DNA of 55,402 nt. Origin: Candidatus Thioglobus sp. REDSEA-S12_B1. Its GTDB lineage: Bacteria; Pseudomonadota; Gammaproteobacteria; PS1; Pseudothioglobaceae. How positions within the stretch are numbered: the stretch's first letter is position 1; each line of letters begins with the position of its first letter. Below the pieces are notes generated by a model. That model did not search any database. It saw only the letters and a program-made list of their open reading frames with translations, and was not told the origin of the DNA. The DNA is taken from the NCBI GenBank assembly GCA_001628405.1, contig LURN01000017.1, positions 1-55,402 on the forward strand, in the 5' to 3' direction. Of this stretch, positions 1-55,402 are shown piece by piece. Both the position numbers and the translations under genes were made by a program.

Positions 1-470
1 GTGCTAAGATGAGCGATTCCTCTCCATAGAGACAAGCCTGCCAATGTTACGATAAATGCAGGCATGCCCCAATAAGCAATAAACATGCCATGCAAACTTC
101 CAACTATGACTGCGATCATGAAACCGAAAGCAATCGCAATCCATGGGTCAACACCCCAGAATGATGCTACATAGCCCATCAAAGCAGCAATCAAACCCAT
201 GACTGAGCCCACAGACAAATCGATACCTGCTGTAAGTATGACTAGTGTCATACCACCAGCTATAACCCCAACAGCTGCAGCATTATTAAAAATAGTCATA
301 ATATTACTAATATGCAGAAAAGGGCGACCATCAGTAGATAACTCAATAGCAAAGGAGAGAACAATAATTGCTATTAAAGCTCCTGACCACTCGTAATTAA
401 AAAAACGAATTAATTTAGTAATTAACGAATGGAGAAGTTGATCAGTTTTAGTAGAGAATTTAAATGACAT
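1..470 (-). CDS. Ribose-type sugar ABC transporter permease (3' end outside window)
   Basis: Inner-membrane permease of the RbsC/BPD_transp_2 family. The N-terminal ~156 residues are present; the rest lies before base 1. The start is the ATG at 470. The translation shows a cytoplasmic N-terminus, then hydrophobic segments, and the family-typical stretch around 'GGMTLVILTAGIDLSVGS' (roughly residues 75-92), followed by 'HGMFIAYWGMPAFIVTLAG'. It lies downstream of the binding-protein gene on the same strand, so the two are probably cotranscribed. The matching ATPase gene is divergent and looks broken, so whether this transporter still works is doubtful. Substrate is not determinable; ribose, xylose or inositol-type sugars are usual for the family. 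Confidence 0.9.
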   Translation of the reverse strand, partial: MSFKFSTKTDQLLHSLITKLIRFFNYEWSGALIAIIVLSFAIELSTDGRPFLHISNIMTIFNNAAAVGVIAGGMTLVILTAGIDLSVGSVMGLIAALMGYVASFWGVDPWIAIAFGFMIAVIVGSLHGMFIAYWGMPAFIVTLAGLSLWRGIAHLS

Positions 471-567
471 ATAAGGCCTTAGAGATAAATATTAATAAAA
501 AGAACACAACATATGAAACCAACGTGATTACATAAAGAACTTTAAGCTCCTTATTGCTGTTAAACAT
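460..567 (-). CDS. Possible 35-aa single-span membrane peptide
   Basis: An open frame of 35 codons fills the gap between the binding-protein gene and the permease gene. Its stop overlaps the permease start. The protein begins MFNSNKELKVLYVITLV and carries one hydrophobic stretch (about residues 10-30), as expected for a single transmembrane helix. No convincing Shine-Dalgarno sequence precedes the ATG, so translation is uncertain. It could be coupled to the binding-protein gene that ends 14 bases upstream. I do not recognise a family. The exact fit of the frame into the gap and its hydrophobicity are the only support. Confidence 0.35.
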   Translation of the reverse strand: MFNSNKELKVLYVITLVSYVVFFLLIFISKALYVI

Positions 568-580
568 AATTCAGTACTAC

Positions 581-1510
581 TTACATTCCAATCATATCTT
601 TATAAGCTTGAACTGTTGCAGGTGTTACTAGAAAAAAGCCTGTATCAATACGACTTTTAACTGCTTTACCCTGAACAGCAGCAACTGCTGCTTTTACGCC
701 TTGATAACCCATTTGGTATAGCATTTGTGCAGTATCAGCATGGACCCAACCAGCCTCCATTGCCTCAATTGCATCTCCAGCTCCATCAAATCCTACTAGC
801 TTGACTTGACCTGCTTTGTAACCTAGGTTTTCTAGTGCAGCTTTAGCACCCATTGTGCCTCCATCCCAAGCATTAGCAACCATTTTTACATCACTATTTG
901 CATTAAGAACTGCTTCTACACCAGATTGTGCTTGAGCAGAATTCCATTCAGTAGGTACAATTAATACTTTACTATCTGGACGCGCACTTGCAAATGCACT
1001 CAAAAATCCGTCACGTCTTTCTTGACCAGTAGTTTGAGCTTGATTACCAGTTACATAAATAATAGTATCACCATTGGCAACTAGAGTTGCTGCAACTGCA
1101 CCCTGAACTTTAGCAACAGCTAAGTTGTCAGTAGCTACAAAAGATGTAACGTCTGCACCAGTAACACCAGTATCGACTGCAATTATAGGAATACCAGCAT
1201 TCATGGCATCTTCTACAGCTGGAGCAATTCCTGCTGAATCAACAGGTGCAATAGCAATAGCAGAAGCTTTCTGGTTAACTAGGTTTTCAAAAACTTCAAG
1301 TTGACTAGATAAGTCTCCCTGAAAAGATGGACCAACAGTTATAAGGTTAACTCCTTCTTCATTAGCTGCATCAGCAGCACCTTGGTTAATCATCATCCAT
1401 CCAGCATTGGTTGCTGATTTGGTGACATAACCAATTGAAATTTGTGCAAGAGACATTGTAGAAAATGCCAGGATTACGAACGATGCACATAGTTTTATAT
1501 ATTTTTTCAT
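581..1510 (-). CDS. Ribose-type sugar ABC transporter periplasmic binding protein
   Basis: 309-aa periplasmic binding protein of the RbsB/Peripla_BP_4 family. The N-terminus is a signal peptide (residues 1 to ~22: basic MKKYIK, hydrophobic core, cleavage near SLA-Q). The mature part starts with the family-typical 'ISIGYVTKSATNAGW', followed by 'AIAIAPVDSAGIAPAV' and 'IPIIAVDTGV', which line the sugar pocket in relatives. It is the first gene of a minus-strand unit with the permease downstream. The promoter region is shared with the divergent ATPase remnant and contains a perfect palindrome. The exact sugar cannot be read from sequence. Confidence 0.9.
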   Translation of the reverse strand: MKKYIKLCASFVILAFSTMSLAQISIGYVTKSATNAGWMMINQGAADAANEEGVNLITVGPSFQGDLSSQLEVFENLVNQKASAIAIAPVDSAGIAPAVEDAMNAGIPIIAVDTGVTGADVTSFVATDNLAVAKVQGAVAATLVANGDTIIYVTGNQAQTTGQERRDGFLSAFASARPDSKVLIVPTEWNSAQAQSGVEAVLNANSDVKMVANAWDGGTMGAKAALENLGYKAGQVKLVGFDGAGDAIEAMEAGWVHADTAQMLYQMGYQGVKAAVAAVQGKAVKSRIDTGFFLVTPATVQAYKDMIGM

Positions 1511-1552
1511 TAGTTTTCACTCCTTTTTTATTTGAAATAATTTATAATACTA

Positions 1553-1573
1553 ACTAAATCAAATTGATTTAGT
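1553..1573. promoter_or_regulatory. Perfect 21-bp palindrome, probable repressor operator
   Basis: ACTAAATCAA, a central A, then TTGATTTAGT: ten bases on each side are exactly complementary. It lies between the divergent sugar-transport genes. A TATAAT-like hexamer sits just before it (1543-1548) and another after it (1583-1588). A ROK-family repressor gene lies about 0.8 kb away, and ROK repressors bind palindromes of this size, so it is the likely ligand. This link is inference. Confidence 0.6.
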
Positions 1574-1658
1574 AGAATAAATTATAATTTAAAAAAAAAA
1601 GATTAATCAAACTTTTTTAAAATAAATTAAAATTAATTCAAAATTAAGGAAATAGAAT

Positions 1659-2377
1659 ATGACTGAAATGGCCGCTCCCTATGTGTTAGAAACAAATAAT
1701 TTGTGCAAGAACTATGGTGGTATTGAAGCACTAAAGGATGCTAGCTTTTCCATGAAAAAAGGTGAAACTATTGCAATCGTTGGTGATAACGGTGCTGGAA
1801 AATCAACCTTTGTTAGAAATATAACCGGTGTCGAAAAGTCAACTTCAGGAACTGTAAAGTTTTTAGGTAAAGAAGTAAATTTTGAAAATCCCTTTGAAGC
1901 TAGAAGGTCAGGTATAGAGACTGTCTACCAAAATCTCGCTTTAATTGATTTTTTAAATGTAACAGAAAACATGTTTCTAGGTAGAGAGTTAACTCGTTTT
2001 AATTTTGGATTGTTTAGTTGGTTAAATAAGAAAAAAATGAAAAGCGAGACAAAAAAACTTTTGTCTAAAACAAATGTCCGTATCAATAACTTAGATCAAA
2101 AGCTAGTTAATATGTCTGGTGGGCAACGTCAATGTATTGCAATTGCAAGAGCTGCCGGATGGGGGGAGCAGTTAATTATTATGGATGAACCCACTGCTGC
2201 GCTAGGTGTTAAAGAAACTTCTGCGGTAGAGGAGATTATTAAGGGCTTAAAGAAAAGACAAATTTCAGTATTAATTATTAGTCATAATTTGCGACAGGGA
2301 GAATTGTTTCAATGATGTCTACTAAAGATGTAACTGAAGAACAGGTGGTGTCAAAAATTACTGGAGCAGTGGCTTAA
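1659..2377 (+). pseudogene. Sugar ABC transporter ATPase, broken by internal deletion and frameshift
   Basis: The frame from 1659 reads as a single-domain RbsA/FrcA-type ATPase with Walker A 'GDNGAGKST', signature 'MSGGQRQ', Walker B 'LIIMDEP' and the H-loop 'IISHN'. Right after 'SHNLRQ' it runs to a stop at 2315 (218 aa); family members continue for some 35-40 more residues. The missing C-terminal end is found in another frame: from about 2297 the bases read 'GRIVSMMSTKDVTEEQVV' and on to 'SKITGAVA', stopping at 2377. That is the normal end of this family. About 20 codons between the two pieces are gone and the frame is shifted, apparently between two similar Arg-Gln codon pairs. A single base-calling error cannot explain it. 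The truncated protein keeps all nucleotide-binding motifs, so residual function is not excluded. Confidence 0.8.
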
Positions 2378-2381
2378 TTTT

Positions 2382-3569
2382 ATGAGTGTGTCAAAAAATT
2401 CTCACCGTGGAACAAATCAAGTAAGCTTAAAGCAATATAATGAAAATACTATCATAAGCTTATTGCGTCAGCAGGGACCTCTTACTAAAGCTGAAATAGC
2501 TCGAATAACTCAATTGACACCTCAAACAATATCATTAATTTTTAAAAGATTTGAGCAACAAAATCTAGTTTTAAAAGAGGAGTATATATATGGCAAGATG
2601 GGGCAACCATCAGCACCTTTCAGTCTTAATCCTGAAGCAGCATTTTCTATTGGAATTAGTATAGGAAGACATCAATTAGATATATCATTAATAGATTTTA
2701 AATGCAAAATCCTCAAACAATATTCGCTTAGATATGAGTATCCTGATGTGCAAATTGTGCTTAAAAAAATCACTCAATCACTCAAAAAAATATTTCAATA
2801 TTTGTCTTCTGATCAACAACAAAGACTTGCGGGAATTGGGCTTGCACAGCCAGATAAAATCAGTAAATGGGGTGAGGTTTTTGGAGTAGATAGTAACATT
2901 CTAAGCCAGTGGGATGATGTGAATATTATTGATGAAATTAAGAACCTTGCCCCGCAATATGAAGTAATCAGAATGAATGATGTCTATGCAGCATGTCTTT
3001 CAGAGCTGTTTTTGGGTAATCCAAATAAACATACTGACTTTCTGTATATATATTTAGGTACTTTTGTAGGAGGCGCTATAGTCCTAAATGGACAGTTATT
3101 TAATACTGATCAGTTAAATGCATCATCTATTGGAACTATTCCTATTCATACTTCTGGCGGTCATCGACAATTAATTGGCGTGGCTTCATTAAATTCCCTA
3201 GAGCAGGATTTGAAAAAAACTGGATTCGATCCGAAACTTTTAACTACTGAAAAGAAATTACCACCGGCGGTGCGTCTCATGTTTGACTCATGGTTAGAGC
3301 ATGCTCTGGAAGGTATAAAGTGGTCTATAGTTTCTGTAAACTCGGTTATTGGAACAGATTTAGTTTTGATTGATGCTCATTTAAACAAAACTTTAATTGC
3401 AGAAATAAACAGCAAGCTAAAGAATTTACTTGAAAACTTTCATTGGGAGGCTACCGAGCCAGCAGTCATTGAGAGCGGTTCGGTCGGAAAACAAGCTCGC
3501 GCATTGGGAAGTGCAATAATTCCGTTTAATAGTACATATGGGTTATCACAAAATACACTTTTAAAGTAA
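2382..3569 (+). CDS. ROK-family transcriptional repressor (NagC/XylR type)
   Basis: 395 aa. An N-terminal winged helix-turn-helix (about residues 20-75, including 'GPLTKAEIARITQLTPQTIS') is followed by a ROK sugar-kinase-like domain ('FSIGISIGRHQLDISLIDF', 'YIYLGTFVGGAIVLNGQLF'). The cysteine-rich zinc motif of catalytic ROK kinases and many NagC proteins (CxxGxxGCxE type) is not visible, so ligand binding may differ from NagC. It follows the broken ATPase by four bases and probably controls the adjacent sugar-transport promoters through the palindrome at 1553. The effector sugar is unknown. Confidence 0.85.
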   Translation: MSVSKNSHRGTNQVSLKQYNENTIISLLRQQGPLTKAEIARITQLTPQTISLIFKRFEQQNLVLKEEYIYGKMGQPSAPFSLNPEAAFSIGISIGRHQLDISLIDFKCKILKQYSLRYEYPDVQIVLKKITQSLKKIFQYLSSDQQQRLAGIGLAQPDKISKWGEVFGVDSNILSQWDDVNIIDEIKNLAPQYEVIRMNDVYAACLSELFLGNPNKHTDFLYIYLGTFVGGAIVLNGQLFNTDQLNASSIGTIPIHTSGGHRQLIGVASLNSLEQDLKKTGFDPKLLTTEKKLPPAVRLMFDSWLEHALEGIKWSIVSVNSVIGTDLVLIDAHLNKTLIAEINSKLKNLLENFHWEATEPAVIESGSVGKQARALGSAIIPFNSTYGLSQNTLLK

Positions 3570-3596
3570 ACATCTTTTTATTAACAGCCAAGTTGA

Positions 3597-4055
3597 CTAG
3601 CAGCAATTAGCTTGGGATTTTTCCACGCCAGCATTAATACCACAGCTATTGATTGACTCAACTGCATCTTTGCTTGAATCGTTTCCATAAATGGGTATTT
3701 CTCTCAATGAATGGAAGTTCTCCCAAGGAATACCCTGTGGGTCAAGTACCCAATACTTGTCAGACTCAGAGTAGCAGCAATGTGCCCCTTTTTCCTCAAG
3801 CGACTCAATGTTGTTTTCCTCTATTCTTTTGTGAACCTTGTTTAGTTCTTCATCTGAATCCAGTTCTAGCCCAAGGTGATTCAAACCGTTTTCACGACCC
3901 TTGTTTGAGATGGCAAAGTTAACTGAGGGGTTTTCTAATCGCCATTTAGCATAATCACTTTCTAGAATGGTAGGTTCAATTCCAAACATAGTGGTATAAA
4001 ACTTTATATTGCTATCTAGGTCACTGACTGATAGATGTATGTGCATTCTTTTCAT
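3597..4055 (-). CDS. arsI: ArsI/CadI-type glyoxalase-fold protein (probable C-As lyase)
   Basis: 152-aa vicinal-oxygen-chelate protein. It opens with the glyoxalase-like 'MKRMHIHLSVSDLDSNIKFY' and carries adjacent cysteines in 'GAHCCYSESDKYWVLDPQG' near residue 95. That vicinal pair is the As(III)-binding site in ArsI, the Fe(II)-dependent dioxygenase that cleaves the carbon-arsenic bond of methylarsenite and aromatic arsenicals. The C-terminus ends in a second Cys-Cys pair, which is common in ArsI. No arsR, arsM or arsenite pump is visible nearby, so it would act alone here. The older family name is cadmium-induced protein CadI. Confidence 0.75.
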   Translation of the reverse strand: MKRMHIHLSVSDLDSNIKFYTTMFGIEPTILESDYAKWRLENPSVNFAISNKGRENGLNHLGLELDSDEELNKVHKRIEENNIESLEEKGAHCCYSESDKYWVLDPQGIPWENFHSLREIPIYGNDSSKDAVESINSCGINAGVEKSQANCC

Positions 4056-4100
4056 ATTTTTTCCTTTTCATTTAATGGCGGTAATCCATTTTGACTTGTC

Positions 4101-4117
4101 TCAGAGCAGCACTCTGA
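4101..4117. repeat. Short inverted repeat upstream of arsI-like gene
   Basis: TCAGAG and CTCTGA separated by five bases, in the 113-base gap before the arsI-like gene (minus strand). There is no T-run on the minus-strand side, so it is more likely an operator or chance than a terminator. Confidence 0.3.
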
Positions 4118-4168
4118 AGTAAAAGATTAATTTCTCTATTCAAATAAACTATATATTTACCTTCCAAA

Positions 4169-4546
4169 TTATTTACTTAAATGTTCAAGGGTATGTGCGT
4201 TTATCTCCCAATTCTGTCCATCAAATTTTTCAATTGTCATCTCTTTAGGTTGAGGATCAAGACAAGAGGGGTTGACACTAATACCATCCGGGTTTGTTCT
4301 GGGAATATAGAATGATTTTATGCCACAAGTTTTACAAAATAGATGTTTAGCTTCGCCCGTGTCAAATGTATAGGTTGATAAATTGTTTTTTCCCTTAATG
4401 AGATTAAACTTTGATCTAGGTACAATCAGATGCAAAATCCCTGCTTTAGTGCAAATACTACAATTACAGGATATAGCAGCAACTTTTTTATCAGCTTCTA
4501 CTTCAAAAGCTACCGCCTCACAATGACAACTTCCTTTATAAATCAT
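4169..4546 (-). CDS. GFA (glutathione-dependent formaldehyde-activating/CENP-V) family protein
   Basis: 125 aa with the zinc-cysteine pattern of the GFA fold: 'GSCHCEAVAFEV' at the N-terminus, 'CNCSICTKAG' around residues 27-36, and 'FCKTCGIKSF' around residues 70-79. The family is named after an enzyme proposed to speed the reaction of formaldehyde with glutathione, but most members are uncharacterised. No glutathione-dependent formaldehyde dehydrogenase lies nearby, so a role in formaldehyde detoxification, although attractive next to a methylamine island, is only a guess. Confidence 0.8.
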   Translation of the reverse strand: MIYKGSCHCEAVAFEVEADKKVAAISCNCSICTKAGILHLIVPRSKFNLIKGKNNLSTYTFDTGEAKHLFCKTCGIKSFYIPRTNPDGISVNPSCLDPQPKEMTIEKFDGQNWEINAHTLEHLSK

Positions 4547-4595
4547 GTTTCGTTATTTAACACCCTAATAGAGCCATCTTATACCATAAAGTAAG

Positions 4596-5537
4596 TTATA
4601 GTCTAGGTTCTTTAGCTCCATCATTTGGTTTTAATGAATTAGCGGCTTTTGTCTCACGATGGCTGATATAAATTGTTGAAATAAATATTATTAATCCTCC
4701 AATCCATGTCGAAGTTCCAGGAATTTCAGAAAAAATCAGCCATCCCAAAAGCGCTATTATGGGTAGTTTTATGAATCCAATTGGCTCTAGGCTAGAAATT
4801 TCAGCCATCGAGTAGGCTTTTGTCCATGAAAAGTGGGCTAGTGTAGCTAAAATTGCAATGCCCCATAGGTAAAGCCAAGTCTCAAAACTGGGCCACTGCC
4901 AAACTGTAATAGCAGGCACAAAAGTAATTGGAATAAGCATAATCACCATCCACATAATAATTGCCTCAGGAGTGTCAGTAAGAGTAAGCTTTTTGACAAT
5001 TAGAGCGTTAATTGATAGCGATACAGCCGCAACAATAGAGAGCATTATTCCAAATGAGAAGCTAGTAAATCCAGGCTGGACAATGATTAGCATTCCAAAA
5101 ATTCCAACTATAATGGCTGCAATTCTTCTGGCTTTAATGATTTCACCTAAAAAAATAGCAGCTCCAATCGTTATAAATAGTGGCTGTGAGAAGCTAATTG
5201 CAATGGCCTGAGCAAGTGGGATTAGAGTTAAGCATGCAAATCCAGCGATCATACCAATAGCTCCAATAAAGGCTCTCATAAAAAACAACTTAGTGTTTTT
5301 CATTTTAATTGCAGCGAGACCTGCGGATTTTAATATTGGCAGCATCACAATGAATGCAAGAAGGTTTCGAAAAAATACAACTTCAAGTACATGAATGTCT
5401 TCGGAAGCTTTTCTGATGAAAACCACCATAAATGCAAAAAGAACAATAGATAAAAGTTTTAGAATACTTGCTCTAGTTTGATTACTTTGCGATTTAAAAA
5501 TATTAACTATCTTGAGGTTGTTTAATGTGTATATCAA
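4596..5537 (-). CDS. EamA-family drug/metabolite transporter
   Basis: 313 aa, strongly hydrophobic, with about ten transmembrane segments arranged as two EamA repeats (approximately residues 25-160 and 170-295). The first repeat includes 'VVFFRNLLAFIVMLP' and the loop 'SQPLFITIGAAIFLGE'. The second includes 'LEPIGFIKLPIIALLGWLIFSE' in the equivalent position. These inner-membrane carriers export metabolites or amino acids; the substrate here is unknown. The first ~25 residues are polar and the true start could be one of the later methionines. Confidence 0.85.
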   Translation of the reverse strand: MIYTLNNLKIVNIFKSQSNQTRASILKLLSIVLFAFMVVFIRKASEDIHVLEVVFFRNLLAFIVMLPILKSAGLAAIKMKNTKLFFMRAFIGAIGMIAGFACLTLIPLAQAIAISFSQPLFITIGAAIFLGEIIKARRIAAIIVGIFGMLIIVQPGFTSFSFGIMLSIVAAVSLSINALIVKKLTLTDTPEAIIMWMVIMLIPITFVPAITVWQWPSFETWLYLWGIAILATLAHFSWTKAYSMAEISSLEPIGFIKLPIIALLGWLIFSEIPGTSTWIGGLIIFISTIYISHRETKAANSLKPNDGAKEPRL

Positions 5538-5643
5538 TTGAATATCATAGTTATTTAATAATGAAACTATACCTTAATACACCATATTAATTCGATGACT
5601 GGTATTTAAGTAGAATGTAGGCAAGTCTTTTGCCGTTAGATTT

Positions 5644-5889
5644 TTATTTCAATAGATTTTCAAGCTCTTTTATTGAAACTTTCAGAGCATCACTAAATAG
5701 TTGAATGTCAGAAAATGACATGCTCCCCGATTTATTTTCCATAAGAACAATATTTGACACATCGGTTTGCATTCCAGCTGCGAGTTGATTTTGAGATAGA
5801 CCTAATAGTTTTCTTTTTTCAATAAATAGGTTTCGAATTGCTTGATGCCTATGGGTATTAAAGAGGTCTTTTTGGCTATGAAAATCCAT
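5644..5889 (-). CDS. Small XRE-family helix-turn-helix protein
   Basis: 81 aa. The segment 'RKLLGLSQNQLAAGMQTDVSN' (about residues 27-47) is a classical lambda-repressor-type helix-turn-helix, and almost the whole protein is the DNA-binding domain. It stands alone between EamA and a DUF393 gene and shows no toxin partner or phage context, so its target is unknown. Confidence 0.75.
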   Translation of the reverse strand: MDFHSQKDLFNTHRHQAIRNLFIEKRKLLGLSQNQLAAGMQTDVSNIVLMENKSGSMSFSDIQLFSDALKVSIKELENLLK

Positions 5890-5995
5890 GAAAAATAATG
5901 AAAATAGAAAGCTGTTAATTATAGTTCAAAATGATTTATTTTTCAAATGATCCAATTTTATTAGTTTGATACTCAATAAGATATAATATGGCACT

Positions 5996-6337
5996 ATGAA
6001 AAATGAGTCAGAAGGCAAGGTTTTATTTAACGAAGAGTGCAGTATTTGTAACTTCGAAATTAAACACTACAAAAAACGATCTCAGCTTCAATATGAAAAC
6101 TGTAGTCAAATGGGTGATAAATACCTTAAAGCTCTATATGTAGAGTTTCCCGATGGAAGTGAAATCAAGGGAGTAGATGCTTTCATTTATGTATGGAGCA
6201 ATACAAAGGGCTACGGCTGGCTTTCTAAGCTAGTAAGTTTTCCAGGTGTATATACTTTTGCAAAGTTACTCTATGCCATTTTGGCATTTATTCTGTATTG
6301 GCGATTCAAACTATTCAATCGTATCCTTTCTAGTTAA
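5996..6337 (+). CDS. DCC-family (DUF393) thiol-disulfide oxidoreductase-like protein
   Basis: 113 aa. The N-terminal 'VLFNEECSICNFEIKHYKKR' holds the CxxC of the DCC/DUF393 family, which is predicted to have a thioredoxin-like fold. The conserved 'G.DAF.YVW' and 'YGWL' follow, and a hydrophobic helix near the C-terminus ('LLYAILAFILYWRFKLFNR') suggests membrane association. The segment between the CxxC and the 'GVDAF' box looks shorter than usual for the family. It precedes the MATE gene by 17 bases and may be cotranscribed with it. No biochemical role is established for the family. Confidence 0.75.
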   Translation: MKNESEGKVLFNEECSICNFEIKHYKKRSQLQYENCSQMGDKYLKALYVEFPDGSEIKGVDAFIYVWSNTKGYGWLSKLVSFPGVYTFAKLLYAILAFILYWRFKLFNRILSS

Positions 6338-6354
6338 ATCTAGATTAATTTCAT

Positions 6355-7686
6355 ATGAATCTCAGTTCAACACTGCTTACTCATAAAAGAGTTCTTAGCG
6401 TAGCGATTCCAATTGTTCTAGCTAATGCGACCATTCCAATTTTGGGAGCTGTGGACACTGCGGTTGTTGGGCAGATGGGACTTGCTGCTCCAATTGGAGC
6501 AGTTGGCATTGGCGCTATAATTATTTCAGCCATTTATTGGCTCTTTGGTTTCTTGAGAATGGGAACTACTGGTCTGACTGCGCAAGCAATTGGTTCAAAT
6601 GATAAGTCAGAAACCTCTGCTCTTTTAATTAGAGGAATCCTGATTGGACTTACTGCTGGATTAGTACTAATTATTACCCAAATTCCTTTATTTAGCGCTG
6701 CTCTTGGTATAGCGCCAGCATCCTTTGAGGTGGAGTCATTAGCTCAAGACTATTTAAAGATAAGGGTCTATAGTGCTCCTGCTGCAATCGCTATCTTTGG
6801 AATTACGGGTTGGCTTATTGCTCAAGAGAAGACGCGAGCTGTATTACTTCTTATGTTGCTTGTAAATACCATCAACATAATTTTGGATTTTGTATTTGTT
6901 CTTGAACTTGGATGGGGAGTAGAGGGTGTGGCATTTGCAACAATTGTTGCAGAGTGGATTGGACTATTGTTTGGATTATGGCTTGCTAGAGATGGCTTCA
7001 GAGATGGTTACTGGAAAAAATGGGATCAAATATTTGACAGAGTTAGACTGGTTAATATGGCCAGAGTTAATAGCGATATTCTGATTCGATCAGTTCTTCT
7101 AGAGATCGCCTTTGTCAGCTTTTTATTTCTAGGTTCGAGTTTCGATGATGCAACTTTAGCAGCGAATCAGGTACTTATTCAGTTTTTAAATATAACAGCT
7201 TATGCTATGGATGGTTTTGCTTTTGCAGCTGAGGCACTCGTGGGTCAGGCGCTTGGAGCTAGAAACAGATTAATGTTTCGAAAGTCTGCCATTATGACAA
7301 GTCAATGGGGCTTTGGTTCAGTTGTTTTAATGTCAATTATTTTTGCAGTATTTGGAAGCAATATTATTGATCTCATGACCACCGCTCCTGATGTAAGGAT
7401 AGTTAGTCGTGAATACTTGCCTTGGATGGTATTAGCGCCTTTAGTCGGCGCAGCTGCATGGATGCTTGATGGTATTTTTATTGGCGCTACTAGAACCGCT
7501 GATATGCGAAATATGATGTTTATTTCATTCTGCGTCTATTTGTTAATGCTTGCATTACTATTACCGAAATATGAAAACCATGGATTGTGGGCCTCACTCA
7601 TTATTTTTTCAATAGCGCGGGGAGTTACCTTAGGCATCAGGTATCCAAAGCTTGAAGCCTCTGTAGAAAATAACTTGAAAAGTTAA
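6355..7686 (+). CDS. MATE-family efflux transporter (DinF-like)
   Basis: 443 aa with about twelve transmembrane segments in two homologous halves. Family landmarks are 'IPIVLANATIPILGAVDTAVVGQMG' near the N-terminus (split here for length by function: a first helix and the conserved Asp-Thr-Ala segment) and 'FAAEALVGQALGARNR' in the second half. Such proteins export organic cations or drugs in exchange for Na+ or H+. The C-terminus overlaps the convergent pirin gene by four bases. The substrate is unknown. Confidence 0.88.
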   Translation: MNLSSTLLTHKRVLSVAIPIVLANATIPILGAVDTAVVGQMGLAAPIGAVGIGAIIISAIYWLFGFLRMGTTGLTAQAIGSNDKSETSALLIRGILIGLTAGLVLIITQIPLFSAALGIAPASFEVESLAQDYLKIRVYSAPAAIAIFGITGWLIAQEKTRAVLLLMLLVNTINIILDFVFVLELGWGVEGVAFATIVAEWIGLLFGLWLARDGFRDGYWKKWDQIFDRVRLVNMARVNSDILIRSVLLEIAFVSFLFLGSSFDDATLAANQVLIQFLNITAYAMDGFAFAAEALVGQALGARNRLMFRKSAIMTSQWGFGSVVLMSIIFAVFGSNIIDLMTTAPDVRIVSREYLPWMVLAPLVGAAAWMLDGIFIGATRTADMRNMMFISFCVYLLMLALLLPKYENHGLWASLIIFSIARGVTLGIRYPKLEASVENNLKS

Positions 7687-8576
7687 TCTAGGTAACCAAA
7701 TTTACCATTATTAAAGTCTTCAATGGTCTGCCTAATCTCGTCATTTGTATTCATTACAAATGGGCCATAGGAGGCAATCGGTTCATCAATAGGCTCACCA
7801 CTTAGGATCAGTATTTCGGCATCATCTTCGGCCTTAATTGTAAACTCTTTGCCTTTGTTTTCAAAAAGCACAAAGTGGTTTGTAGGGGCTCTCTCTTTAT
7901 TGTTGATGGTAACGTTACCCTTGATAATTAGAAGGCCAGTATTATGACTTTCATTGAAACTCAGGCTAGTTCCTTTGCCCTTATTGAGCTTCAAATTAAA
8001 TAGGCTTAATGGGGTGAAAGAAGAGGCAGGGCCTTTGTTATTTTCGAATTCTCCAGCAATAATATCGATCGATCCAATATCATCTCCAAGGTCTACTTTA
8101 GCTAAATCCTTATTTTCAATGTTTTGGTATTTTGGCTCAGTCATTTTGTCTTTAGCAGGCAGATTAACCCAAAGCTGAACCATTTGCATCTCACCACCTT
8201 TCTTACTGAAATTTTTTTCGTGATACTCTTTATGAAGTATGCCTTTTCCAGAGGTCATCCATTGAACACCTCCTTCTTCAATAACACCACCAGCACCTGT
8301 GCTATCGTTATGCTCAACTTTTCCTTTGTAGGCAATGGTGACTGTTTCGATGCCTCTATGAGGGTGAGAGCCAACACCTCTTGGAGTGCCATTGTTTGGT
8401 GGAAAGTAGTGAACTGGAGCGTAATCCAATAAAAGAAATGGACTCATTCGCTTCATGGTTAGCGGCTCTTTTCTTCCTAGAATTCCATAAACCCTAAATC
8501 CATCCCCAACAAAATGTAGATTGTCTGGTGGAAGTATTGCCTCGATTGCTCTTAATGCCATTGTTACTAACTCCAA
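7683..8576 (-). CDS. Pirin family protein
   Basis: 297-aa bicupin. The N-terminal cupin keeps the pirin metal-site pattern: 'GVGSHPHRGIETVTIAYKGKV' gives two histidines, 'HNDSTG' follows, and 'GKGILHKEYHE' carries the third histidine and the glutamate. Pirins bind Fe(II); some have quercetinase activity and others act as redox-sensing regulators. The in vivo role cannot be read from sequence. The gene is monocistronic and convergent with the MATE gene. Confidence 0.9.
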   Translation of the reverse strand: MELVTMALRAIEAILPPDNLHFVGDGFRVYGILGRKEPLTMKRMSPFLLLDYAPVHYFPPNNGTPRGVGSHPHRGIETVTIAYKGKVEHNDSTGAGGVIEEGGVQWMTSGKGILHKEYHEKNFSKKGGEMQMVQLWVNLPAKDKMTEPKYQNIENKDLAKVDLGDDIGSIDIIAGEFENNKGPASSFTPLSLFNLKLNKGKGTSLSFNESHNTGLLIIKGNVTINNKERAPTNHFVLFENKGKEFTIKAEDDAEILILSGEPIDEPIASYGPFVMNTNDEIRQTIEDFNNGKFGYLD

Positions 8577-8720
8577 AATAATGTATCACAATAATATATG
8601 TTTTAGACCTCTCATTTTCAATGTCTTTTCATGAAAATCTGTATTTCGTTAGATTTAATAATATTATGAAGATATTACTCTAATAAGGTATATTTGAACC
8701 AAACTTTAATTGGCTGATAA

Positions 8721-11309
8721 GTGAATCTTAAAAATCTGATTATTGTAGTAATGTCTCTATCTTTAATTGGTTGTATCGGAGGTAGAGGTGGAGGTTCTAG
8801 TTCAAGTGTTGTATCTAGTTCTTCAACTGCTGACTATGCTCTAGCTAAAAGCACTTCATTTACTGAAGGTAGTTCATCCTCTCAAAACTCAATTAAATCA
8901 GAAACTCAGTGGACCAATGTCGACTATTCAGGAAGCGCCAGCAGCGTTCATCCATATGAGCAAATGAATATTCATAAGGCGCAGTCATTTTCAGATGGCA
9001 CTAATAATTTGACAGGAATAGGCCAATTCATTCACATCGCAGACTTTAATTGTGACGATGATCACAAAGTTTATCTCAACAAAACGATTCATAATTTAGA
9101 TGATGGAGGGTCAGGTGAAAGTACATTTGGCGCAGCAGATTCAGACGACTACCACTGTCAGGCAGTTGCCTCAATGGCGGCTGGAGACGGCACTGGGACT
9201 GGAGACACATCTGGAGAAAACCTATTAAGTGGTGTTGCTCCTGACGCTGATTTAATACTTTCAAGTATTCCCAATACGAGTGGAACCTATAAGACAGATG
9301 ATTTTGCTGCTGACCTCGATCTAGCTAGGGGTTATGAAGCAGTCGCTTCAAATAACAGTTGGGGGATGGGAGATAGTACAGACTCAAATGCAAACGCAAA
9401 TTGGAACATAACTGAGCTTAAGACCTATATATCAGATAACAGTTTATCCAATAACCAAGGGTTTGCAGCATTAATGGAAGGCTCTTCTAGTTCTGATGCA
9501 ATTACAGCAACTCAGTCATACATAACAGCACTAGATAACTTTCAAAACAACGGAGTAATTGTATTCTCTTCAGGAAACTATAGTGGTGAATCTGATGTCA
9601 GTGCGGTTGCTGCTCTTCCAGAGTTATATTCCCAGCTATCTGAAGCTTGGCTTACTGTCGGTATGGTTGACTTTACAGGTAATGATATTAGTAATGCGAG
9701 TGAATCTGAATTCACTCTAAAAGGCAACAAATGTGGTTCAGCCAAAGAGTACTGTGTTGTTGCTGATGGTTGGCAACTCAATGTTGGTGGTTATATTAAT
9801 GACGGAACAAGTGTTTACCCTACTCAAAAATCGGGTTCATCTCTAACAGCACCAATGATTTCAGGTGGAATTGCTCTTCTGTCACAAGCCTTCCCAAATC
9901 ATACTCCTGAGCAATTAACTGACAGGGTTCTTGCATCAGCCAATAATAGTTGGTTTACACCTGAAGGTAACACAACTTTTACAACTCACGGAAACGGCAT
10001 TAAACATGGTTATCACTCAACTTGGGGTCACGGCGTCCCCGATTTTTATGCTGCATTAAAGCCAATTACTTCAAATGCGAATCCAGCCATGTCACTCTAT
10101 ACTGGAAATTCAATTCAATCCAGTGAGAGTCAGTCGCTATCTTCGTCCTACATCACCACAACACCTTCATTCGGGAATACAATTTCACAAGGATTGGTTG
10201 GTGAGGTTGGTTATGCCTATGATGCATTGAACGGAGGCTTTAAATATGACTTGTCTTCAAGAGTTAATCTTTTCAATAGTAAGGATTCAAAAATCAATTT
10301 ATCTTCAGAACTGTTGCTGCTTGACACACCTATTACGAATAAAAAAAATAACTTACTTGATATAAGTCAAACTAACTCTTCCTTGTTTCAGAATAATAAA
10401 CTTGAGACAACTCTAACGCTTGGCAATAGTTCACTTCCGGTTCAGAGTTTCTATGGGTCAAACTCAGACCCGGCGTTTGCCTTATCAAACTTTGAAACTC
10501 CATATCTCGAATCAAAAAAAGGTAGTCTCGGTGTTAGTGCAAGTTACGAGCTAGAAAATTCTCGTTTCATGATTGGAACCTCAAACCCAATTAGACACAA
10601 TTATGATGCAGATAGTTTAATTGAGTCAGGTCAATCCATAGTTGCCTCCTTGGAGTATGATTATTCTTCGGATGCAAGTATCACTCTAATGTCAGGCTAT
10701 ACTAGAGAGAAAGATAATTTACTAGGACTCGTAGGTAGCGACGCCTTTTCAACACTTGGAGCAAAATCAAGCACTGTTTTTAGCGCTTTAAAAGCGCAGG
10801 GTCATATTAATGACAACTTGACCTTAACTGGTTTAGCAACAATTGCTAGAACAAATATGTCTAAACCAGAGTCCAGTTTTATTGAATCTGCAAGCGACGT
10901 TAAGTCTACAAGTATTGCTCTGATCGCAACTCAAAAAAATATTTTAGGCGATGACCAATTTTCACTCTCAATTAGCCAACCAAATAGAATAGAGGATGGT
11001 GAAATGTCCATAAGAATTTCTAATTTAGCCGAGTCTGATGGGACCATATCCTATAGAACTAAAGGCATTAAACTTCAGCCTTTTGGAAGAGAAGTGTCTT
11101 ATGGACTTAATTACCGAAAAGACTTTGATCAAAATTTTGGCGTTTCTTTAAAGCATATATTGACATCCAATCTAAATCATATGCAAGACAGTGCTATTGC
11201 GAAATCAAGCTATATTGGACTCAGATTTAAAGACCTAAAGTTAGGTTATAACATAGACTCAGCGAGTTCATCGGAGAATGCGGAATTATCCTATCAGTTC
11301 AACTTCTAA
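8721..11309 (+). CDS. Lipid-anchored subtilisin-like autotransporter protease
   Basis: 862 aa, GTG start. The first 18 residues form a lipoprotein signal with lipobox LIGC, followed by a Gly/Ser-rich linker. An S8 protease domain follows: catalytic Asp at about 108 ('IADFN'), His at about 145 ('DDYHCQAVASMAAG') and Ser at about 373 ('GSSLTAPMISGG'). Asn-Ser-Trp-Gly near 211 fits the family as well. From about residue 450 the sequence becomes beta-strand-rich and ends in '...ELSYQFNF', with the terminal phenylalanine of an outer-membrane autotransporter barrel. The layout matches the lipidated autotransporters NalP and SphB1, which cleave other surface proteins. The His context (YHCQ rather than SHGT) is unusual. 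Expected location: outer membrane with a surface-exposed protease domain. It is monocistronic. Confidence 0.85.
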   Translation: MNLKNLIIVVMSLSLIGCIGGRGGGSSSSVVSSSSTADYALAKSTSFTEGSSSSQNSIKSETQWTNVDYSGSASSVHPYEQMNIHKAQSFSDGTNNLTGIGQFIHIADFNCDDDHKVYLNKTIHNLDDGGSGESTFGAADSDDYHCQAVASMAAGDGTGTGDTSGENLLSGVAPDADLILSSIPNTSGTYKTDDFAADLDLARGYEAVASNNSWGMGDSTDSNANANWNITELKTYISDNSLSNNQGFAALMEGSSSSDAITATQSYITALDNFQNNGVIVFSSGNYSGESDVSAVAALPELYSQLSEAWLTVGMVDFTGNDISNASESEFTLKGNKCGSAKEYCVVADGWQLNVGGYINDGTSVYPTQKSGSSLTAPMISGGIALLSQAFPNHTPEQLTDRVLASANNSWFTPEGNTTFTTHGNGIKHGYHSTWGHGVPDFYAALKPITSNANPAMSLYTGNSIQSSESQSLSSSYITTTPSFGNTISQGLVGEVGYAYDALNGGFKYDLSSRVNLFNSKDSKINLSSELLLLDTPITNKKNNLLDISQTNSSLFQNNKLETTLTLGNSSLPVQSFYGSNSDPAFALSNFETPYLESKKGSLGVSASYELENSRFMIGTSNPIRHNYDADSLIESGQSIVASLEYDYSSDASITLMSGYTREKDNLLGLVGSDAFSTLGAKSSTVFSALKAQGHINDNLTLTGLATIARTNMSKPESSFIESASDVKSTSIALIATQKNILGDDQFSLSISQPNRIEDGEMSIRISNLAESDGTISYRTKGIKLQPFGREVSYGLNYRKDFDQNFGVSLKHILTSNLNHMQDSAIAKSSYIGLRFKDLKLGYNIDSASSSENAELSYQFNF

Positions 11310-11404
11310 ATTGAATTTATTTAAATCTGTAAAACAAAATATTAACCATTGACTTCTCTTTTCATAATTTACAATAGTCATTTTTAGATTTTAGATTATT
11401 CAAT

Positions 11405-12127
11405 TTGAAAAAGAATATCCTTGTTTTTAAACACATGACTTCACAAAATCCAGGCATTTTTAGGGATTTTGCCGAGAGTCAGAATATTTCATTTCATGAG
11501 ATTGATCTTCATGCTGGCGAGCAAATTCCAGACCTAAAAAACTATGATGGTCTCTGGGTCATGGGCGGCTCCATGAATGTCTGGGAGAAGGATAAATATC
11601 CTTGGCTTATCGATGAAAAAAATGCAATTCGAGAAGCGATTCAAGATTTAAAGATACCTTTTCTTGGCATATGTCTGGGTCATCAACTTGTTGCTGAGGC
11701 TTTGGGTGGCAGAGCTGAGAGAACTGAAAATCATGAGGTTGGTTTGTTTGAAATCAAGCCTACTAAGGAAGGATTAAATCATCCTTTTTTAAGAGATTTT
11801 AAAGTCTCAGATAAGTGGGTTAATGTTCATTTAGTTGAGGTGACTCGTCCGCCTAAAGGGGCAATAATACTGGCCTCATCAGATCGATGTGTGAACCATG
11901 TCATGCAAATCTCAAAAAATGCATTTTCGTGTCAATTTCATCCAGAAGCTTGTAGCCATACTCTTGAAGGCTGGATGCAAATCCCTGGAATTCCATCAGC
12001 GCTTGAGGATCTGCTTGGTAAAGAAGGTGTGGATACTTTTGAGCGAGAGTTTGAAAATAATTTAATGGAGAACAAGAGGGCATCACATACTTTATTTAAG
12101 AACTGGTGTGAATTAGTCTTTCAATAA
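11405..12127 (+). CDS. Class I glutamine amidotransferase-like protein
   Basis: 240 aa, TTG start. It is a type 1 GATase domain: nucleophile elbow 'FLGICLGHQLVAEALGG' with the cysteine at about 97, and catalytic His-Glu in 'FSCQFHPEAC' near residue 180. It resembles free-standing GMP-synthase-like amidotransferases rather than a GuaA subunit. The partner and substrate are unknown; relatives include gamma-glutamyl hydrolases acting on small glutamyl compounds. It is flanked by the autotransporter and a Cys-rich gene with separate spacing, so probably its own unit. Confidence 0.8.
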   Translation: MKKNILVFKHMTSQNPGIFRDFAESQNISFHEIDLHAGEQIPDLKNYDGLWVMGGSMNVWEKDKYPWLIDEKNAIREAIQDLKIPFLGICLGHQLVAEALGGRAERTENHEVGLFEIKPTKEGLNHPFLRDFKVSDKWVNVHLVEVTRPPKGAIILASSDRCVNHVMQISKNAFSCQFHPEACSHTLEGWMQIPGIPSALEDLLGKEGVDTFEREFENNLMENKRASHTLFKNWCELVFQ

Positions 12128-12199
12128 ATATATTTGATTGCATGTGCATTGCTATTTTATTGCTCTAAAATAGTGATGAAAATTTAGTCTCGACTGAAT

Positions 12200-12544
12200 A
12201 TGACTGCTAAAAATTGCTCTCAATGTAATCAAGAATTTGGATGCGGCGCTGGGACTGGTAACTGCTGGTGCATGATCTTCCCTCCAGTAATGTCTCCAAC
12301 CTCAGAGCAAGATTGCTTTTGTCCATCCTGCCTTGGTGAAGCTATCAATAATCGAATTGATTTCCTAGTTGAGGACAAAGGTATGGAGGATTTTCAGAAA
12401 TTTGTTGAGCCATATCGTGCTCAAACTAAACTCATCAAAAACGTAGACTATACTATTGAAAATGGGCTTTATGTGTTCAGCAAGTGGTACCTCGTCAAAC
12501 AGGGTGAGTGCTGCAGTAACGGTTGTAAAAATTGCCCCTATTAA
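12200..12544 (+). CDS. Cysteine-rich CWC / DUF5522 fusion protein
   Basis: 114 aa in two small parts. The N-terminal ~50 residues are cysteine-rich ('CSQCNQEFGCGAGTGNCWC' and 'CFCPSCLGEA'), as in the cysteine-rich CWC family. The C-terminal part ends in 'GLYVFSKWYLVKQGECC' followed by 'SNGCKNCPY', the DUF5522 pattern. The two are often separate short genes and are fused here. Metal binding, probably zinc or an Fe-S cluster, is likely from the cysteines. Function is unknown. Confidence 0.75.
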   Translation: MTAKNCSQCNQEFGCGAGTGNCWCMIFPPVMSPTSEQDCFCPSCLGEAINNRIDFLVEDKGMEDFQKFVEPYRAQTKLIKNVDYTIENGLYVFSKWYLVKQGECCSNGCKNCPY

Positions 12545-12570
12545 ATTTAATAATGTAAGAGGACTTCAAT

Positions 12571-12702
12571 ATGAATGATGAACAAGTTGACAAAATTATA
12601 AAAGAGCTCAGAGATATTCGCGGCATTATGAGCAAGGCTTATCAACTATTTTGGGTTGCGAGCTTGTTGCTTCTGCTGATTCTTATTGTAAATTTCATTT
12701 GA
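12571..12702 (+). CDS. 43-aa single-span membrane peptide
   Basis: A 43-codon frame with a good Shine-Dalgarno sequence (TAAGAGG) ahead of the ATG. The N-terminal half is charged (MNDEQVDKIIKELRDIRG) and the C-terminal half is one hydrophobic helix (about residues 24-43). It lies 26 bases after the Cys-rich gene and 22 bases before peptide deformylase, so all three may be cotranscribed. I do not recognise a family. Confidence 0.6.
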   Translation: MNDEQVDKIIKELRDIRGIMSKAYQLFWVASLLLLLILIVNFI

Positions 12703-12724
12703 AACAATTAAGGAAGTTACATCA

Positions 12725-13297
12725 GTGATCAGAAAAATAGTGCAAATCGGTAACCCAGCTCTTCGTCAGATTGCTGATTCTGTCGATGTCAACCAGATTC
12801 AATCCGATGAGATTCAAAGTCTGATTGATGATCTTATTGAAACAATGAGGAATGCTAATGGGGCGGGGCTTGCTGCCACTCAAATCGCTGTTCCGCTCAG
12901 AATATGCATTATAGAGGTCAACAAAAATCCTCGATACCCATACAAGCCAGATATTCCCTTAACGGTTTTAATTAATCCAAAAGTTACCTTTTTAACTGAA
13001 GAGAGAATCCATGTGTATGAAGGGTGTTTATCGGTTCCAAATATGAGGGGTCAAGTTGACCGCTGCCCTGAAATTTTAATTGAAGGCTTTGATAGAGACG
13101 GTCAAGAGGTTAGTTTTATTTCAAAAGGGATAAGCGCTGGAACCTTTCAACATGAGCTTGATCACCTTGATGGGCTCATTTATACAGATAGAATGTCTGA
13201 TGCAAGCTCTTTAACCACGATAGATGAATTTGCAGAGCATTACGAAGAAAAATTCAAAGATCAAGTGATCAATATTGTTAAAAAATACGGCAGTTAA
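12725..13297 (+). CDS. def: Peptide deformylase
   Basis: 190 aa, GTG start. It removes the formyl group from the N-terminal methionine of new proteins in the cytoplasm. The three family motifs are all present: 'GAGLAATQI' (about residues 46-54), 'EGCLSVP' (metal-ligand Cys) and 'QHELDHLDG' (HExxH-type site, here HELDH, with two metal-binding histidines). It is not next to fmt as in Escherichia coli, and may be a secondary copy. Confidence 0.92.
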   Translation: MIRKIVQIGNPALRQIADSVDVNQIQSDEIQSLIDDLIETMRNANGAGLAATQIAVPLRICIIEVNKNPRYPYKPDIPLTVLINPKVTFLTEERIHVYEGCLSVPNMRGQVDRCPEILIEGFDRDGQEVSFISKGISAGTFQHELDHLDGLIYTDRMSDASSLTTIDEFAEHYEEKFKDQVINIVKKYGS

Positions 13298-13315
13298 AAA
13301 AACATCAACCAAATG

Positions 13316-13359
13316 AAGTTCTCATTGAACTTTAGTGATAAAAAAAATAGATTTTTATC
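13316..13359. repeat. Two short hairpins downstream of def
   Basis: AAGTTC/GAACTT with a five-base loop (13316-13332) is followed by GATAAAAA/TTTTTATC (13337-13359). They lie in the 248-base gap before amt and could form a weak terminator for def. No strong T-tract follows the first hairpin, so the call is tentative. Confidence 0.35.
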
Positions 13360-13459
13360 TAGCTGATAAGTATTTGTTATTTCATATATATCTTTAGAAA
13401 GTTTCTATTTTTTGACTCATTTAAAGATAATTTTTCTAGATTTAGTGCCTCTCTTTCTA

Positions 13460-13501
13460 TATACTCGTTACCTGTAGGGATATAAAATTTCCTGCAGGTA
13501 A
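13460..13501 (+). promoter_or_regulatory. amt promoter/leader with inverted repeat
   Basis: A TATACT hexamer (13460-13465) is a possible -10 box. Immediately after it comes an 11-bp inverted repeat: TTACCTGTAGG at 13468 and CCTGCAGGTAA ending at 13501, with one G-U pair. Depending on the start site it may be an operator or a leader hairpin. A good -35 and a sigma-54 site were not seen. Confidence 0.45.
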
Positions 13502-13545
13502 AAAACGGAGAGAGATTCTTTTAAACTAATAAAGGAGATAATGTT

Positions 13546-14949
13546 TTGGAAGATCAAATATTAGCTTTAACGGCTGAAGTGGCCGCTATTAAGAGTGCTG
13601 CTCAGGTCACAAACACCATGTTTGCTGAGATGTACTATTATGTTACGATCCCCTTGATGGTTCTCATTCATGCTGGCTTCCTTCTCTATGAGATGGGTGC
13701 TACTCGCGTGAAGAACGTTCTGTCATCGGGTATGAAAAACTTACTCGCGTTCGCGTTTACAATTGCTGCGTGGTACCTGTTTGGTTGGTGGTTCTACTGG
13801 GCCCTTCCAACCTGGCCATTAGACTTCAGCGCTGGCGCTGGCTACATGGAAATATCAGGTCTAGAATATGCAAATGCAATCGCATGGGCATGGGGTGATT
13901 CTGCCCAATACATGGGACCAAATATGGCTGACAACGCTTCAGGTGTATTCTGGGGTGCTTTTGCTCTATTCGCCGCAACCACTGCATCGATTTGTTCTGG
14001 TGCTTTAATCGAGAGAATACAAACTGTAGGTTTTGTAATCTGTGCGATTGTTCTAGGTACTGCTGCTTGGGGTATTGCTGCTGCTTGGGGATGGCACGCT
14101 GATGGTTGGTTAGTTACAAAGTTTGGATATCACGACTTTGGTGCTGCTGGTCTTGTACACGCTGTAGCTGGTTTCTTTGCGCTAGGTGTTCTAATGAACC
14201 TAGGACCTCGTGTGGGTAAATTTAATGCTGATGGCTCTGCAAACCACCTTGCTGGTCATAACATGCCGCTAACTGTAACTGGCTTGATGCTAATTATTGT
14301 TGGATTCTTCGGTTTCCTTATGGCATGTATCATCTTACCTGGTGAGGGATGGAGTTGGTATGCTGACAAAGGTACAACAATCTACGGTACTCCAATGACG
14401 CTTTCAGCTCTTGCATTCAATATTCCTCTGGCTGCTGCTGGCGGTATTATTGGTTCTTGGGTGATTACTAGAGACCCTTTCTGGATGATGTCTGGCTGTC
14501 TTGCAGGTATTATTTCGGTAGCTTCAGGTCTTGATGTTTACTTTGGTTCTACAGTCATCGCTGTTTCTTTGGTCGCAGGTATGATCTTGAAGCCTTGTGC
14601 TGATTGGTTAGAAGGCCTTGGTATTGACGATGCGGTAGGCGCAGTAACGGTTCACGGAACGATTGGTCTATTCGGTCTACTTGTTCTTGGTATCTTGGGT
14701 TCTGGTGTTCCAGGACTTGGCGCTTTTGCTCCAGAGGATACAGTTGCAATTAGCTTCTTTGGACAACTCGTTGGTGCAGTTGTAATGTTCTTGCTTGGTT
14801 TTGTTCCAGGATACGTTGTATCATGGATAGTTGACAAAGCTGGAATGTTGCGTATCCCAGATGCAGTCCAAGAGAAAGGTCTTGACGCTGTCAAGGTGCC
14901 TGCTCAGGCTTATCCTGAGTCAATGGTTAGTGCTGAATCTGATTCTTAA
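13546..14949 (+). CDS. amt: Ammonium (methylammonium) transporter Amt
   Basis: 467-aa Amt/MEP/Rh channel with about eleven transmembrane segments. Family landmarks are 'MVLIHAGFLLYEMGATRVKN' in the first helices, 'DFGAAGLVHAVAGFFALG' (first pore histidine region) and 'GAVTVHGTIGLFGLL' (second pore histidine). The start chosen is TTG at 13546, eight bases after AAAGGAG; an ATG at 13541 is in another frame and stops after seven codons. Amt proteins also pass methylammonium, which fits the methylamine island some 8 kb downstream. A small membrane-protein gene follows directly. No glnK gene is adjacent. Confidence 0.93.
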   Translation: MEDQILALTAEVAAIKSAAQVTNTMFAEMYYYVTIPLMVLIHAGFLLYEMGATRVKNVLSSGMKNLLAFAFTIAAWYLFGWWFYWALPTWPLDFSAGAGYMEISGLEYANAIAWAWGDSAQYMGPNMADNASGVFWGAFALFAATTASICSGALIERIQTVGFVICAIVLGTAAWGIAAAWGWHADGWLVTKFGYHDFGAAGLVHAVAGFFALGVLMNLGPRVGKFNADGSANHLAGHNMPLTVTGLMLIIVGFFGFLMACIILPGEGWSWYADKGTTIYGTPMTLSALAFNIPLAAAGGIIGSWVITRDPFWMMSGCLAGIISVASGLDVYFGSTVIAVSLVAGMILKPCADWLEGLGIDDAVGAVTVHGTIGLFGLLVLGILGSGVPGLGAFAPEDTVAISFFGQLVGAVVMFLLGFVPGYVVSWIVDKAGMLRIPDAVQEKGLDAVKVPAQAYPESMVSAESDS

Positions 14950-14963
14950 AAAGGAGAAATAAT

Positions 14964-15140
14964 ATGGGATATTTTGCAGAATCTTTTACAGAGTTATACA
15001 ATGCCGATGGTTGGATTGACATGGGCATGTACATCGGTTCAGGCTCATCCGCGCCTGGATGGTGGACAGTGATAGCTACAATTATGTTGATTGGAGTTCT
15101 AGTCAAAGGTAACAATGACGAGCAAGATCACTATAAGTAA
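14964..15140 (+). CDS. 58-aa single-span membrane protein cotranscribed with amt
   Basis: A 58-codon frame starts 14 bases after amt, preceded by a strong AAGGAGA ribosome site, and is followed by an intrinsic terminator. The protein starts MGYFAESFTELYNADGW, has a Gly/Ser-rich turn, one hydrophobic helix (about residues 30-48, 'WWTVIATIMLIGVLV') and an acidic tail. Position and signals support a real gene, probably an Amt-associated small protein. I do not recognise a named family. Confidence 0.7.
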   Translation: MGYFAESFTELYNADGWIDMGMYIGSGSSAPGWWTVIATIMLIGVLVKGNNDEQDHYK

Positions 15141-15164
15141 CAAACTGTAAAATGCAATAAAACG

Positions 15165-15197
15165 AAAAGGGCGGTATGAAAATACCGCCCTTTTTTA
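15165..15197. terminator. Bidirectional intrinsic terminator
   Basis: Stem GGGCGGTA/TACCGCCC with loop TGAAAA, A-run before and T-run after (AAAA...TTTTTT). It ends the amt unit on the plus strand and, by symmetry, the phyH-like gene on the minus strand. Confidence 0.9.
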
Positions 15198-15213
15198 TTC
15201 AGTACTTGTATTG

Positions 15214-16005
15214 TTATTTTTTCATTTTGTTATAAGTTTCATGAATCAGCGCTTCTTTTTGTTGTAACTTAATCCAGGCGACTTCATCAAACTCTTGAGT
15301 AGGAGGTTGGTCCATCTCAAAATGATTAAATTGATCAACACCTCTGACCAGCATAGCTGAGTCGTTATCTGTTTGAGTTTGATACATATCGGTGGAAATA
15401 TAGTTAATGGTCAGCCCTATTCTTCGATCATTGCTTAGATTCGGATAGGAAGTGTGCATCGTCCAGCCATGATGAAGAGATGCCTCACCTGCCTTAAGAG
15501 GGACACTAACCGCATCAATTTCAGAGACATTTTCAATGGTCTGTCCATGATGAAGAAGGTTGTTCTGATCTTTAGTTGTCTTGTGATTAACCCTCCCATT
15601 TTTGTGACTACCTGGAATCATATGCATGCACCCGCTCTCTTCAGTCGCATCTGATAGAGCAACCCAGGCAGCAACCTGTTTATCATCATTAAAGCCCCAG
15701 TAAGTTAAATCTTGGTGCCAGCTGATATGAGTTTTTGAGTGCGGCTCCTTGATAACAAATGACGTGTTATAAAGCAGTATATTGGGCCCAATTAAGGTCT
15801 CAACCTCATCTAAGAGCTTTTCATTCGTTGCTATTTGGTATGCAAAATCAAGAGCGGTGTGAATCTTATAGCGATAATTTAGAAGCTCAAACTTGGATTC
15901 AACTCTCTCTAGGATGGCTCGATACTCATGAGCGAGAGATTGATCAAGAACAGAGATTGGTGAATAAAAACCATTCTTTTCGTACTCTGTTTTTAAACGG
16001 CTCAC
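15214..16005 (-). CDS. Phytanoyl-CoA dioxygenase (PhyH) family oxygenase
   Basis: 263-aa Fe(II)/2-oxoglutarate-dependent oxygenase. The iron ligands are visible as His-x-Asp in 'ISWHQDLTYWGF' (about residue 97) and a distal His in 'HHGWTMHTSYPN' followed by an Arg for 2-oxoglutarate ('DRRIGLTINY'). Members hydroxylate diverse small substrates; some marine relatives act on phosphonates, ectoine or methylated compounds. Here the substrate is unknown. It is a single gene whose 3' end faces the amt terminator. Confidence 0.85.
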   Translation of the reverse strand: MSRLKTEYEKNGFYSPISVLDQSLAHEYRAILERVESKFELLNYRYKIHTALDFAYQIATNEKLLDEVETLIGPNILLYNTSFVIKEPHSKTHISWHQDLTYWGFNDDKQVAAWVALSDATEESGCMHMIPGSHKNGRVNHKTTKDQNNLLHHGQTIENVSEIDAVSVPLKAGEASLHHGWTMHTSYPNLSNDRRIGLTINYISTDMYQTQTDNDSAMLVRGVDQFNHFEMDQPPTQEFDEVAWIKLQQKEALIHETYNKMKK

Positions 16006-16049
16006 TCAAAACCCCTAATATTGAATATTGAGGGAATTATATTGCGCGA

Positions 16050-17183
16050 TTAAACTTTTAGCAACAGTCTTGCAGGATCCTCTAAAGCCTCCTTAATCGA
16101 GATTAAGAATTGAACGGCTTCTTTGCCATCGATAATTCTATGGTCATAAGATAAAGCAAGATACATCATCGGTCGAATAACGATTTCACCGTCAACAACA
16201 ACAGGACGCTCTTGAGTTTTATGCATTCCAAGAATCGCGCTTTGCGGCGAATTTAAGATGGGTGTTGACATTAATGATCCAAAAACGCCACCGTTAGATA
16301 TAGTAAAAGTTCCGCCGCTCATCTCTTCAATACCCAGCGTTCCATCTTGAGCTCTGACTGCAAAGTCAACAATTCCTTTCTCGATGTCGTGCATCCCCAT
16401 TTTATGAGCATCACGAAGAACTGGAACAACCAGGCCTCTGTCTGAAGAAACTGCAACAGAAACGTCACAGTATGCATGATAAACAATGTCTTCGCCATCA
16501 ATATAGGCATTGACCGTTGGAAACTTTTTGAGCGATTCTACAGCCGCCTTAACAAAGAACGACATAAAACCCAGCTTGACTGAATACTTCTTTTCAAAAG
16601 CTTCTTTATAACTCGCTCTCATTGAGAGTATCTCGCTCATATCAACCTCATTAAAGGTGGTCAGCATAGCTGTATTTTGAGTTGCTGAGTGAAGCTTATT
16701 GGCAATAGTCTTTCGAATACGAGTCATCGGAACTCTCTCTTCCATTCGATTGCCAGAGGGCCTAGGTGTAGAATTCTCTGGAGCTGGCTGAGAGCTCACT
16801 TGAGGTCTCTCTTGAGTCTCTTCATGAGTTTTTGGCTCTGCCTTGTGAATTTCATCAGGCTCATTCTTAGCGTCTGAGCTTTCAGTTTTTTCATCTTGTG
16901 CTGGAGCCTCTTCTTGATTCTCACTAGATTTATTATCTTCCGAGCTTGCTACATCATCCATCAGGCCAAGGACCTGCTGCTCAGTTACGGTTTCTCCTTC
17001 TTCAGCTGAAATTTCAGTTAGAACACCAGACTCTTCTGCAGGAACCTCTAAAACAACTTTATCAGTTTCAATTTCAACAATGACATCGTCAAGCTCAATA
17101 TAGTCACCCGGTTTCTTATGCCATGAGGCTACAGTTGCCTCATTAATCGACTCAGGAAGGACAGGTACTTTTATTTCTTTCAT
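16050..17183 (-). CDS. sucB: 2-oxoglutarate dehydrogenase E2 (dihydrolipoyl succinyltransferase), lacking a recognisable E3-binding domain
   Basis: 377 aa. The N-terminal lipoyl domain (residues 1-~78) has the lipoyl lysine in '[11 protein letters not shown]'. A long acidic, Ser/Glu/Pro-rich linker runs from ~80 to ~145. The catalytic acyltransferase domain then begins directly at '[17 protein letters not shown]' and ends with the active-site '[13 protein letters not shown]'. In ordinary SucB a ~35-residue peripheral subunit-binding domain, which docks E3, sits between linker and core. I cannot find it here, and the protein is correspondingly shorter than the usual ~400. The start overlaps the sucA stop by four bases (ATGA), so the two are translationally coupled. 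No lpd gene is in the window. Confidence 0.92.
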
Positions 17184-19876
17184 TTTTTAATGCTCCTAGC
17201 TGTATCTATAGGCTGAATACCTAAAGCTTTTTCAATAATATGACTCTGATTAACGTTATGCATTCTAACGCTGCCTTCTGCAGGCGCGGCATAAAGATCG
17301 CGCGCAACAACATGAAGAGTTTGTCCTTTAGAGATATTTTGCATGAAGTTGTGTCTTGACGTGTACCATGCGCCTTGGTTGATTGGCTCTTCTTGGCACC
17401 AAACAATATCTTTCGCATTTGGAAAATTCTTGATTTCCGAGCTCAGTGCATCGTGAGGGAATGGATAAAGCTGTTCAACTCGAAGAATTGTTACATTATT
17501 AATTTGGTCATCTTGACGGCGAGTCAGTAGTTCATAGAAAACCTTTCCACTACAAAGCACCACTCTATCAACCTTTTTAGGTTTAATATTGTCATAACGC
17601 TCTTCAATCACAACTTTAAATTTTTCATCTGTAAACCGAAATAGAGGTGAAGAGGCTAGCGGATTTCTCAGTAAGCTTTTTGGCGTCATGATTATGAGAG
17701 GCGCTCTAAATTTCCTTAAAATCTGCCTTCTTAATAAATGAAATATCTGCGCTGCTGTTGATGGAACACAGACCTGCATGTTGTGACTAGCACAGAGTTG
17801 AAGAAAGCGTTCAAGCCTTCCCGAAGAGTGTTCTGGTCCTTGACCTTCAAGACCATGAGGCAAAAGCATAACGAGGTTTGAAAGTCTTCCCCATTTAGCC
17901 TCAGCTGAAGAGATAAACTGGTCAATGATCGCCTGAGCACCGTTAACAAAGTCACCAAACTGAGCTTCCCAAATCACAAGCGATTCGGGGTTAGCTGTGG
18001 CATAGCCGTATTCAAATCCAAGCGCTGCCTCTTCGGACAATATCGAATCAAATATTTGGACTCGCCCTTGTTTTTCACCAATGTGTTGAAGAGGCGTGTA
18101 ATCTTCATTTGCAACTTGGTTATGAAGGACAGCGTTCCTATGAAAGAATGTCCCTCTACCGCAATCTTGTCCTGTTAGTCTTATCGGAACCCCATTTTCT
18201 GTAAGACTAGCATAAGCCAATGTTTCTGCAAATCCCCAGTCGGCATTAATTTTACCTTCTGCCATTTTTTGCCTGTCTTCCATTATTTTTTTAACGCGGG
18301 GATGGATCACAAACCCATCAGGTATTTGTTGGAGTTTTTTGTTTAAATCCTTGATATGCTTTTTAGAAATAGATGACTCATAGGGCTCATGCCAAGTAGT
18401 ATCAAAATAATCCTCCCAAAGCATTTCTAAAGCTCTTTTATTTTTTGTCTCTAGAATGTTATAGGCAACTCTTTTTCCGCTTTTAAGCTCATCTCGGTAT
18501 TCTTTGACCATAGCATCAACTTCATCTTGGGAAATGATGCCTTGTTGCATTAGAGTAGATGCATAATTAACTCTAGTGGTTGGCATGTTTCGAATGGCTT
18601 CATACATCAGTGGCTGAGTCACAGCGGGTTCATCAGCCTCATTATGACCATGTCTACGATAGCACATCAAATCAATTACAACATCTTTCTTATAGCGCAT
18701 GCGATAATCAAGCGCGAGCTTGGTAATATAGCTCACCATTTCAGGATCTTCAGCGTTAACATGAAATACAGGAGCATTAATCATCTTAACAACATCTGTG
18801 CAGTAGTCCGTTGACCTAGCGTCATTCTGTTTAGAGGTAGTAAATCCAATCTGGTTGTTGATGATGATGTGAAGTGTTCCTTGGGTTCTATAGCCCCTAG
18901 ATTGGGACATATTAAGCGTCTCCATGACTACACCTTGTCCTGAAAAAGCCGCGTCACCATGAATCAGTACTGGAAGAATTTGCTGGCGCTCTGACTCCTC
19001 ATTTTTATCTTGATGGTAGCGAGCATAGCCTTCAATCACTGGGTTGACTAACTCGAGGTGAGAGGGGTTAAACATTAAGGCTATGTGAACATCGTCTTTG
19101 GAGGTTTTAATATCTGAAGAAAAGCCCTGGTGATATTTAACATCTCCAGTTTGTTTTTTACTCAGGCCAAGATCTCCAGCAAACTCCTTAAATAAATTTT
19201 CAGCTCTTTTGCCCATAATATTAATGAGCACATTAAGGCGACCTCTATGAGCCATCCCTAGACAAATTCTCTTCATTGCATGCTCACCCGAATGCTCAAT
19301 TAAAACGTTCAGCAGTGGAATCAAGGTATCACTTCCCTCAAGAGAGAATCTTTTTTGGCCAACATATTTATTGTGAAGGAATTTCTCAAACACTTCAGCA
19401 GCAGTTATCCTTTGAAGAAGCCATTTTTTGTACTCTGGAGTGCTTTCAGTCTCCATTGACATCGTTTCAATCTTGGTCTGAATCCACTTTCTCTCTTCGA
19501 GGTTTGGAATGTGCATGTACTCAACGCCTAGACTGCTGCAATACGTTTTGTTGAGTGAGTCAAAAAGCTCCCTAAGTGTATTGCAGTTCGGTCCCAAATA
19601 AGAACCCATGTCGAAAGTTTTATCTAGGTCTGACTCACTCAGACCAAACTCTTCAAGTGTGAAGGGTGGAGTCGAGTGATGTCTTGGTCTTTGAAGCGGG
19701 TCTAGCTTAGCTCTCAAATGACCCGAGAAACGAAAAGCATAAATCAATCTCAAAACGCCAAGCTGAGCAGCACTCTGAGTAGGTCTAGCTTGAGTTACAT
19801 TGGATTCAAAATTAGATTCGCCATAACTTATAAAGCGACTGATCACATCCTCATGTGAGTTAGAATTTTCGTTCAT
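17180..19876 (-). CDS. sucA: 2-oxoglutarate dehydrogenase E1
   Basis: 898-aa thiamine-diphosphate enzyme of the TCA cycle that decarboxylates 2-oxoglutarate and loads the succinyl group onto SucB. Typical landmarks are '[17 protein letters not shown]', '[17 protein letters not shown]' (diphosphate and metal region), '[16 protein letters not shown]', '[13 protein letters not shown]' and '[20 protein letters not shown]'. It has full family length (about 900-940). Together with sucB it shows an oxidative TCA cycle, which argues for heterotrophic or mixotrophic growth. It is the first gene of the minus-strand sucAB unit. Confidence 0.95.
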
Positions 19877-20281
19877 TATTCCTATGTTTTAAGGGAAGGG
19901 AGTTGTGATGATTTTTAATTCTTTGATACAGAAATAATTCACCAATATAGCTGAGTATTGGCATGCAATTTTGCATTTTCTGGTTTAATAAAATATTCAC
20001 AATTTGTGAGTTTATTTTTTAATGTCAAATTATATAGAGATTAGTTGCTATCATTAATGAATTATTTAAAAATTTGCATTACAAATAGTGTGGTAATTTT
20101 TGAAATGGATAGAAGTTTTAAATTGGGCGTTTTGAATTATTTTCTAATTAAAAGTAGTTTCATAGAAAACAATCATCAAATGTATTATTTTTTGTAATAT
20201 TTTTTTAAATATAGATTTAAATTTTTAAGGTCATTAATAGTGAGTAAAATTTCACTCAATTTTTTGAGTTAAATTTCTTCC
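19877..20281. promoter_or_regulatory. 405-base divergent intergenic region, sucA / methyltransferase
   Basis: A very AT-rich gap between divergent genes, so it must hold promoters for both. A 13-bp inverted repeat, TCACAA-T-TTGTGA (19997-20009), is a candidate operator. A TTGACA hexamer on the minus strand lies nearby (about 20022-20027), but no well-spaced -10 box was found. No ORF of note or RNA gene seen. Confidence 0.5.
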
Positions 20282-21298
20282 ATGAATAATTTTTTTAAAA
20301 TCCTCCAAGAAAAAAGTCATATTCTAGCTGATGGCGCGACTGGAACCAACTTGTTCGGGATGGGGCTTGAAACGGGAGACCCTCCTGAGCCATGGAATAT
20401 CGATCACAAGGACCGAATAAGATCTTTACATCAGGGCTTTGTTGATGCTGGTTCTGATTTGTTTCTGACCAATAGTTTTGGTGGCACTTCATTTAGACTC
20501 AAATTACACAATCTTGAAAAGAGAGTCTTTGAGCTCAATAAGGCAGCCGGAATTATTGCTAGAGAGGTTGCCGATCAGGCAGACCGTTTGGTAGTTGTTG
20601 CCGGCTCTATGGGACCAACAGGTGAAATGATTGAGCCACACGGGCTGATGACACCAAAAGAAGCAACGGATGCATTTAAAGCTCAAGCAGAGGGCCTTGC
20701 AGAGGGAGGCGTCGATGTATTGTGGCTTGAGACAATGTACGCGATGGAGGAGCTAGAGGCCGCCATGGAGGCGGTCAAGGATATTGGGCTTCCAGTCTGC
20801 GCAACAATGAGCTTTGATACTGCAGGTAAAACGATGATGGGGGTTACCCCATCGAATCTTGCCAAGAGATCCAAAGACCTTCATTTGAATGGGTTCGGTG
20901 CCAACTGCGGAATTGGGGCTCCAGATTTGCTTGCAACAATCAACGATATTTCAAAAAACGTTGAGCCTGATACCGTTGTGATTTCTAAAGCAAACTGCGG
21001 CATTCCAGAATTCGTTGATGGAAACATCACCTATTCAGGAACCGAAGAATTGATGTCCGAGTATGTTCGGATTGCAATGAACTCTGGCGCCAAGATTATC
21101 GGTGGATGCTGCGGCACAAGTTTTGATCATGTCAGAGCCATGAGAAAAGCAATGGATCATCACATTGTTTCATCGCCGCCAACCCTAGAAGAAATTGAAC
21201 AAAAGATTGGAGTGATGTCAGAAGGATCAAAGTCTATCTTTCAAGGCGACGATTCTAAGCCGACCAAGCAGAGAAGAAGCAGAAGATCAAGGTCGTAA
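20282..21298 (+). CDS. bmt: Betaine-homocysteine / homocysteine S-methyltransferase
   Basis: 338 aa of the zinc-dependent homocysteine S-methyltransferase family. The N-terminal 'ILADGATGTNLFGMGL' and the zinc cysteines in 'GANCGIGAPDL' (about residue 208) and 'IIGGCCGTSFDHVRAM' (about 279-280) are all present. In marine and rhizobial bacteria this subgroup uses glycine betaine as methyl donor, giving methionine and dimethylglycine. That fits the sarcosine-oxidase-type genes downstream, but S-methylmethionine or another donor is possible. The C-terminus is unusual: a short strongly basic tail (KQRRSRRSRS). Promoter is probably in the AT-rich gap upstream. Confidence 0.75.
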   Translation: MNNFFKILQEKSHILADGATGTNLFGMGLETGDPPEPWNIDHKDRIRSLHQGFVDAGSDLFLTNSFGGTSFRLKLHNLEKRVFELNKAAGIIAREVADQADRLVVVAGSMGPTGEMIEPHGLMTPKEATDAFKAQAEGLAEGGVDVLWLETMYAMEELEAAMEAVKDIGLPVCATMSFDTAGKTMMGVTPSNLAKRSKDLHLNGFGANCGIGAPDLLATINDISKNVEPDTVVISKANCGIPEFVDGNITYSGTEELMSEYVRIAMNSGAKIIGGCCGTSFDHVRAMRKAMDHHIVSSPPTLEEIEQKIGVMSEGSKSIFQGDDSKPTKQRRSRRSRS

Positions 21299-21387
21299 TA
21301 GTTGATCAGTAGTCTTTTTAACAATTTCTTGAATTGTAAATTTTCCTTGTAGTATAATTTTTTTTATTCTAAGTAAATTATTCTATC

Positions 21388-22038
21388 GTGTCATCTTCTA
21401 AGCAATCAACACCCAAAGAGAAGGGCGTCTCGATTATTAATAAAAATCTTCCAAGTTTTGGGAGTGATAAGCAGCTAGAGGCTTCAATTGGCAAGCAGGT
21501 AAGAATTGCCAGAAAGAATGCTGGCGTAACACTGCAGCAATTATCAAAACAATCCCTTCTCTCAGCAAGCATGCTCTCAAAAATTGAGAATGGTCAGATC
21601 AGCGCTTCTCTTAAAACAATTCAGTTAATATGTCATGCGCTTAATATCTCTATTACTTCTTTATTTAGGCAACACGACAAAGATGTCGAGCCAACTTTTA
21701 TCAAATCAGGTAACGGCTTAACGATAGAGAGGGCCGGTTCTGATGAGAGTCGACACTATCAATTATTAGGACACACTGTTGGGGGTTCACTAAAGGTGGA
21801 GCCTTGCTTAATTACAATTAAGTCTAGAGATTATGAGTTTCCTGAATTTCAACATAAAGGTGTTGAGTTCATTTATATGCTCAAAGGACAGATGGATTAT
21901 TTTTATGGCAATAAGGTCTACCACTTTAAAAAAGGGGACTCGCTTTACTTTGATTCCGACACCCCGCATGGACCTAAGAAAATTATCACTGATGAGTGTC
22001 AGTTTCTGACCATTATTTCTTCAAATACTTCTGATTAA
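21388..22038 (+). CDS. XRE-cupin transcriptional regulator
   Basis: 216 aa, GTG start. A helix-turn-helix at about residues 32-86 ('QVRIARKNAGVTLQQLSKQS', 'SASMLSKIENGQIS') is followed by a C-terminal cupin ('KGVEFIYMLKGQMDYFYG', 'KGDSLYFDSDTPHGPKK') that would bind a small effector. This architecture is common for regulators next to glnT/glx and methylamine genes. It probably controls the gmaS-mgs unit that begins 0.37 kb downstream, and perhaps other GTATAC-bearing promoters in the island. Effector is unknown. Confidence 0.85.
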   Translation: MSSSKQSTPKEKGVSIINKNLPSFGSDKQLEASIGKQVRIARKNAGVTLQQLSKQSLLSASMLSKIENGQISASLKTIQLICHALNISITSLFRQHDKDVEPTFIKSGNGLTIERAGSDESRHYQLLGHTVGGSLKVEPCLITIKSRDYEFPEFQHKGVEFIYMLKGQMDYFYGNKVYHFKKGDSLYFDSDTPHGPKKIITDECQFLTIISSNTSD

Positions 22039-22184
22039 TTTTTTAATCTCTATTTTTGGTTGATTTTCAATCAATCATTTCCTTCCTTAAATCATAAAAT
22101 TTTCAGTTTTATTTCTTGTTTTTTTCTCAATATTTAGAAAAAAATCAAGACTTTTTTAAATTTCTTTAAAATAAAAAAAATTTC

Positions 22185-22216
22185 TTGACAATGGAATATT
22201 AACAGGAGTATACTCC
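22185..22216 (+). promoter_or_regulatory. gmaS promoter with overlapping palindromic operator
   Basis: TTGACA (22185-22190) and TATACT (22209-22214) are 18 bases apart, close to the sigma-70 consensus. The -10 box is embedded in a perfect 12-bp palindrome GGAGTATACTCC (22205-22216). A repressor bound there would block the promoter; the XRE-cupin protein encoded upstream is the obvious candidate. Confidence 0.75.
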
Positions 22217-22363
22217 CATTCATAATTTACTGAATCCTTCAGTTTTCAGGGTTAATAAATTGAATCATTATTGGAGTAATTTATTCAATTTTTAGAAGTA
22301 AATTGTCTGGTTTTTTATTTGGGTTAATTGATTCATGAATCTGAATAAAATCTACTAGGGGGC

Positions 22364-22397
22364 AAATCTTAAAAAGATTTTTTTTATTTTTTCGGAG
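22364..22397 (+). terminator. AU-rich terminator-like hairpin in gmaS leader
   Basis: AAATCTT/AAGATTT with loop AAA is followed by a long T-rich run, ending just before the GGAGAG ribosome site of gmaS. The stem has only one G-C pair, so it would be a weak terminator. It may act as an attenuator or merely keep the leader unstructured. Confidence 0.35.
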
Positions 22398-22404
22398 AGA
22401 TTAA

Positions 22405-23883
22405 ATGACAGATTTAGAACAACACGTTAATGAACCTGGACGCGATAAACTTGTAAAAGAAGTTAAAGCTAAAATCGATGCTTTAGGTGTTACATATATA
22501 TATTACCAATTTGTATCAGTTACTGGTCGTATTGTAGGAAAGGGTATTCCTGCGAGACACTGGGAAAGATTGGCTGAAAAAGGCTTCCAGTTAGTCTACG
22601 GATCAACTGCTAACTTATTTATTGATAGACATGGCAACTATATTGGATATGGACCGGAGGCATCTGAGCTTGTTGGTATTCCTGATCCTGAGACCTTTTG
22701 TCAGCTTCCATGGGATAAGAGAGTTGCAAGAGTCTTTTGTAGACTTTATAGAAACCGTGAAGAAAAAGAGAATGCGGGTGCAGCATTAACGTCTGACTGT
22801 AGAGGAAACTTATACAGACAGCACAAAGAATTCCAAGAAAAGTATGGTTTAGACATGCGTTGCGGTACTGAGCCTGAGATGATGTGGCTTAAGCGCGGTG
22901 AAAATGGTGGTACTGATGGCGGCGTGACCAAGCCAAACTGTTACCACATTGACCAGTTTGAGGAGCTTCGTCCTGTCTTCATGAAGGTTATCGAGTATGC
23001 AGAGCAAATGGGTCTTGACATTATTCAGGGTGACCATGAGGATGCTCCAGGTCAGTTAGAGCTGAACACTCAGTTCGATGACGTTTTAAGAAATGCAGAT
23101 CGTTTGACTACTTATCGTCAAATTTGTGCTCAAGTCGCTCGTGAGTTTGGACTGATTGCATGCTTTATGAGTAAGCCGTTTATGGGCGTTTCAGCATCAG
23201 GCTGTCACCACAACATGTCTCTATGGAAAGGTGGAAAAGATGTTTTCCATCCAGAAATTGCAGGCGGCGACGGAGAGCTTCCAGGAATGCCTGGAGTGTT
23301 TACCTATAAAGAGGGCGGTGAAAATACATTTATGCCAGATCCATCTATCGATGAGAAAATGCCAGGACCGATTGGGCTTAATTCGATCGGTGGTGTGATT
23401 AAGCATTTACCAGCACTAACTTCTATTGGATCTTCAACAGTAAACTCGTATCGTCGTTTATGGGATACAGGATTCTGGGCTCCTATCTTTGCAGACTGGG
23501 GTTACCAAAACAGAACGTGTGCGCTTCGCGTATCTGCTCCAGGTCGCTTTGAGTATCGCTCAGTTGACTCGATGGTGAATCCATACCTAATGGGCTCTGC
23601 TCTTCTCAAAGCAATGGGTGACGGTATCGATAACAATATTGACGCTGGTGAAGCTGAAGAGAGAAACATCTATGAGGCGATGGAGGCAGGTAAGAACGTT
23701 AAGAGGCTACCGATGTCTCTTGGTGAAGCTATGAATGAGCTTGCAAATGATGAGGTCATTAAATCAGCGATGCCAGATGAGATGTACAAGGTTTACCACC
23801 ATTACAAAACGGATGAGTGGGAGCGTTTCAATCACACGGTTACAGATTGGGATATGGAGACATATTTGGATTGCTTGCCATAG
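22405..23883 (+). CDS. gmaS: Type III (GlnT-like) glutamine synthetase, probable gamma-glutamylmethylamide synthetase
   Basis: 492 aa of the glutamine-synthetase superfamily, GlnT branch. Family landmarks are 'RCGTEPEMMWLK' (metal-binding Glu), 'GDHEDAPGQLELN', 'ASGCHHNMSLW' (conserved His pair), 'NSYRRL' and 'ALRVSAPGRFEYRSVDSMVNPYL'. GmaS joins methylamine to glutamate using ATP, the first step of the N-methylglutamate pathway. The call rests on context: mgsABC follow and sox/mgd-type genes lie downstream. Plain GlnT with glxBCD-type partners of unknown substrate is the main alternative. The start has a good GGAGAG site. A hairpin separates it from mgsA. Confidence 0.75.
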   Translation: MTDLEQHVNEPGRDKLVKEVKAKIDALGVTYIYYQFVSVTGRIVGKGIPARHWERLAEKGFQLVYGSTANLFIDRHGNYIGYGPEASELVGIPDPETFCQLPWDKRVARVFCRLYRNREEKENAGAALTSDCRGNLYRQHKEFQEKYGLDMRCGTEPEMMWLKRGENGGTDGGVTKPNCYHIDQFEELRPVFMKVIEYAEQMGLDIIQGDHEDAPGQLELNTQFDDVLRNADRLTTYRQICAQVAREFGLIACFMSKPFMGVSASGCHHNMSLWKGGKDVFHPEIAGGDGELPGMPGVFTYKEGGENTFMPDPSIDEKMPGPIGLNSIGGVIKHLPALTSIGSSTVNSYRRLWDTGFWAPIFADWGYQNRTCALRVSAPGRFEYRSVDSMVNPYLMGSALLKAMGDGIDNNIDAGEAEERNIYEAMEAGKNVKRLPMSLGEAMNELANDEVIKSAMPDEMYKVYHHYKTDEWERFNHTVTDWDMETYLDCLP

Positions 23884-23912
23884 GCTGAATCCATTTAGGT
23901 TTTTATTTAGAG

Positions 23913-23932
23913 TGCCCGCCAAATGGCGGGCA
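23913..23932 (+). terminator. GC-rich intercistronic hairpin after gmaS
   Basis: TGCCCGCC/GGCGGGCA with a four-base loop, followed only by ATTTT. It lies in the 75-base gmaS-mgsA gap. It may be a partial terminator or an mRNA-stabilising structure that sets gmaS expression above that of mgsABC. Confidence 0.6.
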
Positions 23933-23958
23933 ATTTTCAGGGAAAGGGAGATTATTTT

Positions 23959-24897
23959 ATGTGCGGAATAGCAGGAATTATTCATAAGAATGCCGGCAAG
24001 GATGTAAACATTGGTGAGCAAATGACAGCCATGTTGCAAGCTTTGAAGCATAGAGGTCCAGACTCAACTGGCTACGCTATGTATGGCGAAGATAATGGGA
24101 ACCATGTCGTGAGATTTAAGGTTGCCGAAGCAGCTGATCTTGAGGGAAGCTTTGAAATACACGCGGCAATAGAAAATAGAATTGCAGCTGTAAACTCAAG
24201 AATGGAAGACTTAGGCGCTAAGATTGTTAAGAAAGAGAGTGCGACTGAGTATTCACATCGCTACGAGATTCAGTTCTCAGGTGATATGAAGAAGTTAGCT
24301 GACTTTGTTGAAGATATTGAAGGCGTTGAAATTTTATCAATTGGTAACTCTCTGGAGTTAATTAAGGATCTGGGAGATGCTGCTGTTGTTTCAGAGCAGT
24401 ATGGCCTCAATGATTTTAGTGGTACTCACGGTATCGGTCACACAAGAATGGCGACCGAATCTGATGTTGATATTCGTTCTGCACACCCTTACTGGGCTTA
24501 TCCTTTCAGCGATGTATCTGTTGTACACAATGGGCAGCTAACAAATTACTGGACGAATAGACGTGCACTAGAGCTTAAAGGACATCGCTTTTCTTCAAAC
24601 TGCGACTCTGAGCTCATTGCTGTATATATTGCTGACAGAATAAATCAAGGTCAAGATTTAGAGTCTGCAATGAAAGATTCAGTTGAGTATTTAGATGGCG
24701 TATTTACTTATTTAGTAGCAACTAGAGATCAACTTGGTATGGCCAAAGATGTTATGGCTGCAAAGCCAATGGTTGTCTACGAGGGTGACGATATGATTGC
24801 TCTAGCTTCGGAGGAAGTCGCAATCAGAACGTTATTTGATCATCACATTGAAACATTTGACCCATATCACGGGGAGGTAAAAGTATGGCAAAACTAA
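23959..24897 (+). CDS. mgsA: N-methylglutamate synthase subunit A (GlxB-like class II amidotransferase)
   Basis: 312 aa. The start is the ATG at 23959, because the next codon is the catalytic cysteine (MCGIAGI) that must become the N-terminus of this Ntn-hydrolase; AAAGGGAG precedes it. Further glutaminase landmarks are 'HRGPDSTGYAMY', 'GIGHTRMATES' and 'SVVHNGQLTN'. It would release ammonia, or in this pathway process gamma-glutamylmethylamide, for transfer to 2-oxoglutarate with MgsB and MgsC. It overlaps mgsB by 13 bases. In clusters lacking methylamine genes the same family is named GlxB. Confidence 0.8.
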   Translation: MCGIAGIIHKNAGKDVNIGEQMTAMLQALKHRGPDSTGYAMYGEDNGNHVVRFKVAEAADLEGSFEIHAAIENRIAAVNSRMEDLGAKIVKKESATEYSHRYEIQFSGDMKKLADFVEDIEGVEILSIGNSLELIKDLGDAAVVSEQYGLNDFSGTHGIGHTRMATESDVDIRSAHPYWAYPFSDVSVVHNGQLTNYWTNRRALELKGHRFSSNCDSELIAVYIADRINQGQDLESAMKDSVEYLDGVFTYLVATRDQLGMAKDVMAAKPMVVYEGDDMIALASEEVAIRTLFDHHIETFDPYHGEVKVWQN

Positions 24898-25727
24898 AAC
24901 AGGATAAGTCTCATGAAATGGGACTTCATGAAGAGCAGTTAAAGGGAAGAACGCAGCAGAGATTTTTCTCGATTGATGAAAGCGAAAATCTGACGTATTT
25001 TCATTCCTTTGACGTAGACACTAGCAAGAGCGCCTCAATTGATGCTCTTGAGATGACTCCTAGAGAAATTAACCGTGAGATTAGAGCGTTAATGGAAAAA
25101 GGTATCGGTGATATTACAGTTGATAATCCGATGTCAAGGCACGGCGTTGGAGTTGGTATCTTGAACCGACTTAACTTAACTTTTAGTGATAGCTTGGGCT
25201 ATTTTGGTTGTGGATTGATTGATGGACCAAACGTTCATATCAAGGGCCGTGTTGGATGGTCCTGTGGAGAGAACATGATGGCTGGCACAGTTGTTATTGA
25301 TGGTAATGCCGGATCAACTTTTGGTGCAGCGATTCGTGGCGGCGACCTAGTTTGTAAAGGAAGCGTTGGCGCAAGAACAGGAATCGACCAGAAAGGCGGT
25401 ACCATTATTGTTGGCGGTAAGACAGGCGCTTTCTCTGGATTCATGATGCAGCGTGGCCGTATGATCATACTTGGTGATGCAGGAATGAACCTAGGAGACT
25501 CAATGTATGATGGCACCATTTATGTGGGCGGTGAAGTTGAAGATCTTGGGGTGGACTGCGTTCCAGGCGAGATGACAGAGCTTGATATTCGTTATCTTAC
25601 TGAAAAGCTGGGTAACTACGATATGAAGGCTCCAAATGGTGTAGAGAAGATGCAAAAGTATGTTTCTGGTAAGACGCTATGGAACTATGACAATTTAGAG
25701 CCTAACGAGAAAAAACTTATTCTTTAA
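24885..25727 (+). CDS. mgsB: N-methylglutamate synthase subunit B (GlxC-like GXGXG domain protein)
   Basis: 280 aa, mostly a right-handed beta-helix of the glutamate-synthase GXGXG type: 'GVGVGILNRLN', 'GRVGWSCGENMMAGTVVIDG', 'GSTFGAAIRGGDLVCKG', 'GRMIILGDAGMNLGDSMYDG' show the repeating glycine pattern (about residues 85-225). It corresponds to the C-terminal domain of GltB as a separate subunit that links the glutaminase and FMN subunits. It overlaps mgsA and is 35 bases from mgsC, so the genes form one operon. Confidence 0.8.
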   Translation: MAKLKQDKSHEMGLHEEQLKGRTQQRFFSIDESENLTYFHSFDVDTSKSASIDALEMTPREINREIRALMEKGIGDITVDNPMSRHGVGVGILNRLNLTFSDSLGYFGCGLIDGPNVHIKGRVGWSCGENMMAGTVVIDGNAGSTFGAAIRGGDLVCKGSVGARTGIDQKGGTIIVGGKTGAFSGFMMQRGRMIILGDAGMNLGDSMYDGTIYVGGEVEDLGVDCVPGEMTELDIRYLTEKLGNYDMKAPNGVEKMQKYVSGKTLWNYDNLEPNEKKLIL

Positions 25728-25762
25728 TCGGACTTTTAACAAATTTAACTAAAGGAAATATT

Positions 25763-27100
25763 ATGAGTGATATAGACGAAAAAAGCATACTAGGTAAAAG
25801 TTTTATCTTTCCTAAAGGTGTGATGGATGACATCCATATCAAATCTGATTTGGGTCGTTACAGAATGAGAGGTTTCTCTTTATTCAAAAAGATCCCGACA
25901 TGGGACGATTTGACTTTTATGCCAGGAACTCTTACGCGTTTCGTTATCGAGGGCTACAGAGAGAAGTGTTTAACTAAAACTATCATTGGTCCTGAAGCGC
26001 CAAGACCTCTAGAGCTTGACATTCCTATCTACATTACGGGTATGAGCTTTGGAGCTCTGAGCTATGAAGCTAAAACGGCTTTAGCAAGAGGTGCAACTAT
26101 GGCGGGTACTGCAACGTGTTCTGGAGAGGGCGGAATGATCCCTGATGAGAGACGCTATTCAGATAAGTGGTTTTATCAGTGTATTCAGTCTCGTTATGGT
26201 TTTAACCCAAACCATTTGCGTCTTGCTGACAGTGTTGAGTTTTTCATTGGACAAGGATGTAAAGTTGGTCTTGGTGGACACCTAATGGGTCAAAAAGTGA
26301 CAGATCAGGTTGCTGAGATGCGTTCTTTACCAGCAGGTATTGACCAGCGTTCTCCTGCTAGGCATCCGGATTGGTTAGGACCGGATGATTTAGCTCTTAA
26401 AATTGAAGAGATTCGTGAAGCAACAGATGGGCAAATCCCAATTCAATTAAAGCTGGGCGCTGCTCGAGTCTACGATGACGTTCGTATGGCTGCTAAAACG
26501 GGGTGTGACAGTATCTATATTGATGGTATGGAAGGTGGAACCGCTGCTGGACCTCATCTAGCGACTGAAGAAACTGGCGTACCAGGAATTGCTGCGATTC
26601 GTCAGGCTAGAAGAGCGATTGACGATGTCGGCATGACAGGTAGAATCTCACTGGTTTATGCTGGCGGTATTCGTAACGGTGGTGACGTTGCAAAGGCTGT
26701 AGCTTTAGGTGCTGACGCAGTTGCGATCGGTCACGCTGCGCTGATGGCGCTTAACTGTAACAGGGATATTCCTGAATCAGATTATCCTAAAGAAATGGGC
26801 GTTAATGCGGGCGAGTGTTATCACTGTCATACAGGCCGTTGCCCTGTTGGTGTTGCGACTCAAGATCCAATTCTTAGACAGCGTTTAGACCCTGATGCTG
26901 CTTCAGAGAGAGTATATAACTTTTTACATACCTTAGCGATAGAGTGCCAGCTGTTTGCTCGTGCTTGCGGTAAGACAAATATTCACTCACTAGAGCCAGA
27001 AGATTTGGCTGCTTTAACTATGGAAGCATCAGCATGTGCTCAAGTTCCTATTGCAGGTTCACAGCATACTGTTGGTCGTCCAGATTTGACACGCTTTTAA
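25763..27100 (+). CDS. mgsC: N-methylglutamate synthase subunit C (GlxD-like FMN glutamate synthase domain)
   Basis: 445 aa matching the FMN-binding central domain of glutamate synthase. Landmarks are 'MSFGALSYEAKTALARGATMAGTATCSGEGG' region (read in two parts: MSFGALSYEAK and TCSGEGG), 'IQLKLGAARVYDDVRMAAKTG', 'IYIDGMEGGTAAGP' and 'LVYAGGIRNGGDVAKAVALGADAVAIG'. The cysteine cluster 'CYHCHTGRCPVG' would bind a 3Fe-4S centre. It condenses the methylamino or amino group with 2-oxoglutarate-derived glutamate. A good AAAGGA site precedes the start. Confidence 0.82.
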   Translation: MSDIDEKSILGKSFIFPKGVMDDIHIKSDLGRYRMRGFSLFKKIPTWDDLTFMPGTLTRFVIEGYREKCLTKTIIGPEAPRPLELDIPIYITGMSFGALSYEAKTALARGATMAGTATCSGEGGMIPDERRYSDKWFYQCIQSRYGFNPNHLRLADSVEFFIGQGCKVGLGGHLMGQKVTDQVAEMRSLPAGIDQRSPARHPDWLGPDDLALKIEEIREATDGQIPIQLKLGAARVYDDVRMAAKTGCDSIYIDGMEGGTAAGPHLATEETGVPGIAAIRQARRAIDDVGMTGRISLVYAGGIRNGGDVAKAVALGADAVAIGHAALMALNCNRDIPESDYPKEMGVNAGECYHCHTGRCPVGVATQDPILRQRLDPDAASERVYNFLHTLAIECQLFARACGKTNIHSLEPEDLAALTMEASACAQVPIAGSQHTVGRPDLTRF

Positions 27101-27114
27101 GGAGAGGAGAAATT

Positions 27115-27501
27115 ATGAGTAACAAAGAACAAGAATTTATAGTTGGAGCTGACGGTCTTGACACAGATCGTGAAAAAGACATTGGTCAGCACATTGGTTA
27201 TCGATACGATGTAAACCTCGTTCCTGATCTTAACTATATCACCCCATTTTTACAGAAGTATATTGACAAGATGGGTTGGAAAGATTTGAACTGGTTAGAG
27301 GACGTTCATATGGGTTATGAAGAGGATCAAGCCGCTGTATTTGATAGAAATATTAACGGTTGGGTCACCATTCCAGATTCTATTGAATTGCCAGACAACC
27401 AGCAAGAAAGGGATATGATTGCGCGCGAACTTTTAATTAAGTTCCAAATGTCAGAAAATCATCCGATCGTCGATCTAAATAACGCTTACCGTAAATTCTA
27501 A
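27115..27501 (+). CDS. Uncharacterised 128-aa protein in the mgs operon
   Basis: The start is the ATG at 27115, behind a strong AAGGAGAGGAG site and 14 bases after mgsC; an upstream methionine in frame lies inside mgsC and is rejected. The protein is acidic and soluble, without signal or membrane segment, and rich in aromatic and acidic residues ('IGYRYDVNLVPDLNYITPFL', 'KMGWKDLNWLEDVHMGYEED'). I do not recognise a family. Close coupling to mgsC suggests an extra subunit or assembly factor of the N-methylglutamate synthase. Confidence 0.8.
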   Translation: MSNKEQEFIVGADGLDTDREKDIGQHIGYRYDVNLVPDLNYITPFLQKYIDKMGWKDLNWLEDVHMGYEEDQAAVFDRNINGWVTIPDSIELPDNQQERDMIARELLIKFQMSENHPIVDLNNAYRKF

Positions 27502-27571
27502 TTGCAGTAAGCAACAAAAAGGGGAGAGTTTAAGAGAGTTCATCTCATTAAATTTTCTCCTTAGTTTATCG

Positions 27572-27592
27572 GCACCTCACCCCCTGGGGTGC
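27572..27592 (+). other. GC-rich stem-loop downstream of the mgs operon
   Basis: GCACC (27572-27576) can pair with GGTGC (27588-27592), and CACCC/GGGTG (27578-27591) is a competing inner hairpin. It stands out in an otherwise AT-rich 214-base gap. GGAGA near 27533 and TCTCC at 27556-27560 could form a further stem. No T-run follows, so it is either an unusual 3' end or a structured RNA element. Confidence 0.4.
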
Positions 27593-27649
27593 TGAAAAAC
27601 TAAAATTAAATTGTCATTTATATATTAAGTATTTTCTGAATATATGGCT

Positions 27650-27686
27650 GTATACAAAATAATCTATAAATAATACAATGTATACT
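27650..27686 (+). promoter_or_regulatory. Paired GTATAC sites upstream of tdm
   Basis: Two GTATAC palindromes (27650-27655 and 27680-27685) are 30 bases apart, close to three helix turns. The second reads GTATACTC, identical to half of the gmaS palindrome plus centre, and includes a TATACT that may be the tdm -10 box. This suggests a common regulator with gmaS. Confidence 0.5.
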
Positions 27687-27715
27687 CAAACTTTATTAAA
27701 AGGGGTTTTTAATCA

Positions 27716-30016
27716 ATGAGAGTTTCGAATATTAAGTACCATGGGGACTACGAGACATACCAAATTCATGGTGGTGAAGCAATTTCGATAGAATTAAAGA
27801 GGGGCGATTCAGTTGAAGTTGTAGATGTCGAAGGAGATCAAAATTGTAGTGTTTTGGCATTTGATTCTAAAAAAGCCTCCGCCTTAAACTCCTTAAATTG
27901 GAGGACAAAGCCGAACAATAAAGCAAACAAATTTTCTTCCAAAGATTGCTCCGAAGTCCTCAAACAGGTGCTCAATTCAAACCAGATTAGCTCAAAAGAG
28001 CTTAATAGCGCCGAGTTATTTTCAGATTCAAGTCCGGCTGAATCGAGCCAATCCTTCTATATAGATAATGACCTGTTGTGCGTTTTTGATGCTGAGGGCG
28101 GTCCAATGCTGGTCGATCAGCAGAATTCACCAACAGAAATATTAATTAACGTTCTCAGAAAAAATCCAACAAAACCTTCAGAGCGTTTACCTGAGCCCTT
28201 GGCAAAACCAACAAAAGAGATTAGGGTTAAAGACTCGACTGCAGTTGCATATAAGGTCAAGGCAGGTGAGTACATCCAAATCATTGATGTCGAGGGGCAG
28301 CAGTGCTCAGATTTTCAAGCTTTTTTGGTGGAAGATTTAAATAATAATGTAGAGTTATGTCTCGACCCAACCGTGACTCGATCACAAATGCTAGCTAGTT
28401 ATCCTGCTCCAGGAACGCACGATAAGTTTTATAACCAAAACTCGATTCCACTCGTCGAGGTGATTCAAGATACTGTTTGTCGACACGACACTTTTGGTTT
28501 AGCTTGTAACGCCAAGTATTACGAAGATCGAGGCTTTCCAGGGCACATAAGCTGTACAGATAATTTTAACTCGTCACTCGCTGAGTACGGGGTTAAGCCC
28601 AGAAAAAATTGGGCTGCGGTTAATCTCTTCTTTAATACCGCCATCGAGGAGTGCCATTCACTGACATCCGATGTCTCTTGGTCAAGGCCTGGAGATTACG
28701 TTTTATTAAGAGCGGTTGACGACCTAGTGTGTGTCTCCTCAGCTTGTCCAGACGATACAACCTCAGCCAATGGCTGGAATCCAACTGATATTCATGTTAG
28801 GATTTATGACGAGTCTAACAATTTTTCATCGGCAACGGCATTTAGGCCTGACCCACAATCAATTCCGACTATGACTAAAGAAACCGGTTTTCACAAGAAT
28901 ACTTCAAAATTAACTAAAAACTTTGACAACTATAATGGTTATTGGTTGCCACTTGAGTACACCAATTTAGGTGCAATCAAGGAGTACTGGCAGTGCCGTG
29001 AAGGTGTCGTCATGATTGACCTTGCACCGCTGAGAAAGTTTGAAGTCTACGGCCAAGATGCTGAGGCTTTGATGCAGTATGCCATTACTAAGGATGTCCG
29101 TAAGCTCGCCATTGGCCAGGTAGTGTACTCAGCGATGTGCTATGACAATGGTTGTATGGTTGATGACGGCACGCTTTTCCGACTGGATGAAAACAACTTC
29201 CGATGGATTGGCGGTTCTGACGATGGCGGCAAATTACTCAGGAAAATCGCAGATGATAGGGGATTAGATGTTCGTGTTAAATCCTCTACAGATCAGCTTC
29301 ACAACGTAGCAGTTCAAGGGCCAAAAAGTAGAGAGACTCTCTCTAAAATTATTTGGACACCTAAATTACAGACTACGATAGAGGACCTTAAATGGTTCCG
29401 CTTTACGATTGGAAGAATTGGTGGTGAATTTGGTATACCTGTAATGGTTTCCAGAACGGGATATTCCGGCGAGCTTGGTTATGAGGTCTTCGCTCATCCT
29501 AAGGATTGCGAGGCCGTTTGGGATGCAATTTCTGAGGCTGGAGAGGAGTTTGGTATTTGTCCTTTAGGGCTGAATGCGCTTGATATGCTGCGCATTGAGG
29601 CCGGCTTAATTTTTGCTGGATATGAGTTTTGTGACCAGACTGATCCATTCGAAGCAGGTATTGCATTCACCGTTCCGCTGAAGACAAAAGAGGACGATTT
29701 TTCCGGTAAAGAATCTTTAATTCTTCGCAAGAATTCTCCACAAAGAGTTTTGGTTGGGTTAGAATTAGACGGTAACGAGGTTGCACTCCATGGAGATGGG
29801 GTGTATATTGGGAAACAACAGATAGGAATAATTACAAGCGCAACGCGTTCACCGATTCTCAAGAAGAACATTGCGCTTTGTAGAATTTCAGTTTCAGAAT
29901 CCGAGATAGGTACTGAAGTTGAGGTTGGTAAATTAGATGGACATCATAAAAGGTTAGCCGCAAAAGTTGTTCGCTTTCCGTTTTATGATCCTGAAAAAAC
30001 TAGAGTTCGGATGTAG
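27716..30016 (+). CDS. tdm: Trimethylamine N-oxide demethylase
   Basis: 766 aa with the Tdm architecture: an N-terminal DUF1989 region (about 1-365) and a C-terminal GcvT-like tetrahydrofolate-binding region (about 380-760, 'GYWLPLEYTNLGAIKEYWQC', 'VSRTGYSGELGYEVF', 'GLNALDMLRIEAGLIFAGYEF'). Known Tdm converts TMAO to dimethylamine and formaldehyde, which the folate domain can capture. The DUF1989 part looks internally duplicated: 'VEVVDVEGDQNCSVLAF' (about residues 33-49) resembles 'IQIIDVEGQQCSDFQAF' (about 187-203). Cysteines at about 280, 339 and 344 are candidate zinc ligands of the kind used in characterised Tdm. The neighbouring ABC transporter genes support TMAO use. No tmm or dmm genes are present in the window. 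Confidence 0.8.
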   Translation: MRVSNIKYHGDYETYQIHGGEAISIELKRGDSVEVVDVEGDQNCSVLAFDSKKASALNSLNWRTKPNNKANKFSSKDCSEVLKQVLNSNQISSKELNSAELFSDSSPAESSQSFYIDNDLLCVFDAEGGPMLVDQQNSPTEILINVLRKNPTKPSERLPEPLAKPTKEIRVKDSTAVAYKVKAGEYIQIIDVEGQQCSDFQAFLVEDLNNNVELCLDPTVTRSQMLASYPAPGTHDKFYNQNSIPLVEVIQDTVCRHDTFGLACNAKYYEDRGFPGHISCTDNFNSSLAEYGVKPRKNWAAVNLFFNTAIEECHSLTSDVSWSRPGDYVLLRAVDDLVCVSSACPDDTTSANGWNPTDIHVRIYDESNNFSSATAFRPDPQSIPTMTKETGFHKNTSKLTKNFDNYNGYWLPLEYTNLGAIKEYWQCREGVVMIDLAPLRKFEVYGQDAEALMQYAITKDVRKLAIGQVVYSAMCYDNGCMVDDGTLFRLDENNFRWIGGSDDGGKLLRKIADDRGLDVRVKSSTDQLHNVAVQGPKSRETLSKIIWTPKLQTTIEDLKWFRFTIGRIGGEFGIPVMVSRTGYSGELGYEVFAHPKDCEAVWDAISEAGEEFGICPLGLNALDMLRIEAGLIFAGYEFCDQTDPFEAGIAFTVPLKTKEDDFSGKESLILRKNSPQRVLVGLELDGNEVALHGDGVYIGKQQIGIITSATRSPILKKNIALCRISVSESEIGTEVEVGKLDGHHKRLAAKVVRFPFYDPEKTRVRM

Positions 30017-30174
30017 TTTTTTCAGTAAAGGAACATCTCAGATAGGTAATTTTATTTGAGATTGTAAGTGTGATTTTTAGGACTATATTTGTTATAAAAA
30101 TCATTTTTAAGTTGAATGTTTTAAGGTTTTTATAGTCTTAAAAATATTTAATTAATTAAATAAAGGAGAAGTAA

Positions 30175-31128
30175 ATGAATAAGTTTACAAGTAAAGTAGC
30201 TGCAGCTGCTTTAACGTTGTCTTTAGCTTCTGTTTCAGGTCAAGCTGTTGCAGACTCTTCAAAGCCAATCGTTATACCAATTCACAACTGGTCAAGCCAA
30301 GTGGTTATGTCCTACGTGATCGGTGGTATTTTTGAGTCTATGGGTAATAACGTAGAATACGTTCCTGCTGACTCTTCAGGTGTATATGAATCGATTCGTC
30401 TTGGAGACGTTACTATATCTCACGAAGTATGGGAAGGAGCCTTTGGCCACGCTTACTATACAGCCATGAAGAAGGGCGGTCTAATTGAGGCTGGTACTCA
30501 TTCTGCCTTGACTATTGAAGATATGGGTGTTCCTAAGTGGGTAATCGACCAAAATATATGTCCTGGACTTCCAAATTGGGAAGCTCTTAAGGGTTGTGGA
30601 TCAAAGTTTGCCACTGCCGATTCTGGCGGTAAAGGTGTTTGGTTAGACGGTCCTTGGCACGTTGACCCGGATACTGGAAAGAATCTATTTGAAGACCGTA
30701 TTCCAGCTCTTGGTTTAGATGATGAATACACTTATAAACAAACTGGTAGTGCAGACGCTCTTTGGGCCGCTATTGATGCTGCAAAAGCTGCTGGTGAAGG
30801 TATCATTATATTTAACTGGACACCTAACTTTACGGATAGTGAAGGTTTTGTATTCATAGAGTTTCCTCCATACTTCTATGGTTGCCGTGAAACAGAAGGT
30901 GGTGACGGAGCCTGTGGTTCTCCTAGAGGTTGGTTGAAGAAGGCAGCAAACTACAAGTTCCCTAAGACTCATCCAGATGCGTATACGGCCTACACGAAGA
31001 TGGACTTCAATACTTCAATGATCGGTCAGATGGCTGCTCTAGTTGATATTGATAAGATGTCTCATGAGGACGCTGCAGCTAAGTGGCTTGCAGATAACGA
31101 GGATGTTTGGAAGGCTTTCACCCAATAA
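30175..31128 (+). CDS. tmoX: TMAO/betaine-type ABC transporter periplasmic binding protein
   Basis: 317 aa of the OpuAC family. A clear signal peptide ends near residue 26 ('...GQAVADSS'). The mature protein is rich in tryptophan and tyrosine, as needed for a cage around a quaternary or N-oxide ammonium group ('IPIHNWSSQVVMSYVIGG', 'VWEGAFGHAYYTAM', 'FNWTPNFTDSEGFVFIEFPPYFYG'). Its place directly after tdm argues for TMAO, as for TmoX. Glycine betaine or choline are alternatives. A strong AAAGGAGAAG site precedes it, and a terminator-like hairpin follows, both consistent with high expression. Confidence 0.75.
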   Translation: MNKFTSKVAAAALTLSLASVSGQAVADSSKPIVIPIHNWSSQVVMSYVIGGIFESMGNNVEYVPADSSGVYESIRLGDVTISHEVWEGAFGHAYYTAMKKGGLIEAGTHSALTIEDMGVPKWVIDQNICPGLPNWEALKGCGSKFATADSGGKGVWLDGPWHVDPDTGKNLFEDRIPALGLDDEYTYKQTGSADALWAAIDAAKAAGEGIIIFNWTPNFTDSEGFVFIEFPPYFYGCRETEGGDGACGSPRGWLKKAANYKFPKTHPDAYTAYTKMDFNTSMIGQMAALVDIDKMSHEDAAAKWLADNEDVWKAFTQ

Positions 31129-31141
31129 TCCTTTAATCTAG

Positions 31142-31223
31142 AACGCTCTTTATTTAATAAGGAGTGTTTGTCAAATACCCTTGCCCTCTAAATTAATAAC
31201 AATGAGGGGGTAGGGGTATTTTT
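31142..31223 (+). terminator. Two hairpins between binding-protein and ATPase genes
   Basis: AACGCTCTTT pairs with AAGGAGTGTT (31142-31169, two G-U pairs). A stronger stem pairs AAATACCC..GCCCTC (31173-31188) with GAGGGGG..GGGGTATTT (31204-31221) and is followed by T-rich sequence. Partial termination here would give more binding protein than ATPase and permease. Confidence 0.7.
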
Positions 31224-31270
31224 ATATACTTGTAGTGTTTTGTTTGTTTCAAAGAATTTAGGAAGATATT

Positions 31271-32320
31271 ATGTCTGATCAGCAACCTGTAATTAAATGC
31301 GATTCCGTTTATAAAATATTTGGCAAAAATGCCGAAAAAATGCTTCAAGATGCCAATGGCAAAGTTGTTGCTGAAGAGTTTCAAAAAGCTGGCTGTGTGG
31401 TCGGCGTTAATAATGCCTCCTTCGAGGTTAAAAAGGGCGAGATGCTTGTGGTTATGGGTCTTTCAGGCTCGGGCAAGTCGACCTTGCTTCGTTGTATTTC
31501 AAGATTAACCGATGCCACTGCAGGTAATATTTATATTGAGGGAGAAGATTTAACCTCAATGAGTGATAAGGAGTTGATAGAACTTCGTCGAAACAAGATG
31601 GGTATGGTGTTTCAGAGTTTTGCATTATTACCCCATAAAACCGTATTAGAAAATATTGCCTTTCCACTACAAGTCAAAGGCAATAGCACAAAAGACAGCA
31701 TGCAAAGAGCCAAAGAAATGGTTGACCTTGTTGGCTTAACTGGTCGTGAGAATTACTTTCCAAGAGAGTTATCTGGAGGTCAGCAGCAGCGCGTTGGTAT
31801 TGCCAGGTCATTGGCTGTCGAGCCCGACATTTGGTTCTTGGATGAGCCCTTCTCAGCATTAGATCCGTTAATTCGTAAAGAGATGCAAGATGAGTTTCTA
31901 AGGCTTCAGAGTGTTCTAAATAAGACCATTCTTTTCGTTACTCATGACTTTGATGAAGCATTAAGGCTTGCCGATCGAATTGCAATCATGAAAGATGGCA
32001 TTATCGAGCAATTGGATACCCCTGCAAATATCGTTCTTAATCCAGCAACAGAATACGTTCGCAAGTTTACAGAGGATGTTCCAAGGGAGAAGGTTCTTAA
32101 AATTAAATCAGTGATGGAGCCTGTTGGCGATGAAAAAGACTTTAGTGATTTAAGGGTCTCCGAAGATGCCATTATTGAAACTGTTGCCGAAGCTGTGCTC
32201 GGCGACCCTAAATCAGTTCCCGTACTCAATGCAAATGATGATATTGTTGGTGTTGTTCATTCATCTAAAGTAATTCATGTGTTATTTGGTGAAAATTCGA
32301 CACTAGAAAGCAACGCTTAA
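31271..32320 (+). CDS. TMAO/betaine-type ABC transporter ATPase (ProV-like)
   Basis: 349 aa. ABC landmarks are Walker A 'GLSGSGKST', Q-loop 'MVFQSFALLPH', signature 'LSGGQQQRVGIAR', Walker B 'IWFLDEP' and H-loop 'LFVTHDFDEA'. An N-terminal extension with 'KIFGKNAEKML' and the C-terminal extension (about 275-349), which looks like a shortened CBS module, are typical of ProV/OpuAA proteins, where it senses ionic strength. It would energise the double permease that starts ten bases downstream. In Ruegeria the equivalent genes are called tmoV and tmoW. Confidence 0.85.
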   Translation: MSDQQPVIKCDSVYKIFGKNAEKMLQDANGKVVAEEFQKAGCVVGVNNASFEVKKGEMLVVMGLSGSGKSTLLRCISRLTDATAGNIYIEGEDLTSMSDKELIELRRNKMGMVFQSFALLPHKTVLENIAFPLQVKGNSTKDSMQRAKEMVDLVGLTGRENYFPRELSGGQQQRVGIARSLAVEPDIWFLDEPFSALDPLIRKEMQDEFLRLQSVLNKTILFVTHDFDEALRLADRIAIMKDGIIEQLDTPANIVLNPATEYVRKFTEDVPREKVLKIKSVMEPVGDEKDFSDLRVSEDAIIETVAEAVLGDPKSVPVLNANDDIVGVVHSSKVIHVLFGENSTLESNA

Positions 32321-32330
32321 GGTTAGTAAT

Positions 32331-34775
32331 ATGAACTTTATCAATTATTTATCTCAACGCCCTAAACTGACCCAATTCGGCATTGTCCTCATTGTGTTTT
32401 TTATTCTCATGTCAATGACAGGGCTCTACCATGATTTGATAGTAGAGCGTCATCTATTTGCTAAGTCTGTTGATAAGGGTGAAATACAATCTTCGGTTGG
32501 TTTTGCTGAATCCATGTCAATGATTCTGAATTGGCAACTTCCTCCTCAACTCATTAGAATTCCTGAGCTGACTTTTTATCACCCTGTCATTAACACTTCC
32601 GCCACCTATATTCTAATAGCTTTATTGGTAACTGCCGGGCTCTTATACAAAAGCTTTGCAGAGAGCGTCAATAAATCACATTGGTTACGTGTCAATTGGT
32701 TTCAAATTATTAGCAAGGGATTTGTTGGCATTATTGTGGGTCTTCTGTTTATACCTACTTTGTATAACTGGTTTTTTGGTGAGGTGACAAGAAGTACGTT
32801 TTGGGAAATACCATCAATGTTGCAAGATTTTTCTCAGTACCTCATATTTGAATTTTGGCAGACACCAGTTTACGACCCAGAAATTGAAGACTATGAAGAC
32901 TATGGTCGAGTCCGATTATTTACCCGAGCTATTGGCGCCACTTTATTGTTTTTAATTAATTTAATTCGGGAATTATTGATTGGTGGTTTTGAGACAGTCG
33001 TTTCACTTGCCAATATTTTTAGTGATCAATCCGGCTGGGATTGGTTGAATGAAAATGAGGGTAAGTGGTACGCCAGTGTCCCTGCTATTCCTTGGACAGT
33101 ATTAACTGCAGGTGCTTTTATTTTGGGTTATAAACTTCAAGGTGTGGGTCTTTCTATATTGGCTGGTTTTAGTTGTATTTACTTGGCTGTATTCGGCCAA
33201 TGGGAGCCCGCAATGCAGACACTCTCTTTTGTTTTGGTTGCTGCGCCGGTCTCTGGTTTATTAGGTGTTACCTTTGGTGTGATTGCCTACAAGAGTAGAA
33301 CGTTTGAGAGAGTAATAACGCCATTTCTCCTCGTTGCGCAAACGTTTCCACATTTCGCGTATTTGGTACCGGTAATTGTGTTCTTTGGTATTGGTGACCA
33401 TGCGGGTGCGATTGCAACAATAATTTTTGCAACACCACCGATGATTCGACTCACCTTGCTAGGTCTCAAAAGAGTCTCTCCAGAGGTTTTAGATGCAGGC
33501 AGGATGAGTGGTTGCCATAATTATCAACTGATGTTTAAAGTTTTGATACCTACTGCAAGGCGCGACATTTTAATTGGCGTCAACCAGGTAATTATGCAGT
33601 GCTTGGCTATGGCAGTGATTGCTTCTTTTATTGGAGCTATGGGCCTGGGTTTTAACTTATTACTCGCTCTAAACCAACTAAGGGTAGGTCAAGCGCTAGA
33701 ATTAGGAATCTGTATTGTCCTGATTGCTATAGTGTTAGATAAATTATCTTTGGCTTGGGCCAATAAGCAAACCGACTACTTTGCAGACCTTTCTTTTGTT
33801 GAGAGAAATAAAACAGCTCTTTTGTTTGTTGCAGTTTTCTTTGCCGCTCTTTTGTTTGCTTGGTTTGGTAACTGGGTGTTTGCTGATACTGCAAAAGGTA
33901 TTAATTATTTTTATTTGATTCCTCACAACAAAGGCATTACCACTGAGCCATTTTGGCAGGCAGGCGTTGACTACATGGTTTCAAATTGGAGAGCGGGTAT
34001 TAAAATATTTAACACGTGGTTACTGGTGGAAGTGTTGATGCCAATGAAAGCGTCTTTTCTGGCCATGCCAGCAATAGCAACTTTTGTTCTAACAATGGGT
34101 GTTGGTTACATTATCGGTGGCATTCGTTCTGCGATTGTCGTTGGTTCGTTTATGTTGTTTATCGCTCTAACACCCTGGTGGGAAAGAGCCTTGATAACTA
34201 TGTATATGCTGACGTTTGCAGTCATTGTTTCTGTTTTTATTGGTACGATTGTTGGTGCAATCTGTGTGCAAAATAAGAGGGCAACCAAATTCATTCTTTT
34301 GGTTTGTGACACTTTTCAAACTTTTCCGTCGTTCATTTATCTTATTCCGGTGATTATGCTCTTTGGTGTGACTGACACTTCAGTGTTAATTGCGGTCATT
34401 GTCTACGCTGTGATTCCGCCTACTCGCTACACCGTAGAAGGTCTGAGAAATGTACCAGAATCTTTGCTTGATGCGGCAGATATGTCGGGCGTAACAAAAC
34501 TTCAGCGTTTGTTTAAAATCGAGTTCCCATTAGCTTTCCCACATATTATGCTGGGCGTCAATCAGTGCGTTGTTTTTGCATTGTTTATGGTTATTATAGG
34601 TGCGTTTATTGGTACTGAAGATTTAGGCCAAGAAATAATGCAACAACTTTTTTCTGGAGGCAATATTGGTAGTGGTCTAATGCTTGGTTTATGCGTGGCG
34701 TTTATCGGTCTTGCAGTGGATCATTTAATCCAGACCTGGGCAACTAAGAGAAGAAAGTTGCTTGGCATCGACTAA
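32331..34775 (+). CDS. TMAO/betaine-type ABC transporter double permease
   Basis: 814 aa, about twice the usual size. Two BPD_transp_1 domains are fused: the EAA-type loop occurs at about residue 385 ('LDAGRMSGCHNYQLMFKVLIP') and again at about 720 ('LLDAADMSGVTKLQRLFKIEFP'). Each half is followed by the typical 'GVNQ' segment and hydrophobic helices. One polypeptide therefore supplies the whole membrane channel. This tandem form is known for TMAO and some betaine systems of marine bacteria. It is the last gene of the tdm/transporter group before folD. Confidence 0.85.
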   Translation: MNFINYLSQRPKLTQFGIVLIVFFILMSMTGLYHDLIVERHLFAKSVDKGEIQSSVGFAESMSMILNWQLPPQLIRIPELTFYHPVINTSATYILIALLVTAGLLYKSFAESVNKSHWLRVNWFQIISKGFVGIIVGLLFIPTLYNWFFGEVTRSTFWEIPSMLQDFSQYLIFEFWQTPVYDPEIEDYEDYGRVRLFTRAIGATLLFLINLIRELLIGGFETVVSLANIFSDQSGWDWLNENEGKWYASVPAIPWTVLTAGAFILGYKLQGVGLSILAGFSCIYLAVFGQWEPAMQTLSFVLVAAPVSGLLGVTFGVIAYKSRTFERVITPFLLVAQTFPHFAYLVPVIVFFGIGDHAGAIATIIFATPPMIRLTLLGLKRVSPEVLDAGRMSGCHNYQLMFKVLIPTARRDILIGVNQVIMQCLAMAVIASFIGAMGLGFNLLLALNQLRVGQALELGICIVLIAIVLDKLSLAWANKQTDYFADLSFVERNKTALLFVAVFFAALLFAWFGNWVFADTAKGINYFYLIPHNKGITTEPFWQAGVDYMVSNWRAGIKIFNTWLLVEVLMPMKASFLAMPAIATFVLTMGVGYIIGGIRSAIVVGSFMLFIALTPWWERALITMYMLTFAVIVSVFIGTIVGAICVQNKRATKFILLVCDTFQTFPSFIYLIPVIMLFGVTDTSVLIAVIVYAVIPPTRYTVEGLRNVPESLLDAADMSGVTKLQRLFKIEFPLAFPHIMLGVNQCVVFALFMVIIGAFIGTEDLGQEIMQQLFSGGNIGSGLMLGLCVAFIGLAVDHLIQTWATKRRKLLGID

Positions 34776-34887
34776 CTGCGTTTCTAATTAGCCATTGAAT
34801 TCAAATCTAAGTGAAATTAATTACCAATTTATTTGGTTTATCTGATGATAATAACGAACTATAGACTAATTTCTTGGAGATCTTTAA

Positions 34888-35721
34888 ATGAAGATTATTG
34901 ATGGCAGAGCGCTTGCTCAACAGCTTAGAAATAATATTGCTAATGAGGTCAAACAGTATTCAAGGCCTCCTGGCTTAGCTGTCATACTTGTGGGTGATGA
35001 TGAGGCCTCTCAGGTCTATGTCAGAAACAAAACAAAAGCCTGCGTTGAGGTTGGCTTTTATTCTGATCAGATTCACAAATCAGCTAATATTACTGAAGAA
35101 GAGTTGCTCAATGAAGTCAATCGACTGAATGAGAATCCAACAATTGATGGAATTTTAGTTCAGCTCCCGTTGCCAGCTCACATCAACTCGAATAAGATTA
35201 TTGAAGCTATTCACCCTGAAAAGGACGTCGATGGATTTAGCAGCGAGAATGTTGGAAAGCTGAGTCAAAACAAAGCGTTTATTTGTCCCTGCACTCCCAG
35301 AGGAGTGATGAAGATGCTTGAGTCCATTAAGTATGATTTTAAAGGTAAAGACTGCGTCATCATCGGTGCTTCAAATATTGTAGGAAGGCCAATGTCAATG
35401 GAGCTTCTCAATGCCGGTGCTACGGTTCAAGTTTGCCACAAAGGCACAAAAAACATTATTGAGAAAACCAAGGCGGCCGATGTCATCATTGCTGCAGCAG
35501 GAGCGGCAAAACTGGTCAAATCAGACTGGGTTAAAGAGGGCGCTGTGATTATTGATGTGGGTATCAACCGTCTTGAGGACGGCACTCTCTCGGGCGACGT
35601 CGACTTTGATGATGTTAAAGATAAAGTCTCAGCAATCTCACCAGTCCCTGGCGGAGTTGGGCCAATGACCATCGCTGTTCTCCTTGAGAATACTCTAATC
35701 GCCTACCAAGCAAAGCTATAA
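34888..35721 (+). CDS. folD: Methylene-THF dehydrogenase / methenyl-THF cyclohydrolase
   Basis: 277-aa bifunctional folate enzyme. Landmarks are 'VGDDEASQVYVRNKTKAC' with the catalytic lysine near residue 54, 'DGILVQLPLP', 'KDVDGF', 'CTPRGVMKMLE' and the NADP site 'IGASNIVGRPM', ending with 'PVPGGVGPMT'. It oxidises methylene-THF made by Tdm and the sox/mgd enzyme to formyl-THF for biosynthesis or energy. The location inside the methylamine island suggests a dedicated or shared role. Its 3' end overlaps the convergent Rieske gene by six bases. Confidence 0.95.
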   Translation: MKIIDGRALAQQLRNNIANEVKQYSRPPGLAVILVGDDEASQVYVRNKTKACVEVGFYSDQIHKSANITEEELLNEVNRLNENPTIDGILVQLPLPAHINSNKIIEAIHPEKDVDGFSSENVGKLSQNKAFICPCTPRGVMKMLESIKYDFKGKDCVIIGASNIVGRPMSMELLNAGATVQVCHKGTKNIIEKTKAADVIIAAAGAAKLVKSDWVKEGAVIIDVGINRLEDGTLSGDVDFDDVKDKVSAISPVPGGVGPMTIAVLLENTLIAYQAKL

Positions 35722-36891
35722 GCTAGTCGCATTCTTTGACCTGAAACCTTGCACTTTTGAGGCCACCCAGTGGTGAAAGCAATGCGTAGCGCTATCCATG
35801 ACAGGGGAGAACTTGCCTCCGTCGAACATGAGGCCGCTTCTTCCGCGCTGCATTCCTTCGACAACGCCAATGTCCTCGCTAAATACCGTTTTCCAAAAAG
35901 ACGCATTCTTATCAATCAGTCCATCAAGTTGAGGCATTTCTGATGGATTTTTTGCATAGTAAATAGAGACATGCTCTCGAGTTTTGTTGGTCGATAATGG
36001 CTCAAGAATGATTGAAAAGAAGTGATCCCTATGAACGCCCAAAAGTACATTCGGGTAAAGCGCAATATACTCACTACTCGTATCCCATTTCTCAGAGAGA
36101 TGATCGAAGTCAGGAAACACGTTTCCGCTCTCATCTTTTATCTGGTTATAAATGTAAGAGCCTTGGCCTGAAAAGTGCCCTCTCTCCTCGATATGGTAAT
36201 GATCTTCAATGCTTGAGGTCACATTCAGCTCGGGGTGAACCCACGGAAGGTGGTAGCTTTCACAGTAGTTCTCAACAGCAAGCTTCCAGTTGGTGTCAAG
36301 GGTCAGAGTGAAAGAAGAGCTCTGACCGCCATGGTAAATTGGCCTTTCAAATTCAGACCATCGATTAATGACTTTTGAGGCGTACTCTTCAAATTCAGGA
36401 GCACTATTCGATATGTTAACAAAGATGATGTCCTGCCAAATCGCTGAGCGTATTTCAAATAAACCCAGCTCATCATTTTTGATAGATTCATGGCTATTGG
36501 TATCGGTGCCTCCAACCATAGGGGTGGCGCAAAGTTCTCCGCTCAAATTGTAACACCAGCTATGATAAGGGCAGCTAATCACCCCATTTATATTGGTCGG
36601 CTCTTCAATCAGAATCATTCCTCTATGGCGGCAGGTATTTTGAAAGACATTGATGCGGTTATTGCTATCGCGAACCATAATTAATGGCATTCCCAAAAAA
36701 TTAATCGGCTTAACATCACCAACGTTTGGAATATCTTTTCCGGTTCCTATTGCTGACCAGTTATCAAAAAGTATGGCTTGTTTTTCTTCCTCAAAGACTT
36801 CTTGACTGACATAGTGCTGATTTGGCAAACCTTTGGCCTTGTCTGTTGTGGTCAGAACCTCATCAAGGTTGCTTAGTGGAATTGAAGACAT
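35716..36891 (-). CDS. Rieske non-haem iron oxygenase alpha subunit, probable N-demethylase-type
   Basis: 391 aa. The Rieske cluster ligands are Cys87-x-His89 ('CRHRG') and Cys107-x2-His110 ('CPYHSW'). The mononuclear iron site has His214 and His219 in 'ENYCESYHLPWVHPEL', with Glu211 as the probable bridge. This pattern is close to glycine betaine, stachydrine and choline-type Rieske enzymes that oxidise N-methyl groups. No reductase gene is adjacent, so electrons must come from elsewhere. In this island a demethylation of a betaine or a methylamine is likely, but the substrate is not determined. It is read opposite to folD and may share regulation with the downstream LysR gene. Confidence 0.8.
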   Translation of the reverse strand: MSSIPLSNLDEVLTTTDKAKGLPNQHYVSQEVFEEEKQAILFDNWSAIGTGKDIPNVGDVKPINFLGMPLIMVRDSNNRINVFQNTCRHRGMILIEEPTNINGVISCPYHSWCYNLSGELCATPMVGGTDTNSHESIKNDELGLFEIRSAIWQDIIFVNISNSAPEFEEYASKVINRWSEFERPIYHGGQSSSFTLTLDTNWKLAVENYCESYHLPWVHPELNVTSSIEDHYHIEERGHFSGQGSYIYNQIKDESGNVFPDFDHLSEKWDTSSEYIALYPNVLLGVHRDHFFSIILEPLSTNKTREHVSIYYAKNPSEMPQLDGLIDKNASFWKTVFSEDIGVVEGMQRGRSGLMFDGGKFSPVMDSATHCFHHWVASKVQGFRSKNATSL

Positions 36892-36996
36892 ATAAAAAGC
36901 ACTAAAAAAAACGATATGATACTATTGCTAATCAATAAATAATAGCAATAAAATTCAAATAAAAAATTGAATTTATTTCATTAAATTGAGATAGAG

Positions 36997-37887
36997 CTAG
37001 GGTTTGGCGATTAAGAAATCTCTTAGTATCTTGACATTCTCTGGCAGCAGGTCCTCTTTCTCACTCATAATGTAGAGCGCAGAAGGCGCTGGAATCGAAG
37101 TGTCTCCATAGATTACCAGTTCACCGCTATCAATCTTAGGTTTACAAAGGTGCTTCCATCCTAAGACAATTCCCATCCCGTCAGCAGCAACTTGAAGGGC
37201 AATCATGTAGTTATTGACGTGAGTTCCTGGGGCTATCTTTCCTTTGTACCCAAGAGCACTGAACCATGAAAACCAGTTCGACCAATTCTTGTCTTTAGCT
37301 CTCAGATGAATAAGAGGTGCCTGAGCTAAATCTTCGATTGTAGTACTCGGGTTATCTTTGGCAAAGGAAGGACTACAAAGAGGGACCAGCTCATCCTGAA
37401 AGAGTGTGTGCTTTTGGGTCGACTCGTTTTCAACAAAACCATAACAAATCTTCAGGTCAACCGCAACGCCTTGCGAGTCAGTGTTATCTGTCACGTGTTG
37501 ATTCACCGGGATTTCTGGATGTTTTTTCCAGAATTCAGCTAAGCGAGGCGGAAGCCACATAAAAGATACTGCAGTTGTTGCGCTGATAATGACCTCTTTG
37601 TCGCTCGCTGAGCGCCTGAGATTTGCAAGGGTCGATGAGACCGCAGTAAAGCTGCTCTGAAGAACAGCAAACAAAGATTCACCATGATCAGTTAAATTGT
37701 TACCGTGATGCTTTCTGTCAAATAGAGACAGACCCAGCTCCGTTTCCAGAAACTTAATTTGGTGACTCACCGCACCTGGAGTCACTCCAAGCTCTTCTGC
37801 AGCACCCTTAAAACTTCTATGACGAGCAGCCGTTTCGAACGTCGCTAGTGAAGTTAATGGCGGTAACTTATAATATCTACGAGACAT
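36997..37887 (-). CDS. LysR-family regulator (GcvA-like)
   Basis: 296 aa. An N-terminal helix-turn-helix ('SLATFETAARHRSFKGAAEELGV' region, about residues 13-60) and a LysR substrate-binding domain (about 90-295) are visible. It is closest in style to GcvA-type regulators ('PPLTSLATFETAARH', 'GLSLFDRKHHGN'). It lies between the Rieske gene, which is 105 bases downstream on the same strand, and the divergent sox-like genes, and could control both. Confidence 0.88.
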   Translation of the reverse strand: MSRRYYKLPPLTSLATFETAARHRSFKGAAEELGVTPGAVSHQIKFLETELGLSLFDRKHHGNNLTDHGESLFAVLQSSFTAVSSTLANLRRSASDKEVIISATTAVSFMWLPPRLAEFWKKHPEIPVNQHVTDNTDSQGVAVDLKICYGFVENESTQKHTLFQDELVPLCSPSFAKDNPSTTIEDLAQAPLIHLRAKDKNWSNWFSWFSALGYKGKIAPGTHVNNYMIALQVAADGMGIVLGWKHLCKPKIDSGELVIYGDTSIPAPSALYIMSEKEDLLPENVKILRDFLIAKP

Positions 37888-38234
37888 AAAAATTTCCTAA
37901 ATGTTGAATACAAGTATACTTACTTTTCATATTTTTTGTTCAAATTGGGCTATTTTTTCTAAAAATAGAGCAAACATACTGACCAAAATGCATATAATTC
38001 ATATCCTTTACTGGCGCTATATGTATAGATTTATCGCTAAAAAAAACAAAACTGAAACCCCTTTTATATTGTGTGAATAGAGTATATAAATATTTTTTTC
38101 ATGTAAATAGAATTTTTTTCAATTCAATTTGAATTTTTTAACCTGACTGCTATATCAAAATATTGATAATTATGCTTACTAATTATTTAGTTTTAAATTA
38201 ACCCTTTAATATAAAAAATCTTAAGGAGACAATT
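37888..38234. promoter_or_regulatory. 347-base divergent region, lysR / flavoprotein-sox operon
   Basis: Very AT-rich. It contains the palindrome AAGTATACTT (37912-37921) close to the lysR start and ATTCAA-T-TTGAAT (38122-38134) about 100 bases before the plus-strand operon. AAGGAGA precedes the first gene. No ORF of note or RNA gene seen. Confidence 0.45.
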
Positions 38235-39575
38235 ATGTCATTACCAAGTCAAGCTGAATACGTTATTGTTGGTGCAGGAATACATGGTCTATCTACCGCA
38301 TGGCGTTTAGCTGAGCGTTTAACTGAATCTGGAGAGTCTGTTGATGGAAGAATCATCATTCTAGATAAATCTGGAATTTCAGCAGGAGCCACAGGAATCG
38401 CTTGCGGCGTTGTTCGTAATAATTATTTTCAACCAGCAATGCGCAAGCTCATGGCTCACTCCGTCAGTATTTGGGAGAGCGATCCTGAAGCATTTAGTTA
38501 TCATCCGGTTGGATATATGCAAATTTCTCCAGAGAGCATGAGAGAGGATGTTAAGCAGATCCATGCTGAGCAGCAAGAAATTGGCTATGAGAGTGTCTTT
38601 ATTGAAGGGGAAGACGAGTCTCGTGAGTACATGCTGAATATGTTTGACGATTGGCAGGCTGAAGGTATTACTTCGGTTCTGCATGAGAAAAAAGGCGGCT
38701 ACGCTAATAACACTAAAGCTATGTATGGCTTAGCTAAAAAGGTTGAGGCATTAGGTGTAAGAATTATTACTGGAGTTGAAGTTACTGGTTTTACACAGGG
38801 TGATGATGGTTCTGTCTCTGCCGTTGAAACCGATCAAGGCGCAATTGCTTGTGATAAAGTTGTTATTGGAGCTGGACCTTGGGTCAGAGATTTTTGGAGT
38901 ATGCTCGATTTGCCTTCTCAGATAGAAGTCAAAGATCTTGATGGCAATGTTCATCAAGACGTCGACATGTGGCGTTTTTGGCAGCTTGAAGAGGGTGTTC
39001 TAAGGGTTGAGCCTGAACTATTAAAAACGAATGATGGTGAAATGCCACCAGTTCTTCACGTTGATACCGATGCACCTCTATATTCGACTGTTGATGGTTC
39101 ATTGATTACAGATCAAATGTGGGGTATCTATTACAAGCCTGACTGGCATTTTGGTGGAATTCAAGGTGGCGCGTCACCTTACGAGATTAAAAAGCCAGCT
39201 GAAGAAGTTGCCATTGATCCGTATGGTCCGTCTAGCCCAGAGTTTGTTTCAGGTCCTGAGTTTGCCCATATGTGGGTATCAGCCCTCGCTCATTGTCACA
39301 AGAGGTTTGAAGGCACGATGCCAAAATATCATAAAGAGCCTTCTGGAGGTGTTGGTTGCTTTACAGCTGACAGCTTCCCTGTTATTGATACTTTTCACAA
39401 CAATGTTACGATCATTGCAGATAGTAACCATGGTTATAAAATGATCGGAGTTGGCTGCCTAGTTGCAGAAGAATTGTTGGGACAAAAGCAAGATTTATTA
39501 GAGCCATTCAGATTTAGTCGCTTCAAAGAGGGTAAATTACACCCAGTTTCTAATAGCCCTTACCCTTGGAGTTAA
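38235..39575 (+). CDS. FAD-dependent oxidoreductase (SoxB/DAO family paralogue)
   Basis: 446 aa. The dinucleotide-binding motif 'EYVIVGAGIHGLSTAWRLAE' is at the N-terminus and a C-terminal 'GYKMIGVGCLVAEELLG' fits the DAO fold. It resembles the beta subunit of sarcosine oxidase and the next gene's product, but is more divergent and longer. Amine oxidation of an N-methylated amino acid, such as dimethylglycine, sarcosine or N-methylglutamate, is a reasonable guess. It ends three bases before soxB and belongs to the same operon. Four-subunit sox or mgd operons do not normally begin with this extra flavoprotein. Confidence 0.75.
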   Translation: MSLPSQAEYVIVGAGIHGLSTAWRLAERLTESGESVDGRIIILDKSGISAGATGIACGVVRNNYFQPAMRKLMAHSVSIWESDPEAFSYHPVGYMQISPESMREDVKQIHAEQQEIGYESVFIEGEDESREYMLNMFDDWQAEGITSVLHEKKGGYANNTKAMYGLAKKVEALGVRIITGVEVTGFTQGDDGSVSAVETDQGAIACDKVVIGAGPWVRDFWSMLDLPSQIEVKDLDGNVHQDVDMWRFWQLEEGVLRVEPELLKTNDGEMPPVLHVDTDAPLYSTVDGSLITDQMWGIYYKPDWHFGGIQGGASPYEIKKPAEEVAIDPYGPSSPEFVSGPEFAHMWVSALAHCHKRFEGTMPKYHKEPSGGVGCFTADSFPVIDTFHNNVTIIADSNHGYKMIGVGCLVAEELLGQKQDLLEPFRFSRFKEGKLHPVSNSPYPWS

Positions 39576-39578
39576 ATT

Positions 39579-40841
39579 GTGAGTAAAACTCGTTATTCTG
39601 CCTTTAAGGTTGTTAAAGAAGCATTAACTGGCCACAAAGGCTGGGAGCCAACCTGGCGAGATGCTGAGCCAAAAGCTGACGGATACGATGTAATCATTGT
39701 TGGCGGCGGAGGCCACGGCTTGTCGACAGCTTATTACTTGGCGAAAAATCATGGAATCACCAACGTTGCAGTCCTTGAAAAGGGATGGATTGGTGGAGGT
39801 AATGTTGGCAGGAATACAACCATTATCCGTTCAAACTATCTGCTTCCAGGAAACGAGCCTTTCTATGAATTGTCGATGCAGCTTTGGGAGAATCTCGAGC
39901 AAGATTTAAACTACAACGCGATGGTTTCTCAAAGAGGAATCATGAACCTAATCCACTCAGACGCTCAGCGAGACGCCTTCATTAGAAGAGGTAACGCGAT
40001 GCTTTTTGCTGACGCTGGTTGTGAATATATTGAGGCCAAAGAAGTTAAAGAGAGGTACCCATTCTTAGATATGGACAATCCACGCTTTCCAATCAAGGCA
40101 GCGCTAGCTCAGCCTCGAGGCGGAACAGTCAGGCACGACGCAGTTGCCTGGGGTTATGCAAGGGGTGCAAGTGATTTAGGTGTTGATATTATTCAAAACT
40201 GTGAAGTCACTGGATTCAATATTGAGAATGGAAAATGTCTTGGGGTTCAAACCTCGAAAGGTGAAATTAAAGCTGGCAGGGTGGCTGTCTGTGTTGCAGG
40301 GTCATCTGGAAGGGTGATGGCAAAAGCAGGCATTAAGTTGCCGATTGAAAGTCACGTACTTCAGGCTTTTGTCACTGAAGGGTTGAAGCCGGTTATGGAT
40401 AACGTGATTACGTTTGGTGCTGGACACTTTTACTGTTCTCAGTCGGACAAAGGCGGACTCGTCTTTGGTGGTGACATTGATGGCTACAACACTTACGCTC
40501 AGAGAGGTAACCTACCGGTTGTAGAAGATGTATGCTCTGGAGGAATGGCGATTATGCCATCAATCGGTCGCGCAAGACTGCTTAGAATGTGGGGCGGAAT
40601 CATGGATATGTCAATGGACGGTTCACCGTTTATTGATAGCACAGAGGTTGAAGAGCTATTCTTTAATGGCGGTTGGTGTTACGGAGGATTCAAGGCGACT
40701 CCTGCAAGCGGCTACTGTTACGCACACTTACTGGCAACGAATCATTCTCACGAAGTTGCATCAGCCTACAAGCTGGATCGATTTAGGAGAGGTGCTATCA
40801 TTGATGAGAAGGGCGTTGGCGCTCAACCTAACTTACACTAA
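39579..40841 (+). CDS. soxB: Sarcosine oxidase beta subunit / N-methylglutamate dehydrogenase subunit A
   Basis: 420 aa, GTG start. FAD site 'DVIIVGGGGHGLSTAYYLAK' at about residues 37-56, and 'GGTVRHDAVAWGYARGA' (His at about 186), which matches the histidine carrying covalent FMN in the SoxB of heterotetrameric sarcosine oxidase. This subunit oxidises the N-methyl amine. The same family is MgdA in the N-methylglutamate pathway. With gmaS and mgsABC upstream, N-methylglutamate is the favoured substrate, sarcosine the alternative. Cotranscribed with soxD, soxA and soxG. Confidence 0.85.
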   Translation: MSKTRYSAFKVVKEALTGHKGWEPTWRDAEPKADGYDVIIVGGGGHGLSTAYYLAKNHGITNVAVLEKGWIGGGNVGRNTTIIRSNYLLPGNEPFYELSMQLWENLEQDLNYNAMVSQRGIMNLIHSDAQRDAFIRRGNAMLFADAGCEYIEAKEVKERYPFLDMDNPRFPIKAALAQPRGGTVRHDAVAWGYARGASDLGVDIIQNCEVTGFNIENGKCLGVQTSKGEIKAGRVAVCVAGSSGRVMAKAGIKLPIESHVLQAFVTEGLKPVMDNVITFGAGHFYCSQSDKGGLVFGGDIDGYNTYAQRGNLPVVEDVCSGGMAIMPSIGRARLLRMWGGIMDMSMDGSPFIDSTEVEELFFNGGWCYGGFKATPASGYCYAHLLATNHSHEVASAYKLDRFRRGAIIDEKGVGAQPNLH

Positions 40842-40853
40842 GGAGGACAAGAC

Positions 40854-41144
40854 ATGATCATTAATCATCCACTGCTAGGTCCTCGAGATTCAGAAGAATT
40901 CGTCTATCTTGGGTCAACTGACCTCATCAATAGACCAACAAATTGGGAGGATGAGGCTTCAGCAGAAGACTTCTATCAGTATCAATACATCAGAGAAAAT
41001 GTTGCTGGTGATCACAAAGAGCTCTGGTACCACGAGCAGGGTGACCAGTCATGGCTGGTGGTCACAAGGAATACGCTAACACACGAGATTACGAATGTTG
41101 AGCTTGCTCAAGACGTCTCAAGGGCAATGGGTAGAGGAAAATGA
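40854..41144 (+). CDS. soxD: Sarcosine oxidase delta subunit / MgdB, without the zinc cysteines
   Basis: 96 aa in the normal soxD position. The family motifs 'GPRDSEEFVYLG' and 'ELWYHEQGDQSWLVVTRNTLTHEI' are recognisable. Characterised SoxD binds zinc through CxxC near the N-terminus plus His and Cys later. Here the N-terminal pair is replaced by His and Leu ('NHPLLGPRD'), and the later Cys is Asp ('YHEQGD'); only the His of WYH is kept. Zinc binding is probably lost or altered. A good AAGGAGGA site precedes the ATG, and the stop overlaps soxA by four bases. Confidence 0.85.
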   Translation: MIINHPLLGPRDSEEFVYLGSTDLINRPTNWEDEASAEDFYQYQYIRENVAGDHKELWYHEQGDQSWLVVTRNTLTHEITNVELAQDVSRAMGRGK

Positions 41145-44104
41145 GTCAGATAAACAGAAAAGATGGCGGCTTAATCAATAAGGATAAAACGATAACCTTT
41201 ACCTTTAACGGACACATTTTAAGGGGTTACGAGGGTGATACGCTCGCCTCAGCTTTGCTTGCAAATGATAAGCACTTGGTTGGCAGATCGTTTAAGTACC
41301 ATCGTCCGCGTGGCATCGTCACTGTGGGCTCGGAAGAGCCAAACGCCATTATGGAGATTGGGAGTGGCGCATACAAAGAACCCAACACGCGCGCAACCGT
41401 AACCCAGCTTTACAATGGTTTAGAAGCAAACAGTCAGAACCATAGAGGTCCTCTCGGTTTTGATTTGATGGCGATTACAGATTTCTTCTCACCGATGCTC
41501 GGTGCGGGCTTCTACTATAAGACCTTTATGTGGCCGAAGGCTTTCTGGGAAAAGATTTATGAGCCAGCCATTAGAAACTCAGCAGGACTCGGTACGCTTG
41601 CTAAACAGCCTGACCCTGATACCTATGACAAAGGTTTTAGATACTGCGACATTCTTATTATTGGAGCTGGAGCCTCAGGCTTGTCAGCTGCCCTAACTGC
41701 TGCAAGCTCGGGCGCCAAAGTCATCCTGGCTGATGAAGACTTTTTGATGGGTGGGCGCTTAAATTCTGAGACCGCGAAGATTGATGGTATCTCAGGAAGC
41801 GAATGGGCAAAGAACGCAGTTGATAAGTTGAGCGCAATGGACAACGTGACCTTGATGGCAGATACAACTATTTTTGGTGTCTACGACCACGGCATATACG
41901 GCGCACTCGAAAACAGGTCCTCTGAGTCGAGAGAAGACTCCAAGAAGCCTAGACAGGTGAACTGGAGAATCTATGCGAAAAGGTCTATCCTCTGCGCGGG
42001 AGCCATTGAGCGCTCAATCGCCTTTGGAAATAATGATCGCCCAGGAATTATGCTCGCTGGGGCTGTCAGGTCCTACATGAATAGATTTGCAGTTGCGACA
42101 GGTCAAAAAGTAACGGTTTATACGAACAATGATGACGGCTGGCAAACTGCAAAAGATCTCAGAGCAAAGGGAGTGAAGGTCGTTGCGGTCATTGACTCAC
42201 GCTCCATCAGTCCGGTGATGGGAATTCAGGGCGCTGAAATCTTTATGGGGACTGATGTAATAGACACAAAGGGCAGAAGAAGACTCAAGTCAATCAAGCT
42301 CTCAAATGGAAGAACGATCGATACCGATTCACTCGCAGTCTCTGGAGGATGGAACCCGAATTTACACTTAACATGCCACCACAGAGGTATCCCGAAATGG
42401 AATGAAGATATTGCTTCTTTTGTTCCTGATGACAAGGCGCCTCCTGGAATGTCGGTTGCCGGAAGAGCAAAAGGAACGATGGTCCTTAATGACGCAATCA
42501 AAGAGGGTCATGATCTCGGTTCATCTGTTGCACAGGATTTGGGCTACAAGGCTTCAGATCTGGAGCCTGCGACTACGCCATCGGTTGCTTACAATATTGT
42601 CGCTAACTGGGGAGTCCCGAGCGGAAAGAATCGTGCCTGGGTTGACTTCCAAAATGACGTCACAGCGAAAGACGTTAAATTAGCTAACCAAGAAGGTTTC
42701 AAATCAGTTGAACATGTCAAGAGATACACCACTCTAGGTATGGCGACTGATCAAGGCAAAACTGCCAACGTTTTAGGTATCGGAATCATGGCTGAAAACA
42801 TGGGTCAGACCATGGAGGAGACAGGAACGACGATCTTTAGACCGCCATACTCTCCAGTCGCAGTTGGAGCCTTTGCTGGAAGAAGAAGAGGGATGGAGTT
42901 CTATCCTACACGCTACACTCCGAGCCACAAATGGTCAGAGGAGCAGGGCGCAGTATTTGTTGAGGTAGGTATGTGGTATCGTTCACAATGGTTTCCTCAG
43001 CCCGGAGAGACCCACTGGCGTCAATCCGTAGACCGTGAGGTCATTCAAACGCGATCTTCTGTCGGTATCTGTGATGTGACAACCTTAGGAAAAATTGATA
43101 TTAAGGGTTCAGATGTCTCTGAATTCTTGAACAAAGTTTACGTCAACGCTTTTGCAAAATTACCAGTGGGCAAAACGAGATACGGCCTAATGCTCAGAGA
43201 AGACGGCATGGCTATGGATGATGGAACGACAGCTAGGCTGGCTGAAGACCACTTCGTGATGACGACAACGACCGCAAACGCAGTCAGCGTATACCGTCAC
43301 CTACAGTTCTGTCATCAAGTGCTCTGGCCTGATCTGGATGTGCACATGATCTCAGTGACAGAGCAGTACGCACAGTATGCTGTAGCAGGACCAAACTCTC
43401 GTAAACTTTTAGAGAAGATTGTGGACCCTGAGCATGATATTTCAAACGAAGGGTTTCCGTTTATGGCTGCTGCAGAAATTTCGGTTTGTGGTGGAGTACC
43501 TGCAAGACTCTTTAGGATTTCTTTTTCGGGTGAATTGGCATACGAAATTGCAGTTCCAACTCGCTATGGTGATTCATTGATGAGAGTCATGATGGAGGCT
43601 GGCAAAGAGTTTAATGTTGTTCCTTATGGAACTGAAGCTCTTGGTGTTATGAGAATTGAAAAAGGGCACGCGGCAGGTCCAGAATTAAACGGACAAACGA
43701 GTGCGTATGATCTGGGAATGGGCGGAATGGTCTCAGGTAAAAAAGACTTTATTGGATACAAGCTCGGATTGAGAGAAGAGTTGCAGCGTAGTGACCGTAT
43801 GCAGATGGTTGGCTTCAAGCCAGTCAACAAAGGAGACCTTGTTGATAAGGGACACTCAATGGCTGGTGCTCATTTACTAGGTCTTAGAGACGAGCCAACT
43901 ACTGAAAATGACCAGGGCTGGATCTCTTCATCGATCTACTCACCAATGCTAGGTTGCTATATTGGACTTGGTTTTATAAAAGATGGACTAAACAGAAAAG
44001 GTGAATTTGTCCGAGCAGTTGATTTAGTTAGAGGGAGTGATATAGAGGTTGAGATTTGTAGTCCACACTTCTATGATCCTGAAGGAGGGCGTTTACGTGA
44101 GTGA
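41141..44104 (+). CDS. soxA: Sarcosine oxidase alpha subunit / N-methylglutamate dehydrogenase subunit C
   Basis: 987 aa. The N-terminus is the SoxA module of ferredoxin-like fold ('YEGDTLASALLANDKHLVGR', 'FKYHRPRGI'). A dinucleotide-binding domain follows ('ILIIGAGASGLSAALTAA', about residue 172). The C-terminal ~380 residues are a GcvT-like folate-binding domain ('RSSVGICDVTTLGKIDIKG', 'ISFSGELAYEIAVPTRYG', 'YGTEALGVMRIEKGHAAG'). It transfers the methyl carbon released by SoxB to tetrahydrofolate as methylene-THF, which FolD can use. Full family length. Confidence 0.9.
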   Translation: MSQINRKDGGLINKDKTITFTFNGHILRGYEGDTLASALLANDKHLVGRSFKYHRPRGIVTVGSEEPNAIMEIGSGAYKEPNTRATVTQLYNGLEANSQNHRGPLGFDLMAITDFFSPMLGAGFYYKTFMWPKAFWEKIYEPAIRNSAGLGTLAKQPDPDTYDKGFRYCDILIIGAGASGLSAALTAASSGAKVILADEDFLMGGRLNSETAKIDGISGSEWAKNAVDKLSAMDNVTLMADTTIFGVYDHGIYGALENRSSESREDSKKPRQVNWRIYAKRSILCAGAIERSIAFGNNDRPGIMLAGAVRSYMNRFAVATGQKVTVYTNNDDGWQTAKDLRAKGVKVVAVIDSRSISPVMGIQGAEIFMGTDVIDTKGRRRLKSIKLSNGRTIDTDSLAVSGGWNPNLHLTCHHRGIPKWNEDIASFVPDDKAPPGMSVAGRAKGTMVLNDAIKEGHDLGSSVAQDLGYKASDLEPATTPSVAYNIVANWGVPSGKNRAWVDFQNDVTAKDVKLANQEGFKSVEHVKRYTTLGMATDQGKTANVLGIGIMAENMGQTMEETGTTIFRPPYSPVAVGAFAGRRRGMEFYPTRYTPSHKWSEEQGAVFVEVGMWYRSQWFPQPGETHWRQSVDREVIQTRSSVGICDVTTLGKIDIKGSDVSEFLNKVYVNAFAKLPVGKTRYGLMLREDGMAMDDGTTARLAEDHFVMTTTTANAVSVYRHLQFCHQVLWPDLDVHMISVTEQYAQYAVAGPNSRKLLEKIVDPEHDISNEGFPFMAAAEISVCGGVPARLFRISFSGELAYEIAVPTRYGDSLMRVMMEAGKEFNVVPYGTEALGVMRIEKGHAAGPELNGQTSAYDLGMGGMVSGKKDFIGYKLGLREELQRSDRMQMVGFKPVNKGDLVDKGHSMAGAHLLGLRDEPTTENDQGWISSSIYSPMLGCYIGLGFIKDGLNRKGEFVRAVDLVRGSDIEVEICSPHFYDPEGGRLRE

Positions 44105-44666
44105 TTATGAATTATTAGCAGAGTCGCCTCTTGGCGGCGTTGAAATAGAGCTTGATGGCTTTACTATAACTGAGGTTACAGATAAGTCCTTAGTGATGGT
44201 TGCTCTTCCTAGAGATAAGTTCAGTGATATTGAATCTTCAATTAACAAGTCTTGCGGACTCAAGCTACCAGAGATGCAAAATTCTACCAATTCGAAGGAT
44301 TCCTCAATAACGCTTTGGCGTCTGCAAAAAAATCAAGTTTTGGCTTACTTTTCTTATGAAGGGGATGACGCTGAGTCACACCTTTCTGAGCGTTTATCTG
44401 CTCCCGCATACTATACAGATCAATCTGATACATGGGCGATGATCAGAGTTAGCGGTAACAGAAGTAGAGACGTCCTTGAGAGAATATGTCCGATTGATCT
44501 TAGCCCCGAGGTATTTTCAGTTGGAAACGTTTCTAGAACAGTTATGGAGCATATAGGAACAGTCATTTATAGAGACGGCGATGATTCATACGTTCTCTTA
44601 ACAATGCGTTCATTTGGCCGCTCTATGCTTCACGCGATAGAAGTCTCTGCTGATAACGTTCTTTAA
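44097..44666 (+). CDS. soxG: Sarcosine oxidase gamma subunit / MgdD
   Basis: 189 aa. The start is GTG at 44097, eight bases inside soxA and right after GAAGGAGGG; a longer frame beginning at 44049 lies within soxA and is rejected. The protein starts 'MSDYELLAESPLGG', and 'DTWAMIRVSGNRSRDVLERICPIDL' and 'RSFGRSMLHAIEVSA' are typical for the SoxG family, distantly related to the folate-binding GcvT fold. Last gene of the operon; it converges with the HMG-CoA-lyase-like gene 14 bases away. Confidence 0.85.
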   Translation: MSDYELLAESPLGGVEIELDGFTITEVTDKSLVMVALPRDKFSDIESSINKSCGLKLPEMQNSTNSKDSSITLWRLQKNQVLAYFSYEGDDAESHLSERLSAPAYYTDQSDTWAMIRVSGNRSRDVLERICPIDLSPEVFSVGNVSRTVMEHIGTVIYRDGDDSYVLLTMRSFGRSMLHAIEVSADNVL

Positions 44667-44680
44667 AGAGTTAAACGTTG

Positions 44681-45610
44681 CTATGCCAAAGAAGACCCAA
44701 GAGGTAGCCCAGCGTTTGGTGTAAAACCATATAACTCTACATCCGGTAATGCTCTAGCAACTACATCTCTGGCATCTAAAAGCTTATCAAAATCAATACC
44801 CGTTTTGAGTCCCATCGCCTCTAGCAAAAAAACTAGATCCTCAGTCACTATATTTCCGCTAGCACCTGGAGCTGCAGGGCAGCCACCAATACCTCCCATA
44901 GATGAGTCAACTGTAGTTAATCCTACCTCCACCGCAGCCAAAACATTAGCCAAACCTTGACCACGAGTATTGTGCAGATGAATTCCCGTAAGATGATCAC
45001 GACCAATTGCATCCCAAACCTTTCCAATGAGTCGCTTAACCTGAACAGGATTGGCATAACCGGTTGTATCGGAGAGGCCAACCTCACTGCATCCTGCCTC
45101 CATTAATGCCTCCGCCAGCTCAACGACCCGATCCTCCGAAATGCTGCCTTCAATAGTGCAGCCAAATGCGGTTGAGAGTGCACCTTCAATTAAAGGCCTC
45201 TCATCGATTGGAAGATCTCTAATTAGCTCGACTATTCGCTTCACTTCATCCAGCATCTGGTCATGTGTTCGATTGACATTTCTCATGCTGTGAGTCTCAC
45301 TGACAGATAGAGGAATGGTCAGCTTATCTACTCCTGCCAGTATGGCATTTTCAGCTCCTTTTAGGTTTGGAACTAACGCAGCCACTTTAAGGCCTTCAAT
45401 AGTTTTAGCAAACTTTGCGATCTCCATTGTATCGGCAAGCTGAGGAAAAATACGAGCTGGAACAAATGAACCGACTTCTATCTCTGGAATACCCGCTAAA
45501 GCCAAAGCCTCAATCCAACGCTTTTTAGACTCCGTGGACATGATTTGACTAATACTTTGAAGCCCATCTCTAGGGCCAACTTCACTCACCTCAATGTCGA
45601 TTTTATTCAT
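44681..45610 (-). CDS. Hydroxymethylglutaryl-CoA lyase-like enzyme
   Basis: 309-aa TIM-barrel of the HMGL-like family. Landmarks are 'EVGPRDGLQ' at the N-terminus, 'GIHLHNTRGQGLAN' (metal-binding histidines near 207-209) and 'GGIGGCPAAPGASGNIVTEDLV' region with the catalytic cysteine near 240. The usual aromatic residue after GGCP is Ala here. HMG-CoA lyase splits HMG-CoA into acetyl-CoA and acetoacetate. Next to a class III CoA-transferase, and without leucine-pathway genes, it more likely cleaves another 3-hydroxyacyl-CoA in this operon. Separated from the upstream gene by 134 bases, so it could have its own promoter. Confidence 0.82.
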   Translation of the reverse strand: MNKIDIEVSEVGPRDGLQSISQIMSTESKKRWIEALALAGIPEIEVGSFVPARIFPQLADTMEIAKFAKTIEGLKVAALVPNLKGAENAILAGVDKLTIPLSVSETHSMRNVNRTHDQMLDEVKRIVELIRDLPIDERPLIEGALSTAFGCTIEGSISEDRVVELAEALMEAGCSEVGLSDTTGYANPVQVKRLIGKVWDAIGRDHLTGIHLHNTRGQGLANVLAAVEVGLTTVDSSMGGIGGCPAAPGASGNIVTEDLVFLLEAMGLKTGIDFDKLLDARDVVARALPDVELYGFTPNAGLPLGSSLA

Positions 45611-45744
45611 AATGTCAATTATCTTATTGTTGTATATTCTGGTTAACTAGAAAATGGGGATTTTTACTTGACCAGAACAAATGATACAGTATGGGAAAAA
45701 GCTAGTAAGCAATAAAGTGTAATTCCTTGCCAGTACATAGTCAC

Positions 45745-46941
45745 TTATATCGCTTTTTGCTCTTTAAGGGTTTTGATTTCAGTATTTGTCATGCCAAGTT
45801 CACCCAGAATCTCGTCAGTATGCTCTCCAAGCATTGGAGGCGGGTTATCAACAGTTGGTGCTTTTCCATCTAGCTTGATACCTGTTCGAGTAATTTGAAT
45901 ATCTCGACCTACTCCCGGAACATCGGAATAAGTACCTACCATTCCTCGCTCTGCAATCTGTGGTTGAGCAAGCGCCTCTGGCACGGTTAATATAGGGCCG
46001 CAGGGGACTCCTACGTCGTTTAATAATTCAGTCCACTCATCTGTTGAACGAGTCATCAGGGTTAAGTTGAGAATCTCAGAGAGCTCACTACGATTTTCGA
46101 GTCGTGCCTCTCTGGTAGCAAATTTAGGGTTTTCAAGCAGCTCATTAAGGCCTAAGACCTGACACGTTGCTTCAAACTGCTCCTGTTTATTAGCAGCAAT
46201 ATTCATTTGGCCATTGCTAGTTCTGAATGTCCCCGATGGGCTACTCGTAAAATTTTCATTACCCATCGCTTGAGGTTCTTTATTAGCGTTAAAGTAGTTT
46301 GAAATCTGAAAACCCATCGTACACATGACAGACTCAAGCATCGAAACATCTATAAAGGTTCCGCGTTGGCCATCTTGTTTTGCTAGTGCTGCTGAAATTG
46401 CGAAGGCAGCGGTCAAACCTCCAATGGTGTCAGCGATAGGGTAACCCACCCTTAGAGGGGCTGATTCTTTATCACCTGTAATATTCATAGTGCCTGACAT
46501 GCCTTGAATGATTTGATCATATGCTGGGCGACTCTTTAACGAGCCTTCTTGTCCAAAGCCTGATATTGCGCAATAAACTAGATCTGGATTCAAATCTTTA
46601 AGTACCTCGTAGCCAACACCAAGACGATTCATTACTCCTGGCCTGAAGTTTTCGACCACGACATCAGCAGTTTTGACTAAGCGCTTAAATACATCGACAC
46701 CCTCTGCTGACTTAAGATTAATGGTAATTGAGCGCTTACCTGAGTTTTGAGCGAGAAAAGTAGCACCCATAAGTTTTTGATTGAGCTCACTATCCAAACC
46801 CAACTGCCTAGCTAAATCACCCCTAACAGGTACTTCAATTTTTATTACCTCTGCTCCAAGATGAGCTAATTGACAAGCGCAGAATGGTCCAGAAAGCACA
46901 TTTGAAAGATCAAGTACACGATACCCCGCTAGAGATTTCAT
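45745..46941 (-). CDS. Class III CoA-transferase (CaiB/BaiF family)
   Basis: 398 aa. Family landmarks are 'VLDLSNVLSGPFCACQLAHLGAEVIKIE' region at the N-terminus, 'VENFRPGVMNRLGVGYE' and the catalytic aspartate in 'SRPAYDQIIQGMSG' (about residue 140). It moves CoA from a donor such as succinyl-CoA to a carboxylic acid. The start overlaps the aldehyde dehydrogenase stop by four bases, so coupling is tight. In this operon it would activate the acid made by the aldehyde dehydrogenase for cleavage by the lyase-like enzyme. The acid is not identified. Confidence 0.85.
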   Translation of the reverse strand: MKSLAGYRVLDLSNVLSGPFCACQLAHLGAEVIKIEVPVRGDLARQLGLDSELNQKLMGATFLAQNSGKRSITINLKSAEGVDVFKRLVKTADVVVENFRPGVMNRLGVGYEVLKDLNPDLVYCAISGFGQEGSLKSRPAYDQIIQGMSGTMNITGDKESAPLRVGYPIADTIGGLTAAFAISAALAKQDGQRGTFIDVSMLESVMCTMGFQISNYFNANKEPQAMGNENFTSSPSGTFRTSNGQMNIAANKQEQFEATCQVLGLNELLENPKFATREARLENRSELSEILNLTLMTRSTDEWTELLNDVGVPCGPILTVPEALAQPQIAERGMVGTYSDVPGVGRDIQITRTGIKLDGKAPTVDNPPPMLGEHTDEILGELGMTNTEIKTLKEQKAI

Positions 46942-48431
46942 GATTCCTCCTTTTTAGAATTTAAGCGTTTGCCATAATTTGCATGAACCACCTTTGTGTT
47001 TGTAAAGAATTCACGGCAATAACTACTCTTTTCAGGTGGTCCAAATGATGAATTTTTACGACCAGTAATTGGGGCGTGAAAATCCATACCAGCAGTTGGA
47101 AGATTAATCTGCACCATTCCAGAATTTATATTGGCTATAAAGTGATCAATTATCGAGCGATCATTTGTAACAATACCTGCTGAAAGACCAAATTCTGTGT
47201 CATTTGCGATTGAAAGCGCCTCATCGTAATCACTTACAGACATTACGGCAGCAATTGGTCCAAAAATCTCTTCACGACAAATCTTCATCTCGCTCTTAGC
47301 ACCAGTAAAAAGTGCTGGCGATAAATACCACCCAGGTGTCTCCTGTTCAACTTGAAGCCCACCCGTTAAATGCTTGGCACCATCATTCAAACCAACCCGA
47401 AGATACTCAAGGTTTTTCTTTAGTTGAGCCTCACTAACAACGGGACCTATATCTGTTTTTGGATTTCGAGCATCTCCAATTCTAAGAAGCTCCATACGTT
47501 TCAACATTGCATCAACAAAAGAGTCATGAATATTTTCAGTGACAATGAGTCGAGAAGATGCAGTGCATCGTTGTCCACAAGAAAAGAATGCACCATTGAT
47601 TGCGTATTCGACAGCTTTATCGAGGTCAGCATCATCAAGCACAATGAGTGGATTCTTACCGCCCATTTCAAGCTGTATCTTGCCGCCTCGTGCAAATACA
47701 CTGGCGCCAATCTTGCGACCAATACCTGAAGAGCCAGTGAAGGTGACGCCTGCCACATTTGGGTGTTCAACTATAGCAGCGCCTGTTTCCGAGCCTTGTC
47801 CCATCAATAGGTTAAATACGCCATCTGGGAGACCTGCTCTAGAAATAATCTCTGCAAGAGCCCATGCAGAACCACATACCAGTTCAGAAGGTTTGAAAAC
47901 AACGGTATTGCCATAAGCAAGCGCTGGTGCAATTTTCCATGCAGGAATCGCCAATGGAAAGTTCCAGGGTGTTATGGCAGCAACTACACCGATTGGTTCG
48001 CGCTGAACCTGAAGCGATACGCCTTCCCGAAGTGAACGATAACCCTCTGTATCAGAGCGATAAACTTCAGCTGCAAAAAACTTAAAGAGGCTACCCGCAC
48101 GATGAGCCTCAGCCACCGCTTCTTTGAGTGTTTTTCCCTCTTCGCGAGCTAAAAGGTCGCCTAATTCCTCTTTACGTTGAATAATCTCCGTGCCGATTGC
48201 ATCAAGAATATCAAATCTCTCTCCAGAAGTGCTGGATGACCATGCTGGTAGTGCACTCATTGCTGCCAAAACTGCATCTTGAACGTCGTCTTTTGTGGCA
48301 ATTGCGTAACTAGCGATTACATCATTTGTGTCGGATGGATTGATATTTTGGATGTGATTTGAACTATTACGCCATTCACCTGCAATGAAGTTATGTTTTG
48401 TTTCTTGATCATTGTTATGTTGAATAGTCAT
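46938..48431 (-). CDS. Aldehyde dehydrogenase (alpha-ketoglutaric semialdehyde dehydrogenase-like)
   Basis: 497 aa when started at the ATG 48431, which overlaps the upstream stop (ATGA) and follows AGAGGAA; a longer frame reaching 48458 is less likely. NAD(P)-aldehyde dehydrogenase landmarks: 'PWNFPLAIPAWKIAPAL', 'FTGSSGIGRKIG', general base Glu in 'LEMGGKNPLI' and catalytic Cys in 'SCGQRCTASSRL'. The C-terminal 'FHAPITGRKNSSFGPPEKS' resembles semialdehyde dehydrogenases that make 2-oxoglutarate. It would oxidise an aldehyde produced from the amine left after urea removal. Substrate is inferred only. Confidence 0.88.
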   Translation of the reverse strand: MTIQHNNDQETKHNFIAGEWRNSSNHIQNINPSDTNDVIASYAIATKDDVQDAVLAAMSALPAWSSSTSGERFDILDAIGTEIIQRKEELGDLLAREEGKTLKEAVAEAHRAGSLFKFFAAEVYRSDTEGYRSLREGVSLQVQREPIGVVAAITPWNFPLAIPAWKIAPALAYGNTVVFKPSELVCGSAWALAEIISRAGLPDGVFNLLMGQGSETGAAIVEHPNVAGVTFTGSSGIGRKIGASVFARGGKIQLEMGGKNPLIVLDDADLDKAVEYAINGAFFSCGQRCTASSRLIVTENIHDSFVDAMLKRMELLRIGDARNPKTDIGPVVSEAQLKKNLEYLRVGLNDGAKHLTGGLQVEQETPGWYLSPALFTGAKSEMKICREEIFGPIAAVMSVSDYDEALSIANDTEFGLSAGIVTNDRSIIDHFIANINSGMVQINLPTAGMDFHAPITGRKNSSFGPPEKSSYCREFFTNTKVVHANYGKRLNSKKEES

Positions 48432-49138
48432 AGTAATTCCTCTAAAACAGGTCGCCAACCAATATCCTCATGCCGATGATCAAAGGTATTTAAGTAAAAA
48501 CACTGACCGGCCTCGTAACCTCGACAACAACGAGCATTGTCCCGGTTTAAATATGGCATTGAAGTCCAGCTGTATGCACCAGCCCAATTCCAGAATTGAT
48601 TATGCGGTGCTTGAAGTACCTCATCACTTAAGACTCCAATCTTATCATTGGATGTCAATGATGGCAAACCCTTAATCGTTTCTCCACCAGAGACAAAACG
48701 ATCCCATTCGTTATCAGCTGGAAGAGCGCCGCTTAGACCATTATCCTCATCATAAAAATCATTACCTCCAGTCATTAATCGACATTTATAGTTTTTTCCA
48801 TCAATGACGATCATTTTTCCATCAACATATCCCGCATCATATAAATCTTGCCAACTAACGCGAACAAGAATCATGCGATCGCAGATATAAAGACGGCGAG
48901 TATTGTCACTAAGAACAATCCAGTTTAATGTATTTTTAGGATTGCTTGAGGTATCTCCCAACCACCATCGACTCCAATCAGGACTAGGCTCAAACTCTGC
49001 AATATTGCCAGGTTTCATACCCTTATAGGGTACTGGTAATATAGAGAAATCAACAACCCATGGGCGAGTCGGAAGGGGCTGAGGCTCTTTGTCATGATAT
49101 AGAGAGCCAAAAGATTTAATACCTTCAAAAATGTGCAT
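48428..49138 (-). CDS. Unrecognised 236-aa protein in the ureohydrolase operon
   Basis: The ATG at 49138 is chosen; a TTG two codons earlier (49144) is possible. The protein is soluble, without signal peptide, and tryptophan- and aspartate-rich ('DWSRWWLGDTSSNPKNTLNW'). It has a Cys-Cys pair and a third Cys in 'NARCCRGYEAGQCFYL' and ends 'DIGWRPVLEELL'. The C-terminal 'R-C-C-R-G ... G-W-R-P-V' layout weakly recalls formylglycine-generating (SUMF1) or lectin-like folds, but I cannot assign a family. It is locked between the catalytic ureohydrolase gene (about eight bases away) and the aldehyde dehydrogenase gene (overlap), so it must work with them. Confidence 0.8.
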   Translation of the reverse strand: MHIFEGIKSFGSLYHDKEPQPLPTRPWVVDFSILPVPYKGMKPGNIAEFEPSPDWSRWWLGDTSSNPKNTLNWIVLSDNTRRLYICDRMILVRVSWQDLYDAGYVDGKMIVIDGKNYKCRLMTGGNDFYDEDNGLSGALPADNEWDRFVSGGETIKGLPSLTSNDKIGVLSDEVLQAPHNQFWNWAGAYSWTSMPYLNRDNARCCRGYEAGQCFYLNTFDHRHEDIGWRPVLEELL

Positions 49139-49146
49139 AATCAATT

Positions 49147-50133
49147 TTACTCGCCAGTTTGGAACATATACTTACGAAGAGTGCGCAAGAGTAGATGTCC
49201 AGCAATTTGTTGTGTGCGTCCTGAAGGGTCAAGTGGTGGGCAGGTTTCTACAATATCCAGCCCATCAAATGGTGCTTCAGAGAGAATATCAAGCATTTGG
49301 CAATATTGTCTTGGAGTAATCCCACTATGAACAATTGACCCTGTACCAGGTAAATAGCCAGCATCCATAGCATCAATGCAAAGAGAAACATATAGGCTTT
49401 CGCATCCTCTTGTTGCATGCTCAATAGCAAGCTCCATAACTTTGGCGGATCCAAGGCGATGAACATCCTGAGAAGAGAAAACCTTTCCTCCCATACTCTC
49501 AATTAACTCATACTCGCCTCCATCAATCCAGCCTGAAATGCCAATCCAAACCATATTTGCTTGAATAATATTAGAGACTTCAGTAATGCGTCGACCATTA
49601 GTAGCATGATTGTATTTACCCCACGCTCCAAGACGATTTGTAAAATCTAAGTGTCCATCAACCTGGATGTAGCCAAACTTTCGATTTGGATCCCGATCTA
49701 AAAGACCTCTTGAATAACCAAGGCAGGAAGGGTAACCGTTGTAGTGGTCTCCTCCTAATGCAAGAGGTATTCCTCCATTAGCAGTAATTGCTCTTGTCAT
49801 AGAAGCTATTGATTCAGTTGTATCCTCAACACTATCAGGGAAAATATCAGCGTCACCACAATCAATAATCCAATCATCTTGTCGTTTTCGAAGTACACTT
49901 TTCAGAGTAGGGTCGAACAATTCAGTTTGATCATTTGGTGTAGATTTGGATATTTCTGTTGTTGCTGCTCTAAGTGCGTCTGGACCAAAACGAGTTCCAA
50001 TACGGCTAGAATGCGTCCAATCAGATGGCATCCCAACGACTCCAAGAACTCCCGGTTTAACCTGTTCTGGTGACCCTAGTGGTGCTCCAAACAGAGAGGA
50101 GGCAACAGTATTCATTTTTGGATAATTTGACAT
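49147..50133 (-). CDS. Ureohydrolase (agmatinase/arginase family), probable catalytic member
   Basis: 328 aa. Arginase-fold metal ligands: His130 in 'LGGDHYNG', Asp159, His161 and Asp163 in 'QVDGHLDF', and Asp254 in 'SLCIDAMDAGYLPGTG'. The first Asp of the usual SxDxD motif is Cys252 here, so five of six canonical ligands are present. N-terminal 'FGAPLG' and 'SRIGTRFGPDALR' match agmatinases. It should hydrolyse a guanidino compound to an amine plus urea using two metal ions. It is the last of four paralogous genes and the only one likely to be active. The substrate could be agmatine, a guanidino acid or guanidine. Confidence 0.85.
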   Translation of the reverse strand: MSNYPKMNTVASSLFGAPLGSPEQVKPGVLGVVGMPSDWTHSSRIGTRFGPDALRAATTEISKSTPNDQTELFDPTLKSVLRKRQDDWIIDCGDADIFPDSVEDTTESIASMTRAITANGGIPLALGGDHYNGYPSCLGYSRGLLDRDPNRKFGYIQVDGHLDFTNRLGAWGKYNHATNGRRITEVSNIIQANMVWIGISGWIDGGEYELIESMGGKVFSSQDVHRLGSAKVMELAIEHATRGCESLYVSLCIDAMDAGYLPGTGSIVHSGITPRQYCQMLDILSEAPFDGLDIVETCPPLDPSGRTQQIAGHLLLRTLRKYMFQTGE

Positions 50134-50155
50134 AAATTAAAGTTTTCTCCTTTGT

Positions 50156-51151
50156 TTAATGACCATTAGATTTGAAATCGTTAATAAGTCCCAGGCGTGA
50201 ACAGAGGTATCCAACCAGCGCAGTAACGATTAGACGCTGGCCAGTTTTTACTATGCTTAGTCCATTGACTGTTGGGTTATGACCCGTCAAAATTAGGGTG
50301 GCTATAGGCGCTTTGGCAATTGCCACTAAAACTCGCCTTAACAGTTTTAGGCTCATTCCGTCAAATACTGGCTTATCCGACATGCCATGAAGCTCTGAAG
50401 ATACTGATGATAGGTCAAGGTTAACAATGACTGGTAGATTACGTTTCGATAATGTTTGGCTTAAATCTGCAATCTCATTAGAGTCCATGTCACTGAGTTG
50501 GCTCGATGAAAATATTTTTGCGCTAGCGCCTCTAAGCTCCTTTAAAAATTCTACAGAAGGATTCTCAGAAGGGGCAAGGATACATGTATCTTTCAGTTTA
50601 ACTTCTCCGCTTGATAACAGAGAAGCAAGTGGTACAGAAGTTTCTTGACTCAGCTCTGTATTCGAAGTACCTGGCGTTTTCCCACCAATCTGAATATATG
50701 CGGCAGACTTACCTTTTGCAATGCCTCTTGAAACTGGAGCAATAATGCTGCTATCTCCGCCAAGGACAATGCTCGTTGCATTGCGCTTATAGACTTCTTC
50801 AATTGAACGAGTAATTAGCTCATCAGCTTTGGATTTAGTTTGTCCTAAAATTGGAATATCTCCAAGATCAAACAGTTGTTCGTTGATTGATGATGTGTCA
50901 AACAACTCTAGCTCATCAATATTAATTGGATTACTGAATTGTGGATTGGCATACCAACCGAAATAGACTGACGTTTCTCTTATTGCCAAAGGCGAAAAGC
51001 GTGCGCCAGATTTTAGATTGTTACTATCTTCCATCGGAGCACCAATGACTGCTAGTGATCCAGATGATAAATCCTCAAAATTTGCCCTAACTGACCTCAT
51101 AAATGACAAATGGCCGGCCATACGTGGAATTGGAGCGGTTCTTAGTGGCAT
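50156..51151 (-). CDS. Ureohydrolase-fold paralogue, predicted inactive
   Basis: 331 aa. The fold is recognisable from 'LAVIGAPMEDSNNLKSGARF' near the N-terminus and 'IVLGGDSSIIAPVSRG' at about 128-143. The metal site is lost: the motif His is Ser134, the DxHxD region reads 'QIGGKTPG', and only Asp246 of the later SxDxD survives ('NLDLSS'). It is therefore a pseudoenzyme by sequence, kept as an intact full-length gene. It overlaps the preceding gene by ten bases. Likely a structural or regulatory partner of the active paralogue. Confidence 0.75.
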   Translation of the reverse strand: MPLRTAPIPRMAGHLSFMRSVRANFEDLSSGSLAVIGAPMEDSNNLKSGARFSPLAIRETSVYFGWYANPQFSNPINIDELELFDTSSINEQLFDLGDIPILGQTKSKADELITRSIEEVYKRNATSIVLGGDSSIIAPVSRGIAKGKSAAYIQIGGKTPGTSNTELSQETSVPLASLLSSGEVKLKDTCILAPSENPSVEFLKELRGASAKIFSSSQLSDMDSNEIADLSQTLSKRNLPVIVNLDLSSVSSELHGMSDKPVFDGMSLKLLRRVLVAIAKAPIATLILTGHNPTVNGLSIVKTGQRLIVTALVGYLCSRLGLINDFKSNGH

Positions 51152-52080
51152 AAGGCACTCTCCTTAGACATTGCTTCAATCACGCTCCTAATAATCTCGA
51201 TAACAGTGAGGCTCGCAGCGCTGCCCGAAAGATCTAGGTCCGGTATAAATCCAGTAACATCAGCACCTATGATGGGTAGCTTTCCAAGTTCAGAGATGAC
51301 TGAAGCTAGCTGCTCCGGCGAAAGACCAGTTCCAAGGTATGGAGAATTAGAGCGAATAGAAGGTAATGCAAGAACATCGACATCTACACTAAGATAAACG
51401 CCAACCTCTTGGTCTTGCAGATCATCGACTATCTGTTCGGATAATCCTGTTAAGGATTTTGAAAGTTGATGAGCAGAACGAACAAAGCCATCAGTTAAAT
51501 ATTCATACTCCTCTATGGAGCTTAAATCACTAACACCAAGCATTGCAATTGATCTTGCACCACCGCAGAATTCAGCAATTTGCCTTGTTGCAGATGACCG
51601 ATTCATTGGGTTTTTTTGAGTATCTAGGATTTCTGATGCATCCAGATTGCGTGAAATTCGAATAAATTTCAAATGACAATCAGGATTTGCCTTTAACTGC
51701 CCAGATACCAAAGCAGGAATGAGGCTATAGTCTCCACCCAATGCGAGAAGTCTAGCACCGGTTTGTTGAATCCTATAGCTTTGTTCTTCTAAAATTGACT
51801 GCGTTTTTATAGGCTCAATTGGAAAAACATTCAACTCACCAACGTCAATAATGTTGCTAGGAGTAGAAATTTTGAGGCCATTAGCTAACAACGGAAGAGA
51901 CGCATACCTTAATTGTCTTGCAGCATATCTCGCGCCTGGCTCGCCCTCAGAAAAATGGTCACAGAATAGCCCTGCAACAGCTATTTTTTTCTCTGAAAGG
52001 TCTTCAATATCACCAATTGGAGCACCAAAAAAAGATGGTACTGACTGCATTGATAGGTTTAAGTCGACTGTACTCATCAC
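51142..52080 (-). CDS. Ureohydrolase-fold paralogue, predicted inactive (partial metal site)
   Basis: 312 aa. 'FFGAPIGDIEDLSEKKIAV' and 'LALGGDYSLIPALVSG' define the fold. The first ligand His is Tyr118, and the DxHxD motif reads 'SRNLD' (Ser143, Asn145, Asp147). The later 'LSVDVDVLALP' keeps both Asp233 and Asp235. Three of six ligands remain, too few for the usual two-metal centre. Its stop and start overlap the neighbouring genes, so it is translated together with them. It may bind one metal ion or none. Confidence 0.75.
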   Translation of the reverse strand: MMSTVDLNLSMQSVPSFFGAPIGDIEDLSEKKIAVAGLFCDHFSEGEPGARYAARQLRYASLPLLANGLKISTPSNIIDVGELNVFPIEPIKTQSILEEQSYRIQQTGARLLALGGDYSLIPALVSGQLKANPDCHLKFIRISRNLDASEILDTQKNPMNRSSATRQIAEFCGGARSIAMLGVSDLSSIEEYEYLTDGFVRSAHQLSKSLTGLSEQIVDDLQDQEVGVYLSVDVDVLALPSIRSNSPYLGTGLSPEQLASVISELGKLPIIGADVTGFIPDLDLSGSAASLTVIEIIRSVIEAMSKESALCH

Positions 52081-53039
52081 GAAATATCCTCAAAAAGCCT
52101 CTCGCCGAGTATTGCTAATAGCGCCTCAGCGCTAGCGTATTGAGAATGACCTCGAGCATCAAGTGAAGGCGCAACATTTGATACACAAACACCTACTAAC
52201 TTTTCAGCAAAATTAGTTTTAGAAAGAATATCAATTAACTGCAAAGGTGATAGACCGCCGACGTTTAGACTCGGTGTTCCTGCTGCATATCCAGTATCCA
52301 AAACTCCAGCATCTACTACGCACAAAATTTGCTTGTTCTGAAGAGAGAATTGTTGAATCTCATTTGAGGCAGCTTCTATACCCTGATCATGAATATCATC
52401 AGCGGAAATAATGTTTCCATGAATCATTTTTATTTCCTTCCAGTTTTCATGAGGTTGGATGCCATTTACACCTATAGCTAGCAGAGGATAACTATCAGAG
52501 CTAGGCTTCGATGTGAGAAGCGTTGAAAGTGCTTTAGAGTGTAGATTGTTTGCTTCTGGTAAATCTAATCGGTTTGAAAAAACAAGCAGTCCAAGCTCAG
52601 GTAAAGAGCTCTGGAGGCCATTAATAAATCCCTCTAGAATTCTTCCATCTCCCCCAAGCAGAACTGGCAGTCCACCCTGATTATTAACCCCGGCAGTTAA
52701 TTTTTGAACTTGTGTTAAAGTCTCCGATGTAACTTCAGTACAGTCTGCAAGGTCTCCAAGATCTATCCCAACCGCTTCACTTCTAAATCGAGTAGTCTTT
52801 CCTGTGTCAATTGATACGACCGTCTTTGATGGAGAATTAAAGTAACAAGATAGGGCATTCATAGTGGCCTGTCTTATAGCTTTGGGACCCTTTGAACATC
52901 CACTTCTTCGAGGCAAAGTAGAGTCAACAGGCGCACCAAAAACAACAATGCTCCCTTGAGAAACCTTTTCTAGATTTCTTTCAGGAAACCCAGCAAATGT
53001 TGCGCTGGTAGTTGTAGATTCTCCAAAATTTTTAGACAT
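52077..53039 (-). CDS. Ureohydrolase-fold paralogue, predicted inactive
   Basis: 320 aa, first of the four ureohydrolase-like genes. 'SIVVFGAPVDSTLPRRSGCSKGPKAIR' region and 'LPVLLGGDGRILEGFI' define the fold. The ligand His is Gly132, the DxHxD motif is 'SNRLD' (only Asp159 kept), and in 'CVVDAGVLDTGYAAGT' Asp243 remains while the second Asp is Gly245. Interestingly 'LDTGYAAGTPSLNVGGLSP' after it is close to active agmatinases. Its stop overlaps the next start (ATGA). Predicted non-catalytic. Confidence 0.75.
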   Translation of the reverse strand: MSKNFGESTTTSATFAGFPERNLEKVSQGSIVVFGAPVDSTLPRRSGCSKGPKAIRQATMNALSCYFNSPSKTVVSIDTGKTTRFRSEAVGIDLGDLADCTEVTSETLTQVQKLTAGVNNQGGLPVLLGGDGRILEGFINGLQSSLPELGLLVFSNRLDLPEANNLHSKALSTLLTSKPSSDSYPLLAIGVNGIQPHENWKEIKMIHGNIISADDIHDQGIEAASNEIQQFSLQNKQILCVVDAGVLDTGYAAGTPSLNVGGLSPLQLIDILSKTNFAEKLVGVCVSNVAPSLDARGHSQYASAEALLAILGERLFEDIS

Positions 53040-53096
53040 AAGATTTCAACCCATTTTTGATTGCCTGTATATATATTATTGATATATTCAAAGTAG

Positions 53097-53912
53097 TCAT
53101 GACTGGTCCTTATTTTGATTTTTATTAAAAATAAGTACGGTAACTAAAGCACTGACAGAAACAAAAATTAGACAGGTTGAGATTGCAGCAATTGTTGGAT
53201 CAACCTGATCTCGCAAAGAATTGAACATTCTTCTTGTAATCGTAGCATTTTCTCCACCCGAAACAAACATCGAAACAACTACCTCATCTAATGATGTAAT
53301 AAATGCAAGCAGCGCCCCTGTTTGGATTGAGAACTTAACTTGGGGGAGTGTAATAGTTAAAAGAGCTCTTGGACGAGACGCACCTAGACTTCGTGCAGCA
53401 AGCTCTTGATTAAAATCATAATTCTTTAAACCTGCAAGTACAGTAATAATTACAAATGGAACCGCCAATGAAGTATGAGCAATAACAATTCCAGTGATTG
53501 TGTAATTCAAACCAAGTTTGGCATAAAGATGAAATACACCTATCGCAATCAGTATGACCGGCACTAGAATAGGAACAACAACAATTAGCTGAGAAGCATT
53601 TCTAACGCGTGCTGATGTAAATGTTAATCCATAGGCTGCTATTGATCCTAATGGAGTGGCTATAATTGTGGTCAAAAAGGCAACGAGCAATGAAGTTCTG
53701 GTTGATCTCATCCACTCACTCGAGCCAAAATAAGACTCATACCAACGAAATGACCAAGACTCAGGAGGAAATTCTAAGTATGAGGCTCCAGAAAATGACA
53801 TTGGAATTACAATAAATGTCGGAAGTGCAAGAAAGAAAAGTATGCAAACTCCAACAAATCCCAGCCAGAGATTGTTATTTCTTCGCTTACCTACCATTTC
53901 GATTGCAGCCAT
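53097..53912 (-). CDS. Polyamine-type ABC transporter permease (PotC/PotI-like)
   Basis: 271 aa with about six transmembrane segments. The permease coupling loop is 'EQ..LAARSLGASRPRALLTITLPQVKFSI' in form (about residue 165-195), and 'LAFITSLDEVVVSMFVSGGENATI' at about 205 is typical of PotC/PotI. It begins five bases after the partner permease. Systems of this type import putrescine, spermidine and related cations, and some take up other amino compounds. A guanidinium cation would fit the downstream ureohydrolases. Confidence 0.88.
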   Translation of the reverse strand: MAAIEMVGKRRNNNLWLGFVGVCILFFLALPTFIVIPMSFSGASYLEFPPESWSFRWYESYFGSSEWMRSTRTSLLVAFLTTIIATPLGSIAAYGLTFTSARVRNASQLIVVVPILVPVILIAIGVFHLYAKLGLNYTITGIVIAHTSLAVPFVIITVLAGLKNYDFNQELAARSLGASRPRALLTITLPQVKFSIQTGALLAFITSLDEVVVSMFVSGGENATITRRMFNSLRDQVDPTIAAISTCLIFVSVSALVTVLIFNKNQNKDQS

Positions 53913-53917
53913 TCTTT

Positions 53918-54814
53918 CTACCTCATGAACAATTTATCAATACCAAAGGCTCGGTTGAAAATCCAAATTATCGCAAATGCTAAAACCAGAAGAACTACAC
54001 CCAGCGCGCTCGCTGCGCCCCAGTTCGAATAGAGCATTATGGTTGAATCTATTCGTTGAGCAAGCATCTGTATTTTTCCACCTCCAAGCAAGGCCGGTGT
54101 TACATAAGTGCCTAATGCAAGAACAAATACCAGCACTGTGCCGGCAAAAAAACCAGGCAAAGACATTTTGAAGAAAACCCGCCAGAAAGCTCCTCGAGGT
54201 GTTGAACCTAGACTAATTGCGGCTCTAATAAAATTGTTATCAATTGAGCGCATTGAGGCGAATAGAGGAAGAATAAAGAATGGTAATAAAATATGCACCA
54301 TACCAATAATACTTCCGGTTAGATTATGAGCTAACTGAAGAGGTTCATCTATCCATCCGATTGAAAGAAGTGTGTCGTTGATAATTCCATTGCGTTGAAG
54401 AATTACCAGCCATGCATACGTTCTAACAAGGATTGAGGTCCAAAATGGCAACAAAACAAAAATCATCAGTATGCTTGCTAATCTGTCAGGAAGTTGTGAC
54501 AACCAATAACACAATGGGTAGCCAAGAAGTATGCAAAAGAATAAGGTAATAAAACTTATTTTAAGAGTAACTATGAATGTCTTGATATAGAGTTGGCTTT
54601 GAAAAATACGTTCATAATTCTCCCAAGAAAAGTCACCTGCACGGTCAAAAAATGAAAGGGATGATAGCCAGAATACTGGAATAAATACAACAATCAGAAT
54701 AGTGATAAGTGAAGGAAGTGATAAATTAAAAAACAACCGACCTTCTTTTCGACGTGCTTTTGCAAGTGCCGTGCTATTAAGACCTTCTAATTGATTGTTG
54801 GTAGCTAAATTCAT
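53918..54814 (-). CDS. Polyamine-type ABC transporter permease (PotB/PotH-like)
   Basis: 298 aa with a polar N-terminus (~30 residues) and about six transmembrane segments. '[22 protein letters not shown]' and the coupling loop '[25 protein letters not shown]' (about residue 190-215) are characteristic of PotB/PotH. The start overlaps the ATPase stop by four bases. It forms the membrane channel with the next gene's product. Confidence 0.88.
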
Positions 54815-55402
54815 TCAATACTACCCTCAACAATAATGACATCATCAGCATGAAGACCAAGATGTATTGGTTTACCTACATCTGGAATAATATTACTACT
54901 TTGTGACTTGTTAGCAGGTAATCTGACACTAATTTTAATATTATCTCCAAGATCTACCATTACTAGCACGCTTTCTCCCTGATAAACCGATGCACTGACT
55001 ATTCCGGAAAGATCATTCAAAGAATCATTCTTTGAGTTAGACATCACTAGTAGTTCAGGTCGAATAACAAGGCAGTGTGGATTCTCACCTTTAGGTTGAG
55101 GATTTGTCATCTTTATGGGCTTGCCACGAAGAGCAAGTCCATTGTTTGAATTCTCTAATTGAAGAAGAACTGATTCCCCAATAAAATCAGCAACAAATAG
55201 GTCATTAGGATTATCATAAAGAGCCTTAGGAGCGTCCACTTGAACAAGACGTCCATTATTAATAACCGCGATACGATCGGACATAGTCAATGCTTCTCGC
55301 TGGTCATGCGTTACATAAACAATAGTTGCTTCAAGTTTTTGATGAAGTGCCTTGAGTTCAATTTGCATGTGCTCTCGTAACTTTTTATCCAAGGCGGAAA
55401 GA
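54811..55402 (-). CDS. Polyamine-type ABC transporter ATPase (PotA/PotG-like, 5' end outside window)
   Basis: The C-terminal ~197 residues are present. Reading begins inside the ABC domain at the D-loop ('LSALDKKLR'), followed by the H-loop '[20 protein letters not shown]' and then a TOBE-type domain ('[12 protein letters not shown]', '[19 protein letters not shown]', ending near '[15 protein letters not shown]'). The rest and probably the binding-protein gene lie beyond base 55402. First visible gene of the minus-strand operon. Confidence 0.88.

Follow-up and report, generated by a model that had tools for sequence, protein, structure and literature searches.

The window analysed here, a stretch of 55,402 nucleotides from Candidatus Thioglobus sp. 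REDSEA-S12_B1, carries four consecutive genes of the ureohydrolase fold, termed U1 to U4, which belong to a conserved four-gene system that is neither local nor decaying. Inferring the complex, its metal and its substrate by comparison, we consider it likely that the quartet is one obligate hetero-oligomeric ureohydrolase, with U4 as the catalytic subunit and U1–U3 as distinct pseudo-subunits. The initial annotation of this DNA had suggested a hetero-oligomer with one catalytic and several pseudo-subunits, and this stands as the best reading of what would be a physical complex.

The annotation had also described four adjacent arginase-fold genes, and its reading frames and positions agree with those listed in Table 1. 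All four proteins score above the curated cut-off of Pfam Arginase (PF00491, 22 bits) in a profile search, which places them in the ureohydrolase (arginase/agmatinase) superfamily. U1 and U2 overlap by 4 bases and U2 and U3 by 10, and a gap of 22 bases separates U3 from U4. The nearest solved relative of U4 is the guanidine hydrolase 7esr (5.9e-41). Read along the minus strand, the order is ATPase, two permeases, U1-U2-U3-U4, X238, aldehyde dehydrogenase, CoA-transferase and lyase.

Table 1. Genes of the quartet and its surroundings, in the order of the minus strand
Feature	Position	Strand	Properties
ABC transporter ATPase	54811..55401	minus	continues past window end
ABC permease, PotB-like	53918..54814	minus	profile matches
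ABC permease, PotC-like	53097..53912	minus	profile matches
U1, pseudo-ureohydrolase 1	52077..53039	minus	320 aa; Pfam Arginase 108.9 bits
U2, pseudo-ureohydrolase 2	51142..52080	minus	312 aa, GTG start; Pfam Arginase 88.8 bits
U3, pseudo-ureohydrolase 3	50156..51151	minus	331 aa; Pfam Arginase 57.1 bits
U4, catalytic-type ureohydrolase	49147..50133	minus	328 aa; Pfam Arginase 191.9 bits
X238, conserved companion	48428..49144	minus	TTG start; in-frame ATG two codons later gives 236 aa
Aldehyde dehydrogenase	46938..48458	minus	Pfam Aldedh 516 bits
CoA-transferase family III (CaiB type)	45745..46941	minus	Pfam 397 bits
HMG-CoA-lyase-like carbon-carbon lyase	44681..45610	minus	NF004283 284.6 bits

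The window's ATPase is 88% identical to that of locus L028 in G006, a single 1.7 Mb contig. There, and in a second genome of the same genus (G003, L027), the block reaches further upstream, where a solute-binding protein and, divergently, an IclR regulator are encoded. X238 has no Pfam or NCBIfam match and some of its PHROG matches are virion-structural; a function could not be assigned from structure, as the AlphaFold2 model has a mean pLDDT of 57 and no convincing fold among PDB entries. Most of the quartet loci with an ABC importer encode it as well. The place of the lyase is taken in several other loci by a citrate-synthase-C-domain protein.

A scan of GTDB species genomes with the U4 alignment gave 18 loci. 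The check for the same four-gene order elsewhere, which had been proposed on the basis of the window, shows that the order recurs: the full U1-U2-U3-U4 set is present in the same order and on one strand in 16 genomes (the window, L028, L032, L033, L034, L035, L036, L038, L039 from Pelagimonas varians, L040 and L041 from Ruegeria, L042, L045 and L046 from Methylobacterium MAGs, L047 and L048). In L042, U1 matches weakly (4e-6) and not along the full protein; its place and the alignment identify it. Carriers are marine Gammaproteobacteria, Ruegeria, Pelagimonas, Methylobacterium, Hyphomicrobiales and other alphas. Three further genomes have partial quartets at contig ends: in L037 (a Firmicutes MAG) and L044, U2-U3-U4 are visible and the contig ends cut off the rest, and in L043 U4 lies at the edge of its contig, while a different contig of that genome, G507, carries three Arginase matches side by side. 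Thus U4 orthologues are accompanied by U1–U3 wherever the contig permits. Since distant bacteria share this order, in independent assemblies that include P. varians and Ruegeria strains, chance or an assembly artefact is excluded; for the same reason the four genes probably form one mixed complex.

The importer, X238, the dehydrogenase and the CoA-transferase lie beside the quartet in many loci. Three loci (L034, L036 and L038) keep the quartet and have no importer, and the quartet itself is therefore the unit. The Firmicutes locus retains the CoA-transferase and HMG-CoA-lyase-like genes (35 and 41% identity), together with a different transporter and an iron-type alcohol dehydrogenase. The genomes that have U4 (E<1e-100) and those that have U3 (E<1e-70) coincide: they are 3 of 296 in Roseobacteraceae and 2 of 385 in Alphaproteobacteria, the query genome included in each case. 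Orthologues of U1 are present in 3 of 29 sampled genomes of the window's genus, its own among them, and most of the others lack the block. Among 398 evenly drawn Pseudomonadota, U4 was detected in its own genome only, and the system is therefore rare. No U4 was found on plasmids at E 1e-50.

Metal ligands were assessed by aligning 71 orthologues jointly, with the equivalent positions named after ARG1, and the residue lists given earlier for all four genes proved exact. None of the four window genes has the two His and four Asp of a catalytically complete ureohydrolase. U4 keeps five of the six ligands (H130, D159, H161, D163 and D254). At the sixth, the position of ARG1 D232, a bridging Asp of the arginase metal site, it has Cys252 (codon TGC), as does U4 in all four gammaproteobacterial genomes found with the operon. 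Outside the gamma clade, the six ligands and the equivalents of H141 and E277 are intact in 15 of 15 copies. The description of the 49147 gene as near-intact is therefore right as to five ligands, but the bridging Asp is replaced here, by a residue that the annotation did not name, and the full site is that of orthologues elsewhere. The metal or the activity of U4 in the window's clade may thus differ from that of the six-ligand orthologues and, with one canonical ligand gone, activity is not assured. A literature search for an arginase D232C variant found no precedent.

The other three proteins of the window have lost most of the site. U1 keeps D159 (D128) and D243 (D232) and has lost four ligands; U2 keeps D147 (D128), D233 (D232) and D235 (D234) and has lost H101, D124 and H126; U3 has lost five, and D246, the D232 equivalent, is its sole remaining ligand. 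All 52 copies of U1–U3 have this Asp, the only ligand common to them, and H101 and E277 are missing from every copy. Among other invariant polar residues are D248/R296 in U1 and K302/R306 in U3.

In Roseobacteraceae and Hyphomicrobiales the first two copies are also shortened, to ∼256–277 aa (U1) and ∼221–234 aa (U2), by deletions that remove segments around the former active site. An AlphaFold2 model of a 224-aa Ruegeria U2 orthologue (pLDDT 81, pTM 0.83) matches ureohydrolases, with Z 22.0 and rmsd 2.6 over 210 residues against 1gq6. The fold is thus retained and the site lost, as judged by profile match and, for this one shortened U2, by prediction. Conservation in U3 is highest in RETSVYFGWYANPQF, in the tail at its N-terminus (PIPRMAGHLSFMR) and in VKTGQRLIVT at its C-terminus; these parts include the tail and the C-terminal helix rather than active-site motifs. 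In U4 it is highest mainly in the metal motifs.

In the tree, which comprises 80 sequences, a single branch sets each of U1, U2, U3 and U4 apart from the rest (SH-aLRT 97, 99, 100 and 100), with matching sub-clades, and their distance matrices are correlated (r 0.88–0.96; Mantel p 0.0005, the lowest possible with 2000 shuffles). Such mirrored trees point to long joint inheritance, not to binding. The rate of change in U1–U3 is about double that in U4. Pairwise dN/dS was obtained over three genomes; between the window and G006, where dS of U1–U4 is 0.70–0.95, NG86 values are 0.163 for U1, 0.143 for U2, 0.127 for U3 and 0.076 for U4, and 0.03–0.07 for the permeases, CoA-transferase, lyase and dehydrogenase. 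U1–U3 are under purifying selection, which is weaker than that on the catalytic subunit U4. That the degenerate copies are maintained, as was first surmised from their intact frames, is borne out by these ratios (0.13–0.16), by orthologues in many distant genomes and by the mirror-like trees.

A related stage is seen in a Dehalococcoidia locus (L049) with nine tandem ureohydrolase genes at 2553–11971. The best profile scores are those of the genes at 8937 for U3 (179.5 bits), 5752 for U1 (168.7) and 9965 for U4 (343.5). The U1- and U3-like copies retain GGDH, D128, D232 and D234 but no longer D124 and H126 (SSQLD), which looks like an intermediate stage of site erosion.

No paper on a four-gene ureohydrolase operon was found in the open-access literature, in line with the first impression that no such operon had been described; that impression has to be qualified, however, as two-gene enzyme/pseudo-enzyme hydrolases are published. 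In the metformin and dimethylguanidine hydrolases a metal-binding subunit is paired with a pseudo subunit that is essential; the solved enzyme is an alpha2beta4 hexamer (PMC11399263, PMC11271267). These systems (MefH, MetCaCb, MfmAB; DmgH) are the precedent for the quartet. They likewise have tandem genes and a partner that has lost three to five of six ligands, and the losses in U1, U2 and U3 (4, 3 and 5) are like those of the hydrolase beta clade. They differ in having two genes rather than four and one degenerate gene rather than three. The alpha subunit of the metformin type has six ligands, as does U4 outside the gamma clade, whereas U4 of the window has five and a Cys. In addition, they use Ni2+ and have HypAB genes in the operon, which the quartet operon does not. 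Metformin hydrolase chains were matched, but ranked below guanidine hydrolase, formimidoylglutamase or agmatinase in the ranking by profile search, and MefH beta is not the nearest match of the U1–U3 profiles.

GdmH (7esr, 7oi1; Nitrospira 9fek), the nearest solved relative of U4, is a single-gene, Ni-containing homo-oligomer, whereas U4, by gene context, always has U1–U3 beside it where the contig permits. The Trypanosoma brucei arginase-like protein (4rhi–4rhq), which is among the matches of U2, has the arginase fold and has lost the binuclear Mn site; it is a single protein, unlike the quartet, and we know of no described catalytic partner. Agmatinase, guanidinobutyrase and 3-guanidinopropionase (1wog, 3nio, 3nip) share the fold and represent the typical substrate class; they are homo-oligomers with complete sites.

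By analogy, the quartet probably builds a mixed complex that is a larger version of metformin hydrolase. U4 would bear the dimetal site; U1, U2 and U3 would have given up metal binding and serve instead as structural partners that the oligomer requires, with a separate position for each, and would supply interfaces and probably also a cap or entrance above the U4 active site. The pocket of MetCa is capped by the first 23 residues of the pseudo-subunit MetCb, which are required for a soluble complex (PMC11271267), and in the Nitrospira guanidinase an N-terminal extension stretches over the neighbouring subunit (PMC11410670); by this comparison the N-terminal tail of U3 is the best candidate cap. 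The adjacent PotABCD-like importer may bring in a guanidino- or amidino-type cation, of which the complex would hydrolyse a C–N bond. The carbon skeleton would then be processed by the enzymes encoded alongside (aldehyde dehydrogenase, CoA-transferase and lyase), with aldehyde oxidation and CoA transfer perhaps followed by cleavage by the HMG-CoA-lyase-like or citrate-synthase-domain protein.

At the sequence level, conserved order, co-occurrence, ligand loss, purifying selection and the keeping of the quartet where the transporter is absent argue for one complex. It should be pointed out that congruent trees and co-occurrence are expected from joint inheritance of one operon as well, and that four paralogues, as distinct chains, do not fit a trimer, a hexamer or an alpha2beta4 arrangement simply. 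Also against it, nickel chaperones of the metformin-hydrolase type (HypA/HypB) are absent from the operon, and the window's genome, 91% complete, has no match to HypA. Urease was not found in that genome either, and Ni dependence by analogy with metformin hydrolase is weakened.

An unlikely, though not negligible, alternative is that U4 works alone as a homo-oligomer, and that U1–U3 have moved to ligand sensing or regulation of uptake and are kept for co-regulation. The twofold faster change of U1–U3, their loss of most metal ligands and of the catalytic Glu, and the dedicated IclR regulator and importer that adjoin the quartet are in keeping with it. However, U1–U3 accompany U4 even where there is no importer, conservation in U3 is highest in segments that include the tail and the C-terminal helix, and the characterized pseudo-subunits of this fold are oligomer partners (PMC11399263, PMC11271267). 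It is more improbable still that U1–U3 are themselves enzymes whose active sites have formed anew from non-ligand residues: the invariant D232-equivalent Asp and the further invariant polar residues might be read in this way, but no new constellation is common to the copies, and U1 and U2 of Roseobacteraceae and Hyphomicrobiales lack whole segments near the old site. That the copies are decaying duplicates, as the loss of most ligands might suggest, is rejected with near certainty: many distant bacteria have orthologues that are in frame, dN/dS lies well below 1, and the tree shows each copy as a clade.

Under the preferred reading of one hetero-oligomeric enzyme, a further suggestion can be made, tentatively and with rather more doubt than confidence: three different pseudo-subunits may occupy fixed, non-interchangeable positions about a single catalytic subunit in an obligate four-component enzyme, whose dimetal site in the marine gammaproteobacterial clade would have come to include a Cys and to differ in metal or chemistry.

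Pairs of enzyme and pseudo-enzyme of the ureohydrolase fold were reported only in 2024, with a single gene for the partner. The quartet has three separate pseudo-enzyme partners per enzyme gene, conserved together across distant bacteria, with cultured carriers in Ruegeria and Pelagimonas. The quartet may also mark an uncharacterized operon for the catabolism of a nitrogen compound that is cationic; several of the hosts are marine. The proteins form a graded series, from complete sites through the half-lost sites of the Dehalococcoidia array to one remaining ligand and shortened forms, and this makes them a good case for the transition from a homo-oligomer to an obligate hetero-oligomer.

In U4, the catalytic-type member of the ureohydrolase quartet, Cys252 replaces Asp at a bridging metal ligand position. 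The Asp-to-Cys change is fixed in four gammaproteobacterial genomes, and Cys at this position is absent from all other orthologues seen. X238, encoded in the same operon, belongs to no family of Pfam or NCBIfam. It does match phage families in PHROG, and several of these are labelled virion structural; the best match (6.2e-50) is to a family annotated as unknown function. The HRHEDIGWRP motif, close to the X238 C-terminus, is invariant. A sarcosine-oxidase-type cluster on the opposite strand has its end adjoining the operon, and its 987-aa alpha-like subunit carries an aminomethyltransferase domain.

Locations of the features discussed
Feature	Location	Remark
Sarcosine-oxidase-type cluster	window 38235-44666	
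X238	window 48428-49144	
U4	window 49147-50133	
Lone U4-like gene	L064:1483-2484	
Tandem ureohydrolase array	L049:2553-11971	
Alpha/beta-hydrolase and solute-binding-protein genes	L028:3628-6720 (same genus)	hydrolase Pfam-confirmed
Same genes	L041:1027-4005 (Ruegeria)	hydrolase Pfam-confirmed
Same genes	L035:3-3130 (complete quartet)	

A Dehalococcoidia MAG contains nine ureohydrolase genes in tandem, including relatives of U4 and of the pseudo-ureohydrolases U1 and U3, with metal sites complete in some genes and partly lost in others. One genome sampled in the survey of the Ruegeria family has a lone U4-like ureohydrolase gene within a Pot-type ABC importer operon, an arrangement that may resemble a one-gene ancestral state. 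At the operon head in distant hosts, two solute-binding-protein genes flank an alpha/beta-hydrolase gene, which gives a hint of a step involving an ester or lactone.
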